Source: Christiangramia sabulilitoris (GTDB lineage: Bacteria; Bacteroidota; Bacteroidia; Flavobacteriales; Flavobacteriaceae). Taken from it: a stretch of 64,000 nucleotides of DNA. Each line of letters starts with the position of its first letter. Within the stretch, counting starts at the first letter, position 1. The stretch lies in NCBI RefSeq assembly GCF_007050985.1, contig NZ_VHSF01000003.1, positions 469,500 through 533,499 on the forward strand, read 5' to 3'. Shown in pieces: positions 1-64,000 of the stretch. Position numbers and translations under genes: made by a program. The notes beneath the pieces were generated by a model that had not been told where the DNA came from, ran no database searches, and saw nothing but the letters and a program-made list of their open reading frames with translations.

Positions 1-614
1 TCATGGATCTTTTTCCCATTCTCCTCCCGCATCACCAGGACATTCTTTCGTTCACCATAAATAGAAAGATCTCCCGCTAATCCCAAAGCTTTGGGAAGGC
101 TCAAATATTCATCCCTTATATCGAAAGTACCTGGACGGTTCACTTCACCCAGCACACTAACCTGGAAATTCACCAAACGTACATTCACAATAGGATCCTG
201 CACATACTCACTGATCTCTTTTTTTAGTTTAGCTGAAAGTTCTTTGGTTCGTAAACCTTCCACCACGATATCTCCCAAAACCGGGAATTCAATGGTACCG
301 TCGTTTGCTACCAGGTAAGTTTGCATTTGCTGCCGGCCCTGTACCGTAAGTGAGACATCCAGACCGCCACCCTGTGGCATTCCTACCACGGGTAAATTAA
401 AAGGCATCGCTGCTTCCTGTTCCGGGGCAGAAACGTTTATGGTTAATAGATCATTGGGTTTTATAGTCAGATTTTTATTCTGGTTCTGGGCTAAACGCTC
501 ACCGGCTTCTTCCAGTCCCTGGAAATAAACGATCTCTTTTCGGGAAACGCAGGAACTTAACAAAAGTGCGCAAAGCACTACCTGTAAGACTTTAACGATT
601 TGGGGTCGCTTCAT
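1..614 (-). CDS. Polysaccharide export lipoprotein, Wza-like (partial, 3' end beyond window)
   Basis: The frame stays open to the left edge, so only about 204 N-terminal codons are visible. Residues 1-22 form a lipoprotein signal with lipobox LLSSC (Cys22). A Poly_export domain follows, with the stretch 'DGTIEFPVLGDI' at about residue 110, and then the start of an SLBB-type segment ('VSVLGEVNRPGTF'). The family forms the outer-membrane channel that releases capsule or exopolysaccharide. An in-frame ATG three codons upstream (623) is an alternative start; the chosen one gives a compact basic N-terminus. The gene lies at the far end of the polysaccharide locus and has its own candidate promoter, so the export genes (a Wzc-type kinase would be expected) probably continue past base 1. 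Confidence 0.9.
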   Translation of the reverse strand, partial: MKRPQIVKVLQVVLCALLLSSCVSRKEIVYFQGLEEAGERLAQNQNKNLTIKPNDLLTINVSAPEQEAAMPFNLPVVGMPQGGGLDVSLTVQGRQQMQTYLVANDGTIEFPVLGDIVVEGLRTKELSAKLKKEISEYVQDPIVNVRLVNFQVSVLGEVNRPGTFDIRDEYLSLPKALGLAGDLSIYGERKNVLVMREENGKKIH

Positions 615-636
615 TTTGGTCATTCTGATTTGGCTG

Positions 637-669
637 CGAATATAAGGTAGATTCCTAAAAAATTCACAA
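637..669 (-). promoter_or_regulatory. Candidate promoter of the Wza-like gene
   Basis: On the minus strand a -33 TTG (667-669) lies 22 bases from TATATTCG (637-644), one base off the Bacteroidota -7 consensus TAnnTTTG. It sits just upstream of the Wza-like start. Assigned from pattern only. Confidence 0.35.
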
Positions 670-740
670 TAATTTAACGTTTATAATTGAGCTGTAGGCT
701 GTAGATCGCTTCACTGCGTTCGCGATCAGGGGTGATAGGA

Positions 741-1162
741 GTAATTGTCATTTTGATGAAGTTCCGAAGTGACGGTACGATAAACTTCTCGATACATTTT
801 CCTGCAATTTTCATTGCCGGAAAACACTCGAAGTGACGGTTTACTCCCCTGAAAATTCTATTCTACGTCAGTTCGAGTGGATTCGAAGATGCGTTAGTAG
901 ATTCGAATTTGTATCGAGAACCGACTGGTTTCATTACGAACGCAGACTTCTCGATACAATTTTATCTCAATTCTTTCGATAAAATCACTCGAGGTGACGG
1001 TTTAATCCCCTGAAAATTCTATTCCACGTCAGTTCGAGTGGATTCGAAGATGCGTTAGCAGATTCGAATTTGTATCGAGAACCGACTGGTTTCATTAGGA
1101 ACAAAGACTTCTCGATACATTTTCCCGCAATTTGCATTGCTGGAAAACACTCGAAGTGACGG
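741..1162. repeat. Array of alternating inverted hairpin elements (3 L, 2 R)
   Basis: L-type elements lie at 785-839, 947-1000 and 1108-1162. Each begins CTTCTCGATAC and ends CACTCGAAGTGACGG (CACTCGAGGTGACGG in the second). R-type elements at 866-921 and 1026-1082 begin CGTCAGTTCGAGTG and end GTATCGAGAAC, so they are L in inverse orientation. Each encloses a stem-loop whose arms differ between copies but still pair, for example TTTTCC with GGAAAA in one and ATTTTATC with GATAAAAT in another. A partial element end lies at 763-775. No gene is seen between 624 and 1370. Confidence 0.85.
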
Positions 1163-1164
1163 AT

Positions 1165-1386
1165 GACTGCTAATTGTTTATTGTGCATTGTCAATTGTCA
1201 CTCTGAAAGCAGTGAAGAGTCTCGACATTAGACTTTAAACCCAGAATTCATAAAATTCTTCATCCCGCACAGGACGGACAACCGACAACTGACAACGGAT
1301 AACTGTTTATTGTTTATTGCTAATTGATTATTGTTGATTGATCCAACTCATTGTTTCATTGTTTCATTAATCAATTAATCAATTTA
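1165..1386. repeat. Low-complexity A/T-rich degenerate repeats
   Basis: Variants of TTGTTTATTG, CTAATTG and AATCAATT recur here. A similar degenerate tract lies at 31140-31200 beside the heptamer array. No coding potential is seen. The tract runs into the 3' end of the YjbH-like gene, whose last codons are Asn/Lys/Ile-rich. Confidence 0.5.
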
Positions 1387-2498
1387 TTTATCCAGGCTTC
1401 ATTATAATTCCTTAGCAGATCTGCAAGTCGGGGCATGCCAATCCTGAACTGCTGCGCCACGGGGGATTCGTTATTATAAGTGTATTCCCACCTGAATTCC
1501 TCGGTGGTGCGCAACTCCATTTTCTTACCGCGTAGTATTTTCCCGGGGAATAGTGCAAAAGCGAACTGGAATCCGCCGGTGGTGCCATTCTCTGTGCGGG
1601 CAGCGAAAAGCCCCAGCTCGGCAGCGGCGAATTGCTTGATCAGGTCAAGGCGTACGCCTTTATCTTCATAGAGAAACTGACCTGCGGTCAACTTAAGGCT
1701 GGTATGCTCTATACCCGTTCTCCATTCCACATCGGCTACGGCATAAAGGTCATCCATAGGTTCATTATAATATTCCAGGCCATAAAGCCGATAGAATCCG
1801 GTCACTCCCCCGGCCAGGCCAAAACTCCATGGCGAATCCAGGCGGGCGTACCTGTATTCGAGGTCCAGCCCGTAGCGGTCATTATAGAAAGTTCCCGCGC
1901 TCAGGCTTATAAAATGTGAATTAACCGGCTGGGCAAAATAATGCAACATACTGGGTGCCGCCCTTAATTTCATGCCATGGTTATCCAGGTTGTTGGAGAC
2001 CGGGACGGTGATCCCGGTTTGTAAACTTAATCCACGGGCGAGGTAGATCCTGGTATCCAGGATAATATTGAATTTAGTTTCAAAAGGATCCTCATAATAA
2101 CCAAACCTGGAGACTATCTCCGGCTGCAACCTGAAACTCCAGCGGTAATTTTTAAACACCTGGTTATTTTCCCGGAAGTAATCCCTGTGCTGAGGGCTTA
2201 AAGCATTAAATTGATAAGTTCCTCCGGAATAGGAACCCATAGGCACATTATGATATTGCGGGATGTAGGTTACATTATTAGCTTCTTCCATCTCCCTGCC
2301 CAGAACCAGAGATGCATAGCGCATACTATGTGCCGGCTGCCGGAATTCCCGGTATTCAAATAGGATCTTAAGGCTATCTTCCCCGTCATTAATAAGCACA
2401 TTCTCGAATCCTGCCTGCCCCAGTTCTTCTTTTAATTGCTGGGCGTTCATACCCAGCATATAAAAGCATAAAACAAAACTAATCCCTAACTTTCTCAT
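1371..2498 (-). CDS. YjbH-like outer-membrane protein, C-terminal half
   Basis: The protein has 375 residues and an N-terminal signal peptide ending near 'MLGMNAQQ'. The body is rich in alternating beta-type segments such as 'DTRIYLARGLSLQTGI' and 'WSFGLAGGVTG', which resemble the second half of YjbH/DUF940 proteins, predicted outer-membrane barrels tied to exopolysaccharide secretion. In enterobacteria YjbH is one chain of roughly 700 residues; here the equivalent is split over two genes, this one and the one upstream, overlapping by 20 bases. Both halves have their own signal peptide, so the split looks functional, not a frameshift. Its place next to a Wza-like gene fits a role in secretion. 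Confidence 0.7.
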   Translation of the reverse strand: MRKLGISFVLCFYMLGMNAQQLKEELGQAGFENVLINDGEDSLKILFEYREFRQPAHSMRYASLVLGREMEEANNVTYIPQYHNVPMGSYSGGTYQFNALSPQHRDYFRENNQVFKNYRWSFRLQPEIVSRFGYYEDPFETKFNIILDTRIYLARGLSLQTGITVPVSNNLDNHGMKLRAAPSMLHYFAQPVNSHFISLSAGTFYNDRYGLDLEYRYARLDSPWSFGLAGGVTGFYRLYGLEYYNEPMDDLYAVADVEWRTGIEHTSLKLTAGQFLYEDKGVRLDLIKQFAAAELGLFAARTENGTTGGFQFAFALFPGKILRGKKMELRTTEEFRWEYTYNNESPVAQQFRIGMPRLADLLRNYNEAWINKLIN

Positions 2499-3276
2499 AG
2501 CTTCTTAATGTTTTGGGTAAAAAGTCCAGTGAAAAATTTACGGCGGCGCTGAATGCAAATTCCCTGCCTTCATAGGTGTGCCCCTGGAGGTTGAGCCATT
2601 CCCAGGGTTGTATATAGGCCCCGGCGTTAATAGTGTTAGAATCATATTCGGCCAGTAAACCTCCCCAGGTCACCGGCTGATATTTGAGCCCGGCAAAGAA
2701 ACCGGTGAGGTAATTTGCCTTTAACCGCGAGTCTGATTTCCTCTGTACTTCAAAATCCAGAAAAGATTCGGAGTTTGGTTTTTTAATAAAAACATAAGGT
2801 GAACCATAACCGGAAGAGATCTGAAGTTTACCGATTGAAGTTTCAAAATTTTTGGTTAGGACCAGATAATCATGGGCCAGGTAAGGCGCTGCCGATCCCG
2901 GTGGAGTCCATCCCAGGACAATTGATGGTGTATACTTTTTTTCTTTTAAAATCCGGAACCTGAAATCCAGTTGTCGGTCACCAACGCCCAGTCTATTAAT
3001 TTCCGCCCGGGCAGGCCGGTGAGCTACACTCAGGTTCACTTCAAAAAAGGAAGTAAAAGCAGCCCTGGCATTATAAAAATTTACGGTGGTAAGTTCATTC
3101 CCGAACATACTATAAGCACCGGGCAGGTGGGCAAAGGAAAAACCTACCGGCTTTTGCTCCATCCATTCCGCCGAAGGCGTATTTATATACCCCGGTTTTC
3201 CCATGATGTTGACCTGGGAATGGATTTTAGTAGCTAAGAGGCTAAGAATTAAGATTAGGAGGATGCGGGAAAGCAT
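2479..3276 (-). CDS. YjbH-like outer-membrane protein, N-terminal half
   Basis: The protein has 265 residues, with a signal peptide of about 20 residues ending before 'QVNIMGKPGYINTPSA'. The phrase 'GYINTPSA' is a hallmark of the YjbH N-terminal domain. Later segments ('RQLDFRFRIL', 'TPSIVLGW', 'TGFFAGLKYQP') look like barrel strands. It ends 20 bases inside the next gene, so the pair is probably co-translated. Function is inferred from family and context: exopolysaccharide export at the outer membrane. Confidence 0.72.
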   Translation of the reverse strand: MLSRILLILILSLLATKIHSQVNIMGKPGYINTPSAEWMEQKPVGFSFAHLPGAYSMFGNELTTVNFYNARAAFTSFFEVNLSVAHRPARAEINRLGVGDRQLDFRFRILKEKKYTPSIVLGWTPPGSAAPYLAHDYLVLTKNFETSIGKLQISSGYGSPYVFIKKPNSESFLDFEVQRKSDSRLKANYLTGFFAGLKYQPVTWGGLLAEYDSNTINAGAYIQPWEWLNLQGHTYEGREFAFSAAVNFSLDFLPKTLRSYEKVRD

Positions 3277-3320
3277 GGGTTAGTAGTATGTTGTTTGTTG
3301 TTTGGGGTTTATGGTTTACC

Positions 3321-3712
3321 CAGGCCTGCCGAAGGGTGGTGTGTTCCGCCGAAGCTTTAGCGTAGGTGGTGTTGCGTGTCCGCCGAAGCTTTAGCGTAGG
3401 TGGAGGTGTCTGTTAAACTATGTCATTTCGATCCCGACACTTCGGGAGAGAGAAATCACTTAGCAGCAATTTCTCTATTATAACTGAGGAAAAGTCAATA
3501 AACTATAGATTTCTCAGTCGTCCCTTTTGGGGACTTCTTCGAAATGACAAAGGAACCTTAACTTTCCGAAGCATCGGGGCAGCATGAAGGTGTTTGATGG
3601 TAACGTCACCCTGTTCCGATAGAGTCGGAATTATTTCAGGGTCTACAGTTCCTGAAACTCAAATTAATTTGATGTCATTTCGATCCCGACACTTCGGGAG
3701 AGAGAAATCTCT
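3321..3712. repeat. Mixed dispersed intergenic repeats
   Basis: CCGCCGAAGCTTTAGCGTAG occurs twice (about 3346 and 3380). The family beginning TGTCATTTCGATCCCGACAC and continuing to GAGAAATC occurs at 3420-3460 and 3673-3712. An inverted version (GATTTCTC to GAAATGACA) lies at about 3510-3552. Each carries an inner dyad such as CCCGACACTTCGGG. This is a second repeat family, distinct from the CTTCTCGATAC hairpins. No gene is seen in this part of the gap. Confidence 0.7.
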
Positions 3713-3892
3713 ATGCTGTCGAAAATTATTTATGACATCAATAAGATACCATTAAAGCTTAAACAGCTTAATAAAAAGGAGCTGTTTAAAAGCAAACTCT
3801 ATTCAAATCCTGATGAGAAGCTTAAACTCCCTAAAATCGGGGATAGCTTAACTTATGATATGAAAGAAAATACTAATAAACAGCTCCTTTAA
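3713..3892 (+). CDS. Possible small lysine-rich protein, 59 aa
   Basis: An ATG begins exactly where the upstream dispersed repeat ends, and a frame of 59 codons runs to TAA. The product is Lys/Leu-rich, without signal peptide or recognisable motif. It is convergent with the lipoprotein gene at 3908. The last codons fall in the right arm of a 14-bp inverted repeat. An open frame this long is notable in AT-rich sequence, but there is no homology I recognise; it could be a remnant of a longer gene or chance. Confidence 0.3.
   Translation: MLSKIIYDINKIPLKLKQLNKKELFKSKLYSNPDEKLKLPKIGDSLTYDMKENTNKQLL
3775..3890. repeat. 14-bp perfect inverted repeat
   Basis: AAAGGAGCTGTTTA at 3775-3788 is matched by its exact complement at 3877-3890, about 88 bases apart. 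The long loop makes a classic terminator unlikely. It may mark the ends of a small insertion or a regulatory structure at the 3' end of the lipoprotein gene. Confidence 0.6.
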
Positions 3893-3907
3893 AATTTAAG
3901 GTATTGC

Positions 3908-4972
3908 TTAGCTGGCAGCTCCCTGGTTGTGGCAGTTATTAAATGCCGCAGTTAGTTTGGCATCAGCAACCGCTTTAATAGCTGCGAATCTCGCTTCTAC
4001 TTCTGCAGATCTCTGTGTCTTAAGCGTCTCTGCAGTTTGCTTTTCAGCAGCCTCGGCATCAACGATTGCCTGTGTGGCCATTGCATACCAGGCCGTAAGA
4101 TTACTGCTTCCCTGTACGATGAAGATCAAAGCATAAGTTCTGATGTTAGCCGCAAATTCAGGAGAAGTACCTTCTACAGCATCAGCATAGTTTAATAGAG
4201 CTATCGTGGTATTCAGGATATAGTTATAGTAAGTATCATAAGCTGCATCTACTGCTGCCAATCTTGCCACAGCACGATCTTCTGCTTCACCTAATCTTCT
4301 CTGGTAATTGGCATCGATAATACCCAGGTTTTCCTGGCGCTTGGCGATCACAGGAGCCATAGCATCATCATAAGCTTTTTGTGCCGCTTCGAAACATGAG
4401 CTTGACTGCTGAACTCCATCAACGGAATTTTTACTATCAACGCCTTCAAATCCTTTTAAAAATTCAACATTGAATACCGCAGAAGTAGTCGCAGCACCAA
4501 ATTGAATCGTAGGTAGCAATTCCAGGACAGCAGCCGGAGCATTATCCAGGCTTGCCTCCACTCCGGAAAGTACACTTCCAAGATCGGTCAGGTTAAGGAT
4601 CTCTTCAGCTCTGGTAGCATCCAGGGCATCGGCTTCAGCTTGTGCATCAGCAGAAAGACCTGCACCAAAACTTTCTACCGCATCCAGGCTAGCCTGGGTT
4701 TCAGCGCTAACATCACCGGAACCATCACCAAGATCGGCAAGAACGGCCGTGGTAACCGCAGATTCCTGTACAGACCCGGTTTCCGGCTCGGTAATGGCAG
4801 GATCTGCATCCTCTACAGATTCCAGTTCTTCAAGATCTTCAAATTCATTTTCAAAATCGTAAACAGGAGGAGTATCGTCATCCTTGCTACAGTTAACAAA
4901 AAGTAGGCCTGCCAGTGCAAGACTTACATAAAGACCGGGCCTGCCGGCTGAGCGTAAAAATTTAATGTTCAT
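3908..4972 (-). CDS. Ala/Glu-rich lipoprotein of unknown function
   Basis: The protein has 354 residues. An N-terminal segment with 'LALAGLLFVNC' gives a lipobox with Cys28, followed by an acidic linker (SKDDD; an ENEFEDLEEL stretch) that in Bacteroidota can favour export to the cell surface. The rest is rich in Ala, Glu and Asp and looks largely helical, with a likely coiled coil near residues 205-345. I recognise no family. Codon use is more GC-rich than the neighbouring sugar genes. It sits between the WecA-like transferase and the YjbH pair, so an envelope or polysaccharide role is possible but not shown. Confidence 0.75.
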   Translation of the reverse strand: MNIKFLRSAGRPGLYVSLALAGLLFVNCSKDDDTPPVYDFENEFEDLEELESVEDADPAITEPETGSVQESAVTTAVLADLGDGSGDVSAETQASLDAVESFGAGLSADAQAEADALDATRAEEILNLTDLGSVLSGVEASLDNAPAAVLELLPTIQFGAATTSAVFNVEFLKGFEGVDSKNSVDGVQQSSSCFEAAQKAYDDAMAPVIAKRQENLGIIDANYQRRLGEAEDRAVARLAAVDAAYDTYYNYILNTTIALLNYADAVEGTSPEFAANIRTYALIFIVQGSSNLTAWYAMATQAIVDAEAAEKQTAETLKTQRSAEVEARFAAIKAVADAKLTAAFNNCHNQGAAS

Positions 4973-5036
4973 AAGAATAATTAATTAGTGGTAAGTATTA
5001 AATTGAAAATTGAAATTAAAATTTTAAAGTTTTAGA

Positions 5037-6227
5037 TCAAGAGAAAAGGTTCACATTCCTGATAAGACCCCGCAATTGCACCTTGATACCATGGCGGTTT
5101 CTTTTCGAAACGATGACCCTCAGCTTCCTATTTTTTTTGAGGAATTCGAAGATAACGGCTATCAATAAAAAAAGGAACAACATAATAAAAGTTAAACTCA
5201 CGCTCTCGAAAATTTTACTTAGAAATATAAAAACAGCAATAATAAGAATATTTATCGCACCAAGCACCAAACTGGCCTGTTTATGAGTAAGTTTATGGTC
5301 TAACAGCACATGGTGCAGGTGATTTCTATCTGCCTCGAACGGACTCTTTTTTTCCATCAGGCGAATTACGATAACCCTCAGGGTATCATAGATGGGCAGA
5401 AAAAGGATCGCAATTACGAACAATACGCGGTTCTCCGGTAAAAAACCTTCATTCAATAGCAGGCTGGATTCATTTCTAACCAGCAATTTAAGGCTCAGAA
5501 AGGCAATAAGAAACCCAATCGTCAAAGAACCACCATCTCCCATAAAGATCTTACGATGCCCCCGGGAGAAATTATATCTTAAAAATGCACCCAGCACCCC
5601 TACGATGGTAACACTTAAGAGCACAAAATAAGGCTCAGAAATTATATGAAATATCACGGCAAAAGACGAACAGATCACTATACCGGCGATCCCCGCGAGG
5701 CCATCTATTCCATCAATTAAATTATAAGCATTAATAAGCGCAATAACAATAAGCAGTTTCAAGCCATAACCCAACCACAAAGGTATCTCGGTAATGCCCA
5801 GGAAACCGTGCAGATCAGTTAACAATAACTCCGGCGAAAAAATGATAAACCCGGCCGCAAATAACTGACTAACAAATTTTAATCGCGCGGTAGAAATGAC
5901 CAGATCATCTTTTAAACCGGCCATAAAAAGAAAGGTCAAACCTATGATAAGGTGATTCCCGGTATAGGAGGTACGTAAACTTTGGAGAACACTAATGATA
6001 AGGATCAATACCAGGAAAAAGGCCACTCCGCCAAAAGCCGGAACCTCGATCTTATGGGAACTACGATGATTGATCTCTTTGACCAGTTGTTTTTCTTTAG
6101 TAACCCAAAGTACTTTGGGAATGAAATACCAGGTTAAGCTAAAAGCAAGCAGAAAGGTGCCAAAAGTAAAGAATAAGGTATAGCCCCGGAATAGTTCCAG
6201 CAATACCTGTTGGTCTAAAATATTCAT
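5037..6227 (-). CDS. Undecaprenyl-phosphate sugar-1-phosphate transferase (WecA/TagO/MraY family)
   Basis: This is an integral membrane enzyme of 396 residues with about ten hydrophobic segments. Family motifs are present: KDD at 106-108, the NLIDGIDGLAG loop at 169-179, MGDGGS around 229-234 and the HLHH cluster at 303-306. The family moves a HexNAc-1-phosphate from a UDP-sugar to undecaprenyl phosphate at the inner face of the membrane and so starts repeat-unit synthesis. As the only such initiating enzyme seen in the locus, it is the likely first step of this polysaccharide. The nearby wecB suggests a GlcNAc-type donor. Confidence 0.9.
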   Translation of the reverse strand: MNILDQQVLLELFRGYTLFFTFGTFLLAFSLTWYFIPKVLWVTKEKQLVKEINHRSSHKIEVPAFGGVAFFLVLILIISVLQSLRTSYTGNHLIIGLTFLFMAGLKDDLVISTARLKFVSQLFAAGFIIFSPELLLTDLHGFLGITEIPLWLGYGLKLLIVIALINAYNLIDGIDGLAGIAGIVICSSFAVIFHIISEPYFVLLSVTIVGVLGAFLRYNFSRGHRKIFMGDGGSLTIGFLIAFLSLKLLVRNESSLLLNEGFLPENRVLFVIAILFLPIYDTLRVIVIRLMEKKSPFEADRNHLHHVLLDHKLTHKQASLVLGAINILIIAVFIFLSKIFESVSLTFIMLFLFLLIAVIFEFLKKNRKLRVIVSKRNRHGIKVQLRGLIRNVNLFS

Positions 6228-6290
6228 TTTTGGTTAGTTTATCGGGTTAAAAAATAACCTGATCTTGTAGGGAGATTTGGTTTTTCGAAA

Positions 6291-7385
6291 TTAATATAAA
6301 TTCAATAAAGTATTGATAATTCTTTCTGAAGTTTTTCCATCCCATAGCGGGATATGCCCACCCTGTTTCCATTCGCCGGCCATCAGTTTATCCAGGTAAG
6401 GTTTTAGGCGTTTAGGGTTGGTACCTACCAGTTCATTGGTACCCATTATAATAGTTTCCGGTCTTTCGGTATTATCACGAAGGGTAAGGCAAGGCACACC
6501 CATTACCGTAGTTTCCTCGGTAATTCCGCCTGAATCAGTAATTACCGCCTTGGCATTCCTTACAATAAAGTTGAATTCGAGATAGGAAAGAGGCTCTACA
6601 TAGTGCAATCTTTCATGCTCTATGCCAAGGTTCTGCAGAATCTTTGCCGTTCTGGGATGAACTGGAAATATAACCGGAAAATTTCCCGTTCCGTCTATAA
6701 TCGCCTGCATCATGTCCTTCAACTTTTCCTGTTCATCTACATTTGCAGGACGGTGGAGGGTAAGGACGAAATATTCCTTTCCCTTTAATTTCCCCCCATT
6801 GATCCTGATGTCCGGATCAATAAATTTCTCCAAATTGGCTAGAAGGGTGTCGATCATAGTATTTCCTACAAAATGCACCCTGTCTTCGTCAATTCCTGCT
6901 TTCCGAAGATTCTCATTGGCAATCTCTGAAGTGGTAAAGAAATGATCGGTTATTGAATCGGTTACCATTCGATTGATCTCTTCAGGCATACTAAGGTCAC
7001 CAGACCTAATTCCCGCCTCAACGTGAACTACATCAGTATTTAGTTTTTTAGCAGTGATACTACAGGCCATTGTCGAAGTCACATCTCCTACAACTAAAAC
7101 TACGTCAGCTGGATTTTCCAGTAATTCCTTTTCAAATCTCACCATGATATTGGCGGTTTGCTCAGCCTGGCTTCCTCCACCAGCCTCAAGATTAGAATGA
7201 GGTTCGGGAATGCCAAGTTGGTCAAAAAAACTGCCGGACATCTTTTTGTCGTAATGCTGACCGGTATGCACCAGGCGAAAATCTATATTTTCACCCGCTA
7301 TTTTTGCTTTTTCGATCGCTTTAATGATTGGTGCGATCTTCATGAAATTAGGCCGGGCTCCGGCGATAATGGTAATTTTTGGCAT
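6291..7385 (-). CDS. wecB: UDP-N-acetylglucosamine 2-epimerase, non-hydrolysing
   Basis: The protein has 364 residues, the usual length. It starts with 'ITIIAGARPNFMKIAPI', the family's N-terminal signature, and carries 'LVHTGQHYDKKMS', 'VVGDVTST', 'HVEAGIRSGD' and 'LTLHRPANVD'. It interconverts UDP-GlcNAc and UDP-ManNAc in the cytosol. With the nucleotide-sugar dehydrogenase at 23365-24738 it could supply a mannosaminuronic acid-type sugar, though that enzyme could also act on UDP-GlcNAc or UDP-GalNAc. It lies about 60 bases downstream of the glycosyltransferase gene and probably in the same transcript. Confidence 0.95.
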   Translation of the reverse strand: MPKITIIAGARPNFMKIAPIIKAIEKAKIAGENIDFRLVHTGQHYDKKMSGSFFDQLGIPEPHSNLEAGGGSQAEQTANIMVRFEKELLENPADVVLVVGDVTSTMACSITAKKLNTDVVHVEAGIRSGDLSMPEEINRMVTDSITDHFFTTSEIANENLRKAGIDEDRVHFVGNTMIDTLLANLEKFIDPDIRINGGKLKGKEYFVLTLHRPANVDEQEKLKDMMQAIIDGTGNFPVIFPVHPRTAKILQNLGIEHERLHYVEPLSYLEFNFIVRNAKAVITDSGGITEETTVMGVPCLTLRDNTERPETIIMGTNELVGTNPKRLKPYLDKLMAGEWKQGGHIPLWDGKTSERIINTLLNLY

Positions 7386-7445
7386 AAAATTCTTTTAGTC
7401 ATCCTTTCCCGACGATTCAGGAATTTCAGGATTTCATATTAAAAT

Positions 7446-8663
7446 TTATTTTCTTTTTACTTCTTCCAGACATTCCAGGATATTAGCCGCAATCTTACTC
7501 CTGTCGAAATCCTGCACCAGTCTTTTCGATCCCTGAAGATTTGCCTGGTACTTCTCCTTATTTGTTATTGATGTTATGGCCTCATAAAATGAATTCTGGT
7601 CTTCCGGCCTGAAGCAGACCCCGGCATTATAACTTTCGATAATTCCCTTTGTCTCCCCTTCCAACCCGAGCAAAATTGGTTTTTCCATTGCAGCCGCTTC
7701 AAATATCTTAGAAGGAATTACGGTTTTAAAGGTGTCGCTTTTCCTCAAATTCACAAGGGCTACATCCATAACACTTAGATAATCTACCACCTCTTTTTTA
7801 GATACTGAATCTACGAATACGGCGTTCTTTAGCTCAAGGTCCCTGGCCTGTTGCAGAAGATTTTTCTTTTCGGCTCCATCTCCAATAAACAGAAATGCCA
7901 GTTCAGGATGGGTTTCTTCAAGAGGTTTGATGGAATCCAGGATAAAACTTAAGCCATGAGCCATTCCATGAGTACCGATATAAGCAAACACGGTTTTATT
8001 CTCCAGTTTTAATTTCCTTTCTAGTTCCAGTTTTTTGCCTTGAGGTTTAAAAAGTTCCAGGTTTGCACCGTTCTTGAAAACTGAAATTTTTTCGGGTTCT
8101 ATTCCTCTATCTGAAATTTTCTTTTTAAAAGTGTCGGTTACTACAATTATATGATCTGCAGACTTGTAAAGTCTTTTTTCAAGCCATTCAAAAAAACGAA
8201 TCGCCCTGTTCCTTTTCATTGCACCAACAGCAATTATAGATTCAGGCCACAGATCCCGAACTTCAAATACCCACTTTTTACCTTTAAAGAAAGAAAGGTA
8301 TCTTCCCGCAACAGCAGTAAAAAATTGTGGCGAAGTAGCAACTATAAGATCGGTCCGTACAAAAAGACCTGCAAAAAAGGCCATCACAGCGAAAGAAATA
8401 TAATCCAGTATTCGCTTTACAAATCCTTCATTGGCGGTGATATAACTCCAGACCCGAATCACTTTAATACCGTCAATCGTCTCCGTCTGGTATAATCTGT
8501 TTTTGTAGCCGGGATAAACTTCTCCTTTAGGAAAGTTGGGCGCACAAGTGATCACCGTAACATCTACACCACTTTTAACCCATTCCTTACAATGTTCGTA
8601 AGTACGGTTTGCCGGGGCATTAACTTCCGGTGGGAAGTTATCGGTTAAGAAAAGTAGTTTCAT
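7446..8663 (-). CDS. Glycosyltransferase family 4, WbuB-like
   Basis: A GT-B fold enzyme of 405 residues. The N-terminus 'LLFLTDNFPPEVNAPANRTY' and the internal 'FEVRDLWPESI' are typical of WbuB-type transferases, usually of GlcNAc/FucNAc-type sugars. The C-terminal domain holds the nucleotide-binding stretch ('KIFEAAAMEKPILLG'). It is followed by wecB and preceded by the heparinase-like gene, an order I have seen in other Bacteroidota polysaccharide loci. The acceptor cannot be told from sequence. Confidence 0.88.
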   Translation of the reverse strand: MKLLFLTDNFPPEVNAPANRTYEHCKEWVKSGVDVTVITCAPNFPKGEVYPGYKNRLYQTETIDGIKVIRVWSYITANEGFVKRILDYISFAVMAFFAGLFVRTDLIVATSPQFFTAVAGRYLSFFKGKKWVFEVRDLWPESIIAVGAMKRNRAIRFFEWLEKRLYKSADHIIVVTDTFKKKISDRGIEPEKISVFKNGANLELFKPQGKKLELERKLKLENKTVFAYIGTHGMAHGLSFILDSIKPLEETHPELAFLFIGDGAEKKNLLQQARDLELKNAVFVDSVSKKEVVDYLSVMDVALVNLRKSDTFKTVIPSKIFEAAAMEKPILLGLEGETKGIIESYNAGVCFRPEDQNSFYEAITSITNKEKYQANLQGSKRLVQDFDRSKIAANILECLEEVKRK

Positions 8664-8682
8664 AAATAACTTTTATAATGAA

Positions 8683-10323
8683 CTAACAAGAAGCGTCAGT
8701 CCGAGTGATTTCTACCACTGTGGAAGCAGGGGTAGAAATTGTATCGAGGACAAGCGGCCTGATGACGATTTCTGCTCTGTCCTGAATTCTGTATATAATT
8801 TTTTTTGCCGGCTGTAGTTTATTAAAACCCACTGCTAATTGATATTCTTTCAAGTGCATTTCGGTTGCACCGGAAATTTGCAGTTCCAGGATGTCATTAA
8901 TAATAATTCTGTTCTCAATGACTTCAGGCTGCACATCAGGATGAAAATGTAAATGGCCTTCGGCTATAATCTTGTTGGCCTTGCCTTCAATTCTATCTTC
9001 AATTCTAAATTCTCCCGAAGTAAAACCAAACGATCTTTTATGGATAACACCAAATTTCCGATAACCGTTGTGAGATGCTTCGATACCATTTTCAGTTTCC
9101 TTTATTATTGAAACCTTCGCTCGCTCAGCTACTCTAAAACCTCCCCAAACATTTGAAGAGTTTAGATCATTAATTGTAACCGTATTATGAGCAGCGGTAG
9201 AACGCTCCAATTGTCGGCGTTCATTTTTTTCATAAGTGGAAATTCCCGTATCAACAATTATTGGTCTGTTCTTATAGTTAAAAACAAACTGTAAACTGTC
9301 AGCGTGTGAATGTCCGGGTTGATAGTACGGAGCGATTTGCCCTACATCGGCTATGATCTCAAAATCATGGTTTGAAAATTTTCTATAGCCTGAATCTGAT
9401 AATTTTACTTTTCTACTAGCCAATCCCAGTCTTTTAGCATAACCGATTAATTCATTTGTACCGGGTGCAATTCCCTTGGCCGCGTCATTTAGTTTTGGAA
9501 TATCTCCATTACTGAAGCTGATCTCATTTAGCCATCCAAGCATAACTTCGGCTTTTCCCTTCAACAATGAAAGAAGTTCTCTATCCTTCCATGAATTATG
9601 CTGAACAAGGTATATAGAATCAAGAATTCGGTGTAAAATGATCTGATGGTACATAGGGCTCAGCTCATAATGAGCACCATCCTTTAGTACTTGTTCTTCG
9701 AGTTCCTTTTTTAATATTTTTCTTGCTTTATGATATAACCGGTCGTCTTTAAAATAATAGGAACCAAATAATAATGAAAACCCGTTTTCCAATAAATGGT
9801 TCGCCAGTAAATGATATTCAAGACTGTCATATAATCTCAAGTAGTCCCTATACAGGAAGGTATTTATCTCCTCATCCTGAATTTTGTTTTCAGCTAGAAA
9901 CTTGATCCAGTTGATTCCGCGTAAAGAGATAGGATAAGGTTCCAAACCATCTTGTAACGCATCTGCAAAAGAAATATAGTCTCTGATCAACCTAAGATTT
10001 TCTTGCTTTTTCATTCCTTCCTGGTTAAGAAACTCAAAATAATTGAGGTTATAGGTCCACAGTTTCCCATATTCACTATAGTTCCAATCTATCTTAGAGA
10101 ACTGTTTTTCGAGATTTAGAAATGAAAAACTGTTTTGCCCAAGAAATGATTTGGGGCAAATTATTCCTCTTTGGAGTTTCAACTGGATCCCCTGCTGCTG
10201 CGTTGCAGTGTATGATTTATTAATAAATCTGTTCTTCGCACGATAATACACCTGATGATAAAGCTGGGTCGGCTTCACATTCTTGAGAGTATTATAGTAT
10301 AATGAAATTTTTCCTGAGAACAT
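8683..10323 (-). CDS. Heparinase II/III-like (alginate-lyase family) protein
   Basis: The protein has 546 residues. An N-terminal helical half (about 60-300) is followed by a heparinase II/III C-terminal beta domain, recognised by 'YQPGHSHADSLQFVF', 'PIIVDTGISTYEKNERR' and 'STAAHNTVTIND'. No clear signal peptide is seen. In polysaccharide loci such genes are often paired with the two-domain oxidoreductase that lies just upstream here; the role may be trimming or editing of a uronic-acid-containing polymer. The last 20 or so codons lie inside a hairpin repeat element (8694-8750), so the natural C-terminus has probably been replaced by repeat-encoded residues. Confidence 0.85.
   Translation of the reverse strand: MFSGKISLYYNTLKNVKPTQLYHQVYYRAKNRFINKSYTATQQQGIQLKLQRGIICPKSFLGQNSFSFLNLEKQFSKIDWNYSEYGKLWTYNLNYFEFLNQEGMKKQENLRLIRDYISFADALQDGLEPYPISLRGINWIKFLAENKIQDEEINTFLYRDYLRLYDSLEYHLLANHLLENGFSLLFGSYYFKDDRLYHKARKILKKELEEQVLKDGAHYELSPMYHQIILHRILDSIYLVQHNSWKDRELLSLLKGKAEVMLGWLNEISFSNGDIPKLNDAAKGIAPGTNELIGYAKRLGLASRKVKLSDSGYRKFSNHDFEIIADVGQIAPYYQPGHSHADSLQFVFNYKNRPIIVDTGISTYEKNERRQLERSTAAHNTVTINDLNSSNVWGGFRVAERAKVSIIKETENGIEASHNGYRKFGVIHKRSFGFTSGEFRIEDRIEGKANKIIAEGHLHFHPDVQPEVIENRIIINDILELQISGATEMHLKEYQLAVGFNKLQPAKKIIYRIQDRAEIVIRPLVLDTISTPASTVVEITRTDASC
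8694..8750. repeat. R-type hairpin element inside the 3' end of a CDS
   Basis: It begins CGTCAGTCCGAGTG and ends GTATCGAGGA, matching the R element of the intergenic arrays. The core forms a 9-bp stem, ATTTCTACC with GGTAGAAAT, unlike the stem of any other copy in the window. It covers the final codons of the heparinase-like gene, whose stop is 9 bases beyond it. Confidence 0.8.
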
Positions 10324-10353
10324 TTCTCCAGATGGAATTGTAGCAATAGCTTT

Positions 10354-12516
10354 TTAAACCAAAACGGTTTCCTGTCCTTTTACTTTTTTAGAAACTTTGA
10401 TCTCATCTACACCAATCCACCTACCTTGCTTAAGGCTTTCAATAGCCGCGAAAGAGGCCAGGGTAGTGTTGTAGGTTTCTTCAAATGGAACTATTGACTT
10501 TCCTCCTTTTTTAAGAGAATTTACTAATTGCCCGAATTGAACCTTATGGCCTTTATCCTGCTTGGTCTTCATTTTTGAAAAACCTTTTACTCCGTATCCT
10601 TTGAGACTTCTCCAATTATCCAGAATGAAAGTTCTTTCCTGACTAAAAGCCTCGATACGTTCCTTAGAGTAAGATTTACTTCCATTTGCAAAATAATTTA
10701 TGACCGCATTCGTCCCATTTTCATATTTCAAAAGAATAGAGGCATTATCTGTATTCTCTTCTGGAGCAGTTCCTAAAGCATTCATACAAACCGAAACCAC
10801 CTTGCTTCCTGCCAGGTAGGTACAAAGGTCAATATAATGACAGGCTTCTCCTATGATCCTTCCTCCACCCACTTCCAGGTCATGTATCCAGACGTCTGAA
10901 GGAATAAAGCCGGCGTTCATGGTTGCAATTATATTTTTTGGGCCTTCACCCAGGAGAGATTTCATTTTAACTGCCAGGGGAGAAAATCGACGATTAAAGC
11001 CAACAATCACCATCTTATTTTTTTCTTCGGAAATCTTTGCGATCTCTTCCAATTCTTCAGCATTGAGACATAATGGCTTTTCCACAAAAACATGCTTTCC
11101 TGCCAAAAGTGCTTCTTTGGCCATAGAAGCATGCAGATTATGACGGGTAGTTATCATCACCATATCAACATCTTTGTCCTCCAGGATCTCCTTATAATCT
11201 GAAGAGGCATAGGCTACTTCCCCTTTTTTTGCCAGTGTTTTCGCTGAAAGGCCTCCGGCACTGGCTATGTATTTAAGATTAGCATCCGCGGCTTTCATAC
11301 CTGGAATAATAGTCGAGGATGTAAAATTCCCTGCCCCTATAATGCCGAATACACCCTCAGAGGCTTTAAATTTCCTTTCGGATACTTTTACTTTCGAATT
11401 CTGTTTTGAATTTTCCGGGAACTCAAGAATGGAAGCGATGGAACCCTGCTTACGCATATCTCCATAGATCTCTTCATAATTCTCTAACTTTACCCTCTCG
11501 GTGATAAGAGGTTTTACATCAAGCTGCCCCGAAGCTATAGCTTGCAGGATGGCTTCGAAATTTCTCTTTTCAGTCCAGCGAACATAACCAATAGGATAAT
11601 CAATCCCTTTTTGTTCGTAATCATCATCATATCTGCCCGGTCCATATGAACAGGACACCTGAAAACTCAATTCTTTTTCGAAAAAGTCTGCTCGTTGTAT
11701 ATCAAGACCGATGACTCCCACAAGTACTATACGTCCTTTTTTACGACTCATCTCAGCAGCCTGGTGAATGATCTCATTGCTTTGTGAAGAAGCGGTTATA
11801 ACGATCCCATCGGCTCCAATTCCGAAAGTATTTTCAAGGACATATTTTACAGGGTCCGTTCCCTGGCCAGGGTTAACAGCCTTTATTCCTTTTTCTTTGG
11901 CAAGATCAACTTTTTGCTGGTCGAAATCCAGCCCAATCACTTTACAACCATTTGCTTTCAAAAGCTCTGCAGTAACCAGCCCGATCAATCCCAGGCCTAT
12001 AACAGCAATGGTTTCCCCAAATGTTGGATTTACCAAACGAATTCCCTGTAAGCCAATTGCTCCAATTACTGTAAATGCAGCTTCTTCGTCACTAACGTTT
12101 TCAGGTATTTTGGCAACAAGATTTTTAGGAACTGAAACAAACTCAGCATGGTTCCCATTGGAAGCTACGCGATCGCCAACCTGGAATTCTGAAACTCCCT
12201 TGCCAACGGCAACAACAGTTCCTACGTTGCAATAACCTAAAGGCAATGGCTGGTTTAATTTGTTGAAAACAGCTTCCAGAGTGGGCATTACTCCGTCGGT
12301 CTTCATTTTATCCAACACCTGTTTTACCTTATCCGGTTGCTGGCGGGCTTTCGCAATAAAATTGGCTTTCCCGAATTCAACCAGCATGCGCTCCGTTCCT
12401 AAAGAAACTAATGTTCGACTGGTTTTGATAAGAACCTGGCCGGCTTTTACCTGGGGTGCAGGAACTTCTTCTAATATGGTATTACCTTGTTTAAGGTCTT
12501 GGATAATTTGTTTCAT
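10354..12516 (-). CDS. Two-domain oxidoreductase: Zn-type alcohol dehydrogenase fused to Gfo/Idh/MocA
   Basis: The protein has 720 residues. Residues 1-360 form a medium-chain dehydrogenase with a Rossmann motif 'VIGLGLIGLVTAEL'. Residues 390-720 form a Gfo/Idh/MocA domain with 'GIIGAGNFTSS' and the 'EKPLCLN' motif. This fusion is a known 'bi-domain' oxidoreductase of polysaccharide loci and is thought to modify a sugar (keto or uronic forms); the exact substrate is unknown. It lies 30 bases upstream of the heparinase-like gene, so the two are almost certainly co-transcribed. Confidence 0.88.
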   Translation of the reverse strand: MKQIIQDLKQGNTILEEVPAPQVKAGQVLIKTSRTLVSLGTERMLVEFGKANFIAKARQQPDKVKQVLDKMKTDGVMPTLEAVFNKLNQPLPLGYCNVGTVVAVGKGVSEFQVGDRVASNGNHAEFVSVPKNLVAKIPENVSDEEAAFTVIGAIGLQGIRLVNPTFGETIAVIGLGLIGLVTAELLKANGCKVIGLDFDQQKVDLAKEKGIKAVNPGQGTDPVKYVLENTFGIGADGIVITASSQSNEIIHQAAEMSRKKGRIVLVGVIGLDIQRADFFEKELSFQVSCSYGPGRYDDDYEQKGIDYPIGYVRWTEKRNFEAILQAIASGQLDVKPLITERVKLENYEEIYGDMRKQGSIASILEFPENSKQNSKVKVSERKFKASEGVFGIIGAGNFTSSTIIPGMKAADANLKYIASAGGLSAKTLAKKGEVAYASSDYKEILEDKDVDMVMITTRHNLHASMAKEALLAGKHVFVEKPLCLNAEELEEIAKISEEKNKMVIVGFNRRFSPLAVKMKSLLGEGPKNIIATMNAGFIPSDVWIHDLEVGGGRIIGEACHYIDLCTYLAGSKVVSVCMNALGTAPEENTDNASILLKYENGTNAVINYFANGSKSYSKERIEAFSQERTFILDNWRSLKGYGVKGFSKMKTKQDKGHKVQFGQLVNSLKKGGKSIVPFEETYNTTLASFAAIESLKQGRWIGVDEIKVSKKVKGQETVLV

Positions 12517-12555
12517 TAGCTATTTTTAAATTTTGCTTTTTTGATTAACGACTTC

Positions 12556-13956
12556 CTAATCATTTTTAACAATCCCTCCCGATTTTATTTCTTGATTGTT
12601 CTCCAGTTCGGAAATCACATACCTTAGCTTTCCTCTTGAAGTTCTCGGTATTCTGTCAAGCTTTTTAAAGTTGAAAGAAATTTCATCTCCTAATCTTGAT
12701 TTCAATAGTTTTGTAACCAAATTTAAATCTGACTCAACACTTTTCGGGTTTTCAAAAGAAACATATCTAATTTCTAAAGAGTAATCCTTTTTTTGTAAAA
12801 TCTGGGCTTCAACGATAAAGGATGTTTGGGAAAATAAGGCAGATAAAGCACCTACTTTTTTGCCTGAAGGCAGATATATTATCTCTCCACTGCGACCATC
12901 GATATGGTCAATTTCTCTTTTTGTTACTGAATTACTTCTTTTAGTAATTACCGCTATATCATTAGTATCATATCGTAAAAGAGGCATAGCATAATTGGAA
13001 AAGTTTGTACCAATAATTTTATAAGTATCCCCCCCATCGGGAATAAATTCTACGGCTGAGAAATCCTCATCTACCGTTAATTTATGGTCAATATCTTCCG
13101 AAAAATTTGCTACACACTCGGCAAGGCCGTAATGGCTATAAGGGTAGACACCAAATGCCTGAAACATTTGCTCTTTCTGAAAATCGTATAAATTCTCTCC
13201 TCCCGTAGTAACAAATTTGATCTGATCTGCAAGTGATAAATTATTATCTAAGAGAAACGCAGCGAAAGGAGTAATGACCGTGGGATACCCATGTATCCAC
13301 GTAAGATTTCTTTTCTTTATTTCTTTATAATATTCAAAATAGTTATTCTCATTGCCATGGAAAGCACTAAATTTCACTTGCTTTAGGGGGTAAGAGATTC
13401 GCCAAAACGGAGGACTTATTTGTTTTTGTGGAACAATCGTTCTAGATCCGAAATCGGCGCACCACGTGTCTAATGATATTCCTAGTTGAGCTCTATATTT
13501 CCACCATAAAGCAAACTGCTCCTGCAACTGCTCTTTTGTATAAAAAATGTTTAAACTGGTACCAGTAGATCCGCTTGTTGTTAATTTTATTAATTTTCGA
13601 GGATCAGCTTTACTAGATAAGAACATTTCCGGATTTTTCCTAACCTCCTCTTTAGTTAAGACTGGAATGGACTTTAGGTCTTCAATACTATTGATATCAG
13701 AAGGTGTCAATCTTAAATTCTTAAAAAGATCATTATAATAAGGTACAGTCTCATATGCATGTTTAACAAATTCTCTTAAACGATTGTCACGATAATCTAT
13801 CAATTGCTCATAAGACCAGTCTTTGCGTTCAAGATATGCCTGTAAGAAATTTTGGAATAAACCTCCCATTCTTTCTCGTTTCAATTTTAGACCTTGTAAA
13901 CTACAAGCCAAATTCTGAAATTCAGCCGGCAATGAATTATATATTTTGTCTTTCAT
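12556..13956 (-). CDS. Phenylacetate-CoA ligase-like adenylate-forming enzyme (CapK family)
   Basis: The protein has 466 residues. The AMP-binding motif reads 'LTTSGSTGTSLNIFYT' (about 128-143), followed by 'HYGLAECVANF' and 'LLRYDTNDIAVI'. CapK-type members of this superfamily occur in capsule loci, where they are thought to activate an acyl or amino acid group for decoration of the polymer. The next gene downstream on this strand is the two-domain oxidoreductase. The broken D-Ala-D-Ala ligase-like gene just upstream hints that an amino acid decoration pathway was present. Confidence 0.85.
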   Translation of the reverse strand: MKDKIYNSLPAEFQNLACSLQGLKLKRERMGGLFQNFLQAYLERKDWSYEQLIDYRDNRLREFVKHAYETVPYYNDLFKNLRLTPSDINSIEDLKSIPVLTKEEVRKNPEMFLSSKADPRKLIKLTTSGSTGTSLNIFYTKEQLQEQFALWWKYRAQLGISLDTWCADFGSRTIVPQKQISPPFWRISYPLKQVKFSAFHGNENNYFEYYKEIKKRNLTWIHGYPTVITPFAAFLLDNNLSLADQIKFVTTGGENLYDFQKEQMFQAFGVYPYSHYGLAECVANFSEDIDHKLTVDEDFSAVEFIPDGGDTYKIIGTNFSNYAMPLLRYDTNDIAVITKRSNSVTKREIDHIDGRSGEIIYLPSGKKVGALSALFSQTSFIVEAQILQKKDYSLEIRYVSFENPKSVESDLNLVTKLLKSRLGDEISFNFKKLDRIPRTSRGKLRYVISELENNQEIKSGGIVKND

Positions 13957-14005
13957 TCGTAGAACATTTTATAGAAAACTTTGAGAATAGACTTCTTTGG
14001 AATAC

Positions 14006-15013
14006 CTATACGAGTTGCAGGGTCAGATCCATAGATTTGGATAATAGTGCATCTTCAATAGCATTTTCGAAAAGATCTTGTAAAGAAATACCAGCAGCAA
14101 GTGCTTGTTGAGGAAGAATGCTTGCTTCACCGAGCCCAGGAGTTGTGTTTATTTCTAAGAAATAAGGTTCACCATTATGGAAAATGAATTCTGAGCGTGT
14201 TAAACCTTTCAATTTTAATTTTGCATATATGAATTTGAAAATTTCCTGAACCTAGTTTGTTTGATCTTCGGAAATCCTGGCAGGAGTAATTTCCTGCGAC
14301 TTACCTAAGTACTTGGCTGAGAAATCAAAAAAGTCATTTTCACTAACAATTTCTGTAACAGGAAGAGCTGTGATTTCACCTTTAAAATTTATCACTCCCA
14401 CGTCAACCTCAGTTCCATCTAAAAAGGATTCAATTAAAATTTCATCATCTTCTTTAAAGGCAGTTTCAATAGCTACGATAAAATCCTTTTTTTCTTTTAC
14501 TTTGGTTACCCCGAAACTACTTCCAGCCCTATTTGCTTTAACAAAACATGGAAGCCCTACTTTTTGAACGATATCTTCAATATTAATTGGATCACCTTTA
14601 TCAATAAAATAGTTTTTAGCAACTTTAATCCCATGTGGTTTTAGCACACTTATTAAATCCCGTTTATTAAAAGTAAGGGCAGCTTGATAAAAATCAGATG
14701 ATGTCTGAGGAATCTGTAGTAACTCGAGGTAAGCCTGGAATAAACCATTCTCCCCAGGTGTTCCATGGATAGTATTAAATACACAGTCAAAATTAACATG
14801 TTCTCCTTCAATTAGGACAGAAAAGTCACTTTTATTTATTGCGTATTTTATTCCTTGGTCGTCTTTCACGAACCAGGCGGTTTTTGAAATGTAAGCTCGA
14901 AAGACATTATATTTTTCCCGGTCTAGATATTTACTCACTTCCTCCCCACTGTTGAGGGAAATTTTAAATTCGCTAGAATAGCAACCCATGACAACTGCGA
15001 TATTTTTCTTCCT
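14006..15013 (-). pseudogene. D-alanine--D-alanine ligase-like gene with in-frame amber stop and lost start
   Basis: Two open segments in the same frame (14252-14989 and 14006-14251) encode one ATP-grasp ligase. The first holds 'NTIHGTPGENGLFQAYL', 'CFVKANRAGSSFGVTKV' and 'AKYLGKSQEITPARIS'; the second holds 'LTRSEFIFHNGEPYFLEINT' and 'PGLGEASILPQQ'. They are separated only by TAG at 14252-14254. Upstream of the first in-frame ATG (14989) the same frame encodes 'KKNIAVV', the usual Ddl N-terminus, but the codon where Met is expected is AGG (15011-15013). Two independent lesions point to a pseudogene. A working housekeeping ddl presumably lies elsewhere. Sequencing error at the stop cannot be excluded. 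Confidence 0.82.
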
Positions 15014-15167
15014 TAATGTGAAATTATTGAGACTGAATAATCATATTATAGTGAATCCTTCCTCTAAGAATGAAAGGGTTGCTTTTTTGTTTAATTTTTG
15101 TGAGGAATTGATTTTAAATCTAAATTGTGGCGAGTAAACATTAAAAGTGTACTTCGTAGATAATTCG

Positions 15168-16043
15168 TCAATCGTAGTACTCTACTCTTATATCTGGTTT
15201 TCCTGTTTTGTTAGAGCTTGCAACTTCAGGAAGTCTACCTGTTATTAAACCTTCCTTATATTTATATTCTACCATCTTGGCAACTATTACTCTGGCAGAT
15301 GCCCAGTAAAATCCATTAGACCCACTTCGCCAGGCTCCCCGTACAAAGAATCGATGGAGCCAAAGTAGCTGATATCGGAAAGGGATTTGGTAAAATATTT
15401 TTTTAATGAACATAGTGCGTTCGCGCCGCGAGCCAAAAAAATTAGGCTTTGCAGCTAGGCTTAGTTTGTTTAATATCCTTATTGCCTCCATTGTAGTGTA
15501 AACATTTTGTTTTTCCACCCATTGATGCATGTCCCGTATATCGTAGTGTTCAATAAACCCTTTTATTTTGCCCACATCACCCTCTGTCTCAATATGTTCG
15601 TTTACCAAAACTTCAGTGAAAGTTACCTTTCCGGTTTGCCATAACCTTACAATATTTTTTAATCTTACTTTCAGGGGTTTACCCATAAACCATAATCTAA
15701 AAGAAACTTCATAAGCAGTAAAAGCCTCATTTTGTTTACATATTCGAGCAATGTCCCTTTTTACTTCTTCCGTCAGTCTCTCATCGGGATCCATTTTTAA
15801 GGTCCACTTTGTTTTTATTGGTAAGTTTTTTAAAGCAAAATTCCATTGATCACCAAAGTTGGTGAATGCCCTTTGAATTATCTTGACTCCTTTATCAAGA
15901 GCAATGTCTACAGTACGATCCGTGCTTAAACTATCTATAATAATAATTTCTTCAGCCCAATCCTTAACATTATCAATGGCATCTCCTAAATGAAACTCTT
16001 CATTTAAGGTTAACATAACTACTGTGATGGGTAATTTATTCAT
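15168..16043 (-). CDS. Glycosyltransferase family 2, WaaE/KdtX-like
   Basis: This GT-A enzyme has 291 residues from the chosen ATG at 16043. An upstream in-frame ATG at 16064 would overlap the preceding gene by 29 bases; the chosen start overlaps it by 8. Motifs are 'ITVVMLTLNEEFHLGDAI' near the N-terminus and 'KMDPDERL' (the DxD site). The order of motifs and the segment 'IEHYDIRDMHQWVEKQN' fit the WaaE-like branch (beta-1,4-glucosyltransferase-type). It probably adds one sugar of the repeat unit at the cytoplasmic membrane face. Confidence 0.88.
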   Translation of the reverse strand: MNKLPITVVMLTLNEEFHLGDAIDNVKDWAEEIIIIDSLSTDRTVDIALDKGVKIIQRAFTNFGDQWNFALKNLPIKTKWTLKMDPDERLTEEVKRDIARICKQNEAFTAYEVSFRLWFMGKPLKVRLKNIVRLWQTGKVTFTEVLVNEHIETEGDVGKIKGFIEHYDIRDMHQWVEKQNVYTTMEAIRILNKLSLAAKPNFFGSRRERTMFIKKIFYQIPFRYQLLWLHRFFVRGAWRSGSNGFYWASARVIVAKMVEYKYKEGLITGRLPEVASSNKTGKPDIRVEYYD

Positions 16044-17163
16044 TGATAAAGCTTGGTTTTTCATTTTTCTGGATCATCCAGTCATAGGTTTTCATCATAT
16101 TTTTAGATATTTCCTCCCAAGAGTATTCTTGTTGCATCCATTTTTTTCCATTCAAACCTATTTGTTGTAATTCCTCATCCTTTAAACATAGGGCCTTAAC
16201 TAAAGTATTGCTTAGTGCTTCGGAGGTTGGTTCCACGCACCATCCACATTTATTTTTATTCAAATTCTTCCAAGGGGTTCCGATTGTAGTGATAACAGGC
16301 ACTCCATTCGCCAATGCTTCAGCTACAGTCATTCCAAAATTTTCAGAGTAACTCGGTAAAACATAAAGTCTTGCTTCCTGGTATAAGGAATTTTTGCTTT
16401 TCCCATATACAGGTCCTAATAAATAGACATTTTGAACATCATTTTCCTTAATTATTTCTTTTAAGCTATTAATATAATTGAGATCACCTTTGCCTACAAT
16501 TTTTAGGTTCCATTCGGGGTGATTGGAATTAACTTTTTTCCAGGCTTGAATCAAATTTTCAATTCCTTTAATTGGGTGAATCCTTCCGAAGTATAATACT
16601 GTCTTTTCCTTAGGTCTAAAACTATTATCTTTTGGAATATCAATACCGTTTGGTATGATGCTTATAGGTGTTGAGGGTTGATATTCTCTAATATCATCAG
16701 CTTCGTGGGCAGCAGTAGCGTGGAAACAATCTGTTGCTATCAATGCTTTTCTTTGCCCTAGCAGTAAGGCTATTTTTTTTGTTAAATTAGATCGACTTAA
16801 TGCTTTTTTAGAAAGTGTGCCTCGGGGAGCATTGATAAACGGGATATTTTTTTTTGAAGCAACAATTCCTGCAAATATATTTGGTGCCATCCATAAACTA
16901 TGGTTGTGAATAATATCAGCATCCTTAGCGTCTTCAAGTAAACTTTTGTACATTTTCCAGGAAAAACCAAAACTGGGATGAGGAAATACACCTCGGGAAA
17001 AGGACTTCACTTTAAAATAAAATTTTCTTTTAGGTAAAGGACCAAGAGTGTAAAGAACAATATCACAATCTTGTTTTGCTAATGCCTCACATAATCTCGG
17101 AACGGAATAGGCAGGACCACTTGCTTCTTCACCAATATAAGGTACAACATGAATTATTTTCAT
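16036..17163 (-). CDS. Glycosyltransferase family 4
   Basis: A GT-B enzyme of 375 residues from the ATG at 17163, where the Rossmann fold begins 'MKIIHVVPYIGEEASGPAYS'. The second domain has 'VLYFGRIHPIKGIENLI' and the 'YSENFGMTVAEALANGVPVI' donor-site stretch with the EX7E-type pattern. It is one of four or more transferases building the repeat unit. Donor sugar cannot be told. Base composition is AT-rich like its neighbours. Confidence 0.9.
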   Translation of the reverse strand: MKIIHVVPYIGEEASGPAYSVPRLCEALAKQDCDIVLYTLGPLPKRKFYFKVKSFSRGVFPHPSFGFSWKMYKSLLEDAKDADIIHNHSLWMAPNIFAGIVASKKNIPFINAPRGTLSKKALSRSNLTKKIALLLGQRKALIATDCFHATAAHEADDIREYQPSTPISIIPNGIDIPKDNSFRPKEKTVLYFGRIHPIKGIENLIQAWKKVNSNHPEWNLKIVGKGDLNYINSLKEIIKENDVQNVYLLGPVYGKSKNSLYQEARLYVLPSYSENFGMTVAEALANGVPVITTIGTPWKNLNKNKCGWCVEPTSEALSNTLVKALCLKDEELQQIGLNGKKWMQQEYSWEEISKNMMKTYDWMIQKNEKPSFINE

Positions 17164-17291
17164 ATTGGTCAAGAATTATTTTTTTTTCTTGTCACTATTT
17201 TTTCTTTCTTCTGAAATATTTTATAAGTCATTATTAATAATTATTTAGCCCTAATTAAAGTTTAAAACTTATCCTAGATTATAAATTTTAA

Positions 17292-18275
17292 TTAAATCAA
17301 ACTATCGTACAACGTTTGATATTTCTTAGCAATGCTTTTAATACTAAACCTTTCAACATTTATCGATCCCTTATCAATAAGCTCTTGTCGATAATTATTA
17401 TCATTTATTAATTTTAAAAAACCTTCTTTGATTTCAATAATATCTTCAGGATTTACAAAATGGGCGCCATTTCCCGCAACTTCCGGAATAGATGCTTGGG
17501 AACTTGTAATTATTACTCGTCCCACTTTTTGAGCTTCAATTATAGGCATTCCAAAGCCCTCATATTTTGAAATGAAGCTTACTATATCACAATTTTCATA
17601 TAAATGTTTGATTTCTTTATATGGAAGATTAAAATAATTTTCCCAGTTTACCCCATATTTTTGTAAAAGTGATTTTTGTCTACTCGATAACACTCCTACT
17701 ATTTGTAGAGTACATTGGATATCTTTTAACCCAAGAATTGTGTTTTCTAAATTCTTATTTTCTTTTGTTCCAAGATGAAGGATCTTTGGATTTTGGGAAT
17801 TAAACCTTTTGGGATAATACTCCAAAGTTGTATTAACAGGATTAGGAATTACAACAATTTTATGTTTCACCCAAGGCATTATCTCCAGAACTTCCTTTTG
17901 AGTATGTAAGGAAATCACCGTTATTTTATTAACAAAAAATCCTGGCAACCAGAACCATATTAATTTTTTTGAAAATTTCTCGAATTTATGTCCCCGTATT
18001 GCGGAACCAACATCATGTATAGTTAGAATTGTTTTTTTTAAAGGATTTATTGCCACATAATGAATGTCCCCTGTTATATGGATTAAACCTTTAATTTTTT
18101 GGGAAAAGAGGATATTTTTAATTAGAGATGGAAAATTTATCTTTTTATACGGAACTTCCCAAAAATCTATTTTATTGAGAGATTCGTTATTTATATACCA
18201 TCCAATATCCGTAAAAAGCTCCTCGATGCTAACACCCTTTTCCCTCCTCCTAAAAAGGAAATTTATTTTTTTCAA
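17292..18275 (-). CDS. Glycosyltransferase family 4 (GT-B)
   Basis: The protein has 327 residues. The C-terminal GT-B half is clear: 'PKILHLGTKENKNLENTI', 'DIVSFISKYEGFGMPIIEAQ' and 'SIPEVAGNGAHFVNPEDI'. 'LTIHDVGSAIRGH' lies in the N-terminal half. It overlaps the upstream polymerase gene by 4 bases (ATGA), so translation is coupled. The next gene downstream is 119 bases away across AT-rich non-coding sequence. Confidence 0.85.
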   Translation of the reverse strand: MKKINFLFRRREKGVSIEELFTDIGWYINNESLNKIDFWEVPYKKINFPSLIKNILFSQKIKGLIHITGDIHYVAINPLKKTILTIHDVGSAIRGHKFEKFSKKLIWFWLPGFFVNKITVISLHTQKEVLEIMPWVKHKIVVIPNPVNTTLEYYPKRFNSQNPKILHLGTKENKNLENTILGLKDIQCTLQIVGVLSSRQKSLLQKYGVNWENYFNLPYKEIKHLYENCDIVSFISKYEGFGMPIIEAQKVGRVIITSSQASIPEVAGNGAHFVNPEDIIEIKEGFLKLINDNNYRQELIDKGSINVERFSIKSIAKKYQTLYDSLI

Positions 18276-19714
18276 GTCTTTAGATTTTGCAAAGAATTAT
18301 GGTGGGTAATAAAAATTTTGTATAAAAAATAGCTTATTAAAAGAACCTGTAGCATTCCCGAAATCCGAAAATATATGTCAGCCTCTATTTTTAATAATTC
18401 ACTTAGAAGCAATGAATAAATTATTAATCCAAAAATAGAATGAATATTCAAGTGAGTCTGTATCATTGTTACAAATAAACCCAAAAATAAAAAGGTTAAA
18501 AAGACAGGAATATAACCACCCTCTAAATAAGCCCAACCAAAGGTCGAAGGGGTTACAGAATTATTGGTTCCTCCAGTAATAGTTTTATATAACTTAGACC
18601 CAGTGTCTGATGCAGGTTTTTGAGGCAATAAACCTCTTGGTATAATCCAAGCAATAGGGATTAATAGATACCTGTCAAGATATTTATATTCATTCCAAGA
18701 TTGTTCAATTTGCACACTGTACATTGCCATAGGAAGTAAGGACAATCGATTAGAATAACTTTCACTTCCCGAAGAAATAAGCTCGGTTGTACTATCATTA
18801 AATGTCGAAACTATGGCTAGGTTTAGCGCTTGATTTTTATTTAATTTTGAATTATTTAGAATATCCCTGTAATTATTATTAATAGGGTATATTATAAAAA
18901 CTCCAACAATAATAATTAGAAAACTAACTTTTGGAATTTTTCTTCCAGAAAAAATATAGGGAACAGCAATTAAAATTATTGGCGTTAGAATATTTTCTTT
19001 CATTCCAGATAAAAATCCCACAATAAACTGCACTAGAAGAAAACTAATAAAGATACTGTTAAAAAATACACCACTTGATTTAAAAAAAAATTTTAGAACG
19101 GATAATAAAACTAGGAAAAAAGGAACCATTATTTGAATGGCCTGAAGTAAAAATGAATATTGGGAAATATTATGACTTTTATCACTACCATAACCTATAA
19201 AACCATTAAGCATTAAATAAACCTGAATAATACTTATAGAAATCGTTAGTAAATATATTAAATTAAGTCGTTTTACTTTATAAAATATTTCTTTTGAATA
19301 TTTTTTCTTCGAAGGAAAAGATTCTATAAATAATTGTCCAAACTTTAAGCCCAGCAATCCAATCAAAACTATAAATAGCAATACTAAAGCATTATCTGAT
19401 GAAACCAATTTCGTGTTATTCACCAAAATACTGCCTTCGGAATCAAGGAAAAAAGCAAGACTAAAAAAATTTAAAATTAAGGTGAGAAAAGTTCCCAAGC
19501 GAAACCAATCCAGCAATTTAGGAGTTTTTAATCTATACCAATTATTTACAAAAACTATAAGTGATAACTCAATTAAAACTCCACATAACAAAACCCCTGT
19601 TTTTAATTCGAAATTTTCAAGGGTGGTTAGTGCTATAATAGCATAGACAAAGTATGATATCCAAATTACGAATTTTAATAGCCAATACTTCTGTGGCGTT
19701 AAACTTAAATTCAT
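18272..19714 (-). CDS. Oligosaccharide repeat-unit polymerase, Wzy-like
   Basis: A membrane protein of 480 residues with about twelve hydrophobic segments and a long central non-membrane loop (about 300-400) containing 'WIIPRGLLPQKPASDTGSK'. That layout, with a large periplasmic loop, is typical of Wzy/O-antigen polymerases, which vary too much for clear motifs. It lies in an overlapping string with a glycosyltransferase on either side and near wzx. It likely joins undecaprenyl-linked repeat units in the periplasm. Very AT-rich: I count 15 G/C in the 60 bases at 18901-18960. Confidence 0.75.
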   Translation of the reverse strand: MNLSLTPQKYWLLKFVIWISYFVYAIIALTTLENFELKTGVLLCGVLIELSLIVFVNNWYRLKTPKLLDWFRLGTFLTLILNFFSLAFFLDSEGSILVNNTKLVSSDNALVLLFIVLIGLLGLKFGQLFIESFPSKKKYSKEIFYKVKRLNLIYLLTISISIIQVYLMLNGFIGYGSDKSHNISQYSFLLQAIQIMVPFFLVLLSVLKFFFKSSGVFFNSIFISFLLVQFIVGFLSGMKENILTPIILIAVPYIFSGRKIPKVSFLIIIVGVFIIYPINNNYRDILNNSKLNKNQALNLAIVSTFNDSTTELISSGSESYSNRLSLLPMAMYSVQIEQSWNEYKYLDRYLLIPIAWIIPRGLLPQKPASDTGSKLYKTITGGTNNSVTPSTFGWAYLEGGYIPVFLTFLFLGLFVTMIQTHLNIHSIFGLIIYSLLLSELLKIEADIYFRISGMLQVLLISYFLYKIFITHHNSLQNLKT

Positions 19715-20688
19715 AATTTAGAAAAAATGTCTTTCAACATGTTTTTATATGTATAATTCTCCTGAAAAAAAACTGAAAGCGTATTTCTTATCTTCCATCT
19801 TTCCTCTGGTTCATTTAAATAATACCTTATTTTTTCTTCAGCCTCATCAATGCTTTGGAAACTAATTAATTTTGGATCAATTGGAAGTAAATCTTCAAGA
19901 ATGGGTTTATAATCACAAATTTGAAAAGCCCCGGAACCAGTTATTTCAAAAAATTTATTATTTACAGATTCTACTTCAGCATAATGAAAATTATTGAATA
20001 CTATTTTGGCGCCATTTAAAATTTTCGCTTTTTCATCACCATAAATCCCTCTATTTTGAAAATTTTCATCAAGATAAGGGTCAAAGAATTTCGACTGATG
20101 GCCAAACATTGTTACATTAATATTTCTTTCTTTTAATAAACGTAGCATCCTATTCCTGTAGGGATATAAATTACCGAAACATAAAACTTCAATCTTAGTT
20201 TCATCTTCCAGCTCCTTAAAGGATCTATTAGGTTTTTTATGTACTCTCGGGTTAAATGCTTCCTGATACTGAAAGACATTTAAATTCAGTTTATTTTTCA
20301 TAAAGCTTACCATATAGGGGTCCTTAGAGAAATAAACATCATAGGGTTCAACAAAAAGCTGCTGATTTTGAAATGTAGTTAGTGCATCTGGGTTAATATG
20401 AATTATTTTAATTTCCTTTTTTTTAATTGATTTTACTACTAAAGGATGAATATGACGGTAGATTCCAATTACTAAATCCGGATTGTAGTTTAAAACCTCT
20501 TCTAATAATTTCTTATTTTTTTTCTCCACGTGCTTCTCACTTATCTGGGAGACTCCAAAGTCTATTTTTTTTGGAAGTAAATTTTTATAACTGAATATTT
20601 TAGCATCATGGCCTTGAGCTATTAATTCATCGTGAACATGATATTCTAAACTATCAAAGCTAATAGCACCTATAATGGCAATCTTCAT
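19711..20688 (-). CDS. CgeB-like glycosyltransferase
   Basis: The protein has 325 residues. It starts 'MKIAIIGAISFDSLEYHVHD' and holds 'IKIIHINPDALTTFQNQQLF', 'PYDVYFSKDPYMVSFM' and the C-terminal 'KFFEITGSGAFQICDY', which together match the CgeB/DUF3880 group of GT-B transferases (spore maturation protein-like). 4-base overlaps at both ends tie it to wzx upstream and wzy downstream. Substrate unknown. Confidence 0.78.
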   Translation of the reverse strand: MKIAIIGAISFDSLEYHVHDELIAQGHDAKIFSYKNLLPKKIDFGVSQISEKHVEKKNKKLLEEVLNYNPDLVIGIYRHIHPLVVKSIKKKEIKIIHINPDALTTFQNQQLFVEPYDVYFSKDPYMVSFMKNKLNLNVFQYQEAFNPRVHKKPNRSFKELEDETKIEVLCFGNLYPYRNRMLRLLKERNINVTMFGHQSKFFDPYLDENFQNRGIYGDEKAKILNGAKIVFNNFHYAEVESVNNKFFEITGSGAFQICDYKPILEDLLPIDPKLISFQSIDEAEEKIRYYLNEPEERWKIRNTLSVFFQENYTYKNMLKDIFSKL

Positions 20689-21929
20689 AAATTTTTAAAT
20701 TTAAAATAGATAAATCCAAATCTAATAAAAACTGAAGCCAACATAGCTGCGATTGCTCCATCCATACCAAAAACAGGAATTAATAATAAGCCAAGAATCA
20801 TATTAATAACGGCCGAGCTTATGTTACTGTATAAAATAATTTTTGTTTTGTGTGTAGCATAAAAAATCGTCTCATATAAAAAAGTTGCAGTCAAAATTAA
20901 AAAACACATAGCTATCCAAAAGATTATATAAAATCCTTCACTATAATTTTCGGATAATAATATTAATCCAATATAATCGGTAGTAAAATATATGCCTGCC
21001 AAAAGAAAACATCCCATTACAAAATATAAATTGCCATATTTAGAAATAGTAGCTTTCTTTAAATTGAGTGGATTATCCCGATAAATTATAGGGGTTAACA
21101 ATACTAAAAAAATTGGATTTAGCATTGAAAAAAATTTTGAACCTAAACTATAATTAGCATTGTAAATACCCACTTCTCTAAGGCCTAAATATGCCTCAAT
21201 CACATATCTATCAAAATAATTATTTATCCATGACCAAATTGCTAAAAACATTAAGGGGGCTGTGAAGGCCCAATGTTTTTTTAAGAAGCTTTTGAAATTT
21301 ATTGGAATTTCATTCTTGAAAATTTTAATCTTTCTCAAAAATAAGAAAGCACCAATTAACCCTATCGCTATTTGCATGCCCCAAAGCAGAAGATTATCTA
21401 TTGTAAACTGAGGAATAAAATAAAATACCGAAATTAAAAATATCAATCCCGCAATTGACTTTAGAATGCTTAATGTAGAAAATCGATTTATCTTATCAAG
21501 GACATTGAATTGATCCATTAAAATTGCTGAAATAATATTAAGAGGAATTAGTACTAAAAACACTAATAATAATTGCCAACTTGAATACTCTCCTGATTTA
21601 TAAACTGTAAAAAATAAAGCAAGACTTAAGAAAAGCAGCAAAGAAAGGCCTGCAGTAATTGATATAAATGGTCTATATCCTATTTCAGGAAGTAATTTTT
21701 GATATGATGCCTTGATAAATGTAATTGAGGGTCCAACAAGGAGGGAAAAAAAGAAAGTAAAAGCCGCAAATTGTAGATTATATAATCCAAATTGATCTGG
21801 CATTATAAACTCTGCAATTAATTTACCGGACACCAAAGCTACTATTGCATTGGTCATTTGAGTAGCAACAAGAAAATTTCGTTTTTTATTTCCAAGAAGA
21901 TTTCTCGTCAAACTTCTTTTTTCTTTCAC
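20685..21929 (-). CDS. Oligosaccharide flippase, Wzx-like (MOP superfamily)
   Basis: A membrane protein of 414 residues with about twelve to fourteen hydrophobic segments. The N-terminal 'ALVSGKLIAEFIMPDQFGLY' pattern and the central 'WINNYFDRYVIEAYLGLREV' stretch fit polysaccharide flippases of the RfbX/Wzx type. It is expected to flip lipid-linked repeat units across the inner membrane for the Wzy-like polymerase two genes downstream. It starts 27 bases after the broken cupin gene. Confidence 0.88.
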   Translation of the reverse strand: MKEKRSLTRNLLGNKKRNFLVATQMTNAIVALVSGKLIAEFIMPDQFGLYNLQFAAFTFFFSLLVGPSITFIKASYQKLLPEIGYRPFISITAGLSLLLFLSLALFFTVYKSGEYSSWQLLLVFLVLIPLNIISAILMDQFNVLDKINRFSTLSILKSIAGLIFLISVFYFIPQFTIDNLLLWGMQIAIGLIGAFLFLRKIKIFKNEIPINFKSFLKKHWAFTAPLMFLAIWSWINNYFDRYVIEAYLGLREVGIYNANYSLGSKFFSMLNPIFLVLLTPIIYRDNPLNLKKATISKYGNLYFVMGCFLLAGIYFTTDYIGLILLSENYSEGFYIIFWIAMCFLILTATFLYETIFYATHKTKIILYSNISSAVINMILGLLLIPVFGMDGAIAAMLASVFIRFGFIYFKFKNL

Positions 21930-21956
21930 TTTTCTGAAGAATTTATTATATCAAAA

Positions 21957-22298
21957 TTAACTCCTATCATAATCATCCTCAATTCTTACAATATCATCCT
22001 CGCCAAAATATGTTCCGTGTTGAACTTCGATGAAGACAACTGTTTCATCTGTAGCATTTTCTATCCTATGCTTTGCTCCTAGGGGAATAATAGCGGTTTC
22101 ACCGGTTGCATAGTCTTTTATTGCTCCGTCAAGGGTGATTCGACCGGTACCCTGTACAATGGTCCAGGCTTCTGCACGTTTGTGGTGATACTGGTAGGAA
22201 AGGCGCCCTCCCGGATTTATTTCTATTCTTTTTACCTTATGGGTGTCGGCATCTTCCAACACCCAATATTACCCCCAGGGCCGAATATCATGTTCCAT
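21957..22298 (-). pseudogene. Mannose-6-phosphate isomerase-type cupin with in-frame stop near the N-terminus
   Basis: Read from the ATG at 22298 the frame gives 'MEHDIRPWG', then TAA (22269-22271), then 'YWVLEDADTHKVKRI' and a complete cupin domain ('GGRLSYQYHHKRAEAWTIVQ', 'IIPLGAKHRIEN'). RPWG followed by one residue and Y is the usual N-terminus of type II mannose-6-phosphate isomerase/ManC C-terminal domains, so the stop replaces a single codon. A GTG at 22262 or a re-start could still yield the cupin core, so function may be reduced and not lost. It lies just downstream of manC. Confidence 0.7.
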
Positions 22299-22363
22299 TT
22301 ATTAAAAAAATTCCGTTGATTTTAAAATTTAATTCCGCGGATTAATGCGGATTCCGCGAATAG

Positions 22364-23365
22364 TTATTTAATGAGTAAGGATTGCTCATGCTCCAGTTTT
22401 TGATATATGTGCTTTACGTCCTGAGAAACCTCTTTTTGCAGTACGAGGTTAGCATCATCAGTACAGACAAAAATGCTATTCTTCATGCCTACAAAAGCAG
22501 TGAATTTCTCACAGCCAATGACCATGTTGCCTTCCAGGTCTACCGGATGACCCAGTTCGCGGAGATAGTTATAAATAGCCTCGAAGCTGCCCATATCACT
22601 CCATTCAAAAGCTGAAGGCACCACTTTCATTTTTGCGCTCTTTTCCATTACCGCATAATCCACACTAATTGCGGGGATCTCGAGAGAAGAAAGAGTTTCC
22701 AGTCGGCCGTCTTTAGCTTCTTCCCATGCCGAAAGTGATATAGTATAGACCTGTGGAGCATATTTTTGTAGTTCCTCTAAAAATACTCTGGCTTTAAAAC
22801 AAAACATCCCGCTGTTCCAAAGGAAGGCGCCTTTATCAAGAAAATTCTGTGCTGTTGCAGCATTCGGTTTTTCCCTGAAGCTCAGGACATTGTTGTCTGA
22901 GTATTCTATGTAACCATATCCTGTTTCAGGTCGGGTAGGCTGGATTCCAAAGGTTACTATGTTGTCTTGTTCAGCTAAGGCTATTGCCTGCTCCACTGCG
23001 AGAGTGTATTCAGGACCTTCTTTGATGATGTGATCGGCCGGAGTTACCAATAGAATATCTTCCGGTTGGGCTGTAAAGGCAGCAAAAGCGATTGCGGGAG
23101 CGGTATTTCTAGGAGTAGCCTCTACAATATTCGTGTAATCAAACATTCCTAATTTTGAAAGAGACTTTTCAGAAAGCTCATTATTATCTGCATTTCCCAC
23201 TACGTTTAATTTTGTAGTAAGAGAAAAATTTCTTTTTACCGATAGTTCAAAAAGTGAGTAGCCCCCAAACAGGTCAATATACTGCTTGGGCCTGGACTTG
23301 CGTGAAAGTGGCCAGAGCCTGCTGCCCACTCCACCCGTGAGCAAAACGTGAATGATTTCAGACAT
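22364..23365 (-). CDS. manC: Mannose-1-phosphate guanylyltransferase
   Basis: A nucleotidyltransferase of 333 residues with 'GGVGSRLWPLSRKSRPKQ' near the N-terminus, 'ATPRNTAPAIAFAA' and 'VTPADHII'. It makes GDP-mannose from mannose-1-phosphate and GTP. The isomerase cupin that is often fused to ManC is here a separate, damaged gene downstream. The start overlaps the stop of the dehydrogenase gene by one base (TAATG type). GDP-mannose or a derivative is a likely building block of the polymer. Confidence 0.92.
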   Translation of the reverse strand: MSEIIHVLLTGGVGSRLWPLSRKSRPKQYIDLFGGYSLFELSVKRNFSLTTKLNVVGNADNNELSEKSLSKLGMFDYTNIVEATPRNTAPAIAFAAFTAQPEDILLVTPADHIIKEGPEYTLAVEQAIALAEQDNIVTFGIQPTRPETGYGYIEYSDNNVLSFREKPNAATAQNFLDKGAFLWNSGMFCFKARVFLEELQKYAPQVYTISLSAWEEAKDGRLETLSSLEIPAISVDYAVMEKSAKMKVVPSAFEWSDMGSFEAIYNYLRELGHPVDLEGNMVIGCEKFTAFVGMKNSIFVCTDDANLVLQKEVSQDVKHIYQKLEHEQSLLIK

Positions 23366-24738
23366 TAGAGCTTTCCATTAGATCTTAACAATATTCCCTT
23401 CACATCATAAACCACCGCATTTTCATTCTTGAGAGTTTCTAAATCCATCGCCAAAAACTCCTTATGCGCCACAGCTAAAACCACAGCACCAAACTTTTGC
23501 TGCGGTAATTGGTTGGTAGTTTGTAGGCCATATTCGCATTGTACTTCTTCCGGGTTAGCCAGGGGATCATAAATAGTAATATTAGTTCCGTAAGATTTCA
23601 ATTCTTCGACCACATCTACCACCTTAGTGTTTCGTACGTCCGGGCAATTCTCTTTAAAGGTGATTCCCAACACCAGGATGTTCGCTCCTTTAACCTTCAA
23701 ATCATTTTGAAGCATCAATTTTATGACTTCTGAGGCTACATATTTACCCATAGAGTCGTTCATGCGCCTTCCAGCAAGGATGATCTCCGGGTGGTATCCA
23801 ATTTCCTGTGCCTTTTGAGCCAGGTAATATGGATCTACCCCTATACAATGCCCACCAACCAGTCCCGGTTTAAAAGGCAAGAAGTTCCATTTGGTACCAG
23901 CGGCTTCCAGAACAGCGTTGGTGTCAATGTTCATCTTGTTAAAGATCTTCGCCAATTCATTTACAAAGGCAATATTGATATCCCTTTGAGAATTCTCGAT
24001 CACCTTGGCGGCCTCAGCAACTTTTATACTTGGCGCCAGATGAGTACCTGCGGTAATCACGCTTTTATAAAGCTCATCTACCTTTTTTCCAACCTCAGGA
24101 GTAGAACCTGCGGTCACCTTTAAGATCTTCTCTACCGTGTGTTCTTTATCTCCGGGATTGATACGCTCAGGCGAATAGCCTACAAAGAAATCTTCATTGA
24201 ATTTTAATCCACTTACTCGTTCCAACACCGGCACACATTCATCCTCTGTCACTCCCGGATAAACCGTTGATTCATAAATTACGATATCTCCTTTTTTCAA
24301 AACACTTCCTACAGCCTCACTGCTTTTATATAACGGAGTAAGATCGGGTCGGTTATTTTTATCGATTGGTGTGGGGACGGTTATCACATAATAATTACAG
24401 TCGGCAATGTCTCCAAGATCAGTGGTGCAGTAAAGGCCGTTTTTCACCTCAACTTCTTCTTTAACCTCGAATATGTCTCCCTGGAATCCGCTTGCAACGG
24501 TATCAGAAAGCTGCAGGTGTAACGAAGGCTCAGAAACAAACGGATAATTTGCCAGTAATACTTTTCTTAAAACCTCATCTTCAACTTCCAGGGTGGAGTC
24601 ATGGCCTTTTCTTAGCTCCTTTACCCGGTTTAAATTTATATCGAATCCTATAACCGGAAATTTAGTAGCAAATAACCTGGCCAGAGGCAAGCCTACATAC
24701 CCCAGGCCTATAACCGCAATTCTTGGTTGATCGTTCAT
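23365..24738 (-). CDS. Nucleotide-sugar dehydrogenase, TviB/WbpO-like (UDP-HexNAc to UDP-HexNAcA)
   Basis: The protein has 457 residues. The N-terminal Rossmann motif is 'IAVIGLGYVGLPLARLFA'. The catalytic Cys lies in 'PGLVGGHCIGVDPYYLA', and the C-terminal UDP-binding domain in 'NILVLGITFKENCPDVRNTK'. The sequence resembles TviB/WbpO, which oxidise UDP-GlcNAc or UDP-GalNAc at C6. A UDP-ManNAc (WecC) role with the nearby wecB is also possible. It supplies an acidic sugar for the polysaccharide. Confidence 0.9.
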   Translation of the reverse strand: MNDQPRIAVIGLGYVGLPLARLFATKFPVIGFDINLNRVKELRKGHDSTLEVEDEVLRKVLLANYPFVSEPSLHLQLSDTVASGFQGDIFEVKEEVEVKNGLYCTTDLGDIADCNYYVITVPTPIDKNNRPDLTPLYKSSEAVGSVLKKGDIVIYESTVYPGVTEDECVPVLERVSGLKFNEDFFVGYSPERINPGDKEHTVEKILKVTAGSTPEVGKKVDELYKSVITAGTHLAPSIKVAEAAKVIENSQRDINIAFVNELAKIFNKMNIDTNAVLEAAGTKWNFLPFKPGLVGGHCIGVDPYYLAQKAQEIGYHPEIILAGRRMNDSMGKYVASEVIKLMLQNDLKVKGANILVLGITFKENCPDVRNTKVVDVVEELKSYGTNITIYDPLANPEEVQCEYGLQTTNQLPQQKFGAVVLAVAHKEFLAMDLETLKNENAVVYDVKGILLRSNGKL

Positions 24739-24759
24739 TTTTGAAAAATTATTTTGTAA

Positions 24760-25003
24760 TTAAAACAGGGCTTCGCCGCCGTGAGTCCCAGTGAGGAACT
24801 CCCGTAAAATATTTTTATAAACCTGAGGGAAAAGATCTTAGTCAGGAAAGACTAAGAAATCACATAAGTAGGGTTGGTCAGGTCATCATTTTCTTACAGC
24901 CCGCAAATATATACTGAACTGTTAGTTGGGGCAAAGGCTTTAATGTTAAATTTTTAACTTTTTTTAAGTGCTTATTAACAATAACGATGTAATGGGGTTT
25001 TAG
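24760..25003. repeat. Intergenic repeats and small hairpins
   Basis: The gap after the dehydrogenase gene holds a GGCTTCGCCGCCGTGAGTCC stretch with a GAGT...ACTC dyad, and CTTAGTCAGGAAAGACTAAG (24836-24855), a 7-bp stem with a 6-base loop. Neither is followed by a strong T-run, so I do not call a terminator. No gene is seen. Confidence 0.4.
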
Positions 25004-25190
25004 CTTCTCGATACATTTTCCAACCATTTCCATGGTTGGAAAACACTCGAAGTGACGGGCGTGCTTCTCTTATAAAAACTATTGCCGTTAGGTCGAGAAG
25101 ATTGGAAGATGCAGTAGCAGATTTGAATTTGTATCGACTTCTCGATACAATTTTATCTCAATTCTTCCGATAAAATCACTCGAAGTGACG
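25004..25190. repeat. Hairpin element array (L-R-L)
   Basis: L at 25004-25058 has the longest inner stem of its kind, TTTTCCAACCAT pairing with ATGGTTGGAAAA. R lies at 25086-25138, and a second L at 25138-25190 starts within R's last base, so GTATCGAC runs straight into CTTCTCGATAC. The array ends 6 bases from the 3' end of cysQ. Confidence 0.85.
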
Positions 25191-25196
25191 TTTAAC

Positions 25197-25985
25197 TTAC
25201 TTTACTAGAAACCAGTTATTCAGCAGTTCTTGACGGTTGTATAGCATCTCCTCCCCTGTTTTATGATCTATGACGGTCTTGCCGGCGAATGAACAGATAG
25301 CCTGCCCGGCGGCGGTATCCCACTCCATAGTCGGAGCGAAACGAGGATATTCATTCGCCACACCCTCGGCGACCATACAGAGCTTTAAAGAACTTCCTTT
25401 GGAAATGGTTTTTATTTCCCCGTGTTCTTTTTCTAAAGATTTGATATATTCTTCGGTTTCCGGGGAAAGGTGAGATTTGCTGGCAACTACGGTGTATTTT
25501 TTATTATCTATTGCTATTGGTAATTTATTTGCCTTAGAAATAATTTCCTCCAATGTTGAATAAGCTGTAATACCCTCAAGTTTAAAAGCACCTGATTCCT
25601 TAGACGCAAAATACAGTTGCTCTAATGCCGGTACATAGATCACTCCCAACACAGGTTTTTGACCCTCTACCAAAGCGATATTGACGGTGAACTCACCATT
25701 GCGTTTGATAAATTCCTTGGTACCGTCTATAGGATCCACGATCCAGAGTTTTTTCCAGGTCCTCCTGGTCTCATAAGGCAAATGTGCGCCTTCCTCAGAC
25801 AGTACCGGAATACCGGTTTGCTCCAGATGTTTCATAATGATCCTGTGAGAGGCGAGATCGGCTTTGGTAAGCGGGGAATCATCCCCTTTGAAATCGACTT
25901 CAAAGTCTTCATTCTCGTAGATCTCCATGATCCTTTTTCCTGCTTCGAGGGAGGCTTGTATAGCGGTGTGTAGTAGGTGTTGCAT
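25197..25985 (-). CDS. cysQ: 3'(2'),5'-bisphosphate nucleotidase (PAP phosphatase)
   Basis: The protein has 262 residues of the inositol-monophosphatase superfamily. Metal-site motifs are 'DDSPLTKADLASH', 'LSEEG' and 'LWIVDPIDGTKEF', with 'MEWDTAAGQAI' near the C-terminus. CysQ recycles the PAP left by sulfotransfer and sulfate assimilation. Its position between sugar genes of this locus raises the possibility of a sulfated polymer, but no sulfotransferase is seen in the window. Hairpin arrays flank it on both sides. Confidence 0.93.
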   Translation of the reverse strand: MQHLLHTAIQASLEAGKRIMEIYENEDFEVDFKGDDSPLTKADLASHRIIMKHLEQTGIPVLSEEGAHLPYETRRTWKKLWIVDPIDGTKEFIKRNGEFTVNIALVEGQKPVLGVIYVPALEQLYFASKESGAFKLEGITAYSTLEEIISKANKLPIAIDNKKYTVVASKSHLSPETEEYIKSLEKEHGEIKTISKGSSLKLCMVAEGVANEYPRFAPTMEWDTAAGQAICSFAGKTVIDHKTGEEMLYNRQELLNNWFLVK

Positions 25986-26043
25986 TTGATATTTTTTTTA
26001 CATTCCAGATTCGGAATGCAGACAAAGCAAAGTTACTATTTTA

Positions 26044-26252
26044 CTTCTCGATACATTTCCCAGAAACTATCGTTTCTGGAAAACACTCGAAGTGACGACC
26101 GTGCTTCTCTTATAAAAATCCAACACTGTCAGTTCGAGTGAATTTAAAGCTGCGGCAGCAGGTTTGAATTTGTATATAGAACCGAGGTAGTAAACCACTT
26201 CTCGATACGATTTTCTCTCAGTAACCTTCGACAAAATCACTCGAAGTGACGG
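26044..26252. repeat. Hairpin element array (L-R-L) at the 3' side of GIY-YIG copy 1
   Basis: L at 26044-26097 has the stem CCAGAAAC/GTTTCTGG. R lies at 26127-26182. L at 26197-26252 has a GATTTT/AAAATC stem. The last L stops 4 bases before the GIY-YIG stop codon. Confidence 0.85.
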
Positions 26253-26256
26253 TATA

Positions 26257-26547
26257 TTATTCGAAACTTTTCCTGGCCAGGTTGGGTAACTCATCATATT
26301 TGCCATCGAATAAAGCCTGCTTTTTGAGCCTAGACCATTTTTTGATCTGCTTCTCCTTTTCTATCGCCAGATTGATATCAGTAAATTCCGAATACCAGAC
26401 CAGCTCTACAGGTTTTCGTTTTTCAGTATAACTACCAGGATGAGCTCCTGAATTGTGTTCTTCCAGTCTTTTTTCTAAATAAGAGGTTACACCGGTGTAA
26501 TAAGTATCGTCGGAACATTTAAGTATATAAACATAGCTTAACTTCAT
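26257..26547 (-). CDS. GIY-YIG nuclease domain protein, repeat-bracketed copy 1
   Basis: A 96-residue single-domain GIY-YIG protein. The motif reads 'VYILKCSDDTYYTGVT' (residues 6-21), followed by Arg27/His31 in 'LEKRLEEH' and the Glu-containing helix 'AIEKEKQIKKWSR'. It resembles the UPF0213/YhbQ-type group, whose cell role is poorly defined (DNA nicking or nuclease activity). The copy at 29405-29695 matches at 85 of 96 residues by my count. Each lies between CTTCTCGATAC hairpin elements a few bases from the stop codon and a few dozen from the start. It interrupts the sugar-gene order (rmlB to cysQ), as expected of a mobile insert. Confidence 0.9.
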   Translation of the reverse strand: MKLSYVYILKCSDDTYYTGVTSYLEKRLEEHNSGAHPGSYTEKRKPVELVWYSEFTDINLAIEKEKQIKKWSRLKKQALFDGKYDELPNLARKSFE

Positions 26548-26573
26548 TATAAAGAGTTGGTTTTAAAAAATCA

Positions 26574-27047
26574 CTTCTCGATACTTTTCCCTGCAATTTG
26601 CATTGCCGGGAAACACTCGAAGTGACGGGCGCGCTTCTTTTTACACAAACTATTGCCGTCAGTTCGAGTGGATTTAAAGCTGCGGGAGCGGCTTTGAATT
26701 TGAATCGACTTCTCGATAAAATTTTATCTCAATTCTTTCGATAAAATCACTCGAAGTGACGATCTATCCCCCTTAAAATTCTAATCCACGTCAGTTCGAG
26801 TGGATTTGAAGATGCGGAAGCAGATTCAAATATGTATCGAGAACAGAGGTGCCAAATCACTTCTCGATACGATTTTCCCTCAGTAACCTTCGGCAAAATC
26901 ACTCGAAGTAACGATTCACTCCCCTTAAAACCCTGATCCACGTCAGTTCAAGTGGATTTGAAGATGCGAGAGCAGATTCAAATTTGAATCGACTTCTCGA
27001 TACGATTTTCTCTCAGTAACCTTCGATAAAATCACTCGAAGTGACGG
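26574..27047. repeat. Hairpin element array (4 L, 3 R alternating)
   Basis: L elements lie at 26574-26628, 26709-26761, 26860-26913 and 26993-27047, with R elements at about 26657-26709, 26789-26842 and 26941-26992. The period is roughly 135-150 bases. Two spacer types alternate: one begins GGGCG(T/C)GCTTCT, the other GATCTATCCCCCTTAAAATT. The stems differ between copies yet remain paired (TTTCCC with GGGAAA; ATTTTATC with GATAAAAT). The array fills the gap between GIY-YIG copy 1 and rmlB; no gene is seen. Confidence 0.88.
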
Positions 27048-27092
27048 TATACTATAACAGTTAAATGAAGCTTACGGCATTTAGCTTAATGC

Positions 27093-28124
27093 TTAAGACT
27101 TATATCCTTCATATTTCTCCAGATACCACTCAACAGTTTTTATAATCCCGGATTCAAAATTCTCTTCTGCTTTCCAGCCGAGTTCATTTTCAATTTTCGA
27201 AGCGTCTATAGCATACCTGCGGTCATGACCAGCGCGATCTTCCACATAACTGATCTGATCTTTATAACTGCCTTCTGTTTTTGGCTTTAAACGATCCAGT
27301 AGTTCGCAAATATAATTCGCTATATAATTATTATTCTTTTCGTTTCTTCCGCCAATATTATAGACCTCCCCGGCTTTACCATTCTTAAAGGCCAGCTCCA
27401 CTCCTTTGACGTGATCTTTTACAAATAGCCAGTCACGGATATTCTTTCCATCGCCATAGATCGGAATTTTCTCTCCCTGCAAGGCTTTCCTGATGATCGT
27501 AGGGATCAGTTTTTCATCATGTTGCCTGGGTCCGTAGTTGTTGGAACAATTGGTAATAATAGTGTTCAAGCCATAAGTATGATGGTAACTTCTCACCAAC
27601 ATATCTGCCGCGGCCTTACTTGCGGAATAAGGAGAATTGGGGGCATATGGAGTATTTTCAGTAAAAAGACCGGTTTCACCAAGTGTACCATAAACCTCAT
27701 CTGTGGAGATCTGGTGAAAACGGCATCCCTCAAACTCTTTCTTATAGTGAAAGGGTTTCGTCATCCAGAATTTATATGCCACATCCAGCAGGTTGAAAGT
27801 TCCGTTTACATTGGTTTTGATAAAGATCTCTGGATCCTTAATGGAATTATCCACATGGGATTCCGCCGCAAAATTAATGACCGCATTTACCTTATGCTCA
27901 TGAAAAATTTCCTCCACCAGCTTTCTATCCCTGATGTCACCTTTGATAAATTGATAGCCTACATGATTTTCCACACCGCTTAAATTTCTCCTATCCCCGG
28001 CATAGGTCATAAGATCCAAGTTGATGATCTTAGATCCGGGATTGGTTGTCAGGTAATACGCGATAAAATTTGAGCCTATGAAACCAGCTCCTCCGGTTAC
28101 CAGTATAATTTTAGATTGCTTCAT
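27093..28124 (-). CDS. rmlB: dTDP-glucose 4,6-dehydratase
   Basis: A short-chain dehydrogenase-type protein of 343 residues with 'ILVTGGAGFIGSNFIAYYL' at the N-terminus, 'QISTDEVYGTLG' (TDE) and 'YSASKAAADMLVRSYHHTYG' (YxxxK). It turns dTDP-glucose into dTDP-4-keto-6-deoxyglucose. The start overlaps the stop of rmlA by one base. No rmlC or rmlD is in the window, so either they lie elsewhere or the product feeds another deoxysugar route. Confidence 0.95.
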   Translation of the reverse strand: MKQSKIILVTGGAGFIGSNFIAYYLTTNPGSKIINLDLMTYAGDRRNLSGVENHVGYQFIKGDIRDRKLVEEIFHEHKVNAVINFAAESHVDNSIKDPEIFIKTNVNGTFNLLDVAYKFWMTKPFHYKKEFEGCRFHQISTDEVYGTLGETGLFTENTPYAPNSPYSASKAAADMLVRSYHHTYGLNTIITNCSNNYGPRQHDEKLIPTIIRKALQGEKIPIYGDGKNIRDWLFVKDHVKGVELAFKNGKAGEVYNIGGRNEKNNNYIANYICELLDRLKPKTEGSYKDQISYVEDRAGHDRRYAIDASKIENELGWKAEENFESGIIKTVEWYLEKYEGYKS

Positions 28125-28999
28125 TATCCTTTCGCTCTTTTGATAAGATATTCTCCATATGAACTTTTCTTTAGAGGAGCCGCCAGTTCAATCAACTGTT
28201 GCCTGCTTATATATCCTTTCTCATAAGCTATCTCTTCCAGGCAGGCTACTTTTAGCCCTTGTCTTTTCTCTATAGTATGTATAAAATTTGAAGCCTCCAG
28301 CATGGATTCATGGGTGCCGGTATCCAGCCAGGCATATCCCCTGCTCATGATCTCCATCTTTAACTGATCCCGGTCCATGTATTCCTGAATTACCGAGGTT
28401 ATTTCCAGTTCCCCACGCCTGCTGGGTTTTACTTCTTTAGCTATATCTACTACGGAATTCGGAAAGAAATACAATCCCACCACAGCATAATTACTTTTAG
28501 GATCTTCAGGTTTTTCTTCGATACTCTGCACATTCCCTTCGGCATCAAACTCAGCCACCCCGTACCGACCCGGCTCATTCACATAGTATCCAAAAATGGA
28601 AGCTTTTCTATGTTCGGTTACATTATAAACAGAATTCCGCAGGAGACCGGTAAAGCCATGTCCGTAGAAAATATTATCCCCCAGAACCAGACAAACGTCA
28701 TCATTACCGATAAACTCTTCTCCGATTATAAAGGCCTGCGCCAGACCTTCCGGTTTAGGCTGAACCTTATACTGAAAATTCATCCCCAGTTCTGAACCAT
28801 CTCCAAGTAGTTTCTCAAAATTGGAAAGATCTCCCGGAGTGGATATTATAAGAACCTCTCTTATCCCTGCCAGCATCAATACCGATAAGGGATAATAGAT
28901 CATGGGCTTATCATAAACATTCAGCAGTTGCTTGGACACTCCCTTGGTGATTGGATACAAACGGGTTCCGGAACCGCCGGCAAGGATAATTCCTTTCAT
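28124..28999 (-). CDS. rmlA: Glucose-1-phosphate thymidylyltransferase
   Basis: The protein has 291 residues, the usual length. '[18 protein letters not shown]' gives the nucleotide-binding signature, followed by '[20 protein letters not shown]', '[11 protein letters not shown]' and '[16 protein letters not shown]'. It makes dTDP-glucose for RmlB. A hairpin array and GIY-YIG copy 2 separate it from the antiterminator gene upstream. Confidence 0.96.
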
Positions 29000-29080
29000 A
29001 TAGAACAGTTAATGTTAAGAGTTGCTAAAATAGGGAATATAGATCACTTAGGATTAGTGACAGTGGGCCGCAAACTTTAG

Positions 29081-29400
29081 CTTCTCGATACATACTTTCA
29101 AAACTCTCGTTTGAAAGTATACTCGAAGTGACGGGCGTGTTCCTTTTATTATTAATCCGCGTCAGTTCGAGTGAATATGAAGATGCCAGAGCAGATTTAA
29201 ATTTGAATCGACTTCTCGATACAATTTTATCTCAATTCTTTCGATAAAATCACTCGAAGTGACGGGCGTGCTTCTCTTATAAAAAACTATTACCGTCAGT
29301 TCGAGTGGATTTGAAGATGCGGGAGCAGGTTTAAATTTGTACCGACTTCTCGATACGATTTTCTCTCAGTACTCTTCGATAAAATCACTCGAATTGACGG
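29081..29400. repeat. Hairpin element array (3 L, 2 R) at the 3' side of GIY-YIG copy 2
   Basis: L elements lie at 29081-29134, 29212-29265 and 29345-29400; R elements at 29160-29212 and 29294-29345. The first L has the stem ATACTTTCAAA with TTTGAAAGTAT, unlike any other copy, so the arms have changed together. The last L ends 4 bases before the stop of GIY-YIG copy 2, exactly as for copy 1. Confidence 0.88.
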
Positions 29401-29404
29401 TATA

Positions 29405-29695
29405 TTATTCGAACCTTTTCCGGGCCAGATTGGGTAAATCTTCATATTTGCCATCGATTAAAGCCTGCTTTTTGGGCCTAGACCATTTTTTGATCTGCTT
29501 CTCCTTTTCTATCGCCAGATTGATATCAGTAAATTCAGAACACCAGACCAGCTCTACAGGTTTTCGCTTTTCAGTATAACTACCAGGGTGAGCTCCTGAA
29601 ATGTGTTCTTCCAGTCTTTTTTCAAGGTTCAAAGTTACACCGGTGTAGAATGTGTCATCTGAACACTTTAAAATATATACAAAGCTTAATTTCAT
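29405..29695 (-). CDS. GIY-YIG nuclease domain protein, repeat-bracketed copy 2
   Basis: A 96-residue paralogue of 26257-26547, with 11 substitutions, mostly conservative (Y5F, Y16F, D85E, E86D). The motif 'VYILKCSDDTFYTGVT' and the catalytic Arg and Glu region are kept, so both copies look intact. Its downstream flank (4 bases between L element and stop) matches copy 1. Upstream an L element with the same TGCAATTTGCATTGC core occurs in both. Similarity therefore extends over the whole L-gene-L unit of about 435-500 bases. Confidence 0.9.
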   Translation of the reverse strand: MKLSFVYILKCSDDTFYTGVTLNLEKRLEEHISGAHPGSYTEKRKPVELVWCSEFTDINLAIEKEKQIKKWSRPKKQALIDGKYEDLPNLARKRFE

Positions 29696-29725
29696 AATCT
29701 TAAAGACTTCTTGTACATCCCTTCA

Positions 29726-30396
29726 CTTCTCGATACTTTTCCCTGCAATTTGCATTGCCAGGAAACACTCGAAGTGACGAGAGTGTTGCTTTTTATTAAA
29801 ACTATTACCGTCAGTTCGAGTGAATTTAAAACTGCGGTAGCGGCTTTGAATTTATACCGACTTCTCGATACGATTTTCTCTCAGTACCCTTCGGTAAAAT
29901 CACTCGAAGTGACGATCTATCCCCTTTAAAATTCTAATCCATAGTTCGAGTGGATTTGAAGATGCGGAAGCAGATTCAAATATGTATCGAGAACAGAGGT
30001 GCCAAACCACTTCTCGATACGATTTTCTCTCAATTCTTTCGATAAAATCACTCGAAGTGACGGGCGTGCTTCTCTTATAAAAAACTATTACCGTCAGTTC
30101 GAGTGGATTTGAAGATGCGGAAGCAGATTCAAATATGTATCGAGAACCGAGGTAATGAAACTTCGAACCACTTCTCGATACGATTTTCTCTCAGTACCCT
30201 TCGGTAAAATCACTCGAAGTGACGATCTATCCCCTTTAAAATTCTAATCCATAGTTCGAGTGGATTTGAAGATGCGGAAGCAGATTCAAATATGTATCGA
30301 GAACCGAGGTAATGAAACTTCAAACCACTTCTCGATACGATTTTCTCTCAATTCTTTCGATAAAATCACTCGAAGTGACGTGTAATACTCGAAGTG
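29726..30396. repeat. Largest hairpin element array (5 L, 4 R)
   Basis: L elements lie at 29726-29779, 29861-29914, 30010-30063, 30171-30224 and 30328-30380; R elements at about 29809-29861, 29941-29993, 30092-30147 and 30251-30305. Two R elements (29941 and 30251) lack the leading CGTC and share the same spacer, so they are products of a recent internal duplication. A partial element end lies at 30387-30396. The array fills the 5' flank of GIY-YIG copy 2 up to the antiterminator's 3' end. Confidence 0.88.
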
Positions 30397-30468
30397 AAGA
30401 CTAACCATAACAGGTAATTGCAGCTTACTGCTTACGGCCTAGAACTTATAGCATAGTCTAAAACCTAA

Positions 30469-30942
30469 TCATAGTACATCCTGCACATTGGCAGTGAGGG
30501 TCCAGCCGATATCAGGAAGGATTAGTTTAAGTTTTTTGGCTCCCACTTCTTTAATGATCGCCTTCTTATTAGCCATTCTACCCGATTTGATCTCCACCAC
30601 GTCCCCGGGTTTAAGGCTACCTACCTTGAAATCGTCTAACTGATCATTATTCAGCCAGGAGCGAATAGCCTCTATCTCTTCAGGTTTAGCCAGTGCGGGC
30701 TTCTTTAACCAGTTCAGAAATCCCAGCACTCCCGGAACCTCATACACCTGGTGGCGGGTGGCCACCTCCATATTTACAAAAAGGTAGCCCCGAAAAAGCG
30801 GGACGGTCACTTTCTTCTTGCGGTCTGTCCATTGTCTTACTTCAGTAATTACCGGACAAAATACCTCCACCCCGAGATCTTCCAGGATCTCAGCAGATTT
30901 TAGCTCGTGTTGTGGTTTCGTACGAATTACATACCAGGGCAT
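30469..30942 (-). CDS. UpxY-family transcription antiterminator (NusG-like)
   Basis: The protein has 157 residues. An N-terminal NGN domain ('WYVIRTKPQHELKSAEILED', 'PLFRGYLFVNM') is followed by a KOW domain ('LKPGDVVEIKSGRMANKKAI'). Such NusG paralogues sit first in capsule operons of Bacteroidota and let RNA polymerase read through long polysaccharide transcripts. Here it is the first gene of the 30-kb minus-strand locus. A candidate promoter and a leader hairpin lie just upstream, and a 7-bp tandem array further up. It probably controls the whole locus. Confidence 0.92.
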   Translation of the reverse strand: MPWYVIRTKPQHELKSAEILEDLGVEVFCPVITEVRQWTDRKKKVTVPLFRGYLFVNMEVATRHQVYEVPGVLGFLNWLKKPALAKPEEIEAIRSWLNNDQLDDFKVGSLKPGDVVEIKSGRMANKKAIIKEVGAKKLKLILPDIGWTLTANVQDVL

Positions 30943-30967
30943 ACTGCGATATTTTATTCAGGATGTT

Positions 30968-31007
30968 AATTTCTCGCAGCAGGGTGCCTGTTAACAGGGG
31001 AGAAATT
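30968..31007 (-). promoter_or_regulatory. Leader hairpin upstream of the antiterminator gene
   Basis: AATTTCTC and GAGAAATT form an 8-bp stem enclosing the palindrome CCTGTTAACAGG. On the minus strand it would begin close to the predicted transcription start and lies 26 bases before the ATG. It is a reasonable target for UpxY-type binding or a pause site. Inference from position and structure only. Confidence 0.45.
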
Positions 31008-31013
31008 GATTGG

Positions 31014-31044
31014 TAAAAATACATTTTTTTTACCGAGTAGTCAA
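31014..31044 (-). promoter_or_regulatory. Candidate promoter of the polysaccharide locus
   Basis: On the minus strand a TTG (31042-31044) is followed after 20 bases by TATTTTTA (31014-31021), one base off TAnnTTTG. Spacing fits Bacteroidota -33/-7 promoters. It lies about 70 bases before the antiterminator start and ends 12 bases from the heptamer array. Confidence 0.45.
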
Positions 31045-31055
31045 GGGAGAAGTTA

Positions 31056-31134
31056 GTTGTGGGTTGTGGGTTGTGGGTTGTGGGTTGTGGGTTGTGGGTT
31101 GTGGGTTGTGGGTTGTGGGTTGTGGGTTGTGGGT
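31056..31134. repeat. 7-bp tandem array, about 11 copies of GTTGTGG
   Basis: A perfect run of the heptamer GTTGTGG covers 79 bases without an interruption. It lies 12 bases upstream of the predicted -33 element of the polysaccharide locus. Perfect short tandem arrays readily gain and lose units by slippage, so promoter spacing or local structure could vary between cells. The G-rich strand could also form a quadruplex. Confidence 0.95.
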
Positions 31135-31139
31135 AATTT

Positions 31140-32500
31140 AAAAAATTAGCATTGATTCCTGATTACTGTTCATTGTTTATTGTTCATTGTTAATTGGTTA
31201 TTGTTTGGTGTCATTTCGAAGGAGCGCAGCGAATGAGAAATCTCTTTGAAGTCTGAATTTAGAAGTGGGAAGTATTAAAAAGGATGTGGGAAGTACGAAA
31301 TTAGAATTACGAATTGGGAAGTATGAGAATTGGTGATTGTCATTTTGAAGAAGCGCAGCGACTTGACTTCTCGATACATTTTCCCGCAATATGCATTGCT
31401 GAAAAACACTCGAAGTGACGGTCGAGTTTCCCAAAAAATTGTTCCCCCGCTTTAGTGCGGGTTGATTCGAAGAAGGAAGTGGTAAGTATGAGAATTGTTT
31501 ATTGTCATTTCGAAGGAGCGCAGCGACTGGAGTTGGAAGTGGGAAGTACGAAGTTAGAATTACGAATTGGGAAGTATGAGAATTGATGATTGTCAATTCG
31601 AATAAGCCTAGCGACCGGACTTCTTTTGAAGTGGGAAGTACGAAATGGGAAGTATGAGAATTGGTATTGTCATTTAGAAGAAGCACAGTGACTGGAATTC
31701 TTTTGAAGTGGGAAGTACGAAGTTAGATTTACGAATTGGGAAGTATGAGAATTGGTGATTGTCATTTCAAAGAAGCGCAGCGGATGGACTTCTTTTGAAG
31801 TGGGAAGTACGAAGTTAGAATTACGAATTGGGAAGTATCAGATTTGGTGATTGTCATTTCGAAGGAGTGCATCGACTGGACTTCTCGATACATTTTCCCG
31901 CAATTCACATTGCTGAAAAACACTCGAAGTGACGGTCGAGTTTCCCAAAAAATTGTTCCCCCGCTTTAGTGCGGGTTGATTCGAAGAAGGAAGTGGTAAG
32001 TATGAGAATTGTTTATTGTCATTTCGAAGAAGGGCAGCGACTTTGAAGTGGGAAGTACGAAGTTAGAATTACGAATTGGGAAGTATCAGATTTGGTGATT
32101 GTCATTTCGAAGGAGCGCAGCGACTGGACTTCTCGATACATTTTCCCGCAATTTGCATTGCTGAAAAACACTCGAAGTGACGGTCGAGTTCCCCAAAAAA
32201 TTGTTCCCCCGCTTTAGTGCGGGTTGATTCAAAGAAGGAAGCGAGAAGTACGAAGTTAGATTTAGGAATTGGGAAGTATGAGAATTGTTTGATTTTCATT
32301 GAAAAAGTCAGCCTTCGACCCATCGACAGGCTCTGGGTGCTCAGCCCGAGAGGTTATAATAGAAAGGGAACCATTAATAATAATATTCTCCAGTATAGAT
32401 TTTACAAATCAAATCCTCCAAACTGCAAACCAAAAACAACGAACTACCTGAGATTTCTCTCCCGAAGGGCGGGATCAAAATGACAATCTAAACTAAGAGG
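31140..32500. repeat. Dense mixed repeat block without a gene
   Basis: Three near-identical composites are seen: an L hairpin element (31367-31421, 31881-31935, 32129-32183), then GGTCGAGTT, then a small hairpin CCCGCTTTAGTGCGGG. Family GTCATTTCGAAGGAGCGCAG sequences sit directly beside them. Between them run degenerate units such as GAAGTGGGAAGTACGAAGTT and GAATTACGAATTGGGAAGTA, repeated many times. 32440-32495 carries an inverted member ending GGGATCAAAATGACA. Open frames across the block are repeat-derived and not called. Confidence 0.85.
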
Positions 32501-32562
32501 CCGGGTAAAAAACTTCGAATCAAAACATTTAACTGAAAACTGCGAACTGCAAACTGTAAACT

Positions 32563-32595
32563 AAAAAAGCCCAAATCGAAAGATTTGGGCTTTTT
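32563..32595. terminator. Bidirectional rho-independent terminator after tRNA-Gln
   Basis: AAAGCCCAAATC and GATTTGGGCTTT form a 12-bp stem with a short loop and T-runs on both strands. It lies 2 bases past the 3' end of the tRNA on the minus strand. Confidence 0.9.
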
Positions 32596-32596
32596 G

Positions 32597-32669
32597 TTGG
32601 CCTACTAGGGCTCGAACCTAGACTCTTCTGGACCAAAACCAGACGTGTTGCCAGTTACACCATAGGCCA
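32597..32669 (-). tRNA. tRNA-Gln (anticodon TTG)
   Basis: The minus strand gives a 73-base cloverleaf. The acceptor stem is TGGCCTA with TAGGCCA plus discriminator A. The anticodon arm is TCTGG, loop TTTTGGT, CCAGA, and the T arm contains GGTTCGAGCC. The loop places TTG at 34-36, reading CAA/CAG. No CCA is encoded at the 3' end. A terminator follows directly. The polysaccharide locus begins just beyond the neighbouring repeats, so the tRNA could mark a variable-region edge. Confidence 0.95.
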
Positions 32670-32881
32670 ATGCTTAAATGCGGATGCAAATTTAAAACAA
32701 AGTTTAATGTACACAAACTTTTCACCCAAATTTTATTGAAAAAATTGCACTTTATTTTGAAATTTCCTCCCCCGTCTTCATTTCCAGTTACTTCCAAAAT
32801 AACAGCTTTTGTTTATCGTTTTGGAAGCATTCAGCATTTTATTATTAAATTCGCCACTTTAGTACAACTACCTTAGTATTT

Positions 32882-35800
32882 ATGACAGATCTTAACTTTA
32901 GTAAGTGGAACAAAATCCTGGGCTGGCTGGTTTTTGTCATCGCCCTCACTACCTATACCCTTACTCTGGAACCAACGGCAAGTTTCTGGGATGCCGGTGA
33001 ATATATAGCAACTTCTGCGAACCTGGAAGTAGGTCACCCGCCGGGTGCACCGTTCTACCAGATGATGGGAGCTTTTTTCTCCACCTTTGCCCCTGATAAT
33101 TCCAAGGTCGCCCTCATGGTGAATTTTATGTCTGGTTTTGCCAGTGCCATTGCGATCATGTTTATGTTCTGGTCTATCACCATGTTGGTCTTAAAGGTCG
33201 CCGGACCCGTTTCAAAATTAACCCCTTCTAAAAAATTAGGCGTTCTGGGCAGCGGTTTGGTGGGCTCACTGGCTTTTACCTTTACCGATAGTTTCTGGTT
33301 CAATGCCGTGGAAGCCGAAGTATATGCCATGGCCGCCTGCTTTATGAGTATCATGTTCTACCTGGGATTAAAGTGGGAACGGGACATGTTCAAACCCCGT
33401 GGAAACCGGTGGATCATCTTAATTTCCCTGGTCATAGGTCTTTCTTTTGGAGTGCACTTTATGGGTCTGCTTACCCTGCCCGCTATCGGATTCCTGTACT
33501 TCTTCAAGAATTATAAGGAGGTAACCGTTAAGAATTTTCTTATTGCAAATGTGGTCGTGGTGGCCGTGCTGATGTTCATCTTCAAACTTCTGCTACCCTA
33601 TACACTTACTTTCTTTTCGGCTTCAGAATTGTTTTTTACGAATAGCCTGGGCATGCCTTTCAACACCGGGACGATCATCGCTTTATTAGTGATCGTAGCC
33701 GCTTTTTACTTCGGAATAAACTATACCCGGAAGAAGAACCTTTATAAATACAACACCCTCCTATTATGTATCCTGTTCGTGCTAATTGGATTTTCCAGCT
33801 GGGTGATGCTTCCCATAAGAAGTAACGCGCCAACGGTGATCAATGAGAACAGCCCGGATAACGCCCGTGAACTACTGGCTTATTACAACCGGGAACAGTA
33901 CGGGGAAACCCATCTTTTTTACGGGCCGCAATGGTCTGAAATGTACTCCGGCCTCGATGAAGACAATCCATATGAGGATGCAAAGCCCAAATATGAAAAA
34001 GACGAGGAACTGGGTAAATATGTGATCGTAAACGAATATAAGAATGCCAAGCAGAACCTGGACGATGATCATAAGGCTGTCCTCCCGCGTATGTGGAGTT
34101 CTGAACATGCGGTAAATTATATGGAATTTACCGGTCCGCTGGATTTCAGGATCAAACCCGAATATCAGGGTGAAGAAAGACTCCTGCAGGCGGTTAACGA
34201 ATTTAAATCTCAATTCTCTCGTGGCGAAAGGGATATGGAAGACTACCATAATTTCCTTAGACAGTTCAGCGAATACCTGGATGTGGAAAAACCTTCCTTT
34301 GCCGAAAATATTGGCTATTTACTGGAGTACCAGTTTGGCTATATGTACTGGCGGTATTTTATGTGGAATTTCACCGGGCGTCAGGATGATATACAGGGGA
34401 AATATACCGACCTGCATGGAAACTGGCTTAGCGGGATAGACTTTATAGACGAAATGCACCTGGGTAGCCAGGATATGCTGCCGTCTGATGCTGAAAACAA
34501 TAAGGCCCGCAATACCTATTATTTTCTTCCTTTTATCCTGGGATTAATAGGTCTGGTCTTTCATTTAAAGAGAGATAAAAAGAATTTCTGGGTATTGATG
34601 GTATTTTTTCTGTTCACCGGGATCGCTCTGAAAATATACCTTAATGAACGTCCTTTTGAACCAAGGGAAAGAGATTATGCGCTGGTAGGATCATTCTATG
34701 TATTTGCTATCTGGATTGGCTTCGGGGTTTATGCATTGTTTGACAAACTACGAAATTACCTCAGCCCTAAGATCGTGGCCCCGGTAGTGATCGCAGGAAG
34801 TTTACTGGCTGTGCCCGTCTTACTGGCTTCAGAAAACTGGGACGACCACGATCGCTCCGGAAGGGATACCGCTCTTACCATGGCCAGGATGTACCTGGAC
34901 TCGGTAGATGAAAATGCCATCCTGTTCACCATAGGAGACAATGACACCTTCGCCCTCTGGTATGTGCAGCAAATTGAAAGATACAGAACAGATGTTAGGA
35001 TCGTAAACACCAGCCTTCTCGCAACCGACTGGTATATAGACCAAATGAAGCGCAAGGCTTTTGAAAGTGATGCCCTGCCATCTCAGCTGGAGAATGACTT
35101 CTACAACGGGAAGAACGACGCGATCTTTTTAAGAGAGGTCACCCAGGATACCATTCCGATCAAAACCTGGATGAATTATATTGAAAATGAAGATCCGCGT
35201 ACGCAGGCAGAATTGCAAAGCGGGACCTTCATTAACACTTTCCCGTCCCGTTACGTAAAAGTACCGGTAGATAAGCAAACAGTATTAAAAAACAATATCG
35301 TTGATGAATCTGAAGCTGATGAGATCGTGGATGAGATCGTGATCACTATTGGCGACCAGATCCTGTATAAGAACCGCTTATTAATGATGGATATCCTGGC
35401 GAATAACGACTGGGAAAGACCTATCTATTTCACCGGCGGAAGCTTTGGTGATGAAGATTATCTCTGGATGAAAGATTACCTGCAGCTCGAAGGGGTTACC
35501 TACAAGCTGGTACCTATACGCACTCCTCTGAATCCGCGGAATCCATTTGATATGGGAAGGGTGAATACAGAGAAGATGTATAATATTGTTAAAAGCTGGG
35601 ACTGGGGGAACATGGGATCTTCAGATATCTACCATGACCCGGAAACCCGCAAAAACTCTATCACCTATAGGAGTAATCTCGCCAGGCTTACTGAAAACCT
35701 GCTAAAAGAAGGCGATACTATTAAAGCCGAAGAGATACTGGATCTGGGGATGCAACATATGCCGGTAGAACACTATGAGTATTATACCTTATTGGAACCA

Positions 35801-36190
35801 TTCATTACCGGTTACTACGAAGTTAACAGACCGGAAAAAGCCCGGGAGATCTGGAAAAAGGTCGCTGAAAAATACCAGGAAAACCTGGAGTTCTACAGCA
35901 ACTGGGAAGTGGAGCGCCAATACAGATATGCCGATGAGATCATTACAGACATGGAGCGATACCGCGGACTGGTAGATATGGCGATGGTTTATGAGAACAG
36001 AGAGTTCGCCCGCGAGAAAGCAGAAGAGTTCAATAATTATTTGAGGATGTTCAGGCATTTTTACCAGGCCGAAGAAGAAATAGATCCGGAAGTGAAATCT
36101 CCCGAAGAACAATTACTGGAAGCCATAGACGGCGCTTCCAGCCCTGATAGTAATATTGAAACCATGTCAATGGATTCTGTAGAGGATTAA
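32882..36190 (+). CDS. DUF2723 membrane protein (glycosyltransferase family 117-like)
   Basis: The protein has 1102 residues. About the first 330 residues and 550-660 hold some twelve membrane segments, with 'YTLTLEPTASFWDAGEYIAT' and 'VGHPPGAPFYQMMG' near the N-terminus, the hallmark of DUF2723. The C-terminal 400 residues are soluble and may carry TPR-like helices. The family resembles protein O-mannosyltransferases and in Bacteroidota is linked to O-glycosylation or lipid-linked sugar transfer. The acidic residues in 'WDAGEY' fit the catalytic loop of GT-C enzymes. It stands alone in its orientation. Confidence 0.9.
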   Translation: MTDLNFSKWNKILGWLVFVIALTTYTLTLEPTASFWDAGEYIATSANLEVGHPPGAPFYQMMGAFFSTFAPDNSKVALMVNFMSGFASAIAIMFMFWSITMLVLKVAGPVSKLTPSKKLGVLGSGLVGSLAFTFTDSFWFNAVEAEVYAMAACFMSIMFYLGLKWERDMFKPRGNRWIILISLVIGLSFGVHFMGLLTLPAIGFLYFFKNYKEVTVKNFLIANVVVVAVLMFIFKLLLPYTLTFFSASELFFTNSLGMPFNTGTIIALLVIVAAFYFGINYTRKKNLYKYNTLLLCILFVLIGFSSWVMLPIRSNAPTVINENSPDNARELLAYYNREQYGETHLFYGPQWSEMYSGLDEDNPYEDAKPKYEKDEELGKYVIVNEYKNAKQNLDDDHKAVLPRMWSSEHAVNYMEFTGPLDFRIKPEYQGEERLLQAVNEFKSQFSRGERDMEDYHNFLRQFSEYLDVEKPSFAENIGYLLEYQFGYMYWRYFMWNFTGRQDDIQGKYTDLHGNWLSGIDFIDEMHLGSQDMLPSDAENNKARNTYYFLPFILGLIGLVFHLKRDKKNFWVLMVFFLFTGIALKIYLNERPFEPRERDYALVGSFYVFAIWIGFGVYALFDKLRNYLSPKIVAPVVIAGSLLAVPVLLASENWDDHDRSGRDTALTMARMYLDSVDENAILFTIGDNDTFALWYVQQIERYRTDVRIVNTSLLATDWYIDQMKRKAFESDALPSQLENDFYNGKNDAIFLREVTQDTIPIKTWMNYIENEDPRTQAELQSGTFINTFPSRYVKVPVDKQTVLKNNIVDESEADEIVDEIVITIGDQILYKNRLLMMDILANNDWERPIYFTGGSFGDEDYLWMKDYLQLEGVTYKLVPIRTPLNPRNPFDMGRVNTEKMYNIVKSWDWGNMGSSDIYHDPETRKNSITYRSNLARLTENLLKEGDTIKAEEILDLGMQHMPVEHYEYYTLLEPFITGYYEVNRPEKAREIWKKVAEKYQENLEFYSNWEVERQYRYADEIITDMERYRGLVDMAMVYENREFAREKAEEFNNYLRMFRHFYQAEEEIDPEVKSPEEQLLEAIDGASSPDSNIETMSMDSVED

Positions 36191-36298
36191 TAAGTATTGA
36201 GTAGTTAGTATTGAGATATGAGAATTCTGAAAATGAAGCTTGCATATCACCATTGGAATAAGGAGATATATTCTGAAAAGATCTAATTGAAGATTTAT

Positions 36299-36592
36299 GT
36301 CAGACTGAGCGTCTGAGTGCCCTGAGCCCTGAGCTTGACGAAGGGTCGAAGTCTATATTTTTGTTGCCATTTTGCAATTCTCCGGAAGTTTCAGAATCTC
36401 AATTGGAGATCCGGCAAAGCGGAAATTTGTCAGACTGAGCGCCTGAGTGCCCTGACCTTGACGAAGGGTCGAAGTCTATATTAGATTTTTTGTTAGCATT
36501 TCACAATTCTGAAGAAGTTTCAGGGTTTCTATTGGATTCTATAAAGATTCAGCAAAGGGGAAATTTGTCAGACTGAGCGCAGTCGAAGTCTG
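36299..36592. repeat. Imperfect tandem repeat of GTCAGACTGAGCG family
   Basis: GTCAGACTGAGC starts at 36299, 36429 and 36567, each followed by a GTCGAAGTCT stretch; the intervening sequences (TTGCCATTTTGCAATTC, AGAAGTTTCAG) are also related. Unit length is about 130-138 bases. A further short member (GTCAGGCTGAGCGCAGTCGA) lies at 40862. No gene is seen between 36191 and 36615. Confidence 0.75.
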
Positions 36593-36615
36593 CATATACT
36601 ATCTTACAAAGAAAA

Positions 36616-37296
36616 ATGAAACTCTTTCGCCCAAAATACCCGGCAATTCTTAGATGGCTTTATCCTAACCGGCTTTCAAAAGTTGATAATCCCAAAGCGA
36701 TCTATCTCACCTTTGATGACGGCCCGGTTCCGGAAGCAACTCCATGGGTATTGGACCTGCTTAAGGAATTTAATGCTAAAGCTACCTTTTTCTGTATAGG
36801 AGAAAATATTGAAAAATATCCGGATATCTTCAGAAGGATTCAGCAGGAAGGACATTGTACCGGCAATCATACTTTTAATCACTTGGACGGATGGAAAACA
36901 AAAACTAGAGAATATCTAAAAAATACCCGCAAGGCCAGGGAGATTATGACGGCAGAAACCAACCAAACTTTCGACTCCCAAACTCAAAATACTGAAACTT
37001 CTAGCATAAAAATTTTCCGCCCCCCTTTTGGTAAGATCAAAAATTCACAGGCAAAAAAACTGGTCAGTTCCGGATATAAGATCGTGATGTGGGATGTGAT
37101 CAGCGGTGATTATGACCGGGATTTTTCAGCGGAAGAATGTTATAAAAACGTCATTGAAAATGCCACCACGGGGAGCACTATCGTGTTTCATGACAGTGTA
37201 AAGGCACTAAAAAATCTGCAGGAAATCCTTCCGAAGATCTTAGCCTACTATAAAAAAAAAGGAATGGAATTCAGAAGTCTTAAAGATGTTCTTTGA
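36616..37296 (+). CDS. Polysaccharide deacetylase (NodB homology, CE4)
   Basis: The protein has 226 residues. Motif 1 is 'LTFDDGP' (Asp34-Asp35) and motif 2 'GNHTFNH' (His85, His89), which bind the metal; 'RPPFG' gives motif 3, and 'MWDVISGDYD' and 'IVFHDS' the rest. No signal peptide is seen. It removes acetyl groups from a GlcNAc-type polymer. Its last 17 bases overlap the convergent thioredoxin-like gene. Confidence 0.92.
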   Translation: MKLFRPKYPAILRWLYPNRLSKVDNPKAIYLTFDDGPVPEATPWVLDLLKEFNAKATFFCIGENIEKYPDIFRRIQQEGHCTGNHTFNHLDGWKTKTREYLKNTRKAREIMTAETNQTFDSQTQNTETSSIKIFRPPFGKIKNSQAKKLVSSGYKIVMWDVISGDYDRDFSAEECYKNVIENATTGSTIVFHDSVKALKNLQEILPKILAYYKKKGMEFRSLKDVL

Positions 37297-37576
37297 GCAA
37301 CCCGATAAGTGTATTGGCATCCTGCTCGCCGCTATGCCGCCACTTCATTTCCCCCGATTTATAAATCATTAGGGTAGGCAGGCCTTTTACCCTTAGGGCT
37401 TCTGCCAGTTGAGAATTCTTATCTACATCAATTTTAATAACTTTCGCCTTATCGCCCATGGCCGCCGCCACATCCCTAAGCACGGGATGCATCGCCACAG
37501 AAGCATCATTCCACTCGGTATAGAAGTCCAGAAGGACGGGAATATTAAGGTCTACTAATTCACCAAATTTTGACAT
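37280..37576 (-). CDS. Thioredoxin-fold protein lacking the CXXC active site
   Basis: The protein has 98 residues with a complete thioredoxin fold: 'VLLDFYTEW' (14-22), 'VIKIDVDKNSQLAEALRVKG' and the cis-Pro stretch 'LPTLMIYKSG'. Where WCGPC is expected the sequence reads W-N-D-A-S, so both active-site cysteines are gone and disulfide exchange is not possible. It may act as a chaperone-like or binding protein. The DNA is clear over this stretch and shows no frameshift. Confidence 0.88.
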   Translation of the reverse strand: MSKFGELVDLNIPVLLDFYTEWNDASVAMHPVLRDVAAAMGDKAKVIKIDVDKNSQLAEALRVKGLPTLMIYKSGEMKWRHSGEQDANTLIGLLKEHL

Positions 37577-37651
37577 AATTCAGGATTTATTAAGAGCACG
37601 TGACTTTCGCCACTTATGCCCGCTTTAATCAAATATAGGAAATTCTTGTAA

Positions 37652-38878
37652 TTATGCGGGTTTCGAACCTTTTTTCAGTTCAATGACGCTGATCTCGGGC
37701 CAGATTCCAATACGCCCGGGATAAGCCAGAAATCCGAAACCACGGTTCACATTGATATACCTACCGGCCTCTTCATATATTCCAGCCCAGTGCTTATAAC
37801 GGTACTGCACAGGACTCCACTTTAACCACCCCGGTATTTCGATCCCGAACTGCATTCCGTGGGTATGCCCGCTCATGGTTAGATGGTATTTCTTTGGGTG
37901 CATTTTCACTTCCTGCTCCCAGTGGGACGGGTCATGGCTCAGCAAAATTTTGAAGTCATTTTCATCCACCCCTTCCCCGGCCTTTTCCAAATCTCCGGCT
38001 TTCTTGAATCCGCCAGCACCCCAGTTCTCTACTCCAACCAGAGCAATACGATCTCCGTTCTTTTCTATATACCGGTTCTCATTCAGCATCAGGTTCCAGC
38101 CCATATCTGCATGGGTTTGCTTCAGCTGGGCTAAATTCTGCTCCTTGGCCGCCTGGCTTTCCCAGTTATGATAATCACCGTAATCATGATTTCCCAGGAT
38201 AGAATAAACGCCATCTGGGGCATTCACTTCAGAAAACAGCTCTTTCCAGCTATCCATTTCTGAAGCCTTGTTGTTCACCAGGTCACCGGTAAAAACCACC
38301 AGGTCACTCCCCTGCTCTTTCAGCAGATCCACCCCATACTGGATCTTTTCTTTATTATCGAAGCTACCGCTGTGCACATCACTTATCTGGCTAATGGTGT
38401 ACCCGTCAAAAGCATCTGGCAGATCTTCGAAATACAGGATATATCTGAGCACCCTGAAATTATAGCGGCCTTTATACATTCCATAAAGCAATCCGGCAAA
38501 AGGTATGGCAGCCAGGCCTAAGGCGATGGTGCTTATAAATTTTCTCCGCGAGGGAATGTCAAAACTTTCCGAAGGAGCAAATAACTTCTGAATACCGGCA
38601 AGGGGAATTCTTACCACATCTTCACCCAGCATTACCAGCGAAAGCACGATCTTCCCGACAAAAAATGCCAGAAAAATACCAATGGCATATCCGCGTCCCC
38701 CGCCAAAACCATCGTTGGGAGCAGATTGATTGAACTGATAGAACAGATTACCAATTACGATCGCCGAAATGACGAAGTAGATGACGGCAACCCATATATT
38801 CTTTGTAAATACTCTTAAAGCCTGATAGGCGTAAAGATCAACGATAAGATAAATCGCCGCGAGAATGAACCAACGCAT
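37652..38878 (-). CDS. Membrane-anchored metallophosphoesterase
   Basis: The protein has 408 residues. Three or four hydrophobic segments occupy about 1-130 and a calcineurin-like phosphoesterase domain the rest: 'ISDVHSGSF', 'VVFTGDLVNN', 'ILGNHDYGDY', 'LLSHDP' and 'SGHTHGMQFG'. All metal ligands of the family are present. It resembles YkuE/YaeI-type enzymes that act on lipid-linked substrates such as UDP-diacylglucosamine; the substrate here is not known. Confidence 0.9.
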   Translation of the reverse strand: MRWFILAAIYLIVDLYAYQALRVFTKNIWVAVIYFVISAIVIGNLFYQFNQSAPNDGFGGGRGYAIGIFLAFFVGKIVLSLVMLGEDVVRIPLAGIQKLFAPSESFDIPSRRKFISTIALGLAAIPFAGLLYGMYKGRYNFRVLRYILYFEDLPDAFDGYTISQISDVHSGSFDNKEKIQYGVDLLKEQGSDLVVFTGDLVNNKASEMDSWKELFSEVNAPDGVYSILGNHDYGDYHNWESQAAKEQNLAQLKQTHADMGWNLMLNENRYIEKNGDRIALVGVENWGAGGFKKAGDLEKAGEGVDENDFKILLSHDPSHWEQEVKMHPKKYHLTMSGHTHGMQFGIEIPGWLKWSPVQYRYKHWAGIYEEAGRYINVNRGFGFLAYPGRIGIWPEISVIELKKGSKPA

Positions 38879-38999
38879 TAAATCAATTTTTTACGAAGAT
38901 ATTGGGAATCTGCGATGAAGCGCAGTTTTTTAATTCATTTTAACTAATAACAGCATAGGCAGTTCAAATGATCTGTTTATTTTGAAAACCGGTATAACT

Positions 39000-39722
39000 T
39001 TAAACCACCTTTGAGATCATCCTTTTAATAAGTTCGGCATCACAAATAGTTCTTGTCTGCTCACCAATAAACCTACCGGAGATCATTGAAACCGGGGTTT
39101 CATACACGGAGTTCTTTATGATTTTTGATCCGGAAAAATGCACTGCTTTGAAACCGCATTTTTTAATTTCTTCAATATTCTGAAGATTTACACCGCTCCC
39201 GGGCATGATCACACAATTTCCTAAAATCTCATTTAATTCTTTCAAAAGCTCAAAACCCTCATCTACATTATTTTTACCCCCGGAAGTAAGAACTGTATCC
39301 ACCCCCACTTGCTGCAGTATTTTTAGAGATGAATAAGGATCTTTTAACCAGTCGAATGCGCGATGGAAAGTAAAGTGAAGACCGGCCGAAACTTCCAGTA
39401 ATTTCGCTGTTCTATCCACATCTATTTCCCGTTGATCATTCAATACCCCGGCAACGATCCCGGCCACTCCCATTTCTTTGAAATTCCTGATATCTGTCAA
39501 CATGACTTCAAACTCCTTTTCAGAATAGGTGAAGTTCCCGCTGCGCGGGCGCACCAACACATGAACGGGAATGGAAAGCTTATCGAGCACATTTTTTACC
39601 AGGCCAAATGAGGGAGTAACCCCGCCTAAACCTAATTCTGAACACAATTCAATACGGTCTGCACCTGCCTTTTCTGCGATCATAGCAGACTCCAGTGAAT
39701 TTGCGCAAATTTCTATGAGCAT
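39000..39722 (-). CDS. cutC: CutC family protein (copper homeostasis)
   Basis: A TIM-barrel protein of 240 residues beginning 'MLIEICANSLESAMIAEKAG' with 'DRIELCSELGLGGVTPS', 'HVLVRPRSGNFTYS' and 'TFHRAFDW', all typical of CutC. The name comes from a copper-tolerance phenotype in E. coli; the true activity is debated. It is divergent from the asparaginase-type gene, 78 bases away, so the two share a promoter region. Confidence 0.93.
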   Translation of the reverse strand: MLIEICANSLESAMIAEKAGADRIELCSELGLGGVTPSFGLVKNVLDKLSIPVHVLVRPRSGNFTYSEKEFEVMLTDIRNFKEMGVAGIVAGVLNDQREIDVDRTAKLLEVSAGLHFTFHRAFDWLKDPYSSLKILQQVGVDTVLTSGGKNNVDEGFELLKELNEILGNCVIMPGSGVNLQNIEEIKKCGFKAVHFSGSKIIKNSVYETPVSMISGRFIGEQTRTICDAELIKRMISKVV

Positions 39723-39800
39723 TTAGTATCTTTAAAACTTTGGTGAATTCTAAATGTAAATTACAAATTTCTCCTGGTTCTTATTTTCTAAAACAGACTT

Positions 39801-40778
39801 ATGAAAAGACGTAAATTTATTGGAAGATCTGCTATTTCCCTGGCTGGAATTAGCATTGGCTCAGGCTTAATCAAACCTCACTTATTTGCTATGACAAAAA
39901 ACATAACCCCAAAACCTATTGCTATTGCTACCTGGAATTTTCAAAACGCCACTAAAATGGCCGGCAAAATGCTTGAAGATGGTGCTTCTGCTCTTGATGC
40001 GGTTGAGCAAGGCGTGATGGTGGAGGAATCCAACTTAAAGAATACCACCGTGGGTGATGGCGGAGCACCAGACCGGGATGGCAATGTAACCCTGGATGCC
40101 TGTATCATGGCCCCGAATGGCAACGCCGGTTCTGTGGTATATCTTAAGGAAATTGCCCATCCTGTTTCGGTAGCAAGAAAGGTAATGGAAGAAACCCCGC
40201 ACGTTATGCTGGCGGGTGAAGGTGCTTTACAATTCGCTATTCAGCAGGGATTTAAAAGGAAAAACCTGCTCACTGCAGAATCTGAAAAAGCCTGGAAAGA
40301 ATGGCTGGAACATAAAAAATATCAGCCCATTATCAATATCGAAAATCATGATACCATCGGGATGCTGTGCATGGATAAGAACGGAGATATCGCGGGCGCC
40401 TGTACCACTTCCGGATTATCCTATAAGATGAATGGCCGCGTGGGCGACTCTCCTATAATAGGTTCCGGGTTATTCCTGGATAACGAGGTTGGCGGTGCCG
40501 TGGGTACAGGAATGGGAGAAGCGATCATGAAAAGTGTGGGCAGCTTCCTCATCGTGGAACTTATGAGGCAGGGCAAATCTCCGCAAGAGGCTTGTGAAGA
40601 AGCAGTAATGAGAACCGTGCGCAAGGCCCCCAACTATAAAGATTTCCAGGTCGCCTATGTAGCCTTGAACAAGCAGGGAGAAATCGGGTCTTATTGTATT
40701 CATAAAGGATTCAGTTATGCGAAATTCCATGAAGGAGAGAGTTCAGATAATCCGAGCCCTTCGTATTTGGATAGTTAA
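39801..40778 (+). CDS. N4-(beta-N-acetylglucosaminyl)-L-asparaginase / isoaspartyl peptidase family
   Basis: A twin-Arg-like signal starts 'MKRRKFIGRSAISLAGISIG'. The Ntn-hydrolase fold has the catalytic Thr185 in 'ENHDTIGMLC', preceded by the cleavage site His-Asp, and 'TVGDGGAPDRDGNVTLDA' upstream. The 325-residue length fits the family. It is expected to cleave itself and hydrolyse the GlcNAc-Asn bond of glycopeptides in the periplasm. A degenerate copy of its last codons lies about 200 bases downstream. Confidence 0.92.
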   Translation: MKRRKFIGRSAISLAGISIGSGLIKPHLFAMTKNITPKPIAIATWNFQNATKMAGKMLEDGASALDAVEQGVMVEESNLKNTTVGDGGAPDRDGNVTLDACIMAPNGNAGSVVYLKEIAHPVSVARKVMEETPHVMLAGEGALQFAIQQGFKRKNLLTAESEKAWKEWLEHKKYQPIINIENHDTIGMLCMDKNGDIAGACTTSGLSYKMNGRVGDSPIIGSGLFLDNEVGGAVGTGMGEAIMKSVGSFLIVELMRQGKSPQEACEEAVMRTVRKAPNYKDFQVAYVALNKQGEIGSYCIHKGFSYAKFHEGESSDNPSPSYLDS

Positions 40779-40937
40779 TATTTATTTTACTTAGGCCACG
40801 AATGCACTAATGGCTATAATCTCTCAATCCGTAATTTCCGGATCAAAATTTTCCCTTATAATGTCAGGCTGAGCGCAGTCGAAGCCAATTGAAATGTACA
40901 GACTAAATGGATCGATATTTACTTATTTAATAGGGAT

Positions 40938-40972
40938 AGTTCAGATAATCAGAGCCCTTCCTTTTTAGAGTC
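40938..40972 (+). repeat. Second copy of the asparaginase gene's 3' end
   Basis: Bases 40938-40972 encode 'DSSDNQSPSFLES', close to the true C-terminus 'SSDNPSPSYLDS' at 40740-40775. The two copies match at nearly all positions in the stretch AGTTCAGATAATC/GAGCCCTTC. The segment between holds a GTCAGGCTGAGCGCAGTCGA repeat. It looks like the remnant of a tandem duplication. Confidence 0.6.
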
Positions 40973-41137
40973 GATTACAAGAATTACCCATTCTCATCTT
41001 ATCAGGCTATAACCAAGGGAAACAAAAACTTAATAAATATTGAAGAGACCATTGATTTATTCGACGACATTAAAAACCTGAAAACACTCCATCAACAACA
41101 GAATTTCACGCTGGAAGAAAAATTCAGGTTAGAATAA
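40973..41137 (+). pseudogene. Remnant of a RAYT-like (REP-associated tyrosine transposase) C-terminus
   Basis: Open without start codon for 54 codons: 'DYKNYPFSSYQAITKG' near the left and 'TIDLFDDIKNLKTLHQQQNF' further on, ending TAA. Pattern Y-P-F/Y-S-S-Y-Q followed some twenty residues later by a (W/L)F(G/D)xxxxxxxxH stretch is what I recall for the C-terminal region of Bacteroidota Y1-type (IS200-like) transposases. No HUH catalytic region remains. The gap 40779-41265 holds nothing else coding. Confidence 0.45.
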
Positions 41138-41265
41138 TAATTTCTTCAAAAAAATCGCAAGGTTTCAAAGACTATTCAGGGTTATAAATTTTCCTGTTCA
41201 TAAGGAAGACTGAGTTAATCTTTGTAGTTTTGAAATATTCTCAATTATACCTTTAAAAATTTCAA

Positions 41266-44094
41266 ATGGCCGATCAAAAACGCCTTTTTTTACTAGATGC
41301 TTACGCTTTAATTTTCCGTGGCTATTACGCTTTTATCAAGAATCCAAGGATCAATTCCAAGGGATTCAATACTTCAGCGATCATGGGCTTTACAAATTCT
41401 CTATTCGATGTAATTCGACGAGAAAAACCAGATCACCTGGCGGTATGTTTTGACAAGGACGGGAGCAAGGAAAGAACAGAGATGTTTTCTGAATATAAGG
41501 CCAACAGGGATGAAACCCCGGAACCTATCCGGGAAGCGATTCCTATTATCCAGGATATTTTAAAAGCCATGCATATCCCGGTAGTGGAATGTGCCGGAAT
41601 GGAAGCAGATGATATAATCGGTACCCTGGCCAAGCAGGCGGAGAAAGAGAACTATAAGGTATATATGGTCACTCCAGACAAGGATTTCGCCCAGCTGGTT
41701 TCTGAAAATATCTTTATGTACCGACCTGCGAGAATGGGTAACGGTATCGAGATCTGGGGAATTCCTGAAGTACAAAAGAAATTTGAAGTGGAAAGACCGG
41801 AGCAGGTGATAGATTTTCTGGGAATGATGGGAGATTCTGTAGATAACATCCCGGGACTTCCCGGAGTTGGAGAAAAGACCGCCAAAAAATTCATCAAACA
41901 ATATGGCAGTATGGAAGGTCTTCTGGAAAATACAGATGACCTGAAGGGAAAGATGAAAGAAAAAGTGCGGGATAATGCCGAATTAGGAATACTCTCTAAA
42001 AAACTCGCCACCATCTTTACCGATTGTGATGTAACCTTCCATGCAGAAGATTATGAACTCTCTATGCCTGATGGAGAAAAGGTGCAGCAGATTTTTGAAG
42101 AGCTGGAATTCCGGAGACTAAAAGACCAGTTCATAAAATTATTCAGTGGTGAGGATGATGCTCCTCAAACCCAGGTTACCAATTCACCTTCGGCAAAGAA
42201 AAATGCACAGGCAACGGCCGGTGCGGGTCAATTCTCATTATTTGGTGGTGACGGAGAAGAAATAGAAAGAACCTCTTCAAGAACCAATCTTTCAGATACC
42301 CCTCATTTCTACCAGTCGCTGAATACAGAAATGGCCAGAAAAATTTTTATAGAAAGGCTTTTAAAACAAAAGAGCGTTTGTTTTGATACCGAAACCACCA
42401 GTTTGAATCCTCTGGAGGCAGAACTGGTTGGGATCGCATTTTCATGGGAAGCCGGTAAAGGATTTTACCTGCCATTTCCTGAAGACCAGCAGGAAGCTCA
42501 AAATCTTATTGAAGAACTAAGGGAGTTTTTTGAGAACGAGAACATCGAAAAGATCGGGCAAAACCTGAAGTATGATATCAAGGTGCTGGATAAATATAAG
42601 GTAAATGTAAAAGGTCCGTTATTCGATACGATGATCGCACATTATCTTATTAATCCCGATATGCGGCATAATATGGATGTGCTCGCCGAGACATATTTGA
42701 ATTATTCCCCGCAGCCAATTTCAGAACTGATCGGAAAAAAAGGGAAAAACCAGGGCAACATGAGGGATGTGCCGGTAGATAAACAAACAGAGTATGCCGC
42801 TGAAGATGCTGATATCACTTTTCAGCTGAAAAACCTTTTCGAAAAAGAGCTGGACGAAGCACAAACCCGTAAATTATTCAATGAGATCGAGATTCCGCTG
42901 GTGGAAGTTCTGGCAGATATGGAACTGGAAGGAATAAGACTGGATGAGGAATATCTCAGCTCATTATCCCAGGCGCTGGTTTCAGATATCAAGGCCCTGG
43001 AAGAAAAGATATATGCTGATGCCGGGGAAGAGTTCCTTATCAGCTCTCCGAAACAGTTAGGGATCATCCTTTTTGAAAAACTGGAGCTTTCCAAAAAACC
43101 TAAGAAGACCAAAACCGGGCAGTATTCTACCAGTGAAGATGTACTTTCAGACCTGGCAGATGAACATGCTATCGTAAGACATGTGCTGGATTACCGCGGA
43201 CTGGTAAAGCTACAGAACACCTATGTGGATGCTTTACCTAACCAGGTTGAAAAAACTACCGGAAGGGTGCATACAGATTATGTACAAACCACGGCAGCCA
43301 CAGGAAGATTAAGCTCTAATAATCCTAACCTTCAGAATATCCCGATCAGGACAGAAAGAGGCAGACAGGTTAGAAAGGCATTTGTCCCGAGAGATGAAAA
43401 CTACGTGCTGCTCGCGGCCGATTATTCCCAGATAGAACTTAGAATTATTGCTGCTCTTAGTGAAGAGGATAACATGATCCAGGCCTTTAAGAACGGGGAA
43501 GATATTCATGCTTCTACCGCGGCCAGGGTTTTTGGTGTGCCTCTGGAAGAAGTCACCCGTGAACAGCGAAGCAATGCCAAAACAGTGAATTTTGGGATTA
43601 TCTACGGAGTTTCCGCATTTGGACTGAGCAACCAGACCTCCCTTTCCAGAAGTGAGGCCAAAGATTTGATAGATACCTATTATAAAACCTATCCCAAACT
43701 GAGCAGTTATATTGCAGACCAGGTGGAATTTGCGAGAGAGCATGGTTATGTTTCCACAGTGCTGGGCAGAAGAAGATATTTAAAAGACATCAATTCCAGG
43801 AACCAGGTGGTAAGGGGTGCGGCTGAACGCAACGCGGTAAACGCCCCTATCCAGGGAAGTGCGGCAGATATTATAAAGATCGCCATGATCAATATCCACA
43901 AAAAACTGGAAGAAGAAAATTACAAGACCAGAATGCTTTTACAGGTGCATGATGAACTCGTTTTTGATGCGCATAAGGATGAACTGGAAAAAGTTCAGAA
44001 AATGATTAAATCTGAAATGGAAAACGCCTACAAACTGGAGGTGCCTTTAGATGTGGACCTTGGAATTGGCGCTAACTGGCTTGAAGCGCATTGA
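41266..44094 (+). CDS. polA: DNA polymerase I
   Basis: The protein has 942 residues with the full three-domain layout. The 5'-3' exonuclease (1-about 300) shows 'LLDAYALIFRGYYAF', 'MEADDIIGTLA' and 'GLPGVGEKTA'. The 3'-5' proofreading domain (about 340-540) has the intact 'CFDTETTSLNP'. The polymerase domain has 'DYSQIELRI' (motif A), 'NFGIIYGVSAFGLS' (motif B) and 'VHDELVFDAH' (motif C). It fills gaps in repair and removes RNA primers. A near-consensus -7 element (AATCTTTG, 41217-41224) lies about 40 bases upstream. Confidence 0.98.
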   Translation: MADQKRLFLLDAYALIFRGYYAFIKNPRINSKGFNTSAIMGFTNSLFDVIRREKPDHLAVCFDKDGSKERTEMFSEYKANRDETPEPIREAIPIIQDILKAMHIPVVECAGMEADDIIGTLAKQAEKENYKVYMVTPDKDFAQLVSENIFMYRPARMGNGIEIWGIPEVQKKFEVERPEQVIDFLGMMGDSVDNIPGLPGVGEKTAKKFIKQYGSMEGLLENTDDLKGKMKEKVRDNAELGILSKKLATIFTDCDVTFHAEDYELSMPDGEKVQQIFEELEFRRLKDQFIKLFSGEDDAPQTQVTNSPSAKKNAQATAGAGQFSLFGGDGEEIERTSSRTNLSDTPHFYQSLNTEMARKIFIERLLKQKSVCFDTETTSLNPLEAELVGIAFSWEAGKGFYLPFPEDQQEAQNLIEELREFFENENIEKIGQNLKYDIKVLDKYKVNVKGPLFDTMIAHYLINPDMRHNMDVLAETYLNYSPQPISELIGKKGKNQGNMRDVPVDKQTEYAAEDADITFQLKNLFEKELDEAQTRKLFNEIEIPLVEVLADMELEGIRLDEEYLSSLSQALVSDIKALEEKIYADAGEEFLISSPKQLGIILFEKLELSKKPKKTKTGQYSTSEDVLSDLADEHAIVRHVLDYRGLVKLQNTYVDALPNQVEKTTGRVHTDYVQTTAATGRLSSNNPNLQNIPIRTERGRQVRKAFVPRDENYVLLAADYSQIELRIIAALSEEDNMIQAFKNGEDIHASTAARVFGVPLEEVTREQRSNAKTVNFGIIYGVSAFGLSNQTSLSRSEAKDLIDTYYKTYPKLSSYIADQVEFAREHGYVSTVLGRRRYLKDINSRNQVVRGAAERNAVNAPIQGSAADIIKIAMINIHKKLEEENYKTRMLLQVHDELVFDAHKDELEKVQKMIKSEMENAYKLEVPLDVDLGIGANWLEAH

Positions 44095-44104
44095 TCCTGA
44101 TATA

Positions 44105-44149
44105 AAAACAGAAGTACGAATCTATGTTTTAATTCGCACCTCTGTTTTT
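44105..44149. terminator. Terminator between polA and the DUF5916 gene
   Basis: A hairpin of about 14 bp with T-runs on both sides. On the minus strand the arms pair fully if G-U is allowed; on the plus strand there are two A-C mismatches. It should stop the DUF5916 transcript best, and polA less well. Confidence 0.75.
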
Positions 44150-44154
44150 CTGTC

Positions 44155-46806
44155 TTATAATATAAATCTGTAGGTCGCCTTGATCAAAAAAGTATTTTGC
44201 GGTCTTTGCCTTAGTAACTGATTATCCACGATCGCACTAAAATCATTATCCACATCACCCAGGCCGGTTACTCCCTGAGACCAGACAAAAAAGATCTCAG
44301 AACCGGGAATATATTCCCAACGGGCTACCAGGTTTGAGCGGAACTGTACAAAGGTAAAATCGGGATTACTTACACTATAATCAATAATATTATCCCTGTT
44401 CTCATCAATCAAATAAGAATTGTTTTCAAAAGCGATCTGGTCGTCTCCATACCATGAAATCCTCTTGTTGATATCCCTGGCGGTAGCATCCTGAACAAAA
44501 TTAAGATTTGAATAATCTGCCTTAAAGATGAACGGCTGTCCGTAATACTGGATAGACAAGTTAGGATTAATACTATAGTTAACCCGTAAAGTGGCGCTTA
44601 ATGTTTCCTGGTCTATCTGGCCAAGTATATAACGTGCTGCACCATTAAAAGATCTTTCTGTTATGTACTGCGTTTTACTGGGATTTTGCTCATATTCCAG
44701 CTCAAGAGATAAGTTTAGCGCATTTAAAGGCTGATAATTTGTACCCACCACATATCGCCTAAGCCCAAATGCATTCTGCTTTGCCTGGGCATGTACGTAG
44801 CCCGCTCTAAAACTTAACTTTTTTCGCTGGTCTGTCCCGGAAAACAGGAACCAGTAATTTTCCTCATTGAATCGCCAGCGAGGTCCTCCTCGAAGGAATG
44901 AATTAACGAAAATTCTTGGTTTATGAGCTGCCCCGAATTCACTCCACCAGTTATTTTTATAATTGATGGACGAGCGAAGTTCATACTGCATACGATTGTA
45001 GTTACCTTCAAAATCGAACACACTGGACTGCTCAATGCCTATATTCGCTCTTCTAAACCAGGATGTAGGCCTGGTAAAAAGCCTGTTTACACCGGCATAT
45101 TGTCTTATATCATCTGCCTGCCGCAGAAAGCCGATATCATTGGTTTCCAATTCCGGTGAGATCCACTTCCCACCGGCCCGGTAACGCCAGTTTCCTCCTC
45201 CTCCTTTTCCAAATTCCAGCCTTCCGCCGGTACCGGTAAGCGAAGTACGGTTAGGATCCACTTCCACATGGTCTGCATCTGTACGCTGAAAAAGATGTAC
45301 AATAGAATTCTGAGTATTCAGAATTGCCTCTTTACTTCCTCGAACATGGCTTATAACGCTGTGCCCCTCTAAATAGTAGGTGCGGTCTTTCCAGTTATGC
45401 TTAAAATCCAGCCCACCAGAAAATGCCTGCGTGTGCAGAAACGTTAAGTCATCTTCAATATTTCTGTGCGTGGCAGTGAACATAGTACCCACATAACTAT
45501 TCCTGTCATTGAAATCCTTCTGTACCCTTCCCACAAAATAATTGGTCAAAGGCTCTACCAGCACTTCGTCCTCTTCCCCGTTGGTGTTGATCACCCCGGC
45601 ATACTCCTTCGCCGTAACAGATTCGAGCACCCCGATAGTCCAGCCGTTTTCTGTCTTTCCGCTGAATTTAGCCGCTCCCAGAATGGTGGTATTCACCGGT
45701 GAATCTGCATAAACTACCCCGGGACCAAAGGCCTGCCCCTGCGGAGACCGTCCAATCCTTCTGGAAAAGAAGAGGTTATTCTGGGAATCGGTAAACCTGT
45801 AGTCAAATACACTTTTATTCTCTACAAAGAAAGGACGTCTCTCCTGGAAGAAGATCTCAAAGCCATCAAGGGTTACCGCACCAGGATCTGCATCTACCTG
45901 TCCAAAATCAGGATTAATAGTAAGATCCACAGTAAGGTCATTGGTGATCCCTATCTTGGCATCAAGACCCACCGTAAGATCTTCATCATTTCCATCCCGA
46001 TAAGGATTACCTGCCTCCTGCTCGTAAGATTTATATTTTGTCACGGTGTATGGCTGTATTTCCAGTTGCTTCTGAGGTTCCAGATTTTTTAATCCCCTGA
46101 GTTCGCCAAAGGAACTAACCCATCCGGCAGGATTTGCAGGAACGGGTTGCCAGGTGGACCTTTCCTCCTTACTGAAGTATCTGCGGGTGGATTGAATTCC
46201 CCACACCTGATCCTTATCATTACTAAATCGCAACTGACTCAAAGGAATGCGCAATTCTGCCGTCCATCCTTCCTCATCGATATTCGTTTTTACGTACCAG
46301 ATAGGATTCCAGCTGGAATCAAAATTCCCGTTATTAGAGATAAATTCATCCCCTTTTACACCGCTTACTGAAGTAGTAAAGGAAAACGCCGTGCGATCGT
46401 CATTATAACTATCTATATTCAATTCTATCCAGTCACCAGGAAAATCGTCCCTTCTTCCCATTCTTTGAATGATCTTTTCAGGATCTGGTTCATAACAGCG
46501 GAATGCCACATAAAGATTCCTGCTGTCATAAACGATTTTCATTTTTGTCTGCTGACTTGGATCTGTATTATTATCGGGCTCCCATTCTACATAATCTGAA
46601 GTCCACTCCACCGCATCCCAGGCATCATCATCAATGATCCCATCAATTTTTATAGGGTCGAGATCATTAATGGAGGTGGTGGTATATGAACGTTTAGCAA
46701 AAGCTAAATTAAGATCTGGTTTTTTGTCTGAAGATGACTGGGCGTTTATTTGATGAGAAAAACAGGCGATAATTAGCAGCCCAAAGGTAAATTTGATGAA
46801 TTTCAT
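44155..46806 (-). CDS. DUF5916 outer-membrane protein with CBM9-like N-terminal domain
   Basis: 883 residues from the ATG at 46806, which places a standard signal peptide ('FGLLIIACFSHQINAQ') at the start; an ATG 16 codons upstream gives a less typical N-terminus. Residues about 35-220 form a carbohydrate-binding family 9-like domain ('IDGIIDDDAWDAVEW', 'NLYVAFRCYEPDP'). The rest is the DUF5916 barrel with 'QERRPFFVENKSVFDYRF' and 'RRIGRSPQG' and ends in a hydrophobic C-terminal strand (ATYRFIL). It is likely an outer-membrane protein of unknown cargo. Confidence 0.9.
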   Translation of the reverse strand: MKFIKFTFGLLIIACFSHQINAQSSSDKKPDLNLAFAKRSYTTTSINDLDPIKIDGIIDDDAWDAVEWTSDYVEWEPDNNTDPSQQTKMKIVYDSRNLYVAFRCYEPDPEKIIQRMGRRDDFPGDWIELNIDSYNDDRTAFSFTTSVSGVKGDEFISNNGNFDSSWNPIWYVKTNIDEEGWTAELRIPLSQLRFSNDKDQVWGIQSTRRYFSKEERSTWQPVPANPAGWVSSFGELRGLKNLEPQKQLEIQPYTVTKYKSYEQEAGNPYRDGNDEDLTVGLDAKIGITNDLTVDLTINPDFGQVDADPGAVTLDGFEIFFQERRPFFVENKSVFDYRFTDSQNNLFFSRRIGRSPQGQAFGPGVVYADSPVNTTILGAAKFSGKTENGWTIGVLESVTAKEYAGVINTNGEEDEVLVEPLTNYFVGRVQKDFNDRNSYVGTMFTATHRNIEDDLTFLHTQAFSGGLDFKHNWKDRTYYLEGHSVISHVRGSKEAILNTQNSIVHLFQRTDADHVEVDPNRTSLTGTGGRLEFGKGGGGNWRYRAGGKWISPELETNDIGFLRQADDIRQYAGVNRLFTRPTSWFRRANIGIEQSSVFDFEGNYNRMQYELRSSINYKNNWWSEFGAAHKPRIFVNSFLRGGPRWRFNEENYWFLFSGTDQRKKLSFRAGYVHAQAKQNAFGLRRYVVGTNYQPLNALNLSLELEYEQNPSKTQYITERSFNGAARYILGQIDQETLSATLRVNYSINPNLSIQYYGQPFIFKADYSNLNFVQDATARDINKRISWYGDDQIAFENNSYLIDENRDNIIDYSVSNPDFTFVQFRSNLVARWEYIPGSEIFFVWSQGVTGLGDVDNDFSAIVDNQLLRQRPQNTFLIKATYRFIL

Positions 46807-46840
46807 TAAGAATTGTTGATTGATGATTTTTAGAAGGACG

Positions 46841-46848
46841 CAAAAATA
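46841..46848 (-). promoter_or_regulatory. -7 element of the DUF5916 gene
   Basis: TATTTTTG on the minus strand is an exact match to TAnnTTTG, 34 bases before the chosen start. A -33 TTG at good spacing is not obvious. It supports the start at 46806 over the one at 46854. Confidence 0.5.
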
Positions 46849-46881
46849 AATCAAGTGTTACAAAAAAACCGAACAAAAAGA

Positions 46882-46915
46882 AAAAACCTCACAGATTAAT
46901 AACTGTGAGGTTTTT
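46882..46915. terminator. Rho-independent terminator (bidirectional)
   Basis: AAAAACCTCACAG and CTGTGAGGTTTTT form a 13-bp stem with an 8-base loop. It lies 37 bases past the stop of the lipoprotein gene on the minus strand. Confidence 0.92.
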
Positions 46916-46951
46916 ACAACTAACACTAAAACGACAATTACAAAAAGTACA

Positions 46952-47521
46952 TTAAATCCTGGTATACTCCAGCTCTAAAATTCTTATAGGAGATGCCTGG
47001 GTATTTCCGGGATCGGTCACATATTGATCTGATTCAATTTTCGTTACATCAAGTGAGAATTTGTCCGTTCCCAGGTTGATTAACTTCTTATGTATATAGG
47101 TTGTGGAATTGATCTGCAGGTTTAGAATAAGACTGTCATTCCTCACTTCCCAGGCCCCGTTATCCTTTCGGTCTGCCAGGCAGCTAAACTCATCTTGAGC
47201 TGTGCCAGATTCAAAGGTCATTTGAGCATTATTACTATTAAATGTACCATCCTGACGAAATGTTATATACATATTGTCAAAACAGGAGGTCTCTTCCAGA
47301 AGGTTTTTACTGCTTACCATATCATCATCCAAATCTATTTCAACATCAGCGATCATTCCTGAAAGTATCCAATGGCCATACATATCATTATTGGTAATAG
47401 CCGTGGCATTACTGATCTTTAACTGGTCGTTCAGATCTTCTTCCTCTTTGCTGCAGCTAATAACAATGCCTGCAAGCAGGATATATAGAGAAATAGTTTT
47501 AAGTTTAAACAGATAGGTCAT
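46952..47521 (-). CDS. Lipocalin-like lipoprotein
   Basis: The protein has 189 residues. 'ISLYILLAGIVISC' gives a lipobox (Cys23) followed by the acidic linker SKEEEDLND. The body begins 'MYGHWILSGMIADVEID' and runs as short beta strands ('MYITFRQDGTFNSNN', 'GAWEVRNDSLILN'), as in lipocalin-like domains of Bacteroidota lipoproteins. Its function is unknown; probably cell-surface or periplasmic. It has its own promoter and terminator. Confidence 0.85.
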   Translation of the reverse strand: MTYLFKLKTISLYILLAGIVISCSKEEEDLNDQLKISNATAITNNDMYGHWILSGMIADVEIDLDDDMVSSKNLLEETSCFDNMYITFRQDGTFNSNNAQMTFESGTAQDEFSCLADRKDNGAWEVRNDSLILNLQINSTTYIHKKLINLGTDKFSLDVTKIESDQYVTDPGNTQASPIRILELEYTRI

Positions 47522-47543
47522 TACGGTGGATTTTCGAATCCTC

Positions 47544-47551
47544 CAAATTTA
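47544..47551 (-). promoter_or_regulatory. -7 element of the lipoprotein gene
   Basis: TAAATTTG on the minus strand matches TAnnTTTG exactly, 23 bases before the ATG. No well-placed -33 TTG is evident. Confidence 0.5.
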
Positions 47552-47771
47552 AAAAAGACAGGCTAGTTTTATGACTTTTTTAACACAAAAATTACCTTTA
47601 AACGATTTTTAAAGCATTTTAGCGATACACTAAAACTTCCCGGGTAAGAAAAACCAAGTTTAAGGCAACTTAGCCTAATTAAGAAAAGTGCTTTCGTTAA
47701 ATTAAATATAGCCAATTAGATTCGACTGAAAATCAGTTGCTTCAAAGCAAATAAAATAATCTAACCGCTAT

Positions 47772-47801
47772 TTGCTATATGAATTTATAATTGTACATTT
47801 G
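47772..47801 (+). promoter_or_regulatory. Promoter of the rplM-rpsI operon
   Basis: TTG (47772-47774) and TACATTTG (47794-47801) are 19 bases apart, a full match to the Bacteroidota TTG/TAnnTTTG promoter. It lies 73 bases before rplM. The rest of the 352-base gap (47522-47873) is AT-rich, and I see no other element in it. Confidence 0.75.
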
Positions 47802-47873
47802 CACCCCTGTTTTCCCGATTGAGATTCGGGTAAATGGGATTGGAATGTTTAATAATTAGTAAAATCAATTGGT

Positions 47874-48329
47874 GTGGACACATTAAGTTACAAAACAGTA
47901 TCGGCTAACAAAGCCACCAGAACCAAAGAATGGGTTGTGGTAGATGCTGACGGACAAAATTTAGGTCGTCTTGCTTCTAAAGTAGCATACCTGCTTAGAG
48001 GAAAGCACAAGCCTAACTTCACCCCACATGTTGACTGCGGAGACAACGTAATCGTTTTAAATGCGCAGGGAATCAACTTAACAGGAAAGAAATGGGACGC
48101 GAAAGAATACATCCGTCACACAGGTTTCCCGGGTGGACAAAGAAGTCTGACAGCTTCAGAACTTTTCGAAAAAGGTCCGGAGAGACTTGTCGAAAAGGCA
48201 ATTAAAGGGATGCTTCCCAAGAACAAGCTTGGAGCGGAACTATTCAGAAATTTAAAGGTTTATGTAGGATCTGAACATGATCACGAAGCTCAAAAACCTA
48301 AAACTATTAACTTAAACGACGTTAAGTAA
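47874..48329 (+). CDS. rplM: 50S ribosomal protein L13
   Basis: The protein has 151 residues, the usual length for Bacteroidota L13. '[19 protein letters not shown]' and '[20 protein letters not shown]' are conserved. The start is GTG (giving MDTLSYK), with no ATG nearby in frame. It is one base short of rpsI's start (TAATG overlap), the classic L13-S9 pair. Confidence 0.98.
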
Positions 48330-48715
48330 TGGAGGTAATTCACAAAATTGGCCGTAGAAAAACAGCTGTGGCCCGTGTATATGTTTCAGAAGGAAAAGGA
48401 AACATAAGCGTAAACAAGAAAGACCTTAATGATTACTTCACAACCGGAACACTTCAATACAAAGTGAACCAGCCGTTAATGTTAACTGAGAACGAAGGTA
48501 ACTTCGATATTAAAGTTAATGTATATGGTGGTGGTATTACCGGACAAGCTGAAGCGATCCGTCTTGCACTTTCCAGAGCTATGGTAGCGCTAGACGAAGA
48601 AAACCATGGCGCACTTAAGCCAGAAGGTCTTCTTACAAGAGATCCACGTATGGTAGAACGTAAGAAATTCGGTCAGAAGAAAGCCCGTAAGAAATTCCAG
48701 TTCTCTAAACGTTAA
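48329..48715 (+). CDS. rpsI: 30S ribosomal protein S9
   Basis: The protein has 128 residues. 'IGRRKTAVARVYVSEGKGNI' and the basic C-terminal tail 'GQKKARKKFQFSKR', which reaches the P-site tRNA, are present. It is translationally coupled to rplM. Confidence 0.98.
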   Translation: MEVIHKIGRRKTAVARVYVSEGKGNISVNKKDLNDYFTTGTLQYKVNQPLMLTENEGNFDIKVNVYGGGITGQAEAIRLALSRAMVALDEENHGALKPEGLLTRDPRMVERKKFGQKKARKKFQFSKR

Positions 48716-48881
48716 TCTTATTACCGGATTGATTTCCGGGAAGTTCATAAAAAAATTAATTTTTTGTTGTTATTCTGTTCATGCCGGGCAGAAGTTAGTT
48801 TAGCATCTAAACAGTCAGGGCCGTACTTAAATGTAGCCACCTGAATGTTGCTATCTCAACAGAACGTAAACTATTACAAAA

Positions 48882-49781
48882 ATGGCAAACAAAGTAGAAG
48901 TAAAAGAATTACTTGATGCTGGTGTTCATTTTGGACACTTAACCAGACGTTGGAACCCAAACATGGCCCCATATATCTATATGGAGCGTAATGGTATCCA
49001 CATCATCAACTTATATAAGAGTGCTGCTAAAATGCAGGAGGCTGGTGAAGCCCTTGCCAAGATCGCAGCAAGCGGAAGAAAGATCCTGTTCGTAGCTACC
49101 AAGAAACAAGCGAAAGAGATCGTTGCTGAACAGGCTGAAAAGGCGAATATGCCTTATATCACTGAGCGTTGGCCTGGTGGTATGCTTACCAACTTCGTTA
49201 CTATTCGTAAAGCTGTTAAGAAAATGGCTTCTATCGACAGAATGAAGAAAGACGGAACTTTTAACTCTCTTTCTAAAAAAGAGCGTCTTCAGGTTGACCG
49301 TCTTAGAGCTAAGCTGGAGAAGAACTTAGGTTCTATCTCAGACATGTCAAGACTTCCTGCTGCGCTTTTCGTTGTAGATACTACACGTGAGCACATCGCG
49401 ATCAAAGAAGCACAAAAACTAAACATTCCAATTTTTGCGATGGTAGATACCAACTCAGACCCACGTGAGGTTGACTATCTAATTCCATCTAACGACGATG
49501 CTTCTAAATCTATTAGCAAAGTTGTTTCTTATGTTGCAGATGCTATCGTAGAAGGTCTTTCTGAGAGAAAATCAGATAAGCCATCTAAGAAGAAAGAAGA
49601 AAAGTCTTCAAAAGAAGAAGGTTCAGAAGAAAAGGCTCCAAAAGTAAAAAAGGAGAAAGCTGAAGTTCCTTCGAATGATGCTGAGGACAAAAAAGCAATG
49701 AAAGAAGCTAAGAAAGATGTGAAGCTTGAATCTAAATCTGAAACTTTAGAGAAAGCTAAATCGTCTAACGAAGAAGAATAA
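48882..49781 (+). CDS. rpsB: 30S ribosomal protein S2 with long charged C-terminal tail
   Basis: The S2 core spans residues 1 to about 225: 'LLDAGVHFGHLTRRWNPNM', 'TERWPGGMLTNFVTIRKA' and 'VDTNSDPREVDYLIPSNDDA'. After that comes a tail of some 70 residues almost entirely of Lys, Glu, Ser and Ala, which most S2 proteins lack. The tail is in frame and ends cleanly before a terminator. The 166 bases upstream (48716-48881) hold a likely untranslated leader, possibly an S2 autoregulatory site, though I cannot match a known motif. Confidence 0.97.
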   Translation: MANKVEVKELLDAGVHFGHLTRRWNPNMAPYIYMERNGIHIINLYKSAAKMQEAGEALAKIAASGRKILFVATKKQAKEIVAEQAEKANMPYITERWPGGMLTNFVTIRKAVKKMASIDRMKKDGTFNSLSKKERLQVDRLRAKLEKNLGSISDMSRLPAALFVVDTTREHIAIKEAQKLNIPIFAMVDTNSDPREVDYLIPSNDDASKSISKVVSYVADAIVEGLSERKSDKPSKKKEEKSSKEEGSEEKAPKVKKEKAEVPSNDAEDKKAMKEAKKDVKLESKSETLEKAKSSNEEE

Positions 49782-49802
49782 AATAACGTTTTCATAAAAT
49801 CT

Positions 49803-49852
49803 AAAAGTCGTTTAGTTTCTTTCTTTACAGTGAGTTTCTAAACGACTTTTTT
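49803..49852 (+). terminator. Terminator between rpsB and tsf
   Basis: AAAAGTCGTTTAG and CTAAACGACTTTT pair over 13 bp with a 22-base loop and a T-run. It lies 22 bases after rpsB and 18 before tsf, so it probably attenuates, giving less tsf than rpsB transcript. Confidence 0.8.
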
Positions 49853-49869
49853 AAATAAAAGACAATATT

Positions 49870-50694
49870 ATGGCTAAGATAACCGCCGCTGAAGTAAATA
49901 AATTAAGAAAAGCTACTGGTGCAGGAATGATGGACTGCAAGAAGGCATTAGTTGAAGCTGATGGTGATTTTGATCAGGCAATCGAATTGCTTCGTAAGAA
50001 AGGTCAGAAAGTTGCTGCTAAGAGAGCCGACAGAGATTCTTCTGAAGGAGCTGCTATAGCTAATGTAAATTCAGACAATACTAAAGGTGTGATCATTTCA
50101 CTTAACTGTGAGACAGATTTCGTGGCTAAGAATGATGATTTCATCAAACTAGCTAATGATTTCGCTGATCTTGCTCTAAATTATTCTTCTAAAGAAGAGC
50201 TTTTAAAAGCAGAATACAACGGGATCACTGTTGAAGAAAAACTTACTGAGCAAACAGGTGTTATTGGTGAAAAGATCGAGATAGGTGCTTTCAAAACTCT
50301 TGAGGCTCCATTCGTAGGATCTTACATCCACGCTGGTAACAAGATCGCAGTTCTAACCGGTCTTTCTAAGAACGTAGACGGAGCTGAAGAAGCTGCGAAA
50401 AACGTTTCTATGCAGGCTGCAGCGATGAACCCGGTTGCTTTAGATGAAAGCGGAGTAGACCAGGAAACTATCGATAAAGAGATCGAGATCGCTAAAGATA
50501 CTTTAAGACAGGAAGGTAAGCCAGAAAATATGCTTGATAAGATCGCTCAGGGTAAACTTCAGCGTTTTTTCAAGGATAATACTTTGGTACACCAGGCATA
50601 CATCAAAGAAAACAAGCAAAGTGTTGCTGAATACGTTAAGTCTGTAGACAGCGAACTTGAAGTTGTTGGATTTGAAAGAGTTGCTTTAGGATAA
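49870..50694 (+). CDS. tsf: Translation elongation factor Ts
   Basis: The protein has 274 residues. The N-terminal UBA-type domain reads 'VNKLRKATGAGMMDCKKALV' and the core contains the 'CETDFVAKNDDF' motif that contacts EF-Tu. It recycles GDP from EF-Tu. It follows rpsB as in most bacteria. Confidence 0.98.
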   Translation: MAKITAAEVNKLRKATGAGMMDCKKALVEADGDFDQAIELLRKKGQKVAAKRADRDSSEGAAIANVNSDNTKGVIISLNCETDFVAKNDDFIKLANDFADLALNYSSKEELLKAEYNGITVEEKLTEQTGVIGEKIEIGAFKTLEAPFVGSYIHAGNKIAVLTGLSKNVDGAEEAAKNVSMQAAAMNPVALDESGVDQETIDKEIEIAKDTLRQEGKPENMLDKIAQGKLQRFFKDNTLVHQAYIKENKQSVAEYVKSVDSELEVVGFERVALG

Positions 50695-50716
50695 ATCCTG
50701 ATTAACATAATTCATC

Positions 50717-50752
50717 AAAAGAGGTTTTATTCATTTAAAACCTCTTTTTTTT
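50717..50752 (+). terminator. Terminator after tsf
   Basis: AAAAGAGGTTTTA and TAAAACCTCTTTT form a strong stem followed by eight T residues, 23 bases after the tsf stop. Confidence 0.93.
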
Positions 50753-50767
50753 GTTTTAATCTCAGCT

Positions 50768-50926
50768 GTCATTCAGAACGAAGCGCAGCGAAGTCTTTTG
50801 TCATTCAGAACGCAGCGCAGCGAAGTGAATTGTCATTCAGAACAAAGCGTAGCGAAGTGAAGAATCTTTTCATCGTAATCTCTTAAAACCAGAGATTCCT
50901 CCTGGCGTCGGAATGACAAAATCAAT
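50768..50926. repeat. Three tandem GTCATTCAGAAC repeats
   Basis: GTCATTCAGAAC with AGCG(C/T)AGCGAAGT starts at 50768, 50800 and 50832, with a 32-base period. The block closes with an inverted GGAATGAC at about 50919. It belongs to the dispersed repeats of the GTCATT...GCGAAG kind common in this genome and runs to the edge of the trmN6 gene. Confidence 0.8.
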
Positions 50927-50945
50927 AAATTTTTACCTTTATCAA

Positions 50946-51668
50946 ATGTCACAAAAACCTTTCAAATTCAAACAATTCAGTATAGACCAGGACCGTTGTG
51001 CTATGAAGATAGGTACAGATGGTGTGCTTCTTGGAGCCTGGACTTCTTTGCAACACCAACCCGATAGTATCCTGGATATTGGTACGGGAACCGGATTAAT
51101 CGCCCTGATGCTGGCCCAAAGATCTGAGGCCGGACTTATCGATGCGCTTGAAATTGAAGAGAATGCCTACGAGCAGGCGGTAGATAACTTCGAAAAAAGC
51201 GACTGGGGTGACCGCTTGTTCTGTTACCACGCAGGTTTCGATGAATTTGTTAAAGAAATGCAGGACGAGGAGAAATATGATCTTATCATATCCAACCCGC
51301 CATTTTACTCTGAAGATTATAAATCTGGAAACGAAAATCGTGACCAGGCCAGGTTTTCAGATGCTCTTCCGTTAGAAGAACTCATAGAAGGAGCTTCCCT
51401 ACTGCTTTCTGATAAAGGCCATTTTGATCTTATCATCCCGTTCACAGAAGAACAAAAGTCTCTTAAAATTGCCAAAGATCATAAGCTTTTTCCTGTCCAA
51501 ATCACCAGGGTAAAAGGCACAGAATCTTCTCTGGTAAAAAGAAGTCTTATCAGTTTCACTTTTGAAAATAAAGACCCGGAAATAGATGAACTCATTTTAG
51601 AGATTTCGAGACATAATTATACCGAGGAATTCAAGGCTCTGGTTGAAGATTTCTACCTGAAGTTATAA
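50946..51668 (+). CDS. trmN6: tRNA1(Val) (adenine(37)-N6)-methyltransferase
   Basis: 240 residues from the ATG at 50946; an in-frame ATG 11 codons upstream (50913) would begin inside the repeat block, so I prefer the later one. SAM motif I is 'ILDIGTGTGLIALMLAQR' and motif IV 'IISNPPFYSED', the NPPF/Y signature of N6-adenine methylases. The N-terminus 'KQFSIDQDRCAMKIGTDGVL' is typical of TrmN6/YfiC. It methylates A37 of tRNA-Val. Confidence 0.92.
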   Translation: MSQKPFKFKQFSIDQDRCAMKIGTDGVLLGAWTSLQHQPDSILDIGTGTGLIALMLAQRSEAGLIDALEIEENAYEQAVDNFEKSDWGDRLFCYHAGFDEFVKEMQDEEKYDLIISNPPFYSEDYKSGNENRDQARFSDALPLEELIEGASLLLSDKGHFDLIIPFTEEQKSLKIAKDHKLFPVQITRVKGTESSLVKRSLISFTFENKDPEIDELILEISRHNYTEEFKALVEDFYLKL

Positions 51669-51679
51669 TTTCCCTGTGT

Positions 51680-51925
51680 ATTCCTTATCCCTTTTTCGAA
51701 GAATAGGTATATAAATTTTCGAAATACAGGTAGACCGATTTTTTCAATCGGGCTGCCGCGGAAATTTATATACGATTTTTGGCCTAAGCCAAAAAATTCC
51801 TTGAAAAAGGCGTCTTTTTCTTTGCTTCGTTTCTTTTGGACGAGCAAAAGAAATGAAGGACCAATAATAATTGGTTGAAGATAAGATGCTAAATATCTAC
51901 AAATCATGGAGGAGGTAAAATTCAT
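51680..51925. repeat. Intergenic inverted repeats
   Basis: GTATATAAATTTTCG (51707-51721) and CGGAAATTTATATAC (51759-51773) form a 15-bp stem with one mismatch, nesting a second stem CCGATT/AATCGG. A further stretch, GGCGTCTTTTTCTTTGC then TTTCTTTTGG, is a widespread repeat type. The 90-codon open frame on the minus strand across it is repeat-derived. The gap 51669-52025 holds no gene. Confidence 0.6.
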
Positions 51926-51932
51926 TTTAAAA

Positions 51933-51963
51933 AACCTGTGAGGTTATAGAAACCTCACAGGTT
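51933..51963. terminator. Hairpin with flanking A/T runs
   Basis: AACCTGTGAGGTT and AACCTCACAGGTT form a 13-bp stem with a 5-base loop. On the plus strand it is followed by an A-run, on the minus strand by a T-run, so it would act best on minus-strand transcripts. Confidence 0.7.
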
Positions 51964-52025
51964 AAAAAATAAAAGATTGCTTCTCAATAAAGACTTGGTT
52001 ACATTTGTTGGAAACACTACACAAA

Positions 52026-53201
52026 ATGAAACCAGATCTTTTTCAGGCTCCTGATTATTATAATCTTGACGAGCTTTTGACCGATGAACATAAAATGGTA
52101 CGCGATGCCACACGAGAGTTCGTTAAGCGCGAAGTATCCCCTATAATAGAGCAGGCTGCTCAGGAAGCTAAATTTCCAAAACAACTAATAAACGGTCTCG
52201 CCGAAATTGGCGCTTTTGGCCCATATATTCCTGAAGAGTACGGCGGGGCAGGCCTGGACCAGATCTCTTACGGACTGATCATGCAGGAGATAGAACGCGG
52301 AGACAGCGGCATCCGCTCTACCGCATCAGTGCAGTCTTCACTGGTAATGTATCCAATTTTTAAATACGGCACAGAAGAGCAAAAGAAGAAATTTCTTCCA
52401 AAGCTGGCTTCCGGAGAAATGATAGGATGCTTTGGATTAACCGAACCAGATCATGGTTCAAACCCCGGTGGAATGACCACCAATTTTAAAGATAAAGGTG
52501 ATCATTATCTGCTGAATGGTGCAAAAATGTGGATCTCTAATTCTCCTTTCGCTGATATCGCTATTGTATGGGCAAAAAACGAAGAAGGTCGTATTCATGG
52601 ATTGATCGTAGAGCGTGGGATGGAAGGCTTTACTACTCCTGAAACCCATAATAAATGGTCTTTACGGGCCAGTGCCACCGGAGAATTGATCTTCGACAAT
52701 GTCAAGGTGCCAAAAGAAAACCTGATGCCCAATAAATCCGGTTTAGGAGCCCCACTGGGATGCCTGGATTCTGCGAGATACGGGATCGCCTGGGGCGCAA
52801 TAGGTGCAGCTATGGATTGTTATGATACTGCCCTTAGATATGCCAAGGAAAGAGAACAATTCGGGGTGCCTATCGCGGCAAAACAACTTCAGCAAAAGAA
52901 ACTGGCCGAGATGCTTACAGAAATCACCAAAGCGCAGCTTATGGCCTGGAGACTGGGAACTTTAAGAAATGAAGGGAAAGCGACCTCTGCCCAGATCTCT
53001 ATGGCAAAAAGAAACAACGTGGAGATGGCCATTAAGATAGCCAGGGAAGCAAGGCAGGTTTTAGGCGGAATGGGAATTACCGGCGAATACAGCATCATGA
53101 GGCACATGATGAACCTGGAAAGTGTGATCACTTATGAAGGAACACATGATATTCATTTATTGATAACGGGACTGGATATCACAGGGCATGCAGCTTTTTA
53201 A
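52026..53201 (+). CDS. Acyl-CoA dehydrogenase (glutaryl-CoA dehydrogenase-like)
   Basis: 391 residues from the ATG at 52026; upstream TTG codons at 52005/52008 are less likely. 'IGCFGLTEPDHGSNPGGM' and 'KMWISNSPFADIAIVW' bind FAD and substrate, and 'VITYEGTHDIHLLITG' holds the catalytic Glu in the position used by glutaryl- and related acyl-CoA dehydrogenases. It is likely involved in lysine/tryptophan breakdown or another acyl-CoA route. Confidence 0.92.
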   Translation: MKPDLFQAPDYYNLDELLTDEHKMVRDATREFVKREVSPIIEQAAQEAKFPKQLINGLAEIGAFGPYIPEEYGGAGLDQISYGLIMQEIERGDSGIRSTASVQSSLVMYPIFKYGTEEQKKKFLPKLASGEMIGCFGLTEPDHGSNPGGMTTNFKDKGDHYLLNGAKMWISNSPFADIAIVWAKNEEGRIHGLIVERGMEGFTTPETHNKWSLRASATGELIFDNVKVPKENLMPNKSGLGAPLGCLDSARYGIAWGAIGAAMDCYDTALRYAKEREQFGVPIAAKQLQQKKLAEMLTEITKAQLMAWRLGTLRNEGKATSAQISMAKRNNVEMAIKIAREARQVLGGMGITGEYSIMRHMMNLESVITYEGTHDIHLLITGLDITGHAAF

Positions 53202-53212
53202 TATCTACCGCT

Positions 53213-53650
53213 ATGCAAAAAATCAGCTATCAGATAGAGATCAACTGCCCAAGGGATAAAGTATTCTCCCTAATGCTGGATAAAGAGCATTACCGGGAAT
53301 GGACTGCAGAATTTAACCCGACTTCGCAGTATGAAGGTACCTGGGAAGAAGGCAGCAGGATCTTATTTCTCGGTGAGAATGAAGATGGAGAAAAAGCAGG
53401 AATGTACAGCCTGGTTGAAAAAATTGAAGCGGGAAAATTAATTAGTATAAAACACCTGGGAATGCTTGATAAAGGCGAGGAGACTCCTTTCGAGGCTGAA
53501 CTATATGAGAATTATTATCTGGAAGAGAAAAATGACTCCACCATTTTAAAGGTTGAAATGGACACTGAAGATGACTGGATAAAGTACTTCGAAAAAACCT
53601 GGCCTAAGGCACTTCAGAAATTGAAGGAAGTCTGCGAAGAAAACTGTTAG
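53213..53650 (+). CDS. SRPBCC/START-like domain protein
   Basis: The protein has 145 residues. 'QKISYQIEINCPRDKVFSLM' at the start and 'EGTWEEGSRILFL' fit SRPBCC (AHSA1-like) hydrophobic-pocket domains. No catalytic residues can be assigned. It starts 11 bases after the acyl-CoA dehydrogenase and is probably co-transcribed. Confidence 0.78.
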   Translation: MQKISYQIEINCPRDKVFSLMLDKEHYREWTAEFNPTSQYEGTWEEGSRILFLGENEDGEKAGMYSLVEKIEAGKLISIKHLGMLDKGEETPFEAELYENYYLEEKNDSTILKVEMDTEDDWIKYFEKTWPKALQKLKEVCEENC

Positions 53651-53651
53651 A

Positions 53652-53831
53652 TTATAATAGATCAAAACAAGGGCAACGCTTACAACGCTTGCCCTTTTTA
53701 TATTTATCGCAGCATTCTTTCTTTAGAGGTTTTGGCTTTTTTGGAGAAATACCTTCTATCATCAAATAATCTTTTGACTTATCTGAATAGAATACGATCA
53801 CATTTATAATATTGATAATCCTCAAGGCCAT
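53652..53831 (-). CDS. Small cysteine-rich protein, 59 aa
   Basis: A compact frame from ATG 53831 to TAA 53652. The N-terminal half is hydrophobic and variable; the C-terminal half reads 'PKKPKPLKKECCDKYKKGKR' and then 'CKRCPCFDLL'. The C-C(x8)C-x2-C-x-C cluster beside a run of lysines resembles small conserved Flavobacteriaceae proteins I recall, probably metal binding. An internal ATG (residue 24) is an alternative start. Its last codons overlap, on the other strand, the terminator of the SRPBCC gene. Confidence 0.65.
   Translation of the reverse strand: MALRIINIINVIVFYSDKSKDYLMIEGISPKKPKPLKKECCDKYKKGKRCKRCPCFDLL
53669..53700 (+). terminator. Terminator of the SRPBCC gene
   Basis: AAGGGCAA and TTGCCCTT form an 8-bp stem (with a further CG pair near a 10-base loop), followed by TTTTTA. 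It lies inside the coding sequence of the minus-strand small protein. Confidence 0.7.
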
Positions 53832-53918
53832 ATATTTAATTTAACTCAAAAGCCTGACCTACTGCGTTAAACAAGCTATAAAAACGGTTTAAGATTTTCT
53901 AAATAGCAGTTCAGATTT

Positions 53919-53926
53919 TACCTTTG
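53919..53926 (+). promoter_or_regulatory. -7 element of the DUF3050 gene
   Basis: TACCTTTG matches TAnnTTTG exactly, 19 bases before the ATG at 53946. The -33 region is AT-rich without a clear TTG. Confidence 0.5.
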
Positions 53927-53945
53927 CAATAAATTTGCAACGAAT

Positions 53946-54728
53946 ATGATCAAAGAGATAAACGAAAGTTTAAAACCTCTAACCAACCAGTTAATAAATC
54001 ATTCATTATATCAAAAAATAGATTCCCCTGAGCAGCTTCAGATATTCATGGAGCATCACGTATATGCCGTTTGGGATTTTATGTCTTTACTTACCTCCCT
54101 ACAGGAGATCCTTACCAAAACCACCAATCCATGGTTACCGGTAGGAGATCCCGAAATACGATACCTCATAAATGAAATCGTTCTTGCTGAAGAAACCGAT
54201 ATCAACATACACGGTAAAAGACAAAGTCATTTTGAAATGTACCTGGACGCGATGGATGCCGCGGGAGCTAACAGAAAGAAAGTAGAAGAACTTTTGATGC
54301 AGGTCACTCATGGTACCGATATTTTCCTGATCATTGCGACCAGTAAGTTACCCGTTAGTATCAAGCAATTCCTTAAACACACTTTTGAGGTAGTGTATAG
54401 CAGGGAGCCTCACAAGATCGCTTCAGCCTTTACTTTTGGGCGGGAAGGACTTATTCCAGACATGTTCTCCTCCATTATAGAAAAAGTACAGAAGAACTTC
54501 CCTAAAGAGGATCTAAGCCTTTTTAAATACTATTTTGACCGGCATATAGAGCTTGACGGTGATGAACACGGCCCCATGGCCTTTAAAATGGTGGCAGATC
54601 TTTGCGGCAATGATGAAAGAAAATGGCAGGAAGTAAAAGTTACAGCAGAGAAATCTCTGAAAAGCAGATTAATACTATGGGATGGTATTGAAGCAGAAAT
54701 TCAAAAAGCTAAACTTGAATATGCCTAG
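53946..54728 (+). CDS. DUF3050 protein (heme-oxygenase-like fold)
   Basis: The protein has 260 residues. 'NHSLYQKIDSPEQLQIFMEH' and 'HVYAVWDFMSLLTSLQ' are the DUF3050 signature. His and Glu residues ('EIVLAEETDIN', 'RHIELDGDEHGPMAF') sit where metal ligands occur in heme-oxygenase-like diiron enzymes. The family has no settled function; an oxidase role is an inference. Confidence 0.9.
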   Translation: MIKEINESLKPLTNQLINHSLYQKIDSPEQLQIFMEHHVYAVWDFMSLLTSLQEILTKTTNPWLPVGDPEIRYLINEIVLAEETDINIHGKRQSHFEMYLDAMDAAGANRKKVEELLMQVTHGTDIFLIIATSKLPVSIKQFLKHTFEVVYSREPHKIASAFTFGREGLIPDMFSSIIEKVQKNFPKEDLSLFKYYFDRHIELDGDEHGPMAFKMVADLCGNDERKWQEVKVTAEKSLKSRLILWDGIEAEIQKAKLEYA

Positions 54729-54766
54729 CTAAAAGATACCCGGTTTTATTCCGAATGATTAATAAT

Positions 54767-54800
54767 AAAAAAACCTGAACTCAAAAGTTCAGGTTTTTTT
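54767..54800. terminator. Terminator after DUF3050 gene (bidirectional)
   Basis: AAACCTGAAC and GTTCAGGTTT form a 10-bp stem with a 6-base loop and long A/T runs on both sides. It can serve both the DUF3050 gene and the convergent ferredoxin gene. Confidence 0.93.
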
Positions 54801-54926
54801 ATTTTATCGAATTATTAGCTGGTTATCATGATGCTATCTACAGCGTGAAAGCCCTGACCGAATTTAATTTCTAAAGAAATTTCCCATTCACCGCACTTCT
54901 TTTGAATCGCAAAACTTGAAAAGGAA

Positions 54927-55262
54927 TTATTCAGAAACCGGAGCGATCTTTACTTCCAATCCATCCAGACCTGATGTAATCGGGATCTGGCAACTAAGCC
55001 TGCTATTATCTTCTACGAAAAATGCCTGGTCCAGCATATCTTCTTCCTCATAGCTCCTTTCGGGAAGCATATGCTCAAAATTTAAAATATAGCACTGGCA
55101 GGAAGCACACATAGCCATACCTCCGCAAATACCAATGGTCCCTTCTGGTGCCAGTTCATAAGACCGGATCACTTCCATCAGGTTCATATTCATATCTGTT
55201 GGAGCATCTACCCGGTGAGCTTCTCCCTCGCGGTCTATTATGGTGATCTTAATGTCAGACAT
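54927..55262 (-). CDS. 2Fe-2S ferredoxin (adrenodoxin-like)
   Basis: 111 residues from the ATG at 55262 (MSDIKITII), preferred over one 9 codons upstream because the beta-grasp fold begins there. Cluster ligands are the three cysteines in 'GICGGMAMCASCQC' and the Cys in 'RLSCQIPI'. It carries electrons, probably from the reductase encoded about 100 bases upstream, to Fe-S assembly or to hydroxylases. Confidence 0.92.
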   Translation of the reverse strand: MSDIKITIIDREGEAHRVDAPTDMNMNLMEVIRSYELAPEGTIGICGGMAMCASCQCYILNFEHMLPERSYEEEDMLDQAFFVEDNSRLSCQIPITSGLDGLEVKIAPVSE

Positions 55263-55283
55263 TCTTTTAATATCCTTTTTATT

Positions 55284-55352
55284 CGTCAAGCTGAACCCGA
55301 ATCAGCTTCTCATAAGATCCTGAAACTCCCGAAGCATCGGGACAGGATGACG
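55284..55352. repeat. Small dispersed repeat
   Basis: The gap between the ferredoxin and reductase genes holds CCTGAAACTCCCGAAGCATC and a following GGGACAGGATGACG. The CCCGA(N)5TCGGG dyad also occurs at about 3567. No coding role is seen. Confidence 0.45.
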
Positions 55353-55358
55353 AAAATT

Positions 55359-56420
55359 CTAATTTATACTCTTTACAACTTCTTTTTTCGCCTCTTTCTT
55401 GCTACCGTCAAAACCGCTAACCCCACTTACCGTGGTATACTTCATCACATATTTTTTATCCGGGTTTATGCGTTGATATGCGCTCTGGCACATGATAGCT
55501 GCTTCATGGAATCCACAAAGAATAAGTTTCAATTTCCCCTTATAGGTATTTACATCTCCAATAGCGTAGATCCCGGGAATATTGGTTTGATAATCATAAG
55601 CATTATCAACTTTAATGGCATTCTTTTCGATTTCGAGTCCCCAATTTGCTATTGGACCTAACTTGGGTGAAAGTCCGAATAACGGAATAAAATGGTCTGT
55701 TTCCTTTAGTTCCTCACCAATCGCTTTATCCCGGTGACGGATAAGCACAGAATCCAAATGATCCTCTCCTTTAAGGTCTACCACCTCAGCATCTGTAATT
55801 AAATTGATCTTCCCTATCTTCGATAATTCCTCCACTTTTTCAACAGAATCCAAAGCTCCGCGGAAGTCTTTTCTCCTGTGAACCAGGGAAACTTCTGAAG
55901 CCACATCTGCAAGGAAAATACTCCAGTCCAGAGCAGAATCTCCCCCACCTGCGATCACCACTTTCTTATCGCGGTAAACTTCAGGATCGCGGATAATGTA
56001 GGCCACACCTTTATCCTCATAATCTCTTATGGAAGGAATAGGTGGTTTTCTAGGCTCGAAACTGCCAAGCCCACCGGCGATCACCACTACCGGAGCGTGA
56101 TGCCTGGTCCCCTTACTGGTAGTAACAATAAAACTTCCATCGTCCTGTTTATCTATAGTTTCAGCTCTTTCTCCCAGGGTAAACCCCGGCTCAAAAGGCT
56201 TGATCTGCTCCATTAGGTTATCCACCAGGTCTCCGGCCAAAACTTCCGGAAAACCAGGAATATCATAAATAGGTTTTTTAGGATATATCTCTGAGCATTG
56301 CCCACCGGGTTGCGGCAGGGCATCTATAAGATGACATTTTAATTTTAATAATCCGGCTTCAAAAACGGCAAAAAGCCCCGTAGGACCAGCGCCAATGATA
56401 AGTATATCGGTTTTAATCAT
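55359..56420 (-). CDS. Ferredoxin--NADP+ reductase, thioredoxin-reductase-like type
   Basis: 353 residues from the ATG at 56420 (MIKTDILIIGAGP), where the FAD-binding fold starts; an ATG four codons upstream is possible. 'LIIGAGPTGLFAVFEAGLL' binds FAD and 'VVIAGGGDSALDWSIFLA' binds NADPH. No CXXC redox pair is found, which separates it from thioredoxin reductase and fits the YumC-type ferredoxin reductases. It is paired with the ferredoxin gene. Confidence 0.9.
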   Translation of the reverse strand: MIKTDILIIGAGPTGLFAVFEAGLLKLKCHLIDALPQPGGQCSEIYPKKPIYDIPGFPEVLAGDLVDNLMEQIKPFEPGFTLGERAETIDKQDDGSFIVTTSKGTRHHAPVVVIAGGLGSFEPRKPPIPSIRDYEDKGVAYIIRDPEVYRDKKVVIAGGGDSALDWSIFLADVASEVSLVHRRKDFRGALDSVEKVEELSKIGKINLITDAEVVDLKGEDHLDSVLIRHRDKAIGEELKETDHFIPLFGLSPKLGPIANWGLEIEKNAIKVDNAYDYQTNIPGIYAIGDVNTYKGKLKLILCGFHEAAIMCQSAYQRINPDKKYVMKYTTVSGVSGFDGSKKEAKKEVVKSIN

Positions 56421-56449
56421 GTTTGAGTTCAATTAAAAGGCAGTGAACG

Positions 56450-56692
56450 CTATCTTTCAATATTTACTACCTGTTCTATTTGAGGCACGTATTTCTTGAT
56501 GGTCATTTCAACACCACTCTTAAGGGTCATTTGATTTACAGAACAACCAACGCATGCTCCTTCCAACTGCACCTTAACCAGACGGTCATCTTCTATGGAA
56601 ACTAAAGATATATTCCCCCCATCACTTTCAAGAAATGGACGTATCTCGGCCAATGCCTTTTCAACATTAATTTTAACTTCTTCGCTTGTCAT
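56450..56692 (-). CDS. NifU-like Fe-S scaffold/carrier (NFU domain)
   Basis: The protein has 80 residues. The CXXC pair is in 'EGACVGCSVNQMTLKSG'. 'LAEIRPFLESDGGNISLV' is the family's N-terminal signature. It carries an Fe-S cluster as a dimer. Its start follows the stop of the Mrp gene with no gap, so the two are translated together. Confidence 0.94.
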   Translation of the reverse strand: MTSEEVKINVEKALAEIRPFLESDGGNISLVSIEDDRLVKVQLEGACVGCSVNQMTLKSGVEMTIKKYVPQIEQVVNIER

Positions 56693-57826
56693 CTATTTCT
56701 TATTAACAGCACTGCAACCAGCCATCGTCGTTATCTTAATGGCTTCAGTTGGAGGCAACTGTTTATTTCTGTTTACGGTTTCCTGTACCATATTCCGGGT
56801 GATCTCTTCGAATGCAGCTTCCAAAGGAGTCGCAGTTTGCAAAGCTGCAGGTCTTCCTATATCACCAGATTCTCTTAGACTTTGCACCAACGGAATTTCT
56901 CCTAAAAATGGCACTTTCAGGTCTTCAGCAAGATTTTTAGCTCCTTCCTGACCAAAAATATAATACTTATTTTCAGGCAGTTCATCTGGAGTAAAGTAAG
57001 CCATATTCTCTACGATCCCTAATACAGGTACGTTGATACTTTCCTGCTGGAACATCGCCACCCCTTTCTTGGCATCTGCCAGGGCAACATTTTGCGGAGT
57101 ACTTACAATCACAGCTCCGGTAATTGGAAGAGATTGCATAATTGAAAGGTGAATATCACCTGTTCCCGGAGGCAAATCCAGAAGCATAAAATCCAGTTCC
57201 CCCCAGGCTGCATCAAAAATCATTTGATTAAGCGCTTTGGCGGCCATAGGGCCTCTCCAAACCACCGCCTGATTAGGTTTGGTAAAAAATCCAATAGAAA
57301 GAATCTTCACACCATAATTTTCAACCGGTTTCATTTTAGACTTTCCATCCACGTTAACCGAAAGTGGTCTTTCAGCTTCCACATCGAACATGATTGGTGC
57401 AGAAGGTCCATAAATATCTGCATCCAGAATCCCGACCTTAAAGCCCATTTTGGCAAGGGTCACTGCGATATTTGCAGTAACCGTAGATTTTCCAACACCT
57501 CCCTTACCAGAAGCAACCGCCACGATATTTTTAATTCCCGGGATCGCTTTACCCTTGATCTCCGGTTTCTTCTCAGGAGCCTCTACTTTTATATTTACTT
57601 TAACCTTAGCTTTTTCGTAAACCTTTTCATGAATAACTTTCATTACATCCACCTCTGCTCTTTTCTTGATATGAAGAGCCGGTGTAGCAAGGACAAGATC
57701 TACAACTACCTCATCACCAAAGGTCATTACATTCTGCACTGCACCGCTTTCTACCATATTGTTTCCTTCGCCTGCTACGGATATGGTTTCCAGGGCTTTT
57801 AAAATCTCTTTTCTGTCTAATTTCAT
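56693..57826 (-). CDS. apbC: Mrp/NBP35-type Fe-S cluster carrier ATPase (ApbC)
   Basis: The protein has 377 residues. An N-terminal DUF59-like domain (1-about 90) is followed by a deviant Walker A 'VASGKGGVGKSTVTANIAV' and 'VLGIVENMAYFTPDELPENK'. The central CXXC that binds the bridging cluster in many Mrp proteins is not present where expected; the C-terminus has one Cys (TTMAGCSAVNKK). It sits with NifU-like, reductase and ferredoxin genes in an Fe-S group. Confidence 0.93.
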   Translation of the reverse strand: MKLDRKEILKALETISVAGEGNNMVESGAVQNVMTFGDEVVVDLVLATPALHIKKRAEVDVMKVIHEKVYEKAKVKVNIKVEAPEKKPEIKGKAIPGIKNIVAVASGKGGVGKSTVTANIAVTLAKMGFKVGILDADIYGPSAPIMFDVEAERPLSVNVDGKSKMKPVENYGVKILSIGFFTKPNQAVVWRGPMAAKALNQMIFDAAWGELDFMLLDLPPGTGDIHLSIMQSLPITGAVIVSTPQNVALADAKKGVAMFQQESINVPVLGIVENMAYFTPDELPENKYYIFGQEGAKNLAEDLKVPFLGEIPLVQSLRESGDIGRPAALQTATPLEAAFEEITRNMVQETVNRNKQLPPTEAIKITTMAGCSAVNKK

Positions 57827-57971
57827 ATATGAATTTTAATCAGATTCTTAAGCTTATGTAGACTGATTCTAAATGCAAATATAGTCGGAAAAGCTAAGAA
57901 TACGAAGAATTAAACAATATTAGATTTATGGAAGGATAGTAGAAAATTATAGCCGATTAGTGCGGTATATC

Positions 57972-58304
57972 TCAGGAAAGTTCTTTCATAGGATCCCAGA
58001 AATGCTTCTCAAATTCTATAATCTGAAGCTCGCGTACTTTCACTCCTTCTGCCTCCAGTAATTGCTGCATGGCATTAGTACCTCCAAAATGATGCTTCCC
58101 GGTAAGTACACCGTTTCGATTCACCACCCGGTGAGCAGGAATATCCTCGAGATTATGGGATGAGTTCATGGCCCAGCCAACCATTCTTGAGCTTCTGGCC
58201 GCTCCAAGATATTTTGCAATGGCCCCATAAGAAGTTACCCTACCTTCAGGAATCTTTCGGCAGACCTCATAAACTCTTTCAAAAAATCCGGAATTATCGC
58301 TCAA
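57972..58304 (-). CDS. Alkyltransferase-like DNA repair protein (ATL)
   Basis: A 110-residue DNA-binding domain of the O6-methylguanine methyltransferase type: 'GRVTSYGAIAKYLGAARSSR' and 'MVGWAMNSSH'. The acceptor site usually reads PCHRV but here is PAHRV (Ala57), so no methyl transfer is possible. ATL proteins bind O6-alkylguanine and hand the lesion to excision repair. It is 2 bases from the downstream end of the LysE-type gene, so probably in the same transcript. Confidence 0.92.
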   Translation of the reverse strand: MSDNSGFFERVYEVCRKIPEGRVTSYGAIAKYLGAARSSRMVGWAMNSSHNLEDIPAHRVVNRNGVLTGKHHFGGTNAMQQLLEAEGVKVRELQIIEFEKHFWDPMKELS

Positions 58305-58306
58305 TT

Positions 58307-58930
58307 TCAGGTATTAAAAATTCTGAACAGGGCTACAATGATCAGCACCAACATGAGCCCCGCCATAAAATAGTTTGAATATTTGGCAAAAGATTCCGCT
58401 TTCTTTTCAATCTTGTCAAATAGTTCCACATACAGGTAAAGAGAGGTAAAGCTACCCAGACAGGCTGCGGCAGAGAAAGATATAATTAATGATATTTCAT
58501 ATTCAATGCCTCCGCTAAGGTCCATAGCACCGGCAATTGCTACGAAATACGGAATAGGAAATACATTAAGCGCCGAGATAAGCATTCCCTTGAACAAACT
58601 TTGAGCCTTCGCTTTTTGCCTGTTTTCATTCACTCCTTTTTTATGTCTCGCTTTAATGAAGAAGTACACTGCCAGGATACAGAAGACCACTAGGCCAGCA
58701 CGCAGGATCATTCTTCTAACGAAAGGATGATCAAAAATATATTTAGCCAGTAAAACGGCAATAAATGCCTGGATGAGAATTACAATTCCGGCACCCAGGG
58801 CAACATATAAACCACTCTTTTTTCCTTTTTCAACACAGGTCTTGGCGACGGTCATATTTACCAGCCCCGGGGGTAATACCCCAATGAAAGCCGCGAAATA
58901 TGTAATGAGGAAAATTTTAGTTTCTTCCAA
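58307..58930 (-). CDS. LysE-family exporter
   Basis: A membrane protein of 207 residues with six hydrophobic segments. 'FIGVLPPGLVNMTVAKTCVE' is the LysE/RhtB N-terminal pattern. These proteins export amino acids; the substrate here is unknown. It lies 6 bases after trmB on the same strand. Confidence 0.85.
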   Translation of the reverse strand: MEETKIFLITYFAAFIGVLPPGLVNMTVAKTCVEKGKKSGLYVALGAGIVILIQAFIAVLLAKYIFDHPFVRRMILRAGLVVFCILAVYFFIKARHKKGVNENRQKAKAQSLFKGMLISALNVFPIPYFVAIAGAMDLSGGIEYEISLIISFSAAACLGSFTSLYLYVELFDKIEKKAESFAKYSNYFMAGLMLVLIIVALFRIFNT

Positions 58931-58936
58931 TACGCC

Positions 58937-59611
58937 TTATTTTATCTTGAACTGAATATATGTGATAGGTTTTCCTTTTTCAAGATACTGTTTTTCATAG
59001 AAAGTCTGTATACCTGTTACTTCCTTTGGAGAATATTCATTTTTATAAATATCGTGGTGAGCATATAGCACCTCGTGTCCTTCACCATGCAACAAGCCTA
59101 AAGTATAACCATGCATGAACTCAGAATCGGTTTTGAGATGCATTAACCCGTCTTCTTTTAAAATGTGCTTATACCTCTGCAGGAATTCTTTATTGGTCAA
59201 CCTGTGCTTGGTACGTTTATATTTTATCTGAGGATCGGGGAACGTGATCCAGATCTCACTAACCTCACTGCCTGCAAAAACATACTCAATCAGCTCTATT
59301 TGTGTTCTCACAAACGCAACATTCTCCAGCCCCTCTTCAATAGCTGTCTTTGCGCCACGCCAGAACCTGGCCCCCTTAATATCTATTCCTATAAAGTTCT
59401 TACCGGGATTTTGTCGTGCCAGTTCCACGGTGTACTCGCCCTTACCACATCCCAGTTCCAGAACTATTGGATTGTCATTCTTAAAAAAGTCTCTGCTCCA
59501 GTTAGCCTTTAACTTAAAGGAACCATCTGTTAGTTCTTCCCTTGAGGGCTGAATTACATTTTCGAATTTCTCGTTTTCCCTAAAGCGCTTGAGTTTGTTC
59601 TTACTTCCCAC
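58937..59611 (-). CDS. trmB: tRNA (guanine(46)-N7)-methyltransferase
   Basis: The protein has 224 residues. SAM motif I is 'VLELGCGKGEYTVELARQNP', followed by 'NFIGIDIKGARFWRGAKTA' and the signature 'ITFPDPQIKYKRTKHRLT'. It makes m7G46 in tRNA. It is divergent from the glycosyltransferase gene at 59677, with 65 bases between. Confidence 0.96.
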   Translation of the reverse strand: MGSKNKLKRFRENEKFENVIQPSREELTDGSFKLKANWSRDFFKNDNPIVLELGCGKGEYTVELARQNPGKNFIGIDIKGARFWRGAKTAIEEGLENVAFVRTQIELIEYVFAGSEVSEIWITFPDPQIKYKRTKHRLTNKEFLQRYKHILKEDGLMHLKTDSEFMHGYTLGLLHGEGHEVLYAHHDIYKNEYSPKEVTGIQTFYEKQYLEKGKPITYIQFKIK

Positions 59612-59676
59612 TAAATTTTAATATTTTGGCAAAATTAAAGAAATTCAATCACCTGCCGGTATAATATATATGTAAT

Positions 59677-60738
59677 ATGAAAAATAAGAGGATTCTGGTA
59701 GGTGTTCTTAACTGGGGCCTTGGCCACGCTACCCGTTGCATTCCCATCATACGGGAGCTTATATCGCTGAAATACCAGGTCATTATCGCTTCAGATGGGG
59801 CAGCATTTCTGCTTTTAAAAAAAGAATTTCCCGGATTACTCTTCGAAGAACTTCCTCCATATAATATTACTTATACCAAACAAGGTTCTCTGCTCAAATG
59901 GAAATTGTTGCTGAATACACCCCATATTCTAAGGACTATTAAAGCTGAATATGATCTTACTCAAAACCTTGTTGAAAAGCATCAGCTAACCGGAATAATA
60001 TCTGATAATCGCTGGGGAGTAAGAAGTGAATTGCTGAATAAAAATGTTTTTATAACGCACCAGTTAAATGTGTTAAGTGGCAACACTACTTTTCTTAGCA
60101 GCTATATTCAGCAACAATATATCAAAAAATTCGACCAGTGCTGGGTACCAGATGTGGAGAATGAACCCAATCTTAGTGGCAAACTGGGCCACGTAAATAA
60201 AGAATCTGAAAACATCAAATACCTTGGTGTCCTGAGCAGGTTTAAGAAGAAAGAAATGACGATAACTTATAATTACCTGGTATTATTAAGCGGTCCAGAA
60301 CCTCAACGCGGTATACTTGAAAAGTTGCTTTCAAAAGAGTTTAAGAATACAGAATCGAAAACTCTCTTTATACGCGGGGTCTTTTCCGAAGAGGAAATTT
60401 GCAGTAACAATCCCAACCTCAGCATTCTTAATTATTCCTATGGGAAAGAATTGGAGAGTTATATTAACCAAAGTGAGATCATTATTGCCAGATCGGGATA
60501 TACCACGGTCATGGATTTATCTAAACTGGAAAAAAAAGCTTTTTTTATTCCCACACCCGGGCAGGAGGAACAGGAATACCTGGCAGAAAGACTGAAAAAT
60601 AATGGAATTACGCCCTGTTGTGATCAGAAAGATTTCAGGATTTCAAAATTAAAAGAAGTTGAAAACTATAAGGGATTAAGTAATTTCGGGAATAACCCTG
60701 TCCTCAGGGATCGCCTTGCTTTTTTCCAGGGTAAATGA
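59677..60738 (+). CDS. MurG-like glycosyltransferase (GT28-type)
   Basis: The protein has 353 residues. 'ILVGVLNWGLGHATRCIPII' at the N-terminus is the GHxxR pattern of MurG/UGT folds. The C-terminal half has 'SEIIIARSGYTTVMDLSKLE' and 'FIPTPGQEEQEYLAERL', the nucleotide-sugar site. MurG itself is shorter on motifs here, so this is a paralogue of unknown acceptor. Its last 63 bases overlap the convergent histidine kinase gene. Confidence 0.82.
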   Translation: MKNKRILVGVLNWGLGHATRCIPIIRELISLKYQVIIASDGAAFLLLKKEFPGLLFEELPPYNITYTKQGSLLKWKLLLNTPHILRTIKAEYDLTQNLVEKHQLTGIISDNRWGVRSELLNKNVFITHQLNVLSGNTTFLSSYIQQQYIKKFDQCWVPDVENEPNLSGKLGHVNKESENIKYLGVLSRFKKKEMTITYNYLVLLSGPEPQRGILEKLLSKEFKNTESKTLFIRGVFSEEEICSNNPNLSILNYSYGKELESYINQSEIIIARSGYTTVMDLSKLEKKAFFIPTPGQEEQEYLAERLKNNGITPCCDQKDFRISKLKEVENYKGLSNFGNNPVLRDRLAFFQGK

Positions 60739-61755
60739 GAATTCACTTCCTACCCCGAAAACGCTTTCTACATATATCTTTTCCTCATGTGCCTCCAGGA
60801 TATGTTTAACAATAGATAATCCCAGGCCAGAACCACCTTCTTTTCTTGAACCACTTTTATCTACCCTGTAGAAACGCTCAAATAACCTTGGAATATTTTC
60901 CTTTGCTATACCCTCACCGTTATCTGTCACCCTGATGATAACCTTATTTTTTATAAGGTTTTCTATACTTATTTCGGTGGTACCCCCGCGCTTGCCATAC
61001 TTTATGGAATTCACTATAAGATTGGTTAAAACCTGCTGGATCCTTTCCCGGTCTGCCCTTACATAAATAGGTTCCTCATATTCCAGGTCAAAAGTGAGGG
61101 TGATCTCTTTTTTGGCTGCTTTCATTTCCAGCAGATCAAATGAGGCATGTATAAGATCAACAATATCAAAAGTTTCATATCGCAAATGCAGATCGCCGGT
61201 TTCCAGTTTGGTGATCATATCAAGATCTTTTACTATATAAATAAGTCTTTCTACTCCTTTATTTGCCCGGGCAAGGTATTTTTTTCGAATGGCTTTATCC
61301 TTATGTGCTCCGTCCAACAGGGTGAGTATATATCCCTGTACCGTAAATAACGGAGTCTTGAGCTCATGGGATACATTTCCCATGAATTCTTTTCTGTATT
61401 CCTCCCGTACTTTTAAAGTTTCAATTTCCAGTTTTTTGTCCTCGGCAAATTTCTTTACCTCGCGGGTAAGGCTGGACATATCTGTAGTGATCTGGTTAGG
61501 CCTTAAAGTAGTGGAATCTAATAGCGATACATTATCATACACTTTTTTGATCCTTCGGTAGATAAAGCGTTCTACTCTGTACTGAATAATAAAAAAGGTA
61601 AACAGGTAGCAGAAAATTGCAAAGATGAGCAGGTAACCCCAGGGGGAATCGAAATCAAGTAATATAAAAACAGCCAGCAAAAGGGTGAGAAAAACACTTA
61701 TATAAAGAGCAGTTCTAAGAGCAAACCTGTATGATCGTTTAAATTTTTGTGGCAT
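60676..61755 (-). CDS. Sensor histidine kinase, PhoR-like
   Basis: The protein has 359 residues. Two membrane segments (about 13-33 and 39-57) enclose only a few residues, so there is no sensor domain outside the membrane. The H box 'FMGNVSHELKTPLFTVQGY' has His130; N box 'NLIVNSIKYGK'; G boxes 'VTDNGEGIAKENI' and 'GSGLGLSIVKHIL'. It overlaps the regulator's stop by one base. PhoR-type kinases without a large sensor often respond via the phosphate transporter or a partner. Confidence 0.92.
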   Translation of the reverse strand: MPQKFKRSYRFALRTALYISVFLTLLLAVFILLDFDSPWGYLLIFAIFCYLFTFFIIQYRVERFIYRRIKKVYDNVSLLDSTTLRPNQITTDMSSLTREVKKFAEDKKLEIETLKVREEYRKEFMGNVSHELKTPLFTVQGYILTLLDGAHKDKAIRKKYLARANKGVERLIYIVKDLDMITKLETGDLHLRYETFDIVDLIHASFDLLEMKAAKKEITLTFDLEYEEPIYVRADRERIQQVLTNLIVNSIKYGKRGGTTEISIENLIKNKVIIRVTDNGEGIAKENIPRLFERFYRVDKSGSRKEGGSGLGLSIVKHILEAHEEKIYVESVFGVGSEFSFTLEKSKAIPEDRVIPEIT

Positions 61756-62438
61756 TAAACTACAAACTTATAACCTACACCTTTTATGGTTTTGATTTTT
61801 TTATCGCCGATCTTCTCCCTTAGTTTTCTAATGTGAACATCTATGGTTCTTCCGCCTACAACAATATCATTTCCCCAAACGGTATTCAGGATATCTTCCC
61901 TGGTAAAAACCTTGCCCGGTTTTGAAGCCAACAGAGAGAGCAGCTCAAATTCCTTTCTGGGCAAAGCCATCTCTTCTCCTTGCTGAATTATTTTATATTC
62001 CTCGCGGTTTATAATGATATCTCCAAGTTCTACTGCCATTGAGACGGTGTCTTCTTCCCGGTAGCGCCTTAATAGTGCCTTAACCTTGCTCAGCAACACC
62101 TTGGGCTTTATAGGTTTGGTAATATAATCGTCTGCACCGGCATCAAATCCAGCCATTTGAGAATAGTCCTCTCCCCTGGCGGTTAAAAAGGTTATGATCG
62201 TCCCTTCGAGGTCTGGTATCTTTCTTATTTGTTCACAGGCTTCGATCCCATCCATTTCAGGCATCATAACATCCAGTATAATAAGGTGGGGAGTATGTTT
62301 TTTAGCAAGCTTTACTCCTTCTGCTCCATTATTTGCAGTAATTACCTTATAACCTTCAGAAGACAGATTATAACCTACGATTTCAAGGATATCGGGCTCA
62401 TCGTCTACCAGTAAAATCTGAATGTCTTTTTTCTTCAT
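61755..62438 (-). CDS. OmpR/PhoB-type response regulator
   Basis: 227 residues from the ATG at 62438 (MKKKDIQILLVDDEPD); an ATG 14 codons upstream is less likely. The receiver domain has the acidic pair in 'LLVDDEPD' and the phosphorylated Asp56 in 'LIILDVMMPEMDG'. The C-terminal winged helix ends 'VWGNDIVVGGRTIDVHIRKL', 'IKTIKGVGYKFVV'. Partner of the adjacent kinase. Confidence 0.94.
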   Translation of the reverse strand: MKKKDIQILLVDDEPDILEIVGYNLSSEGYKVITANNGAEGVKLAKKHTPHLIILDVMMPEMDGIEACEQIRKIPDLEGTIITFLTARGEDYSQMAGFDAGADDYITKPIKPKVLLSKVKALLRRYREEDTVSMAVELGDIIINREEYKIIQQGEEMALPRKEFELLSLLASKPGKVFTREDILNTVWGNDIVVGGRTIDVHIRKLREKIGDKKIKTIKGVGYKFVV

Positions 62439-62613
62439 CTTGATTGCTTGAGTTGGTTTTGAGACCATAAAATTAACCAATAATTTAAACTATAGACCGG
62501 TTAACCTATTAGTAACATTAAACTAACTCTTTGTTCAACAAAGATTAATTCTGAGGTAACACGCTTGAAGACGCTTCATTGTTTATTTGCACCGAGATAT
62601 TACAGCAAAAGAA

Positions 62614-64000
62614 ATGAAACGAATCTTATTAGCATCCCTACTATTATTAGCAACCATAATGCAGGCTCAGGAAAATAAATCTGGAGCCATTGGCGGTAAA
62701 CTTTCTGATAAGGAGATGAATGGCGAGCCCCTTCCTTTCGCCAACGTGTTATTAAAAAACTCTTCTAAAGGAACAACCTCAGATTATGACGGTATATACC
62801 TACTGGATAAACTGGAACCGGGAACCTACACAGTAGTTTTCAGTTTCGTGGGTTACGAGACCCTGGAAATACCAGATGTGGTTGTACAGGCAGGAAAAGT
62901 AACCGAAGTAAATACAGAGCTTGGCTCCAGTGCAGCCTCTCTGGATGAGGTTTTGATCACTACTGTTTCCAGAAGAGATTCTGAAGTAGCTCTTCTTATA
63001 GAACAAAAGAATTCAGTAAATATCAAGGAAAGCATCGGGGCCCAGGAATTAGCCAAATTGGGAGTTTCTGATGCAGCCACAGCAACCACAAAAATTTCAG
63101 GGGTTACCAGCAGTGAAGCTTCAGGCGATATTTTTGTGAGAGGACTTGGTGACAGATATTTGTATACCACCATGAATGGTCTTCCTATCCCTTCAGACGA
63201 TGTGGAGCGCAAGAACATTGATCTTGGGCTATTCCCTACCAGAGTTATCCAGAATATTTCTATTAGTAAGAACTATTCCGCAGAGAATTCTGCAGACCAG
63301 GCTTCAGGTAGTATCGACATTACTTCCAGAGAACTTAGAGGCAACAGTGAACTGGACCTGGGAGTAAGATTTGGAGTAAACACAAATGCAGTGGGACAAT
63401 TCAGTGATTTCAAAGTTTCTCCTAATCAACAGGATGTATATTTTGGATTCTACGATCAAAGCATACCTACCGAGTTTTCTTTAAACAACCAGAGCTGGGA
63501 TCCACAGAACGCGGTTCTTCCAATTAACAGAAGATATGCTCTAACCGCAGGAAAGGAATTTGGAGATCTGGAAGTGCTTTTTACAGCATCCAATTCAGTT
63601 GATTCTGAATATAACACGGGAACCTTCGCTAATTACCGAAATAATGACTTTGAGGACGGTTTCACAGATGCAACCAATTATAAAAAGACAGATAACAATA
63701 CTGCCCTTTTAGATCTTGGTTACCAGATCAACGACAACAACAGGATCAAAGCTACCAGTTTATTCATCAATAAAGTAAGCGATGAAGTATTTGAAGGTGG
63801 TAGAAATGGTGAAGGTGTTGTTTTTGAAGAGAGCGACCAGGGAGATGGTTTCAATCAATTTGTACGCGACCAGAACACCAAACAAACAAGACTTTGGGTA
63901 AACCAATTGCACGGTTTTCATGAAATGTTGGATGGCAAAAACGAGATTGAATGGGCTGCAGGTTACAATATGGTAGATGCAGATGAACCAAACCGAATTA
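62614..64000 (+). CDS. TonB-dependent receptor with CarboxypepD_reg-like N-terminal domain (partial)
   Basis: The frame is open to the right edge (462 codons). A signal peptide 'LLASLLLLATIMQAQ' is followed by a carboxypeptidase-regulatory-like beta domain ('FANVLLKNSSKGTTSDYDGI', about 25-110), then a plug with 'GDIFVRGLGDRYLYTTMNGL' and 'GSIDITSRELRG', then barrel strands. It is an outer-membrane receptor that takes up a ligand using TonB energy. Closest by pattern to receptors without a SusD partner; the part past 64000 is not visible. It is divergent from the two-component genes, whose 133-base gap could carry a shared control site. Confidence 0.9.
   Translation, partial: MKRILLASLLLLATIMQAQENKSGAIGGKLSDKEMNGEPLPFANVLLKNSSKGTTSDYDGIYLLDKLEPGTYTVVFSFVGYETLEIPDVVVQAGKVTEVNTELGSSAASLDEVLITTVSRRDSEVALLIEQKNSVNIKESIGAQELAKLGVSDAATATTKISGVTSSEASGDIFVRGLGDRYLYTTMNGLPIPSDDVERKNIDLGLFPTRVIQNISISKNYSAENSADQASGSIDITSRELRGNSELDLGVRFGVNTNAVGQFSDFKVSPNQQDVYFGFYDQSIPTEFSLNNQSWDPQNAVLPINRRYALTAGKEFGDLEVLFTASNSVDSEYNTGTFANYRNNDFEDGFTDATNYKKTDNNTALLDLGYQINDNNRIKATSLFINKVSDEVFEGGRNGEGVVFEESDQGDGFNQFVRDQNTKQTRLWVNQLHGFHEMLDGKNEIEWAAGYNMVDADEPNRI

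What the first reader, a model, noticed from the sequence alone, without database searches (positions are those of the whole stretch)
26197..29780. Two GIY-YIG genes bracketed by the hairpin elements: candidate mobile unit
Both 96-aa genes have the same layout: an L element ends 4 bases from the stop codon, and another L with the TGCAATTTGCATTGC core lies about 25-30 bases upstream of the start. The proteins match at 85 of 96 residues and the flanks are alike, so an L-gene-L unit of about 430-580 bases has been copied. Each copy breaks up the order of sugar genes. By analogy with REP/RAYT, the nuclease may recognise the hairpin ends and drive spread of the elements. GIY-YIG enzymes are known homing and repair nucleases, but this pairing is not one I know. 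Mobilisation is an inference.
Basis: partly seen in the sequence, partly recalled or inferred. Interest (0 to 1): 0.85.

Follow-up and report, generated by a model that had tools for sequence, protein, structure and literature searches.

The report
Hairpin repeats paired with dedicated nucleases
Two small genes of a DNA-cutting enzyme family sit inside clusters of short hairpin repeats, and comparison with other bacteria shows that branches of this enzyme family are accompanied by their own hairpin sequences, which suggests that these enzymes are the missing partners of a widespread class of bacterial repeats.

Summary
Both 96-aa GIY-YIG genes are bracketed by 50-53-nt hairpins with a conserved foot (CGTCA-S-TTCGAGTG...TATCGAGAA-S'). 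Of 79 loci (the best of 313 relatives), 73 have such an element within 200 bp on both sides; gaps next to the gene hold one in 137/139 cases, other gaps in 32/316. Other small GIY-YIG clades carry different hairpins, and hairpin class follows the protein tree (label-free). Similar layouts occur in Neisseria, Aeromonas and Azospirillum. The elements resemble CGTC-tagged REPs, said in 2013 to "apparently lack a dedicated transposase" (PMC3733652). From memory only, the enzyme corresponds to the Ssn nucleases acting on Neisseria NTS repeats; that paper was not held. Verdict: a new variant of a known kind, analogous to RAYT/REP with an unrelated enzyme. Mobilisation is unproven: at a ruvB site in 23 congeners, gene plus hairpins are present, absent or relic, and the two window units are mosaics. 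Against strict dependence, 46 of 164 genomes without a near-clade gene still carry elements.

The parts
26257..26547 (-). 96-aa GIY-YIG nuclease gene, copy 1 (clade 1 / class A)
   Evidence: conserved GIY-YIG residues in a 50-row alignment
26197..26251 (+). 3' flanking hairpin element of copy 1
   Evidence: single-strand DNA fold z -1.3
26573..26627 (+). 5' flanking hairpin element of copy 1 (TGCAATTTGCATTGC core)
   Evidence: fold z -4.2
29405..29695 (-). 96-aa GIY-YIG nuclease gene, copy 2
29345..29399 (+). 3' flanking hairpin element of copy 2
29725..29779 (+). 5' flanking hairpin element of copy 2 (TGCAATTTGCATTGC core)
   Evidence: fold z -2.8
26659..27046 (.). array of hairpin elements in both orientations, upstream of copy 1
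29080..29344 (.). hairpin elements downstream of copy 2
29809..30380 (.). array of hairpin elements upstream of copy 2; a 152-nt piece recurs at 96% identity 310 bp on
25003..25190 (+). two further hairpin elements
26043..26178 (.). further element and a decayed inverted partner beside copy 1
   Evidence: the partner is seen in the sequence, not by the scan
8694..8752 (-). one diverged element at the 3' end of a heparinase-like ORF
784..1161 (.). array of elements at the far end of the polysaccharide cluster
   Evidence: more at C17:465981-466447 just outside the window
31366..32182 (+). three single elements beyond the nusG-like gene

Best explanation
The window carries two copies of a small single-domain GIY-YIG nuclease whose dedicated substrate is the flanking CGTC-tagged hairpin family. 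The enzyme probably recognises the conserved foot (5'-CGTCA-S-TTCGAGTG ... TATCGAGAA-S'-3') when it is extruded or single-stranded (replication, transformation, transcription) and nicks it; the hairpin interior is free to vary. Breaks at these sites would promote local recombination, array growth and occasional spread of element doublets and of the hairpin-gene-hairpin unit. Shown here: physical pairing, clade-specific matching of protein and hairpin, covariation of the one free foot pair, alternating inverted doublets. Inferred: binding, nicking, single-strand preference, any mobility. It works like RAYT/REP with a GIY-YIG enzyme in place of the HUH transposase, and is best filed next to the Ssn/NTS systems (recalled).
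For: 79 loci: 77 with an element within 200 bp upstream, 75 downstream, 73 both; intergenic-matched Fisher p 8e-82; CTCGATAC in 78/79 flanks against 1.9 in random pieces of the same loci. In 199 genera, 32 of 35 genomes with the gene have elements, 46 of 164 without (p 2e-12; means 14.8 and 2.75). Flank class on the protein tree: 9 changes for 10 classes, the minimum; shuffled mean 32.4. Label-free: protein pairs of 60% identity or more, known syntenic pairs removed, share three or more flank 9-mers in 138 of 143 (104 of 104 within clade A, 34 of 39 others) against 270 of 1553 below 60%. Foot pair: C-G 170, G-C 179, G-G 44, C-C 0 of 420 elements (p 5e-70); inner stem of 6 bp or more in 62% against 3.6% shuffled; 339 distinct interiors. 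Close neighbours alternate C and G type in opposite orientation in 105 of 147 pairs. Relatives in other phyla: 7 of 12 share a flank motif above all local controls. In a 4.9-Mb Aeromonas record the only two exact pattern matches bracket the gene, inverted, one overlapping its last codons. UPF0213-like fold.
Against: No biochemistry. 46 of 164 genomes without a match at E <= 1e-36 have elements: G202 has 103 and only a class-C gene as its nearest relative; G093 has 21 and only two long GIY-YIG genes; G116 has 7 and only three long ones. Three of the 35 have the gene and no strict element: G054 and G085 have variant elements beside it, and the G192 protein is really class B1, so the 35 are not all clade 1. 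4 of 38 small GIY-YIG genes show no shared flank motif above the 95% control level; 7 of the 34 that do share tRNA pieces, not hairpins; two pass only just; and the regex classes of that script were noisy. Of the 12 relatives from other phyla, Photobacterium, Sphingomonas, Legionella and B. subtilis YazA show no shared bracket, and N. gonorrhoeae does not exceed its repeat-rich local controls although its hairpins are plain. The tree has few columns; only 22 of 46 inner branches are well supported. The element scans fix the foot by construction except for the S-S' pair.
Confidence: 0.75

Rival explanations
1. Autonomous mobile unit: hairpin-gene-hairpin is a minimal transposon-like element (a 'REPtron') that moves by GIY-YIG nicking of its hairpin ends, and solo hairpins are its non-autonomous offspring.
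For: Roughly 50 gene neighbourhoods among 79 clade-1 loci (my upper bound, whose cluster list was cut at 15); two lone exact copies bracketing the gene in Aeromonas; unit between sufB and sufC in Azospirillum; elements nested at the apex of other elements' hairpins; doublets.
Against: 14 loci share one site and 6 another; the ruvB site shows patchy presence with relics, which fits loss; window copies are mosaic; no target duplication or clean empty-site boundary was established.
Confidence: 0.35
2. Modulator of DNA exchange: the nuclease cuts incoming or displaced single strands at hairpin marks and so tunes transformation and recombination around surface loci, as recalled for Neisseria Ssn/NTS and as proposed for dRS3/NIME arrays.
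For: All 28 exact elements of this genome lie in and around one polysaccharide cluster; mosaic gene copies and near-identical array pieces; dRS3 arrays are associated with surface-protein genes and suggested to promote recombination (passages of PMC3898611).
Against: Class D hairpins of the same genome are dispersed (20 exact sites on 4 contigs); whether this host is competent was not examined.
Confidence: 0.4
3. Autoregulation or passive shelter: the hairpins are regulatory or terminator structures of the nuclease gene, or gene and repeats merely accumulate in the same neutral gaps.
For: Tight spacing to start and stop (median 29 and 11 bp).
Against: The same hairpins occur in up to 103 places per genome; only 32 of 316 other gaps hold one; enzyme clade predicts hairpin sequence.
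Confidence: 0.12

Closest known systems
Ssn site-specific single-strand nucleases and NTS/dRS3 repeats of Neisseria (name and function recalled; paper not held)
   Same: Small GIY-YIG gene beside multicopy CGTCA hairpins. The N. gonorrhoeae homologue found here has CGTCATTCCCGCTCAGGCGGGAATCC 2 bases after its stop and another copy about 195 bp upstream, and groups with class D of the window's genome.
   Different: Window clade A lies across a weakly supported split from it; its target is about twice as long, with a bulged foot and a hypervariable stem; it occurs as alternating C/G doublets and, in this genome, only around one polysaccharide cluster.
CGTC-tagged REP superfamily (Di Nocera 2013, PMC3733652; abstract and passages seen)
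   Same: CGTC tag, palindrome, inverted dimers, multicopy; found in five phyla including Bacteroidetes; CGTC-1 of Neisseriae equated with dRS3.
   Different: The paper gives 8-9-bp stems and 4-5-nt loops in most, and no dedicated transposase; here elements are 50-53 nt and have a dedicated enzyme partner.
REP/REPIN with RAYT transposases
   Same: Architecture: bracketed gene, dispersed inverted hairpin doublets.
   Different: GTAG tag and HUH tyrosine transposase; here CGTC tag and GIY-YIG nuclease.
UPF0213 (BH0048, EF2693) and Slx1 GIY-YIG proteins
   Same: Sequence and fold match UPF0213 structures 1zg2 and 1ywl; Slx1 matches are weak (E 0.07 and above).
   Different: The B. subtilis YazA gene fetched as a relative has no flanking hairpins.

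Membership tests
Ssn nuclease family (features recalled) | Small single-domain GIY-YIG protein with the expected residues intact | tested here: met
   Y, Y, R, H and E columns invariant, N in 90% or more of 50 rows; which residues are catalytic is recalled
Ssn nuclease family (features recalled) | Gene flanked by the repeated target hairpin | tested here: met
Ssn nuclease family (features recalled) | Groups with the Neisseria homologue | tested here: inconclusive
   class D groups with it, E and F in a wider group; window clade A is on the other side of a weakly supported split
Ssn nuclease family (features recalled) | Sequence-specific cleavage of single-stranded DNA | not testable with these tools
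   needs purified protein
CGTC-tagged REP | CGTC (or TGTC/CCTC) tag at one end | tested here: met
   after the fixed TGA come CG (375) or CA (35) in 410 of 420
CGTC-tagged REP | Stem 8-9 bp, loop 4-5 nt | tested here: not met
   window elements are 50-53 nt with a bulge, interiors 15-59 nt across loci; class D and dRS3-like hairpins beside other clades are short
CGTC-tagged REP | Inverted dimers | tested here: met
REP/RAYT | HUH tyrosine transposase partner and GTAG tag | tested here: not met
   partner is GIY-YIG, tag is CGTC
Homing endonuclease | Gene inside an intron, intein or other gene | tested here: not met
   window genes are free-standing between other ORFs
Transposon/IS | Clean empty site and target duplication | tested here: inconclusive
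   ruvB site: 6 filled, 4 relic, 13 without visible trace, of 23; no boundary or duplication established

The most novel reading that the evidence does not exclude
The GIY-YIG/CGTC-hairpin pair is a second, independent solution to the RAYT/REP lifestyle: one enzyme superfamily has co-diversified with the CGTC-tagged REPs across several phyla, each clade with its own hairpin code, and the hairpin-gene-hairpin unit of about 400 bp is an autonomous mobile unit built on a GIY-YIG enzyme.
Probability: 0.35. Interest if true: 0.88.

Novelty: new variant of a known kind. Interest (0 to 1): 0.74.

Why it matters
CGTC-tagged palindromes are widespread (five phyla in PMC3733652, abstract and passages seen) and were described in 2013 as apparently lacking a dedicated transposase. 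A matched set of nucleases, one clade per hairpin class, would give each repeat family a testable enzyme, provide a natural specificity series for learning how a protein of about 95 residues reads hairpin DNA, and link repeat arrays to variation of a surface-polysaccharide locus outside Neisseria.

Tried and rejected
Rejected: a genome-wide REP family for class A in this genome (28 of 28 exact elements lie in 36 kb). Rejected: chance association. Rejected: a known Rfam RNA (only a tRNA reached the gathering score in 24500-33000). Rejected: clean duplication of one unit. Weak: the ruvB DNA tree could not order gains and losses; label changes were no fewer than in shuffles. No match of the Aeromonas unit in E. 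coli genomes (blastn, E 1e-5), so no large empty-site panel. A phage search found 23 records, all under 60% identity, and was not followed.

PMC3733652: outline, abstract and passages. PMC3898611: passages. Other papers: listings only.

Selection and dropped rows: the 79 loci are the best of 313 relatives. Of 58 loci considered for searches were used: 17 had no hit to the clade model, two (L095, L103) had long open frames and L092 fell outside the position filter. Flank classes were assigned by me after reading the flanks, since the regex classes were noisy; hence the label-free test, from which syntenic or tandem pairs known to me were removed. Searches hold 12 of the 79 clade-1 loci. The 12 relatives from other phyla were picked by hand from 72 rows of two searches with overlapping records; three without a bracket (L140, L148, L149) were left out. 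Random controls were not limited to intergenic DNA; one search was. Relic and empty states at the ruvB site were read by eye from the first 200 bases after ruvB; one genome (G021) offered only 268 bases and one of 24 genomes had no ruvB match.
Full report
What is there. Two 96-residue GIY-YIG genes (26257-26547 and 29405-29695, - strand) lie in arrays of 50-53-nt hairpin elements. The elements share a foot, written on the strand that carries the tag as CGTCA-S-TTCGAGTG...TATCGAGAA-S', and differ in the interior. An exact pattern finds 28 elements in the 3.21-Mb genome, all within 36 kb, a stretch that holds a polysaccharide cluster: nusG-like gene, rmlA-like nucleotidyltransferase, flippase, glycosyltransferases and YjbH-like ORFs.

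Is the pairing more than chance? A scan of named genomes kept the best 79 loci of 313 relatives (63-74% identity), in records named as Flavobacteriaceae genera or, for some MAGs, as Flavobacteriia, Flavobacteriales or Bacteroidia. An element (one mismatch allowed per end) lies within 200 bp upstream in 77, downstream in 75 and on both sides in 73. Gaps next to the gene hold an element in 137 of 139 cases, other gaps of the same loci in 32 of 316 (Fisher p 8e-82). In 199 genomes, one per genus, 78 have exact elements, with one control hit in all, and 35 have a match to the clade model at E <= 1e-36. Elements occur in 32 of those 35 and in 46 of the other 164 (p 2e-12; means 14.8 and 2.75). The 35 are not pure: the G192 protein is class B1. 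The 46 are real counter-examples to strict dependence: G202 has 103 elements with only a class-C gene as nearest relative, and G093 has 21 with only long GIY-YIG genes.

Different clades, different hairpins. Three other small GIY-YIG genes of this genome are bracketed too, by other sequences: L005 by CGTCACCCTGAACTTGTTTCAGGGTCT-like hairpins, L001 by GTCATTCAGAGCG...GAAGAATCT-like elements, L002 by CTGAGC...GTCGAAG and related hairpins. Of 38 small GIY-YIG genes from 16 genomes (the window's own, 5 congeners, 10 other genera), 34 share a motif between their two flanks above the 95% level of 278 control pairs; in 7 of the 34 the motif is a tRNA piece. On a tree of 50 proteins, ten flank classes, assigned by eye, need 9 changes, the minimum; shuffles average 32.4, none of 200 as low, though many forks are weak. 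Without labels, 138 of 143 pairs of 60% protein identity or more share three or more flank 9-mers: 104 of 104 within clade A and 34 of 39 others, against 270 of 1553 pairs below 60% (Spearman 0.34, 0 of 999 permutations as high). Class D has 20 exact copies on four contigs of this genome, two of them flanking L005.

The element. In 420 elements with exact ends the free foot pair is C-G 170 times, G-C 179, G-G 44 and C-C 0, other combinations 27 (p 5e-70); 62% have an inner stem of 6 bp or more against 3.6% after letter shuffling; 339 interiors are distinct. C-type and G-type elements face opposite ways and alternate in 105 of 147 close pairs. Four window elements folded as single-stranded DNA give z -4.2, -2.9, -2.8 and -1.3 against dinucleotide shuffles.

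Other phyla. Of 12 hand-picked relatives, 7 share a flank motif above all local controls (Planktothrix, Aeromonas, Sinorhizobium, Sphingobium, Azospirillum, Spirosoma, Methylobacterium). N. gonorrhoeae has an exact CGTCATTCCCGC...GGCGGGAATCC copy 2 bases after the gene and another about 195 bp upstream, in a record with 67 exact copies, but its flank score does not exceed its repeat-rich local controls. In a 4.9-Mb Aeromonas record the only two exact copies bracket the gene, inverted, the second overlapping its last codons; an imperfect third copy lies nearby. In Azospirillum two of nine exact copies on a 648-kb replicon bracket the gene, between sufB and sufC. Photobacterium, Legionella and B. 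subtilis YazA show nothing; Sphingomonas has a hairpin on one side.

Mobility. Clade-1 genes lie in roughly 50 neighbourhoods (upper bound), but 14 share one site and 6 another. At the ruvB site of 23 congeners a B2-type gene is present in 6, with hairpins in the five whose loci were read and also in G011; 4 of the others keep what look like relics (gene debris in one, hairpins in three) and 13 show no trace in the bases read. The tree is too weak to order events. The window copies are mosaic, 95% identical in the 3' part of the gene and 73% in the 5' part, with 16 synonymous and 11 non-synonymous codon differences. In congeners, an intact clade-1 gene in G015 is bracketed by two element doublets, and a truncated one in G008 lies beside six elements. 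Three cases, probably two events, show an element nested at the apex of another. This fits slow spread and local recombination better than frequent transposition.

Relation to what is known. Di Nocera et al. (PMC3733652, abstract and passages) define CGTC-tagged REPs in five phyla including Bacteroidetes, equate CGTC-1 of Neisseriae with dRS3, name A. lipoferum and S. [quoted passage not shown] dRS3 arrays are associated with surface-protein genes (PMC3898611, passages). From memory, and not checked, a 2025 paper describes Ssn, a GIY-YIG family of site-specific single-strand nucleases acting on NTS repeats in Neisseria and modulating transformation. The N. gonorrhoeae protein found here groups with class D of this genome; the window's clade A lies across a weakly supported split. 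The model (pLDDT 81, made from a 95-residue reading without the first Met) is UPF0213-like. I therefore file the finding as a new variant of Ssn/CGTC-REP systems: the same kind of pairing, with a longer bulged target, alternating doublets, and, in this genome, confinement to a surface-polysaccharide locus.

Noticed in passing
L007/L010 (own genome C1:901878-902457), L121/L131, L130, L126/L136: A separate group of small GIY-YIG genes sits at tRNA genes (Phe, Leu, Val, Pro by ARAGORN), in several cases in tandem, units followed by a copied piece of the tRNA 3' end; by eye, in L126 the gene seems to split a tRNA-Pro with a short duplication.
   Followed up: partly
L175 993-1095; L047 from 5681 and from 6486: An element lying at the apex of another element's hairpin; may explain part of the interior variety.
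   Followed up: partly
window 31205-32300: Another repeat family near the nusG-like gene: GTCATTTCGAAGGAGCGCAGCGA...GAGAAATCTC-like (class E type) pieces and GTGGGAAGTACGAAGTTAGAATTACGAATTGGGAAGTATGAGAATT-like blocks.
   Followed up: no
window 31055-31140: Tandem run of GTGGGTT units.
   Followed up: no
window 1371-3276: A YjbH-like gene appears split in two overlapping ORFs that match different parts of the Pfam model.
   Followed up: no
L139 (Planktothrix plasmid): A hairpin-flanked small GIY-YIG gene lies between a type IIL restriction gene and DISARM drmA.
   Followed up: no
L141 (Aeromonas caviae): The bracketed gene again lies in what looks like a polysaccharide setting, between a WecA-like and a glycosyltransferase-like ORF (recognised by eye).
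   Followed up: no
L132 926-1324 and about 1490: One small GIY-YIG gene without hairpins lies shortly after tmRNA.
   Followed up: no
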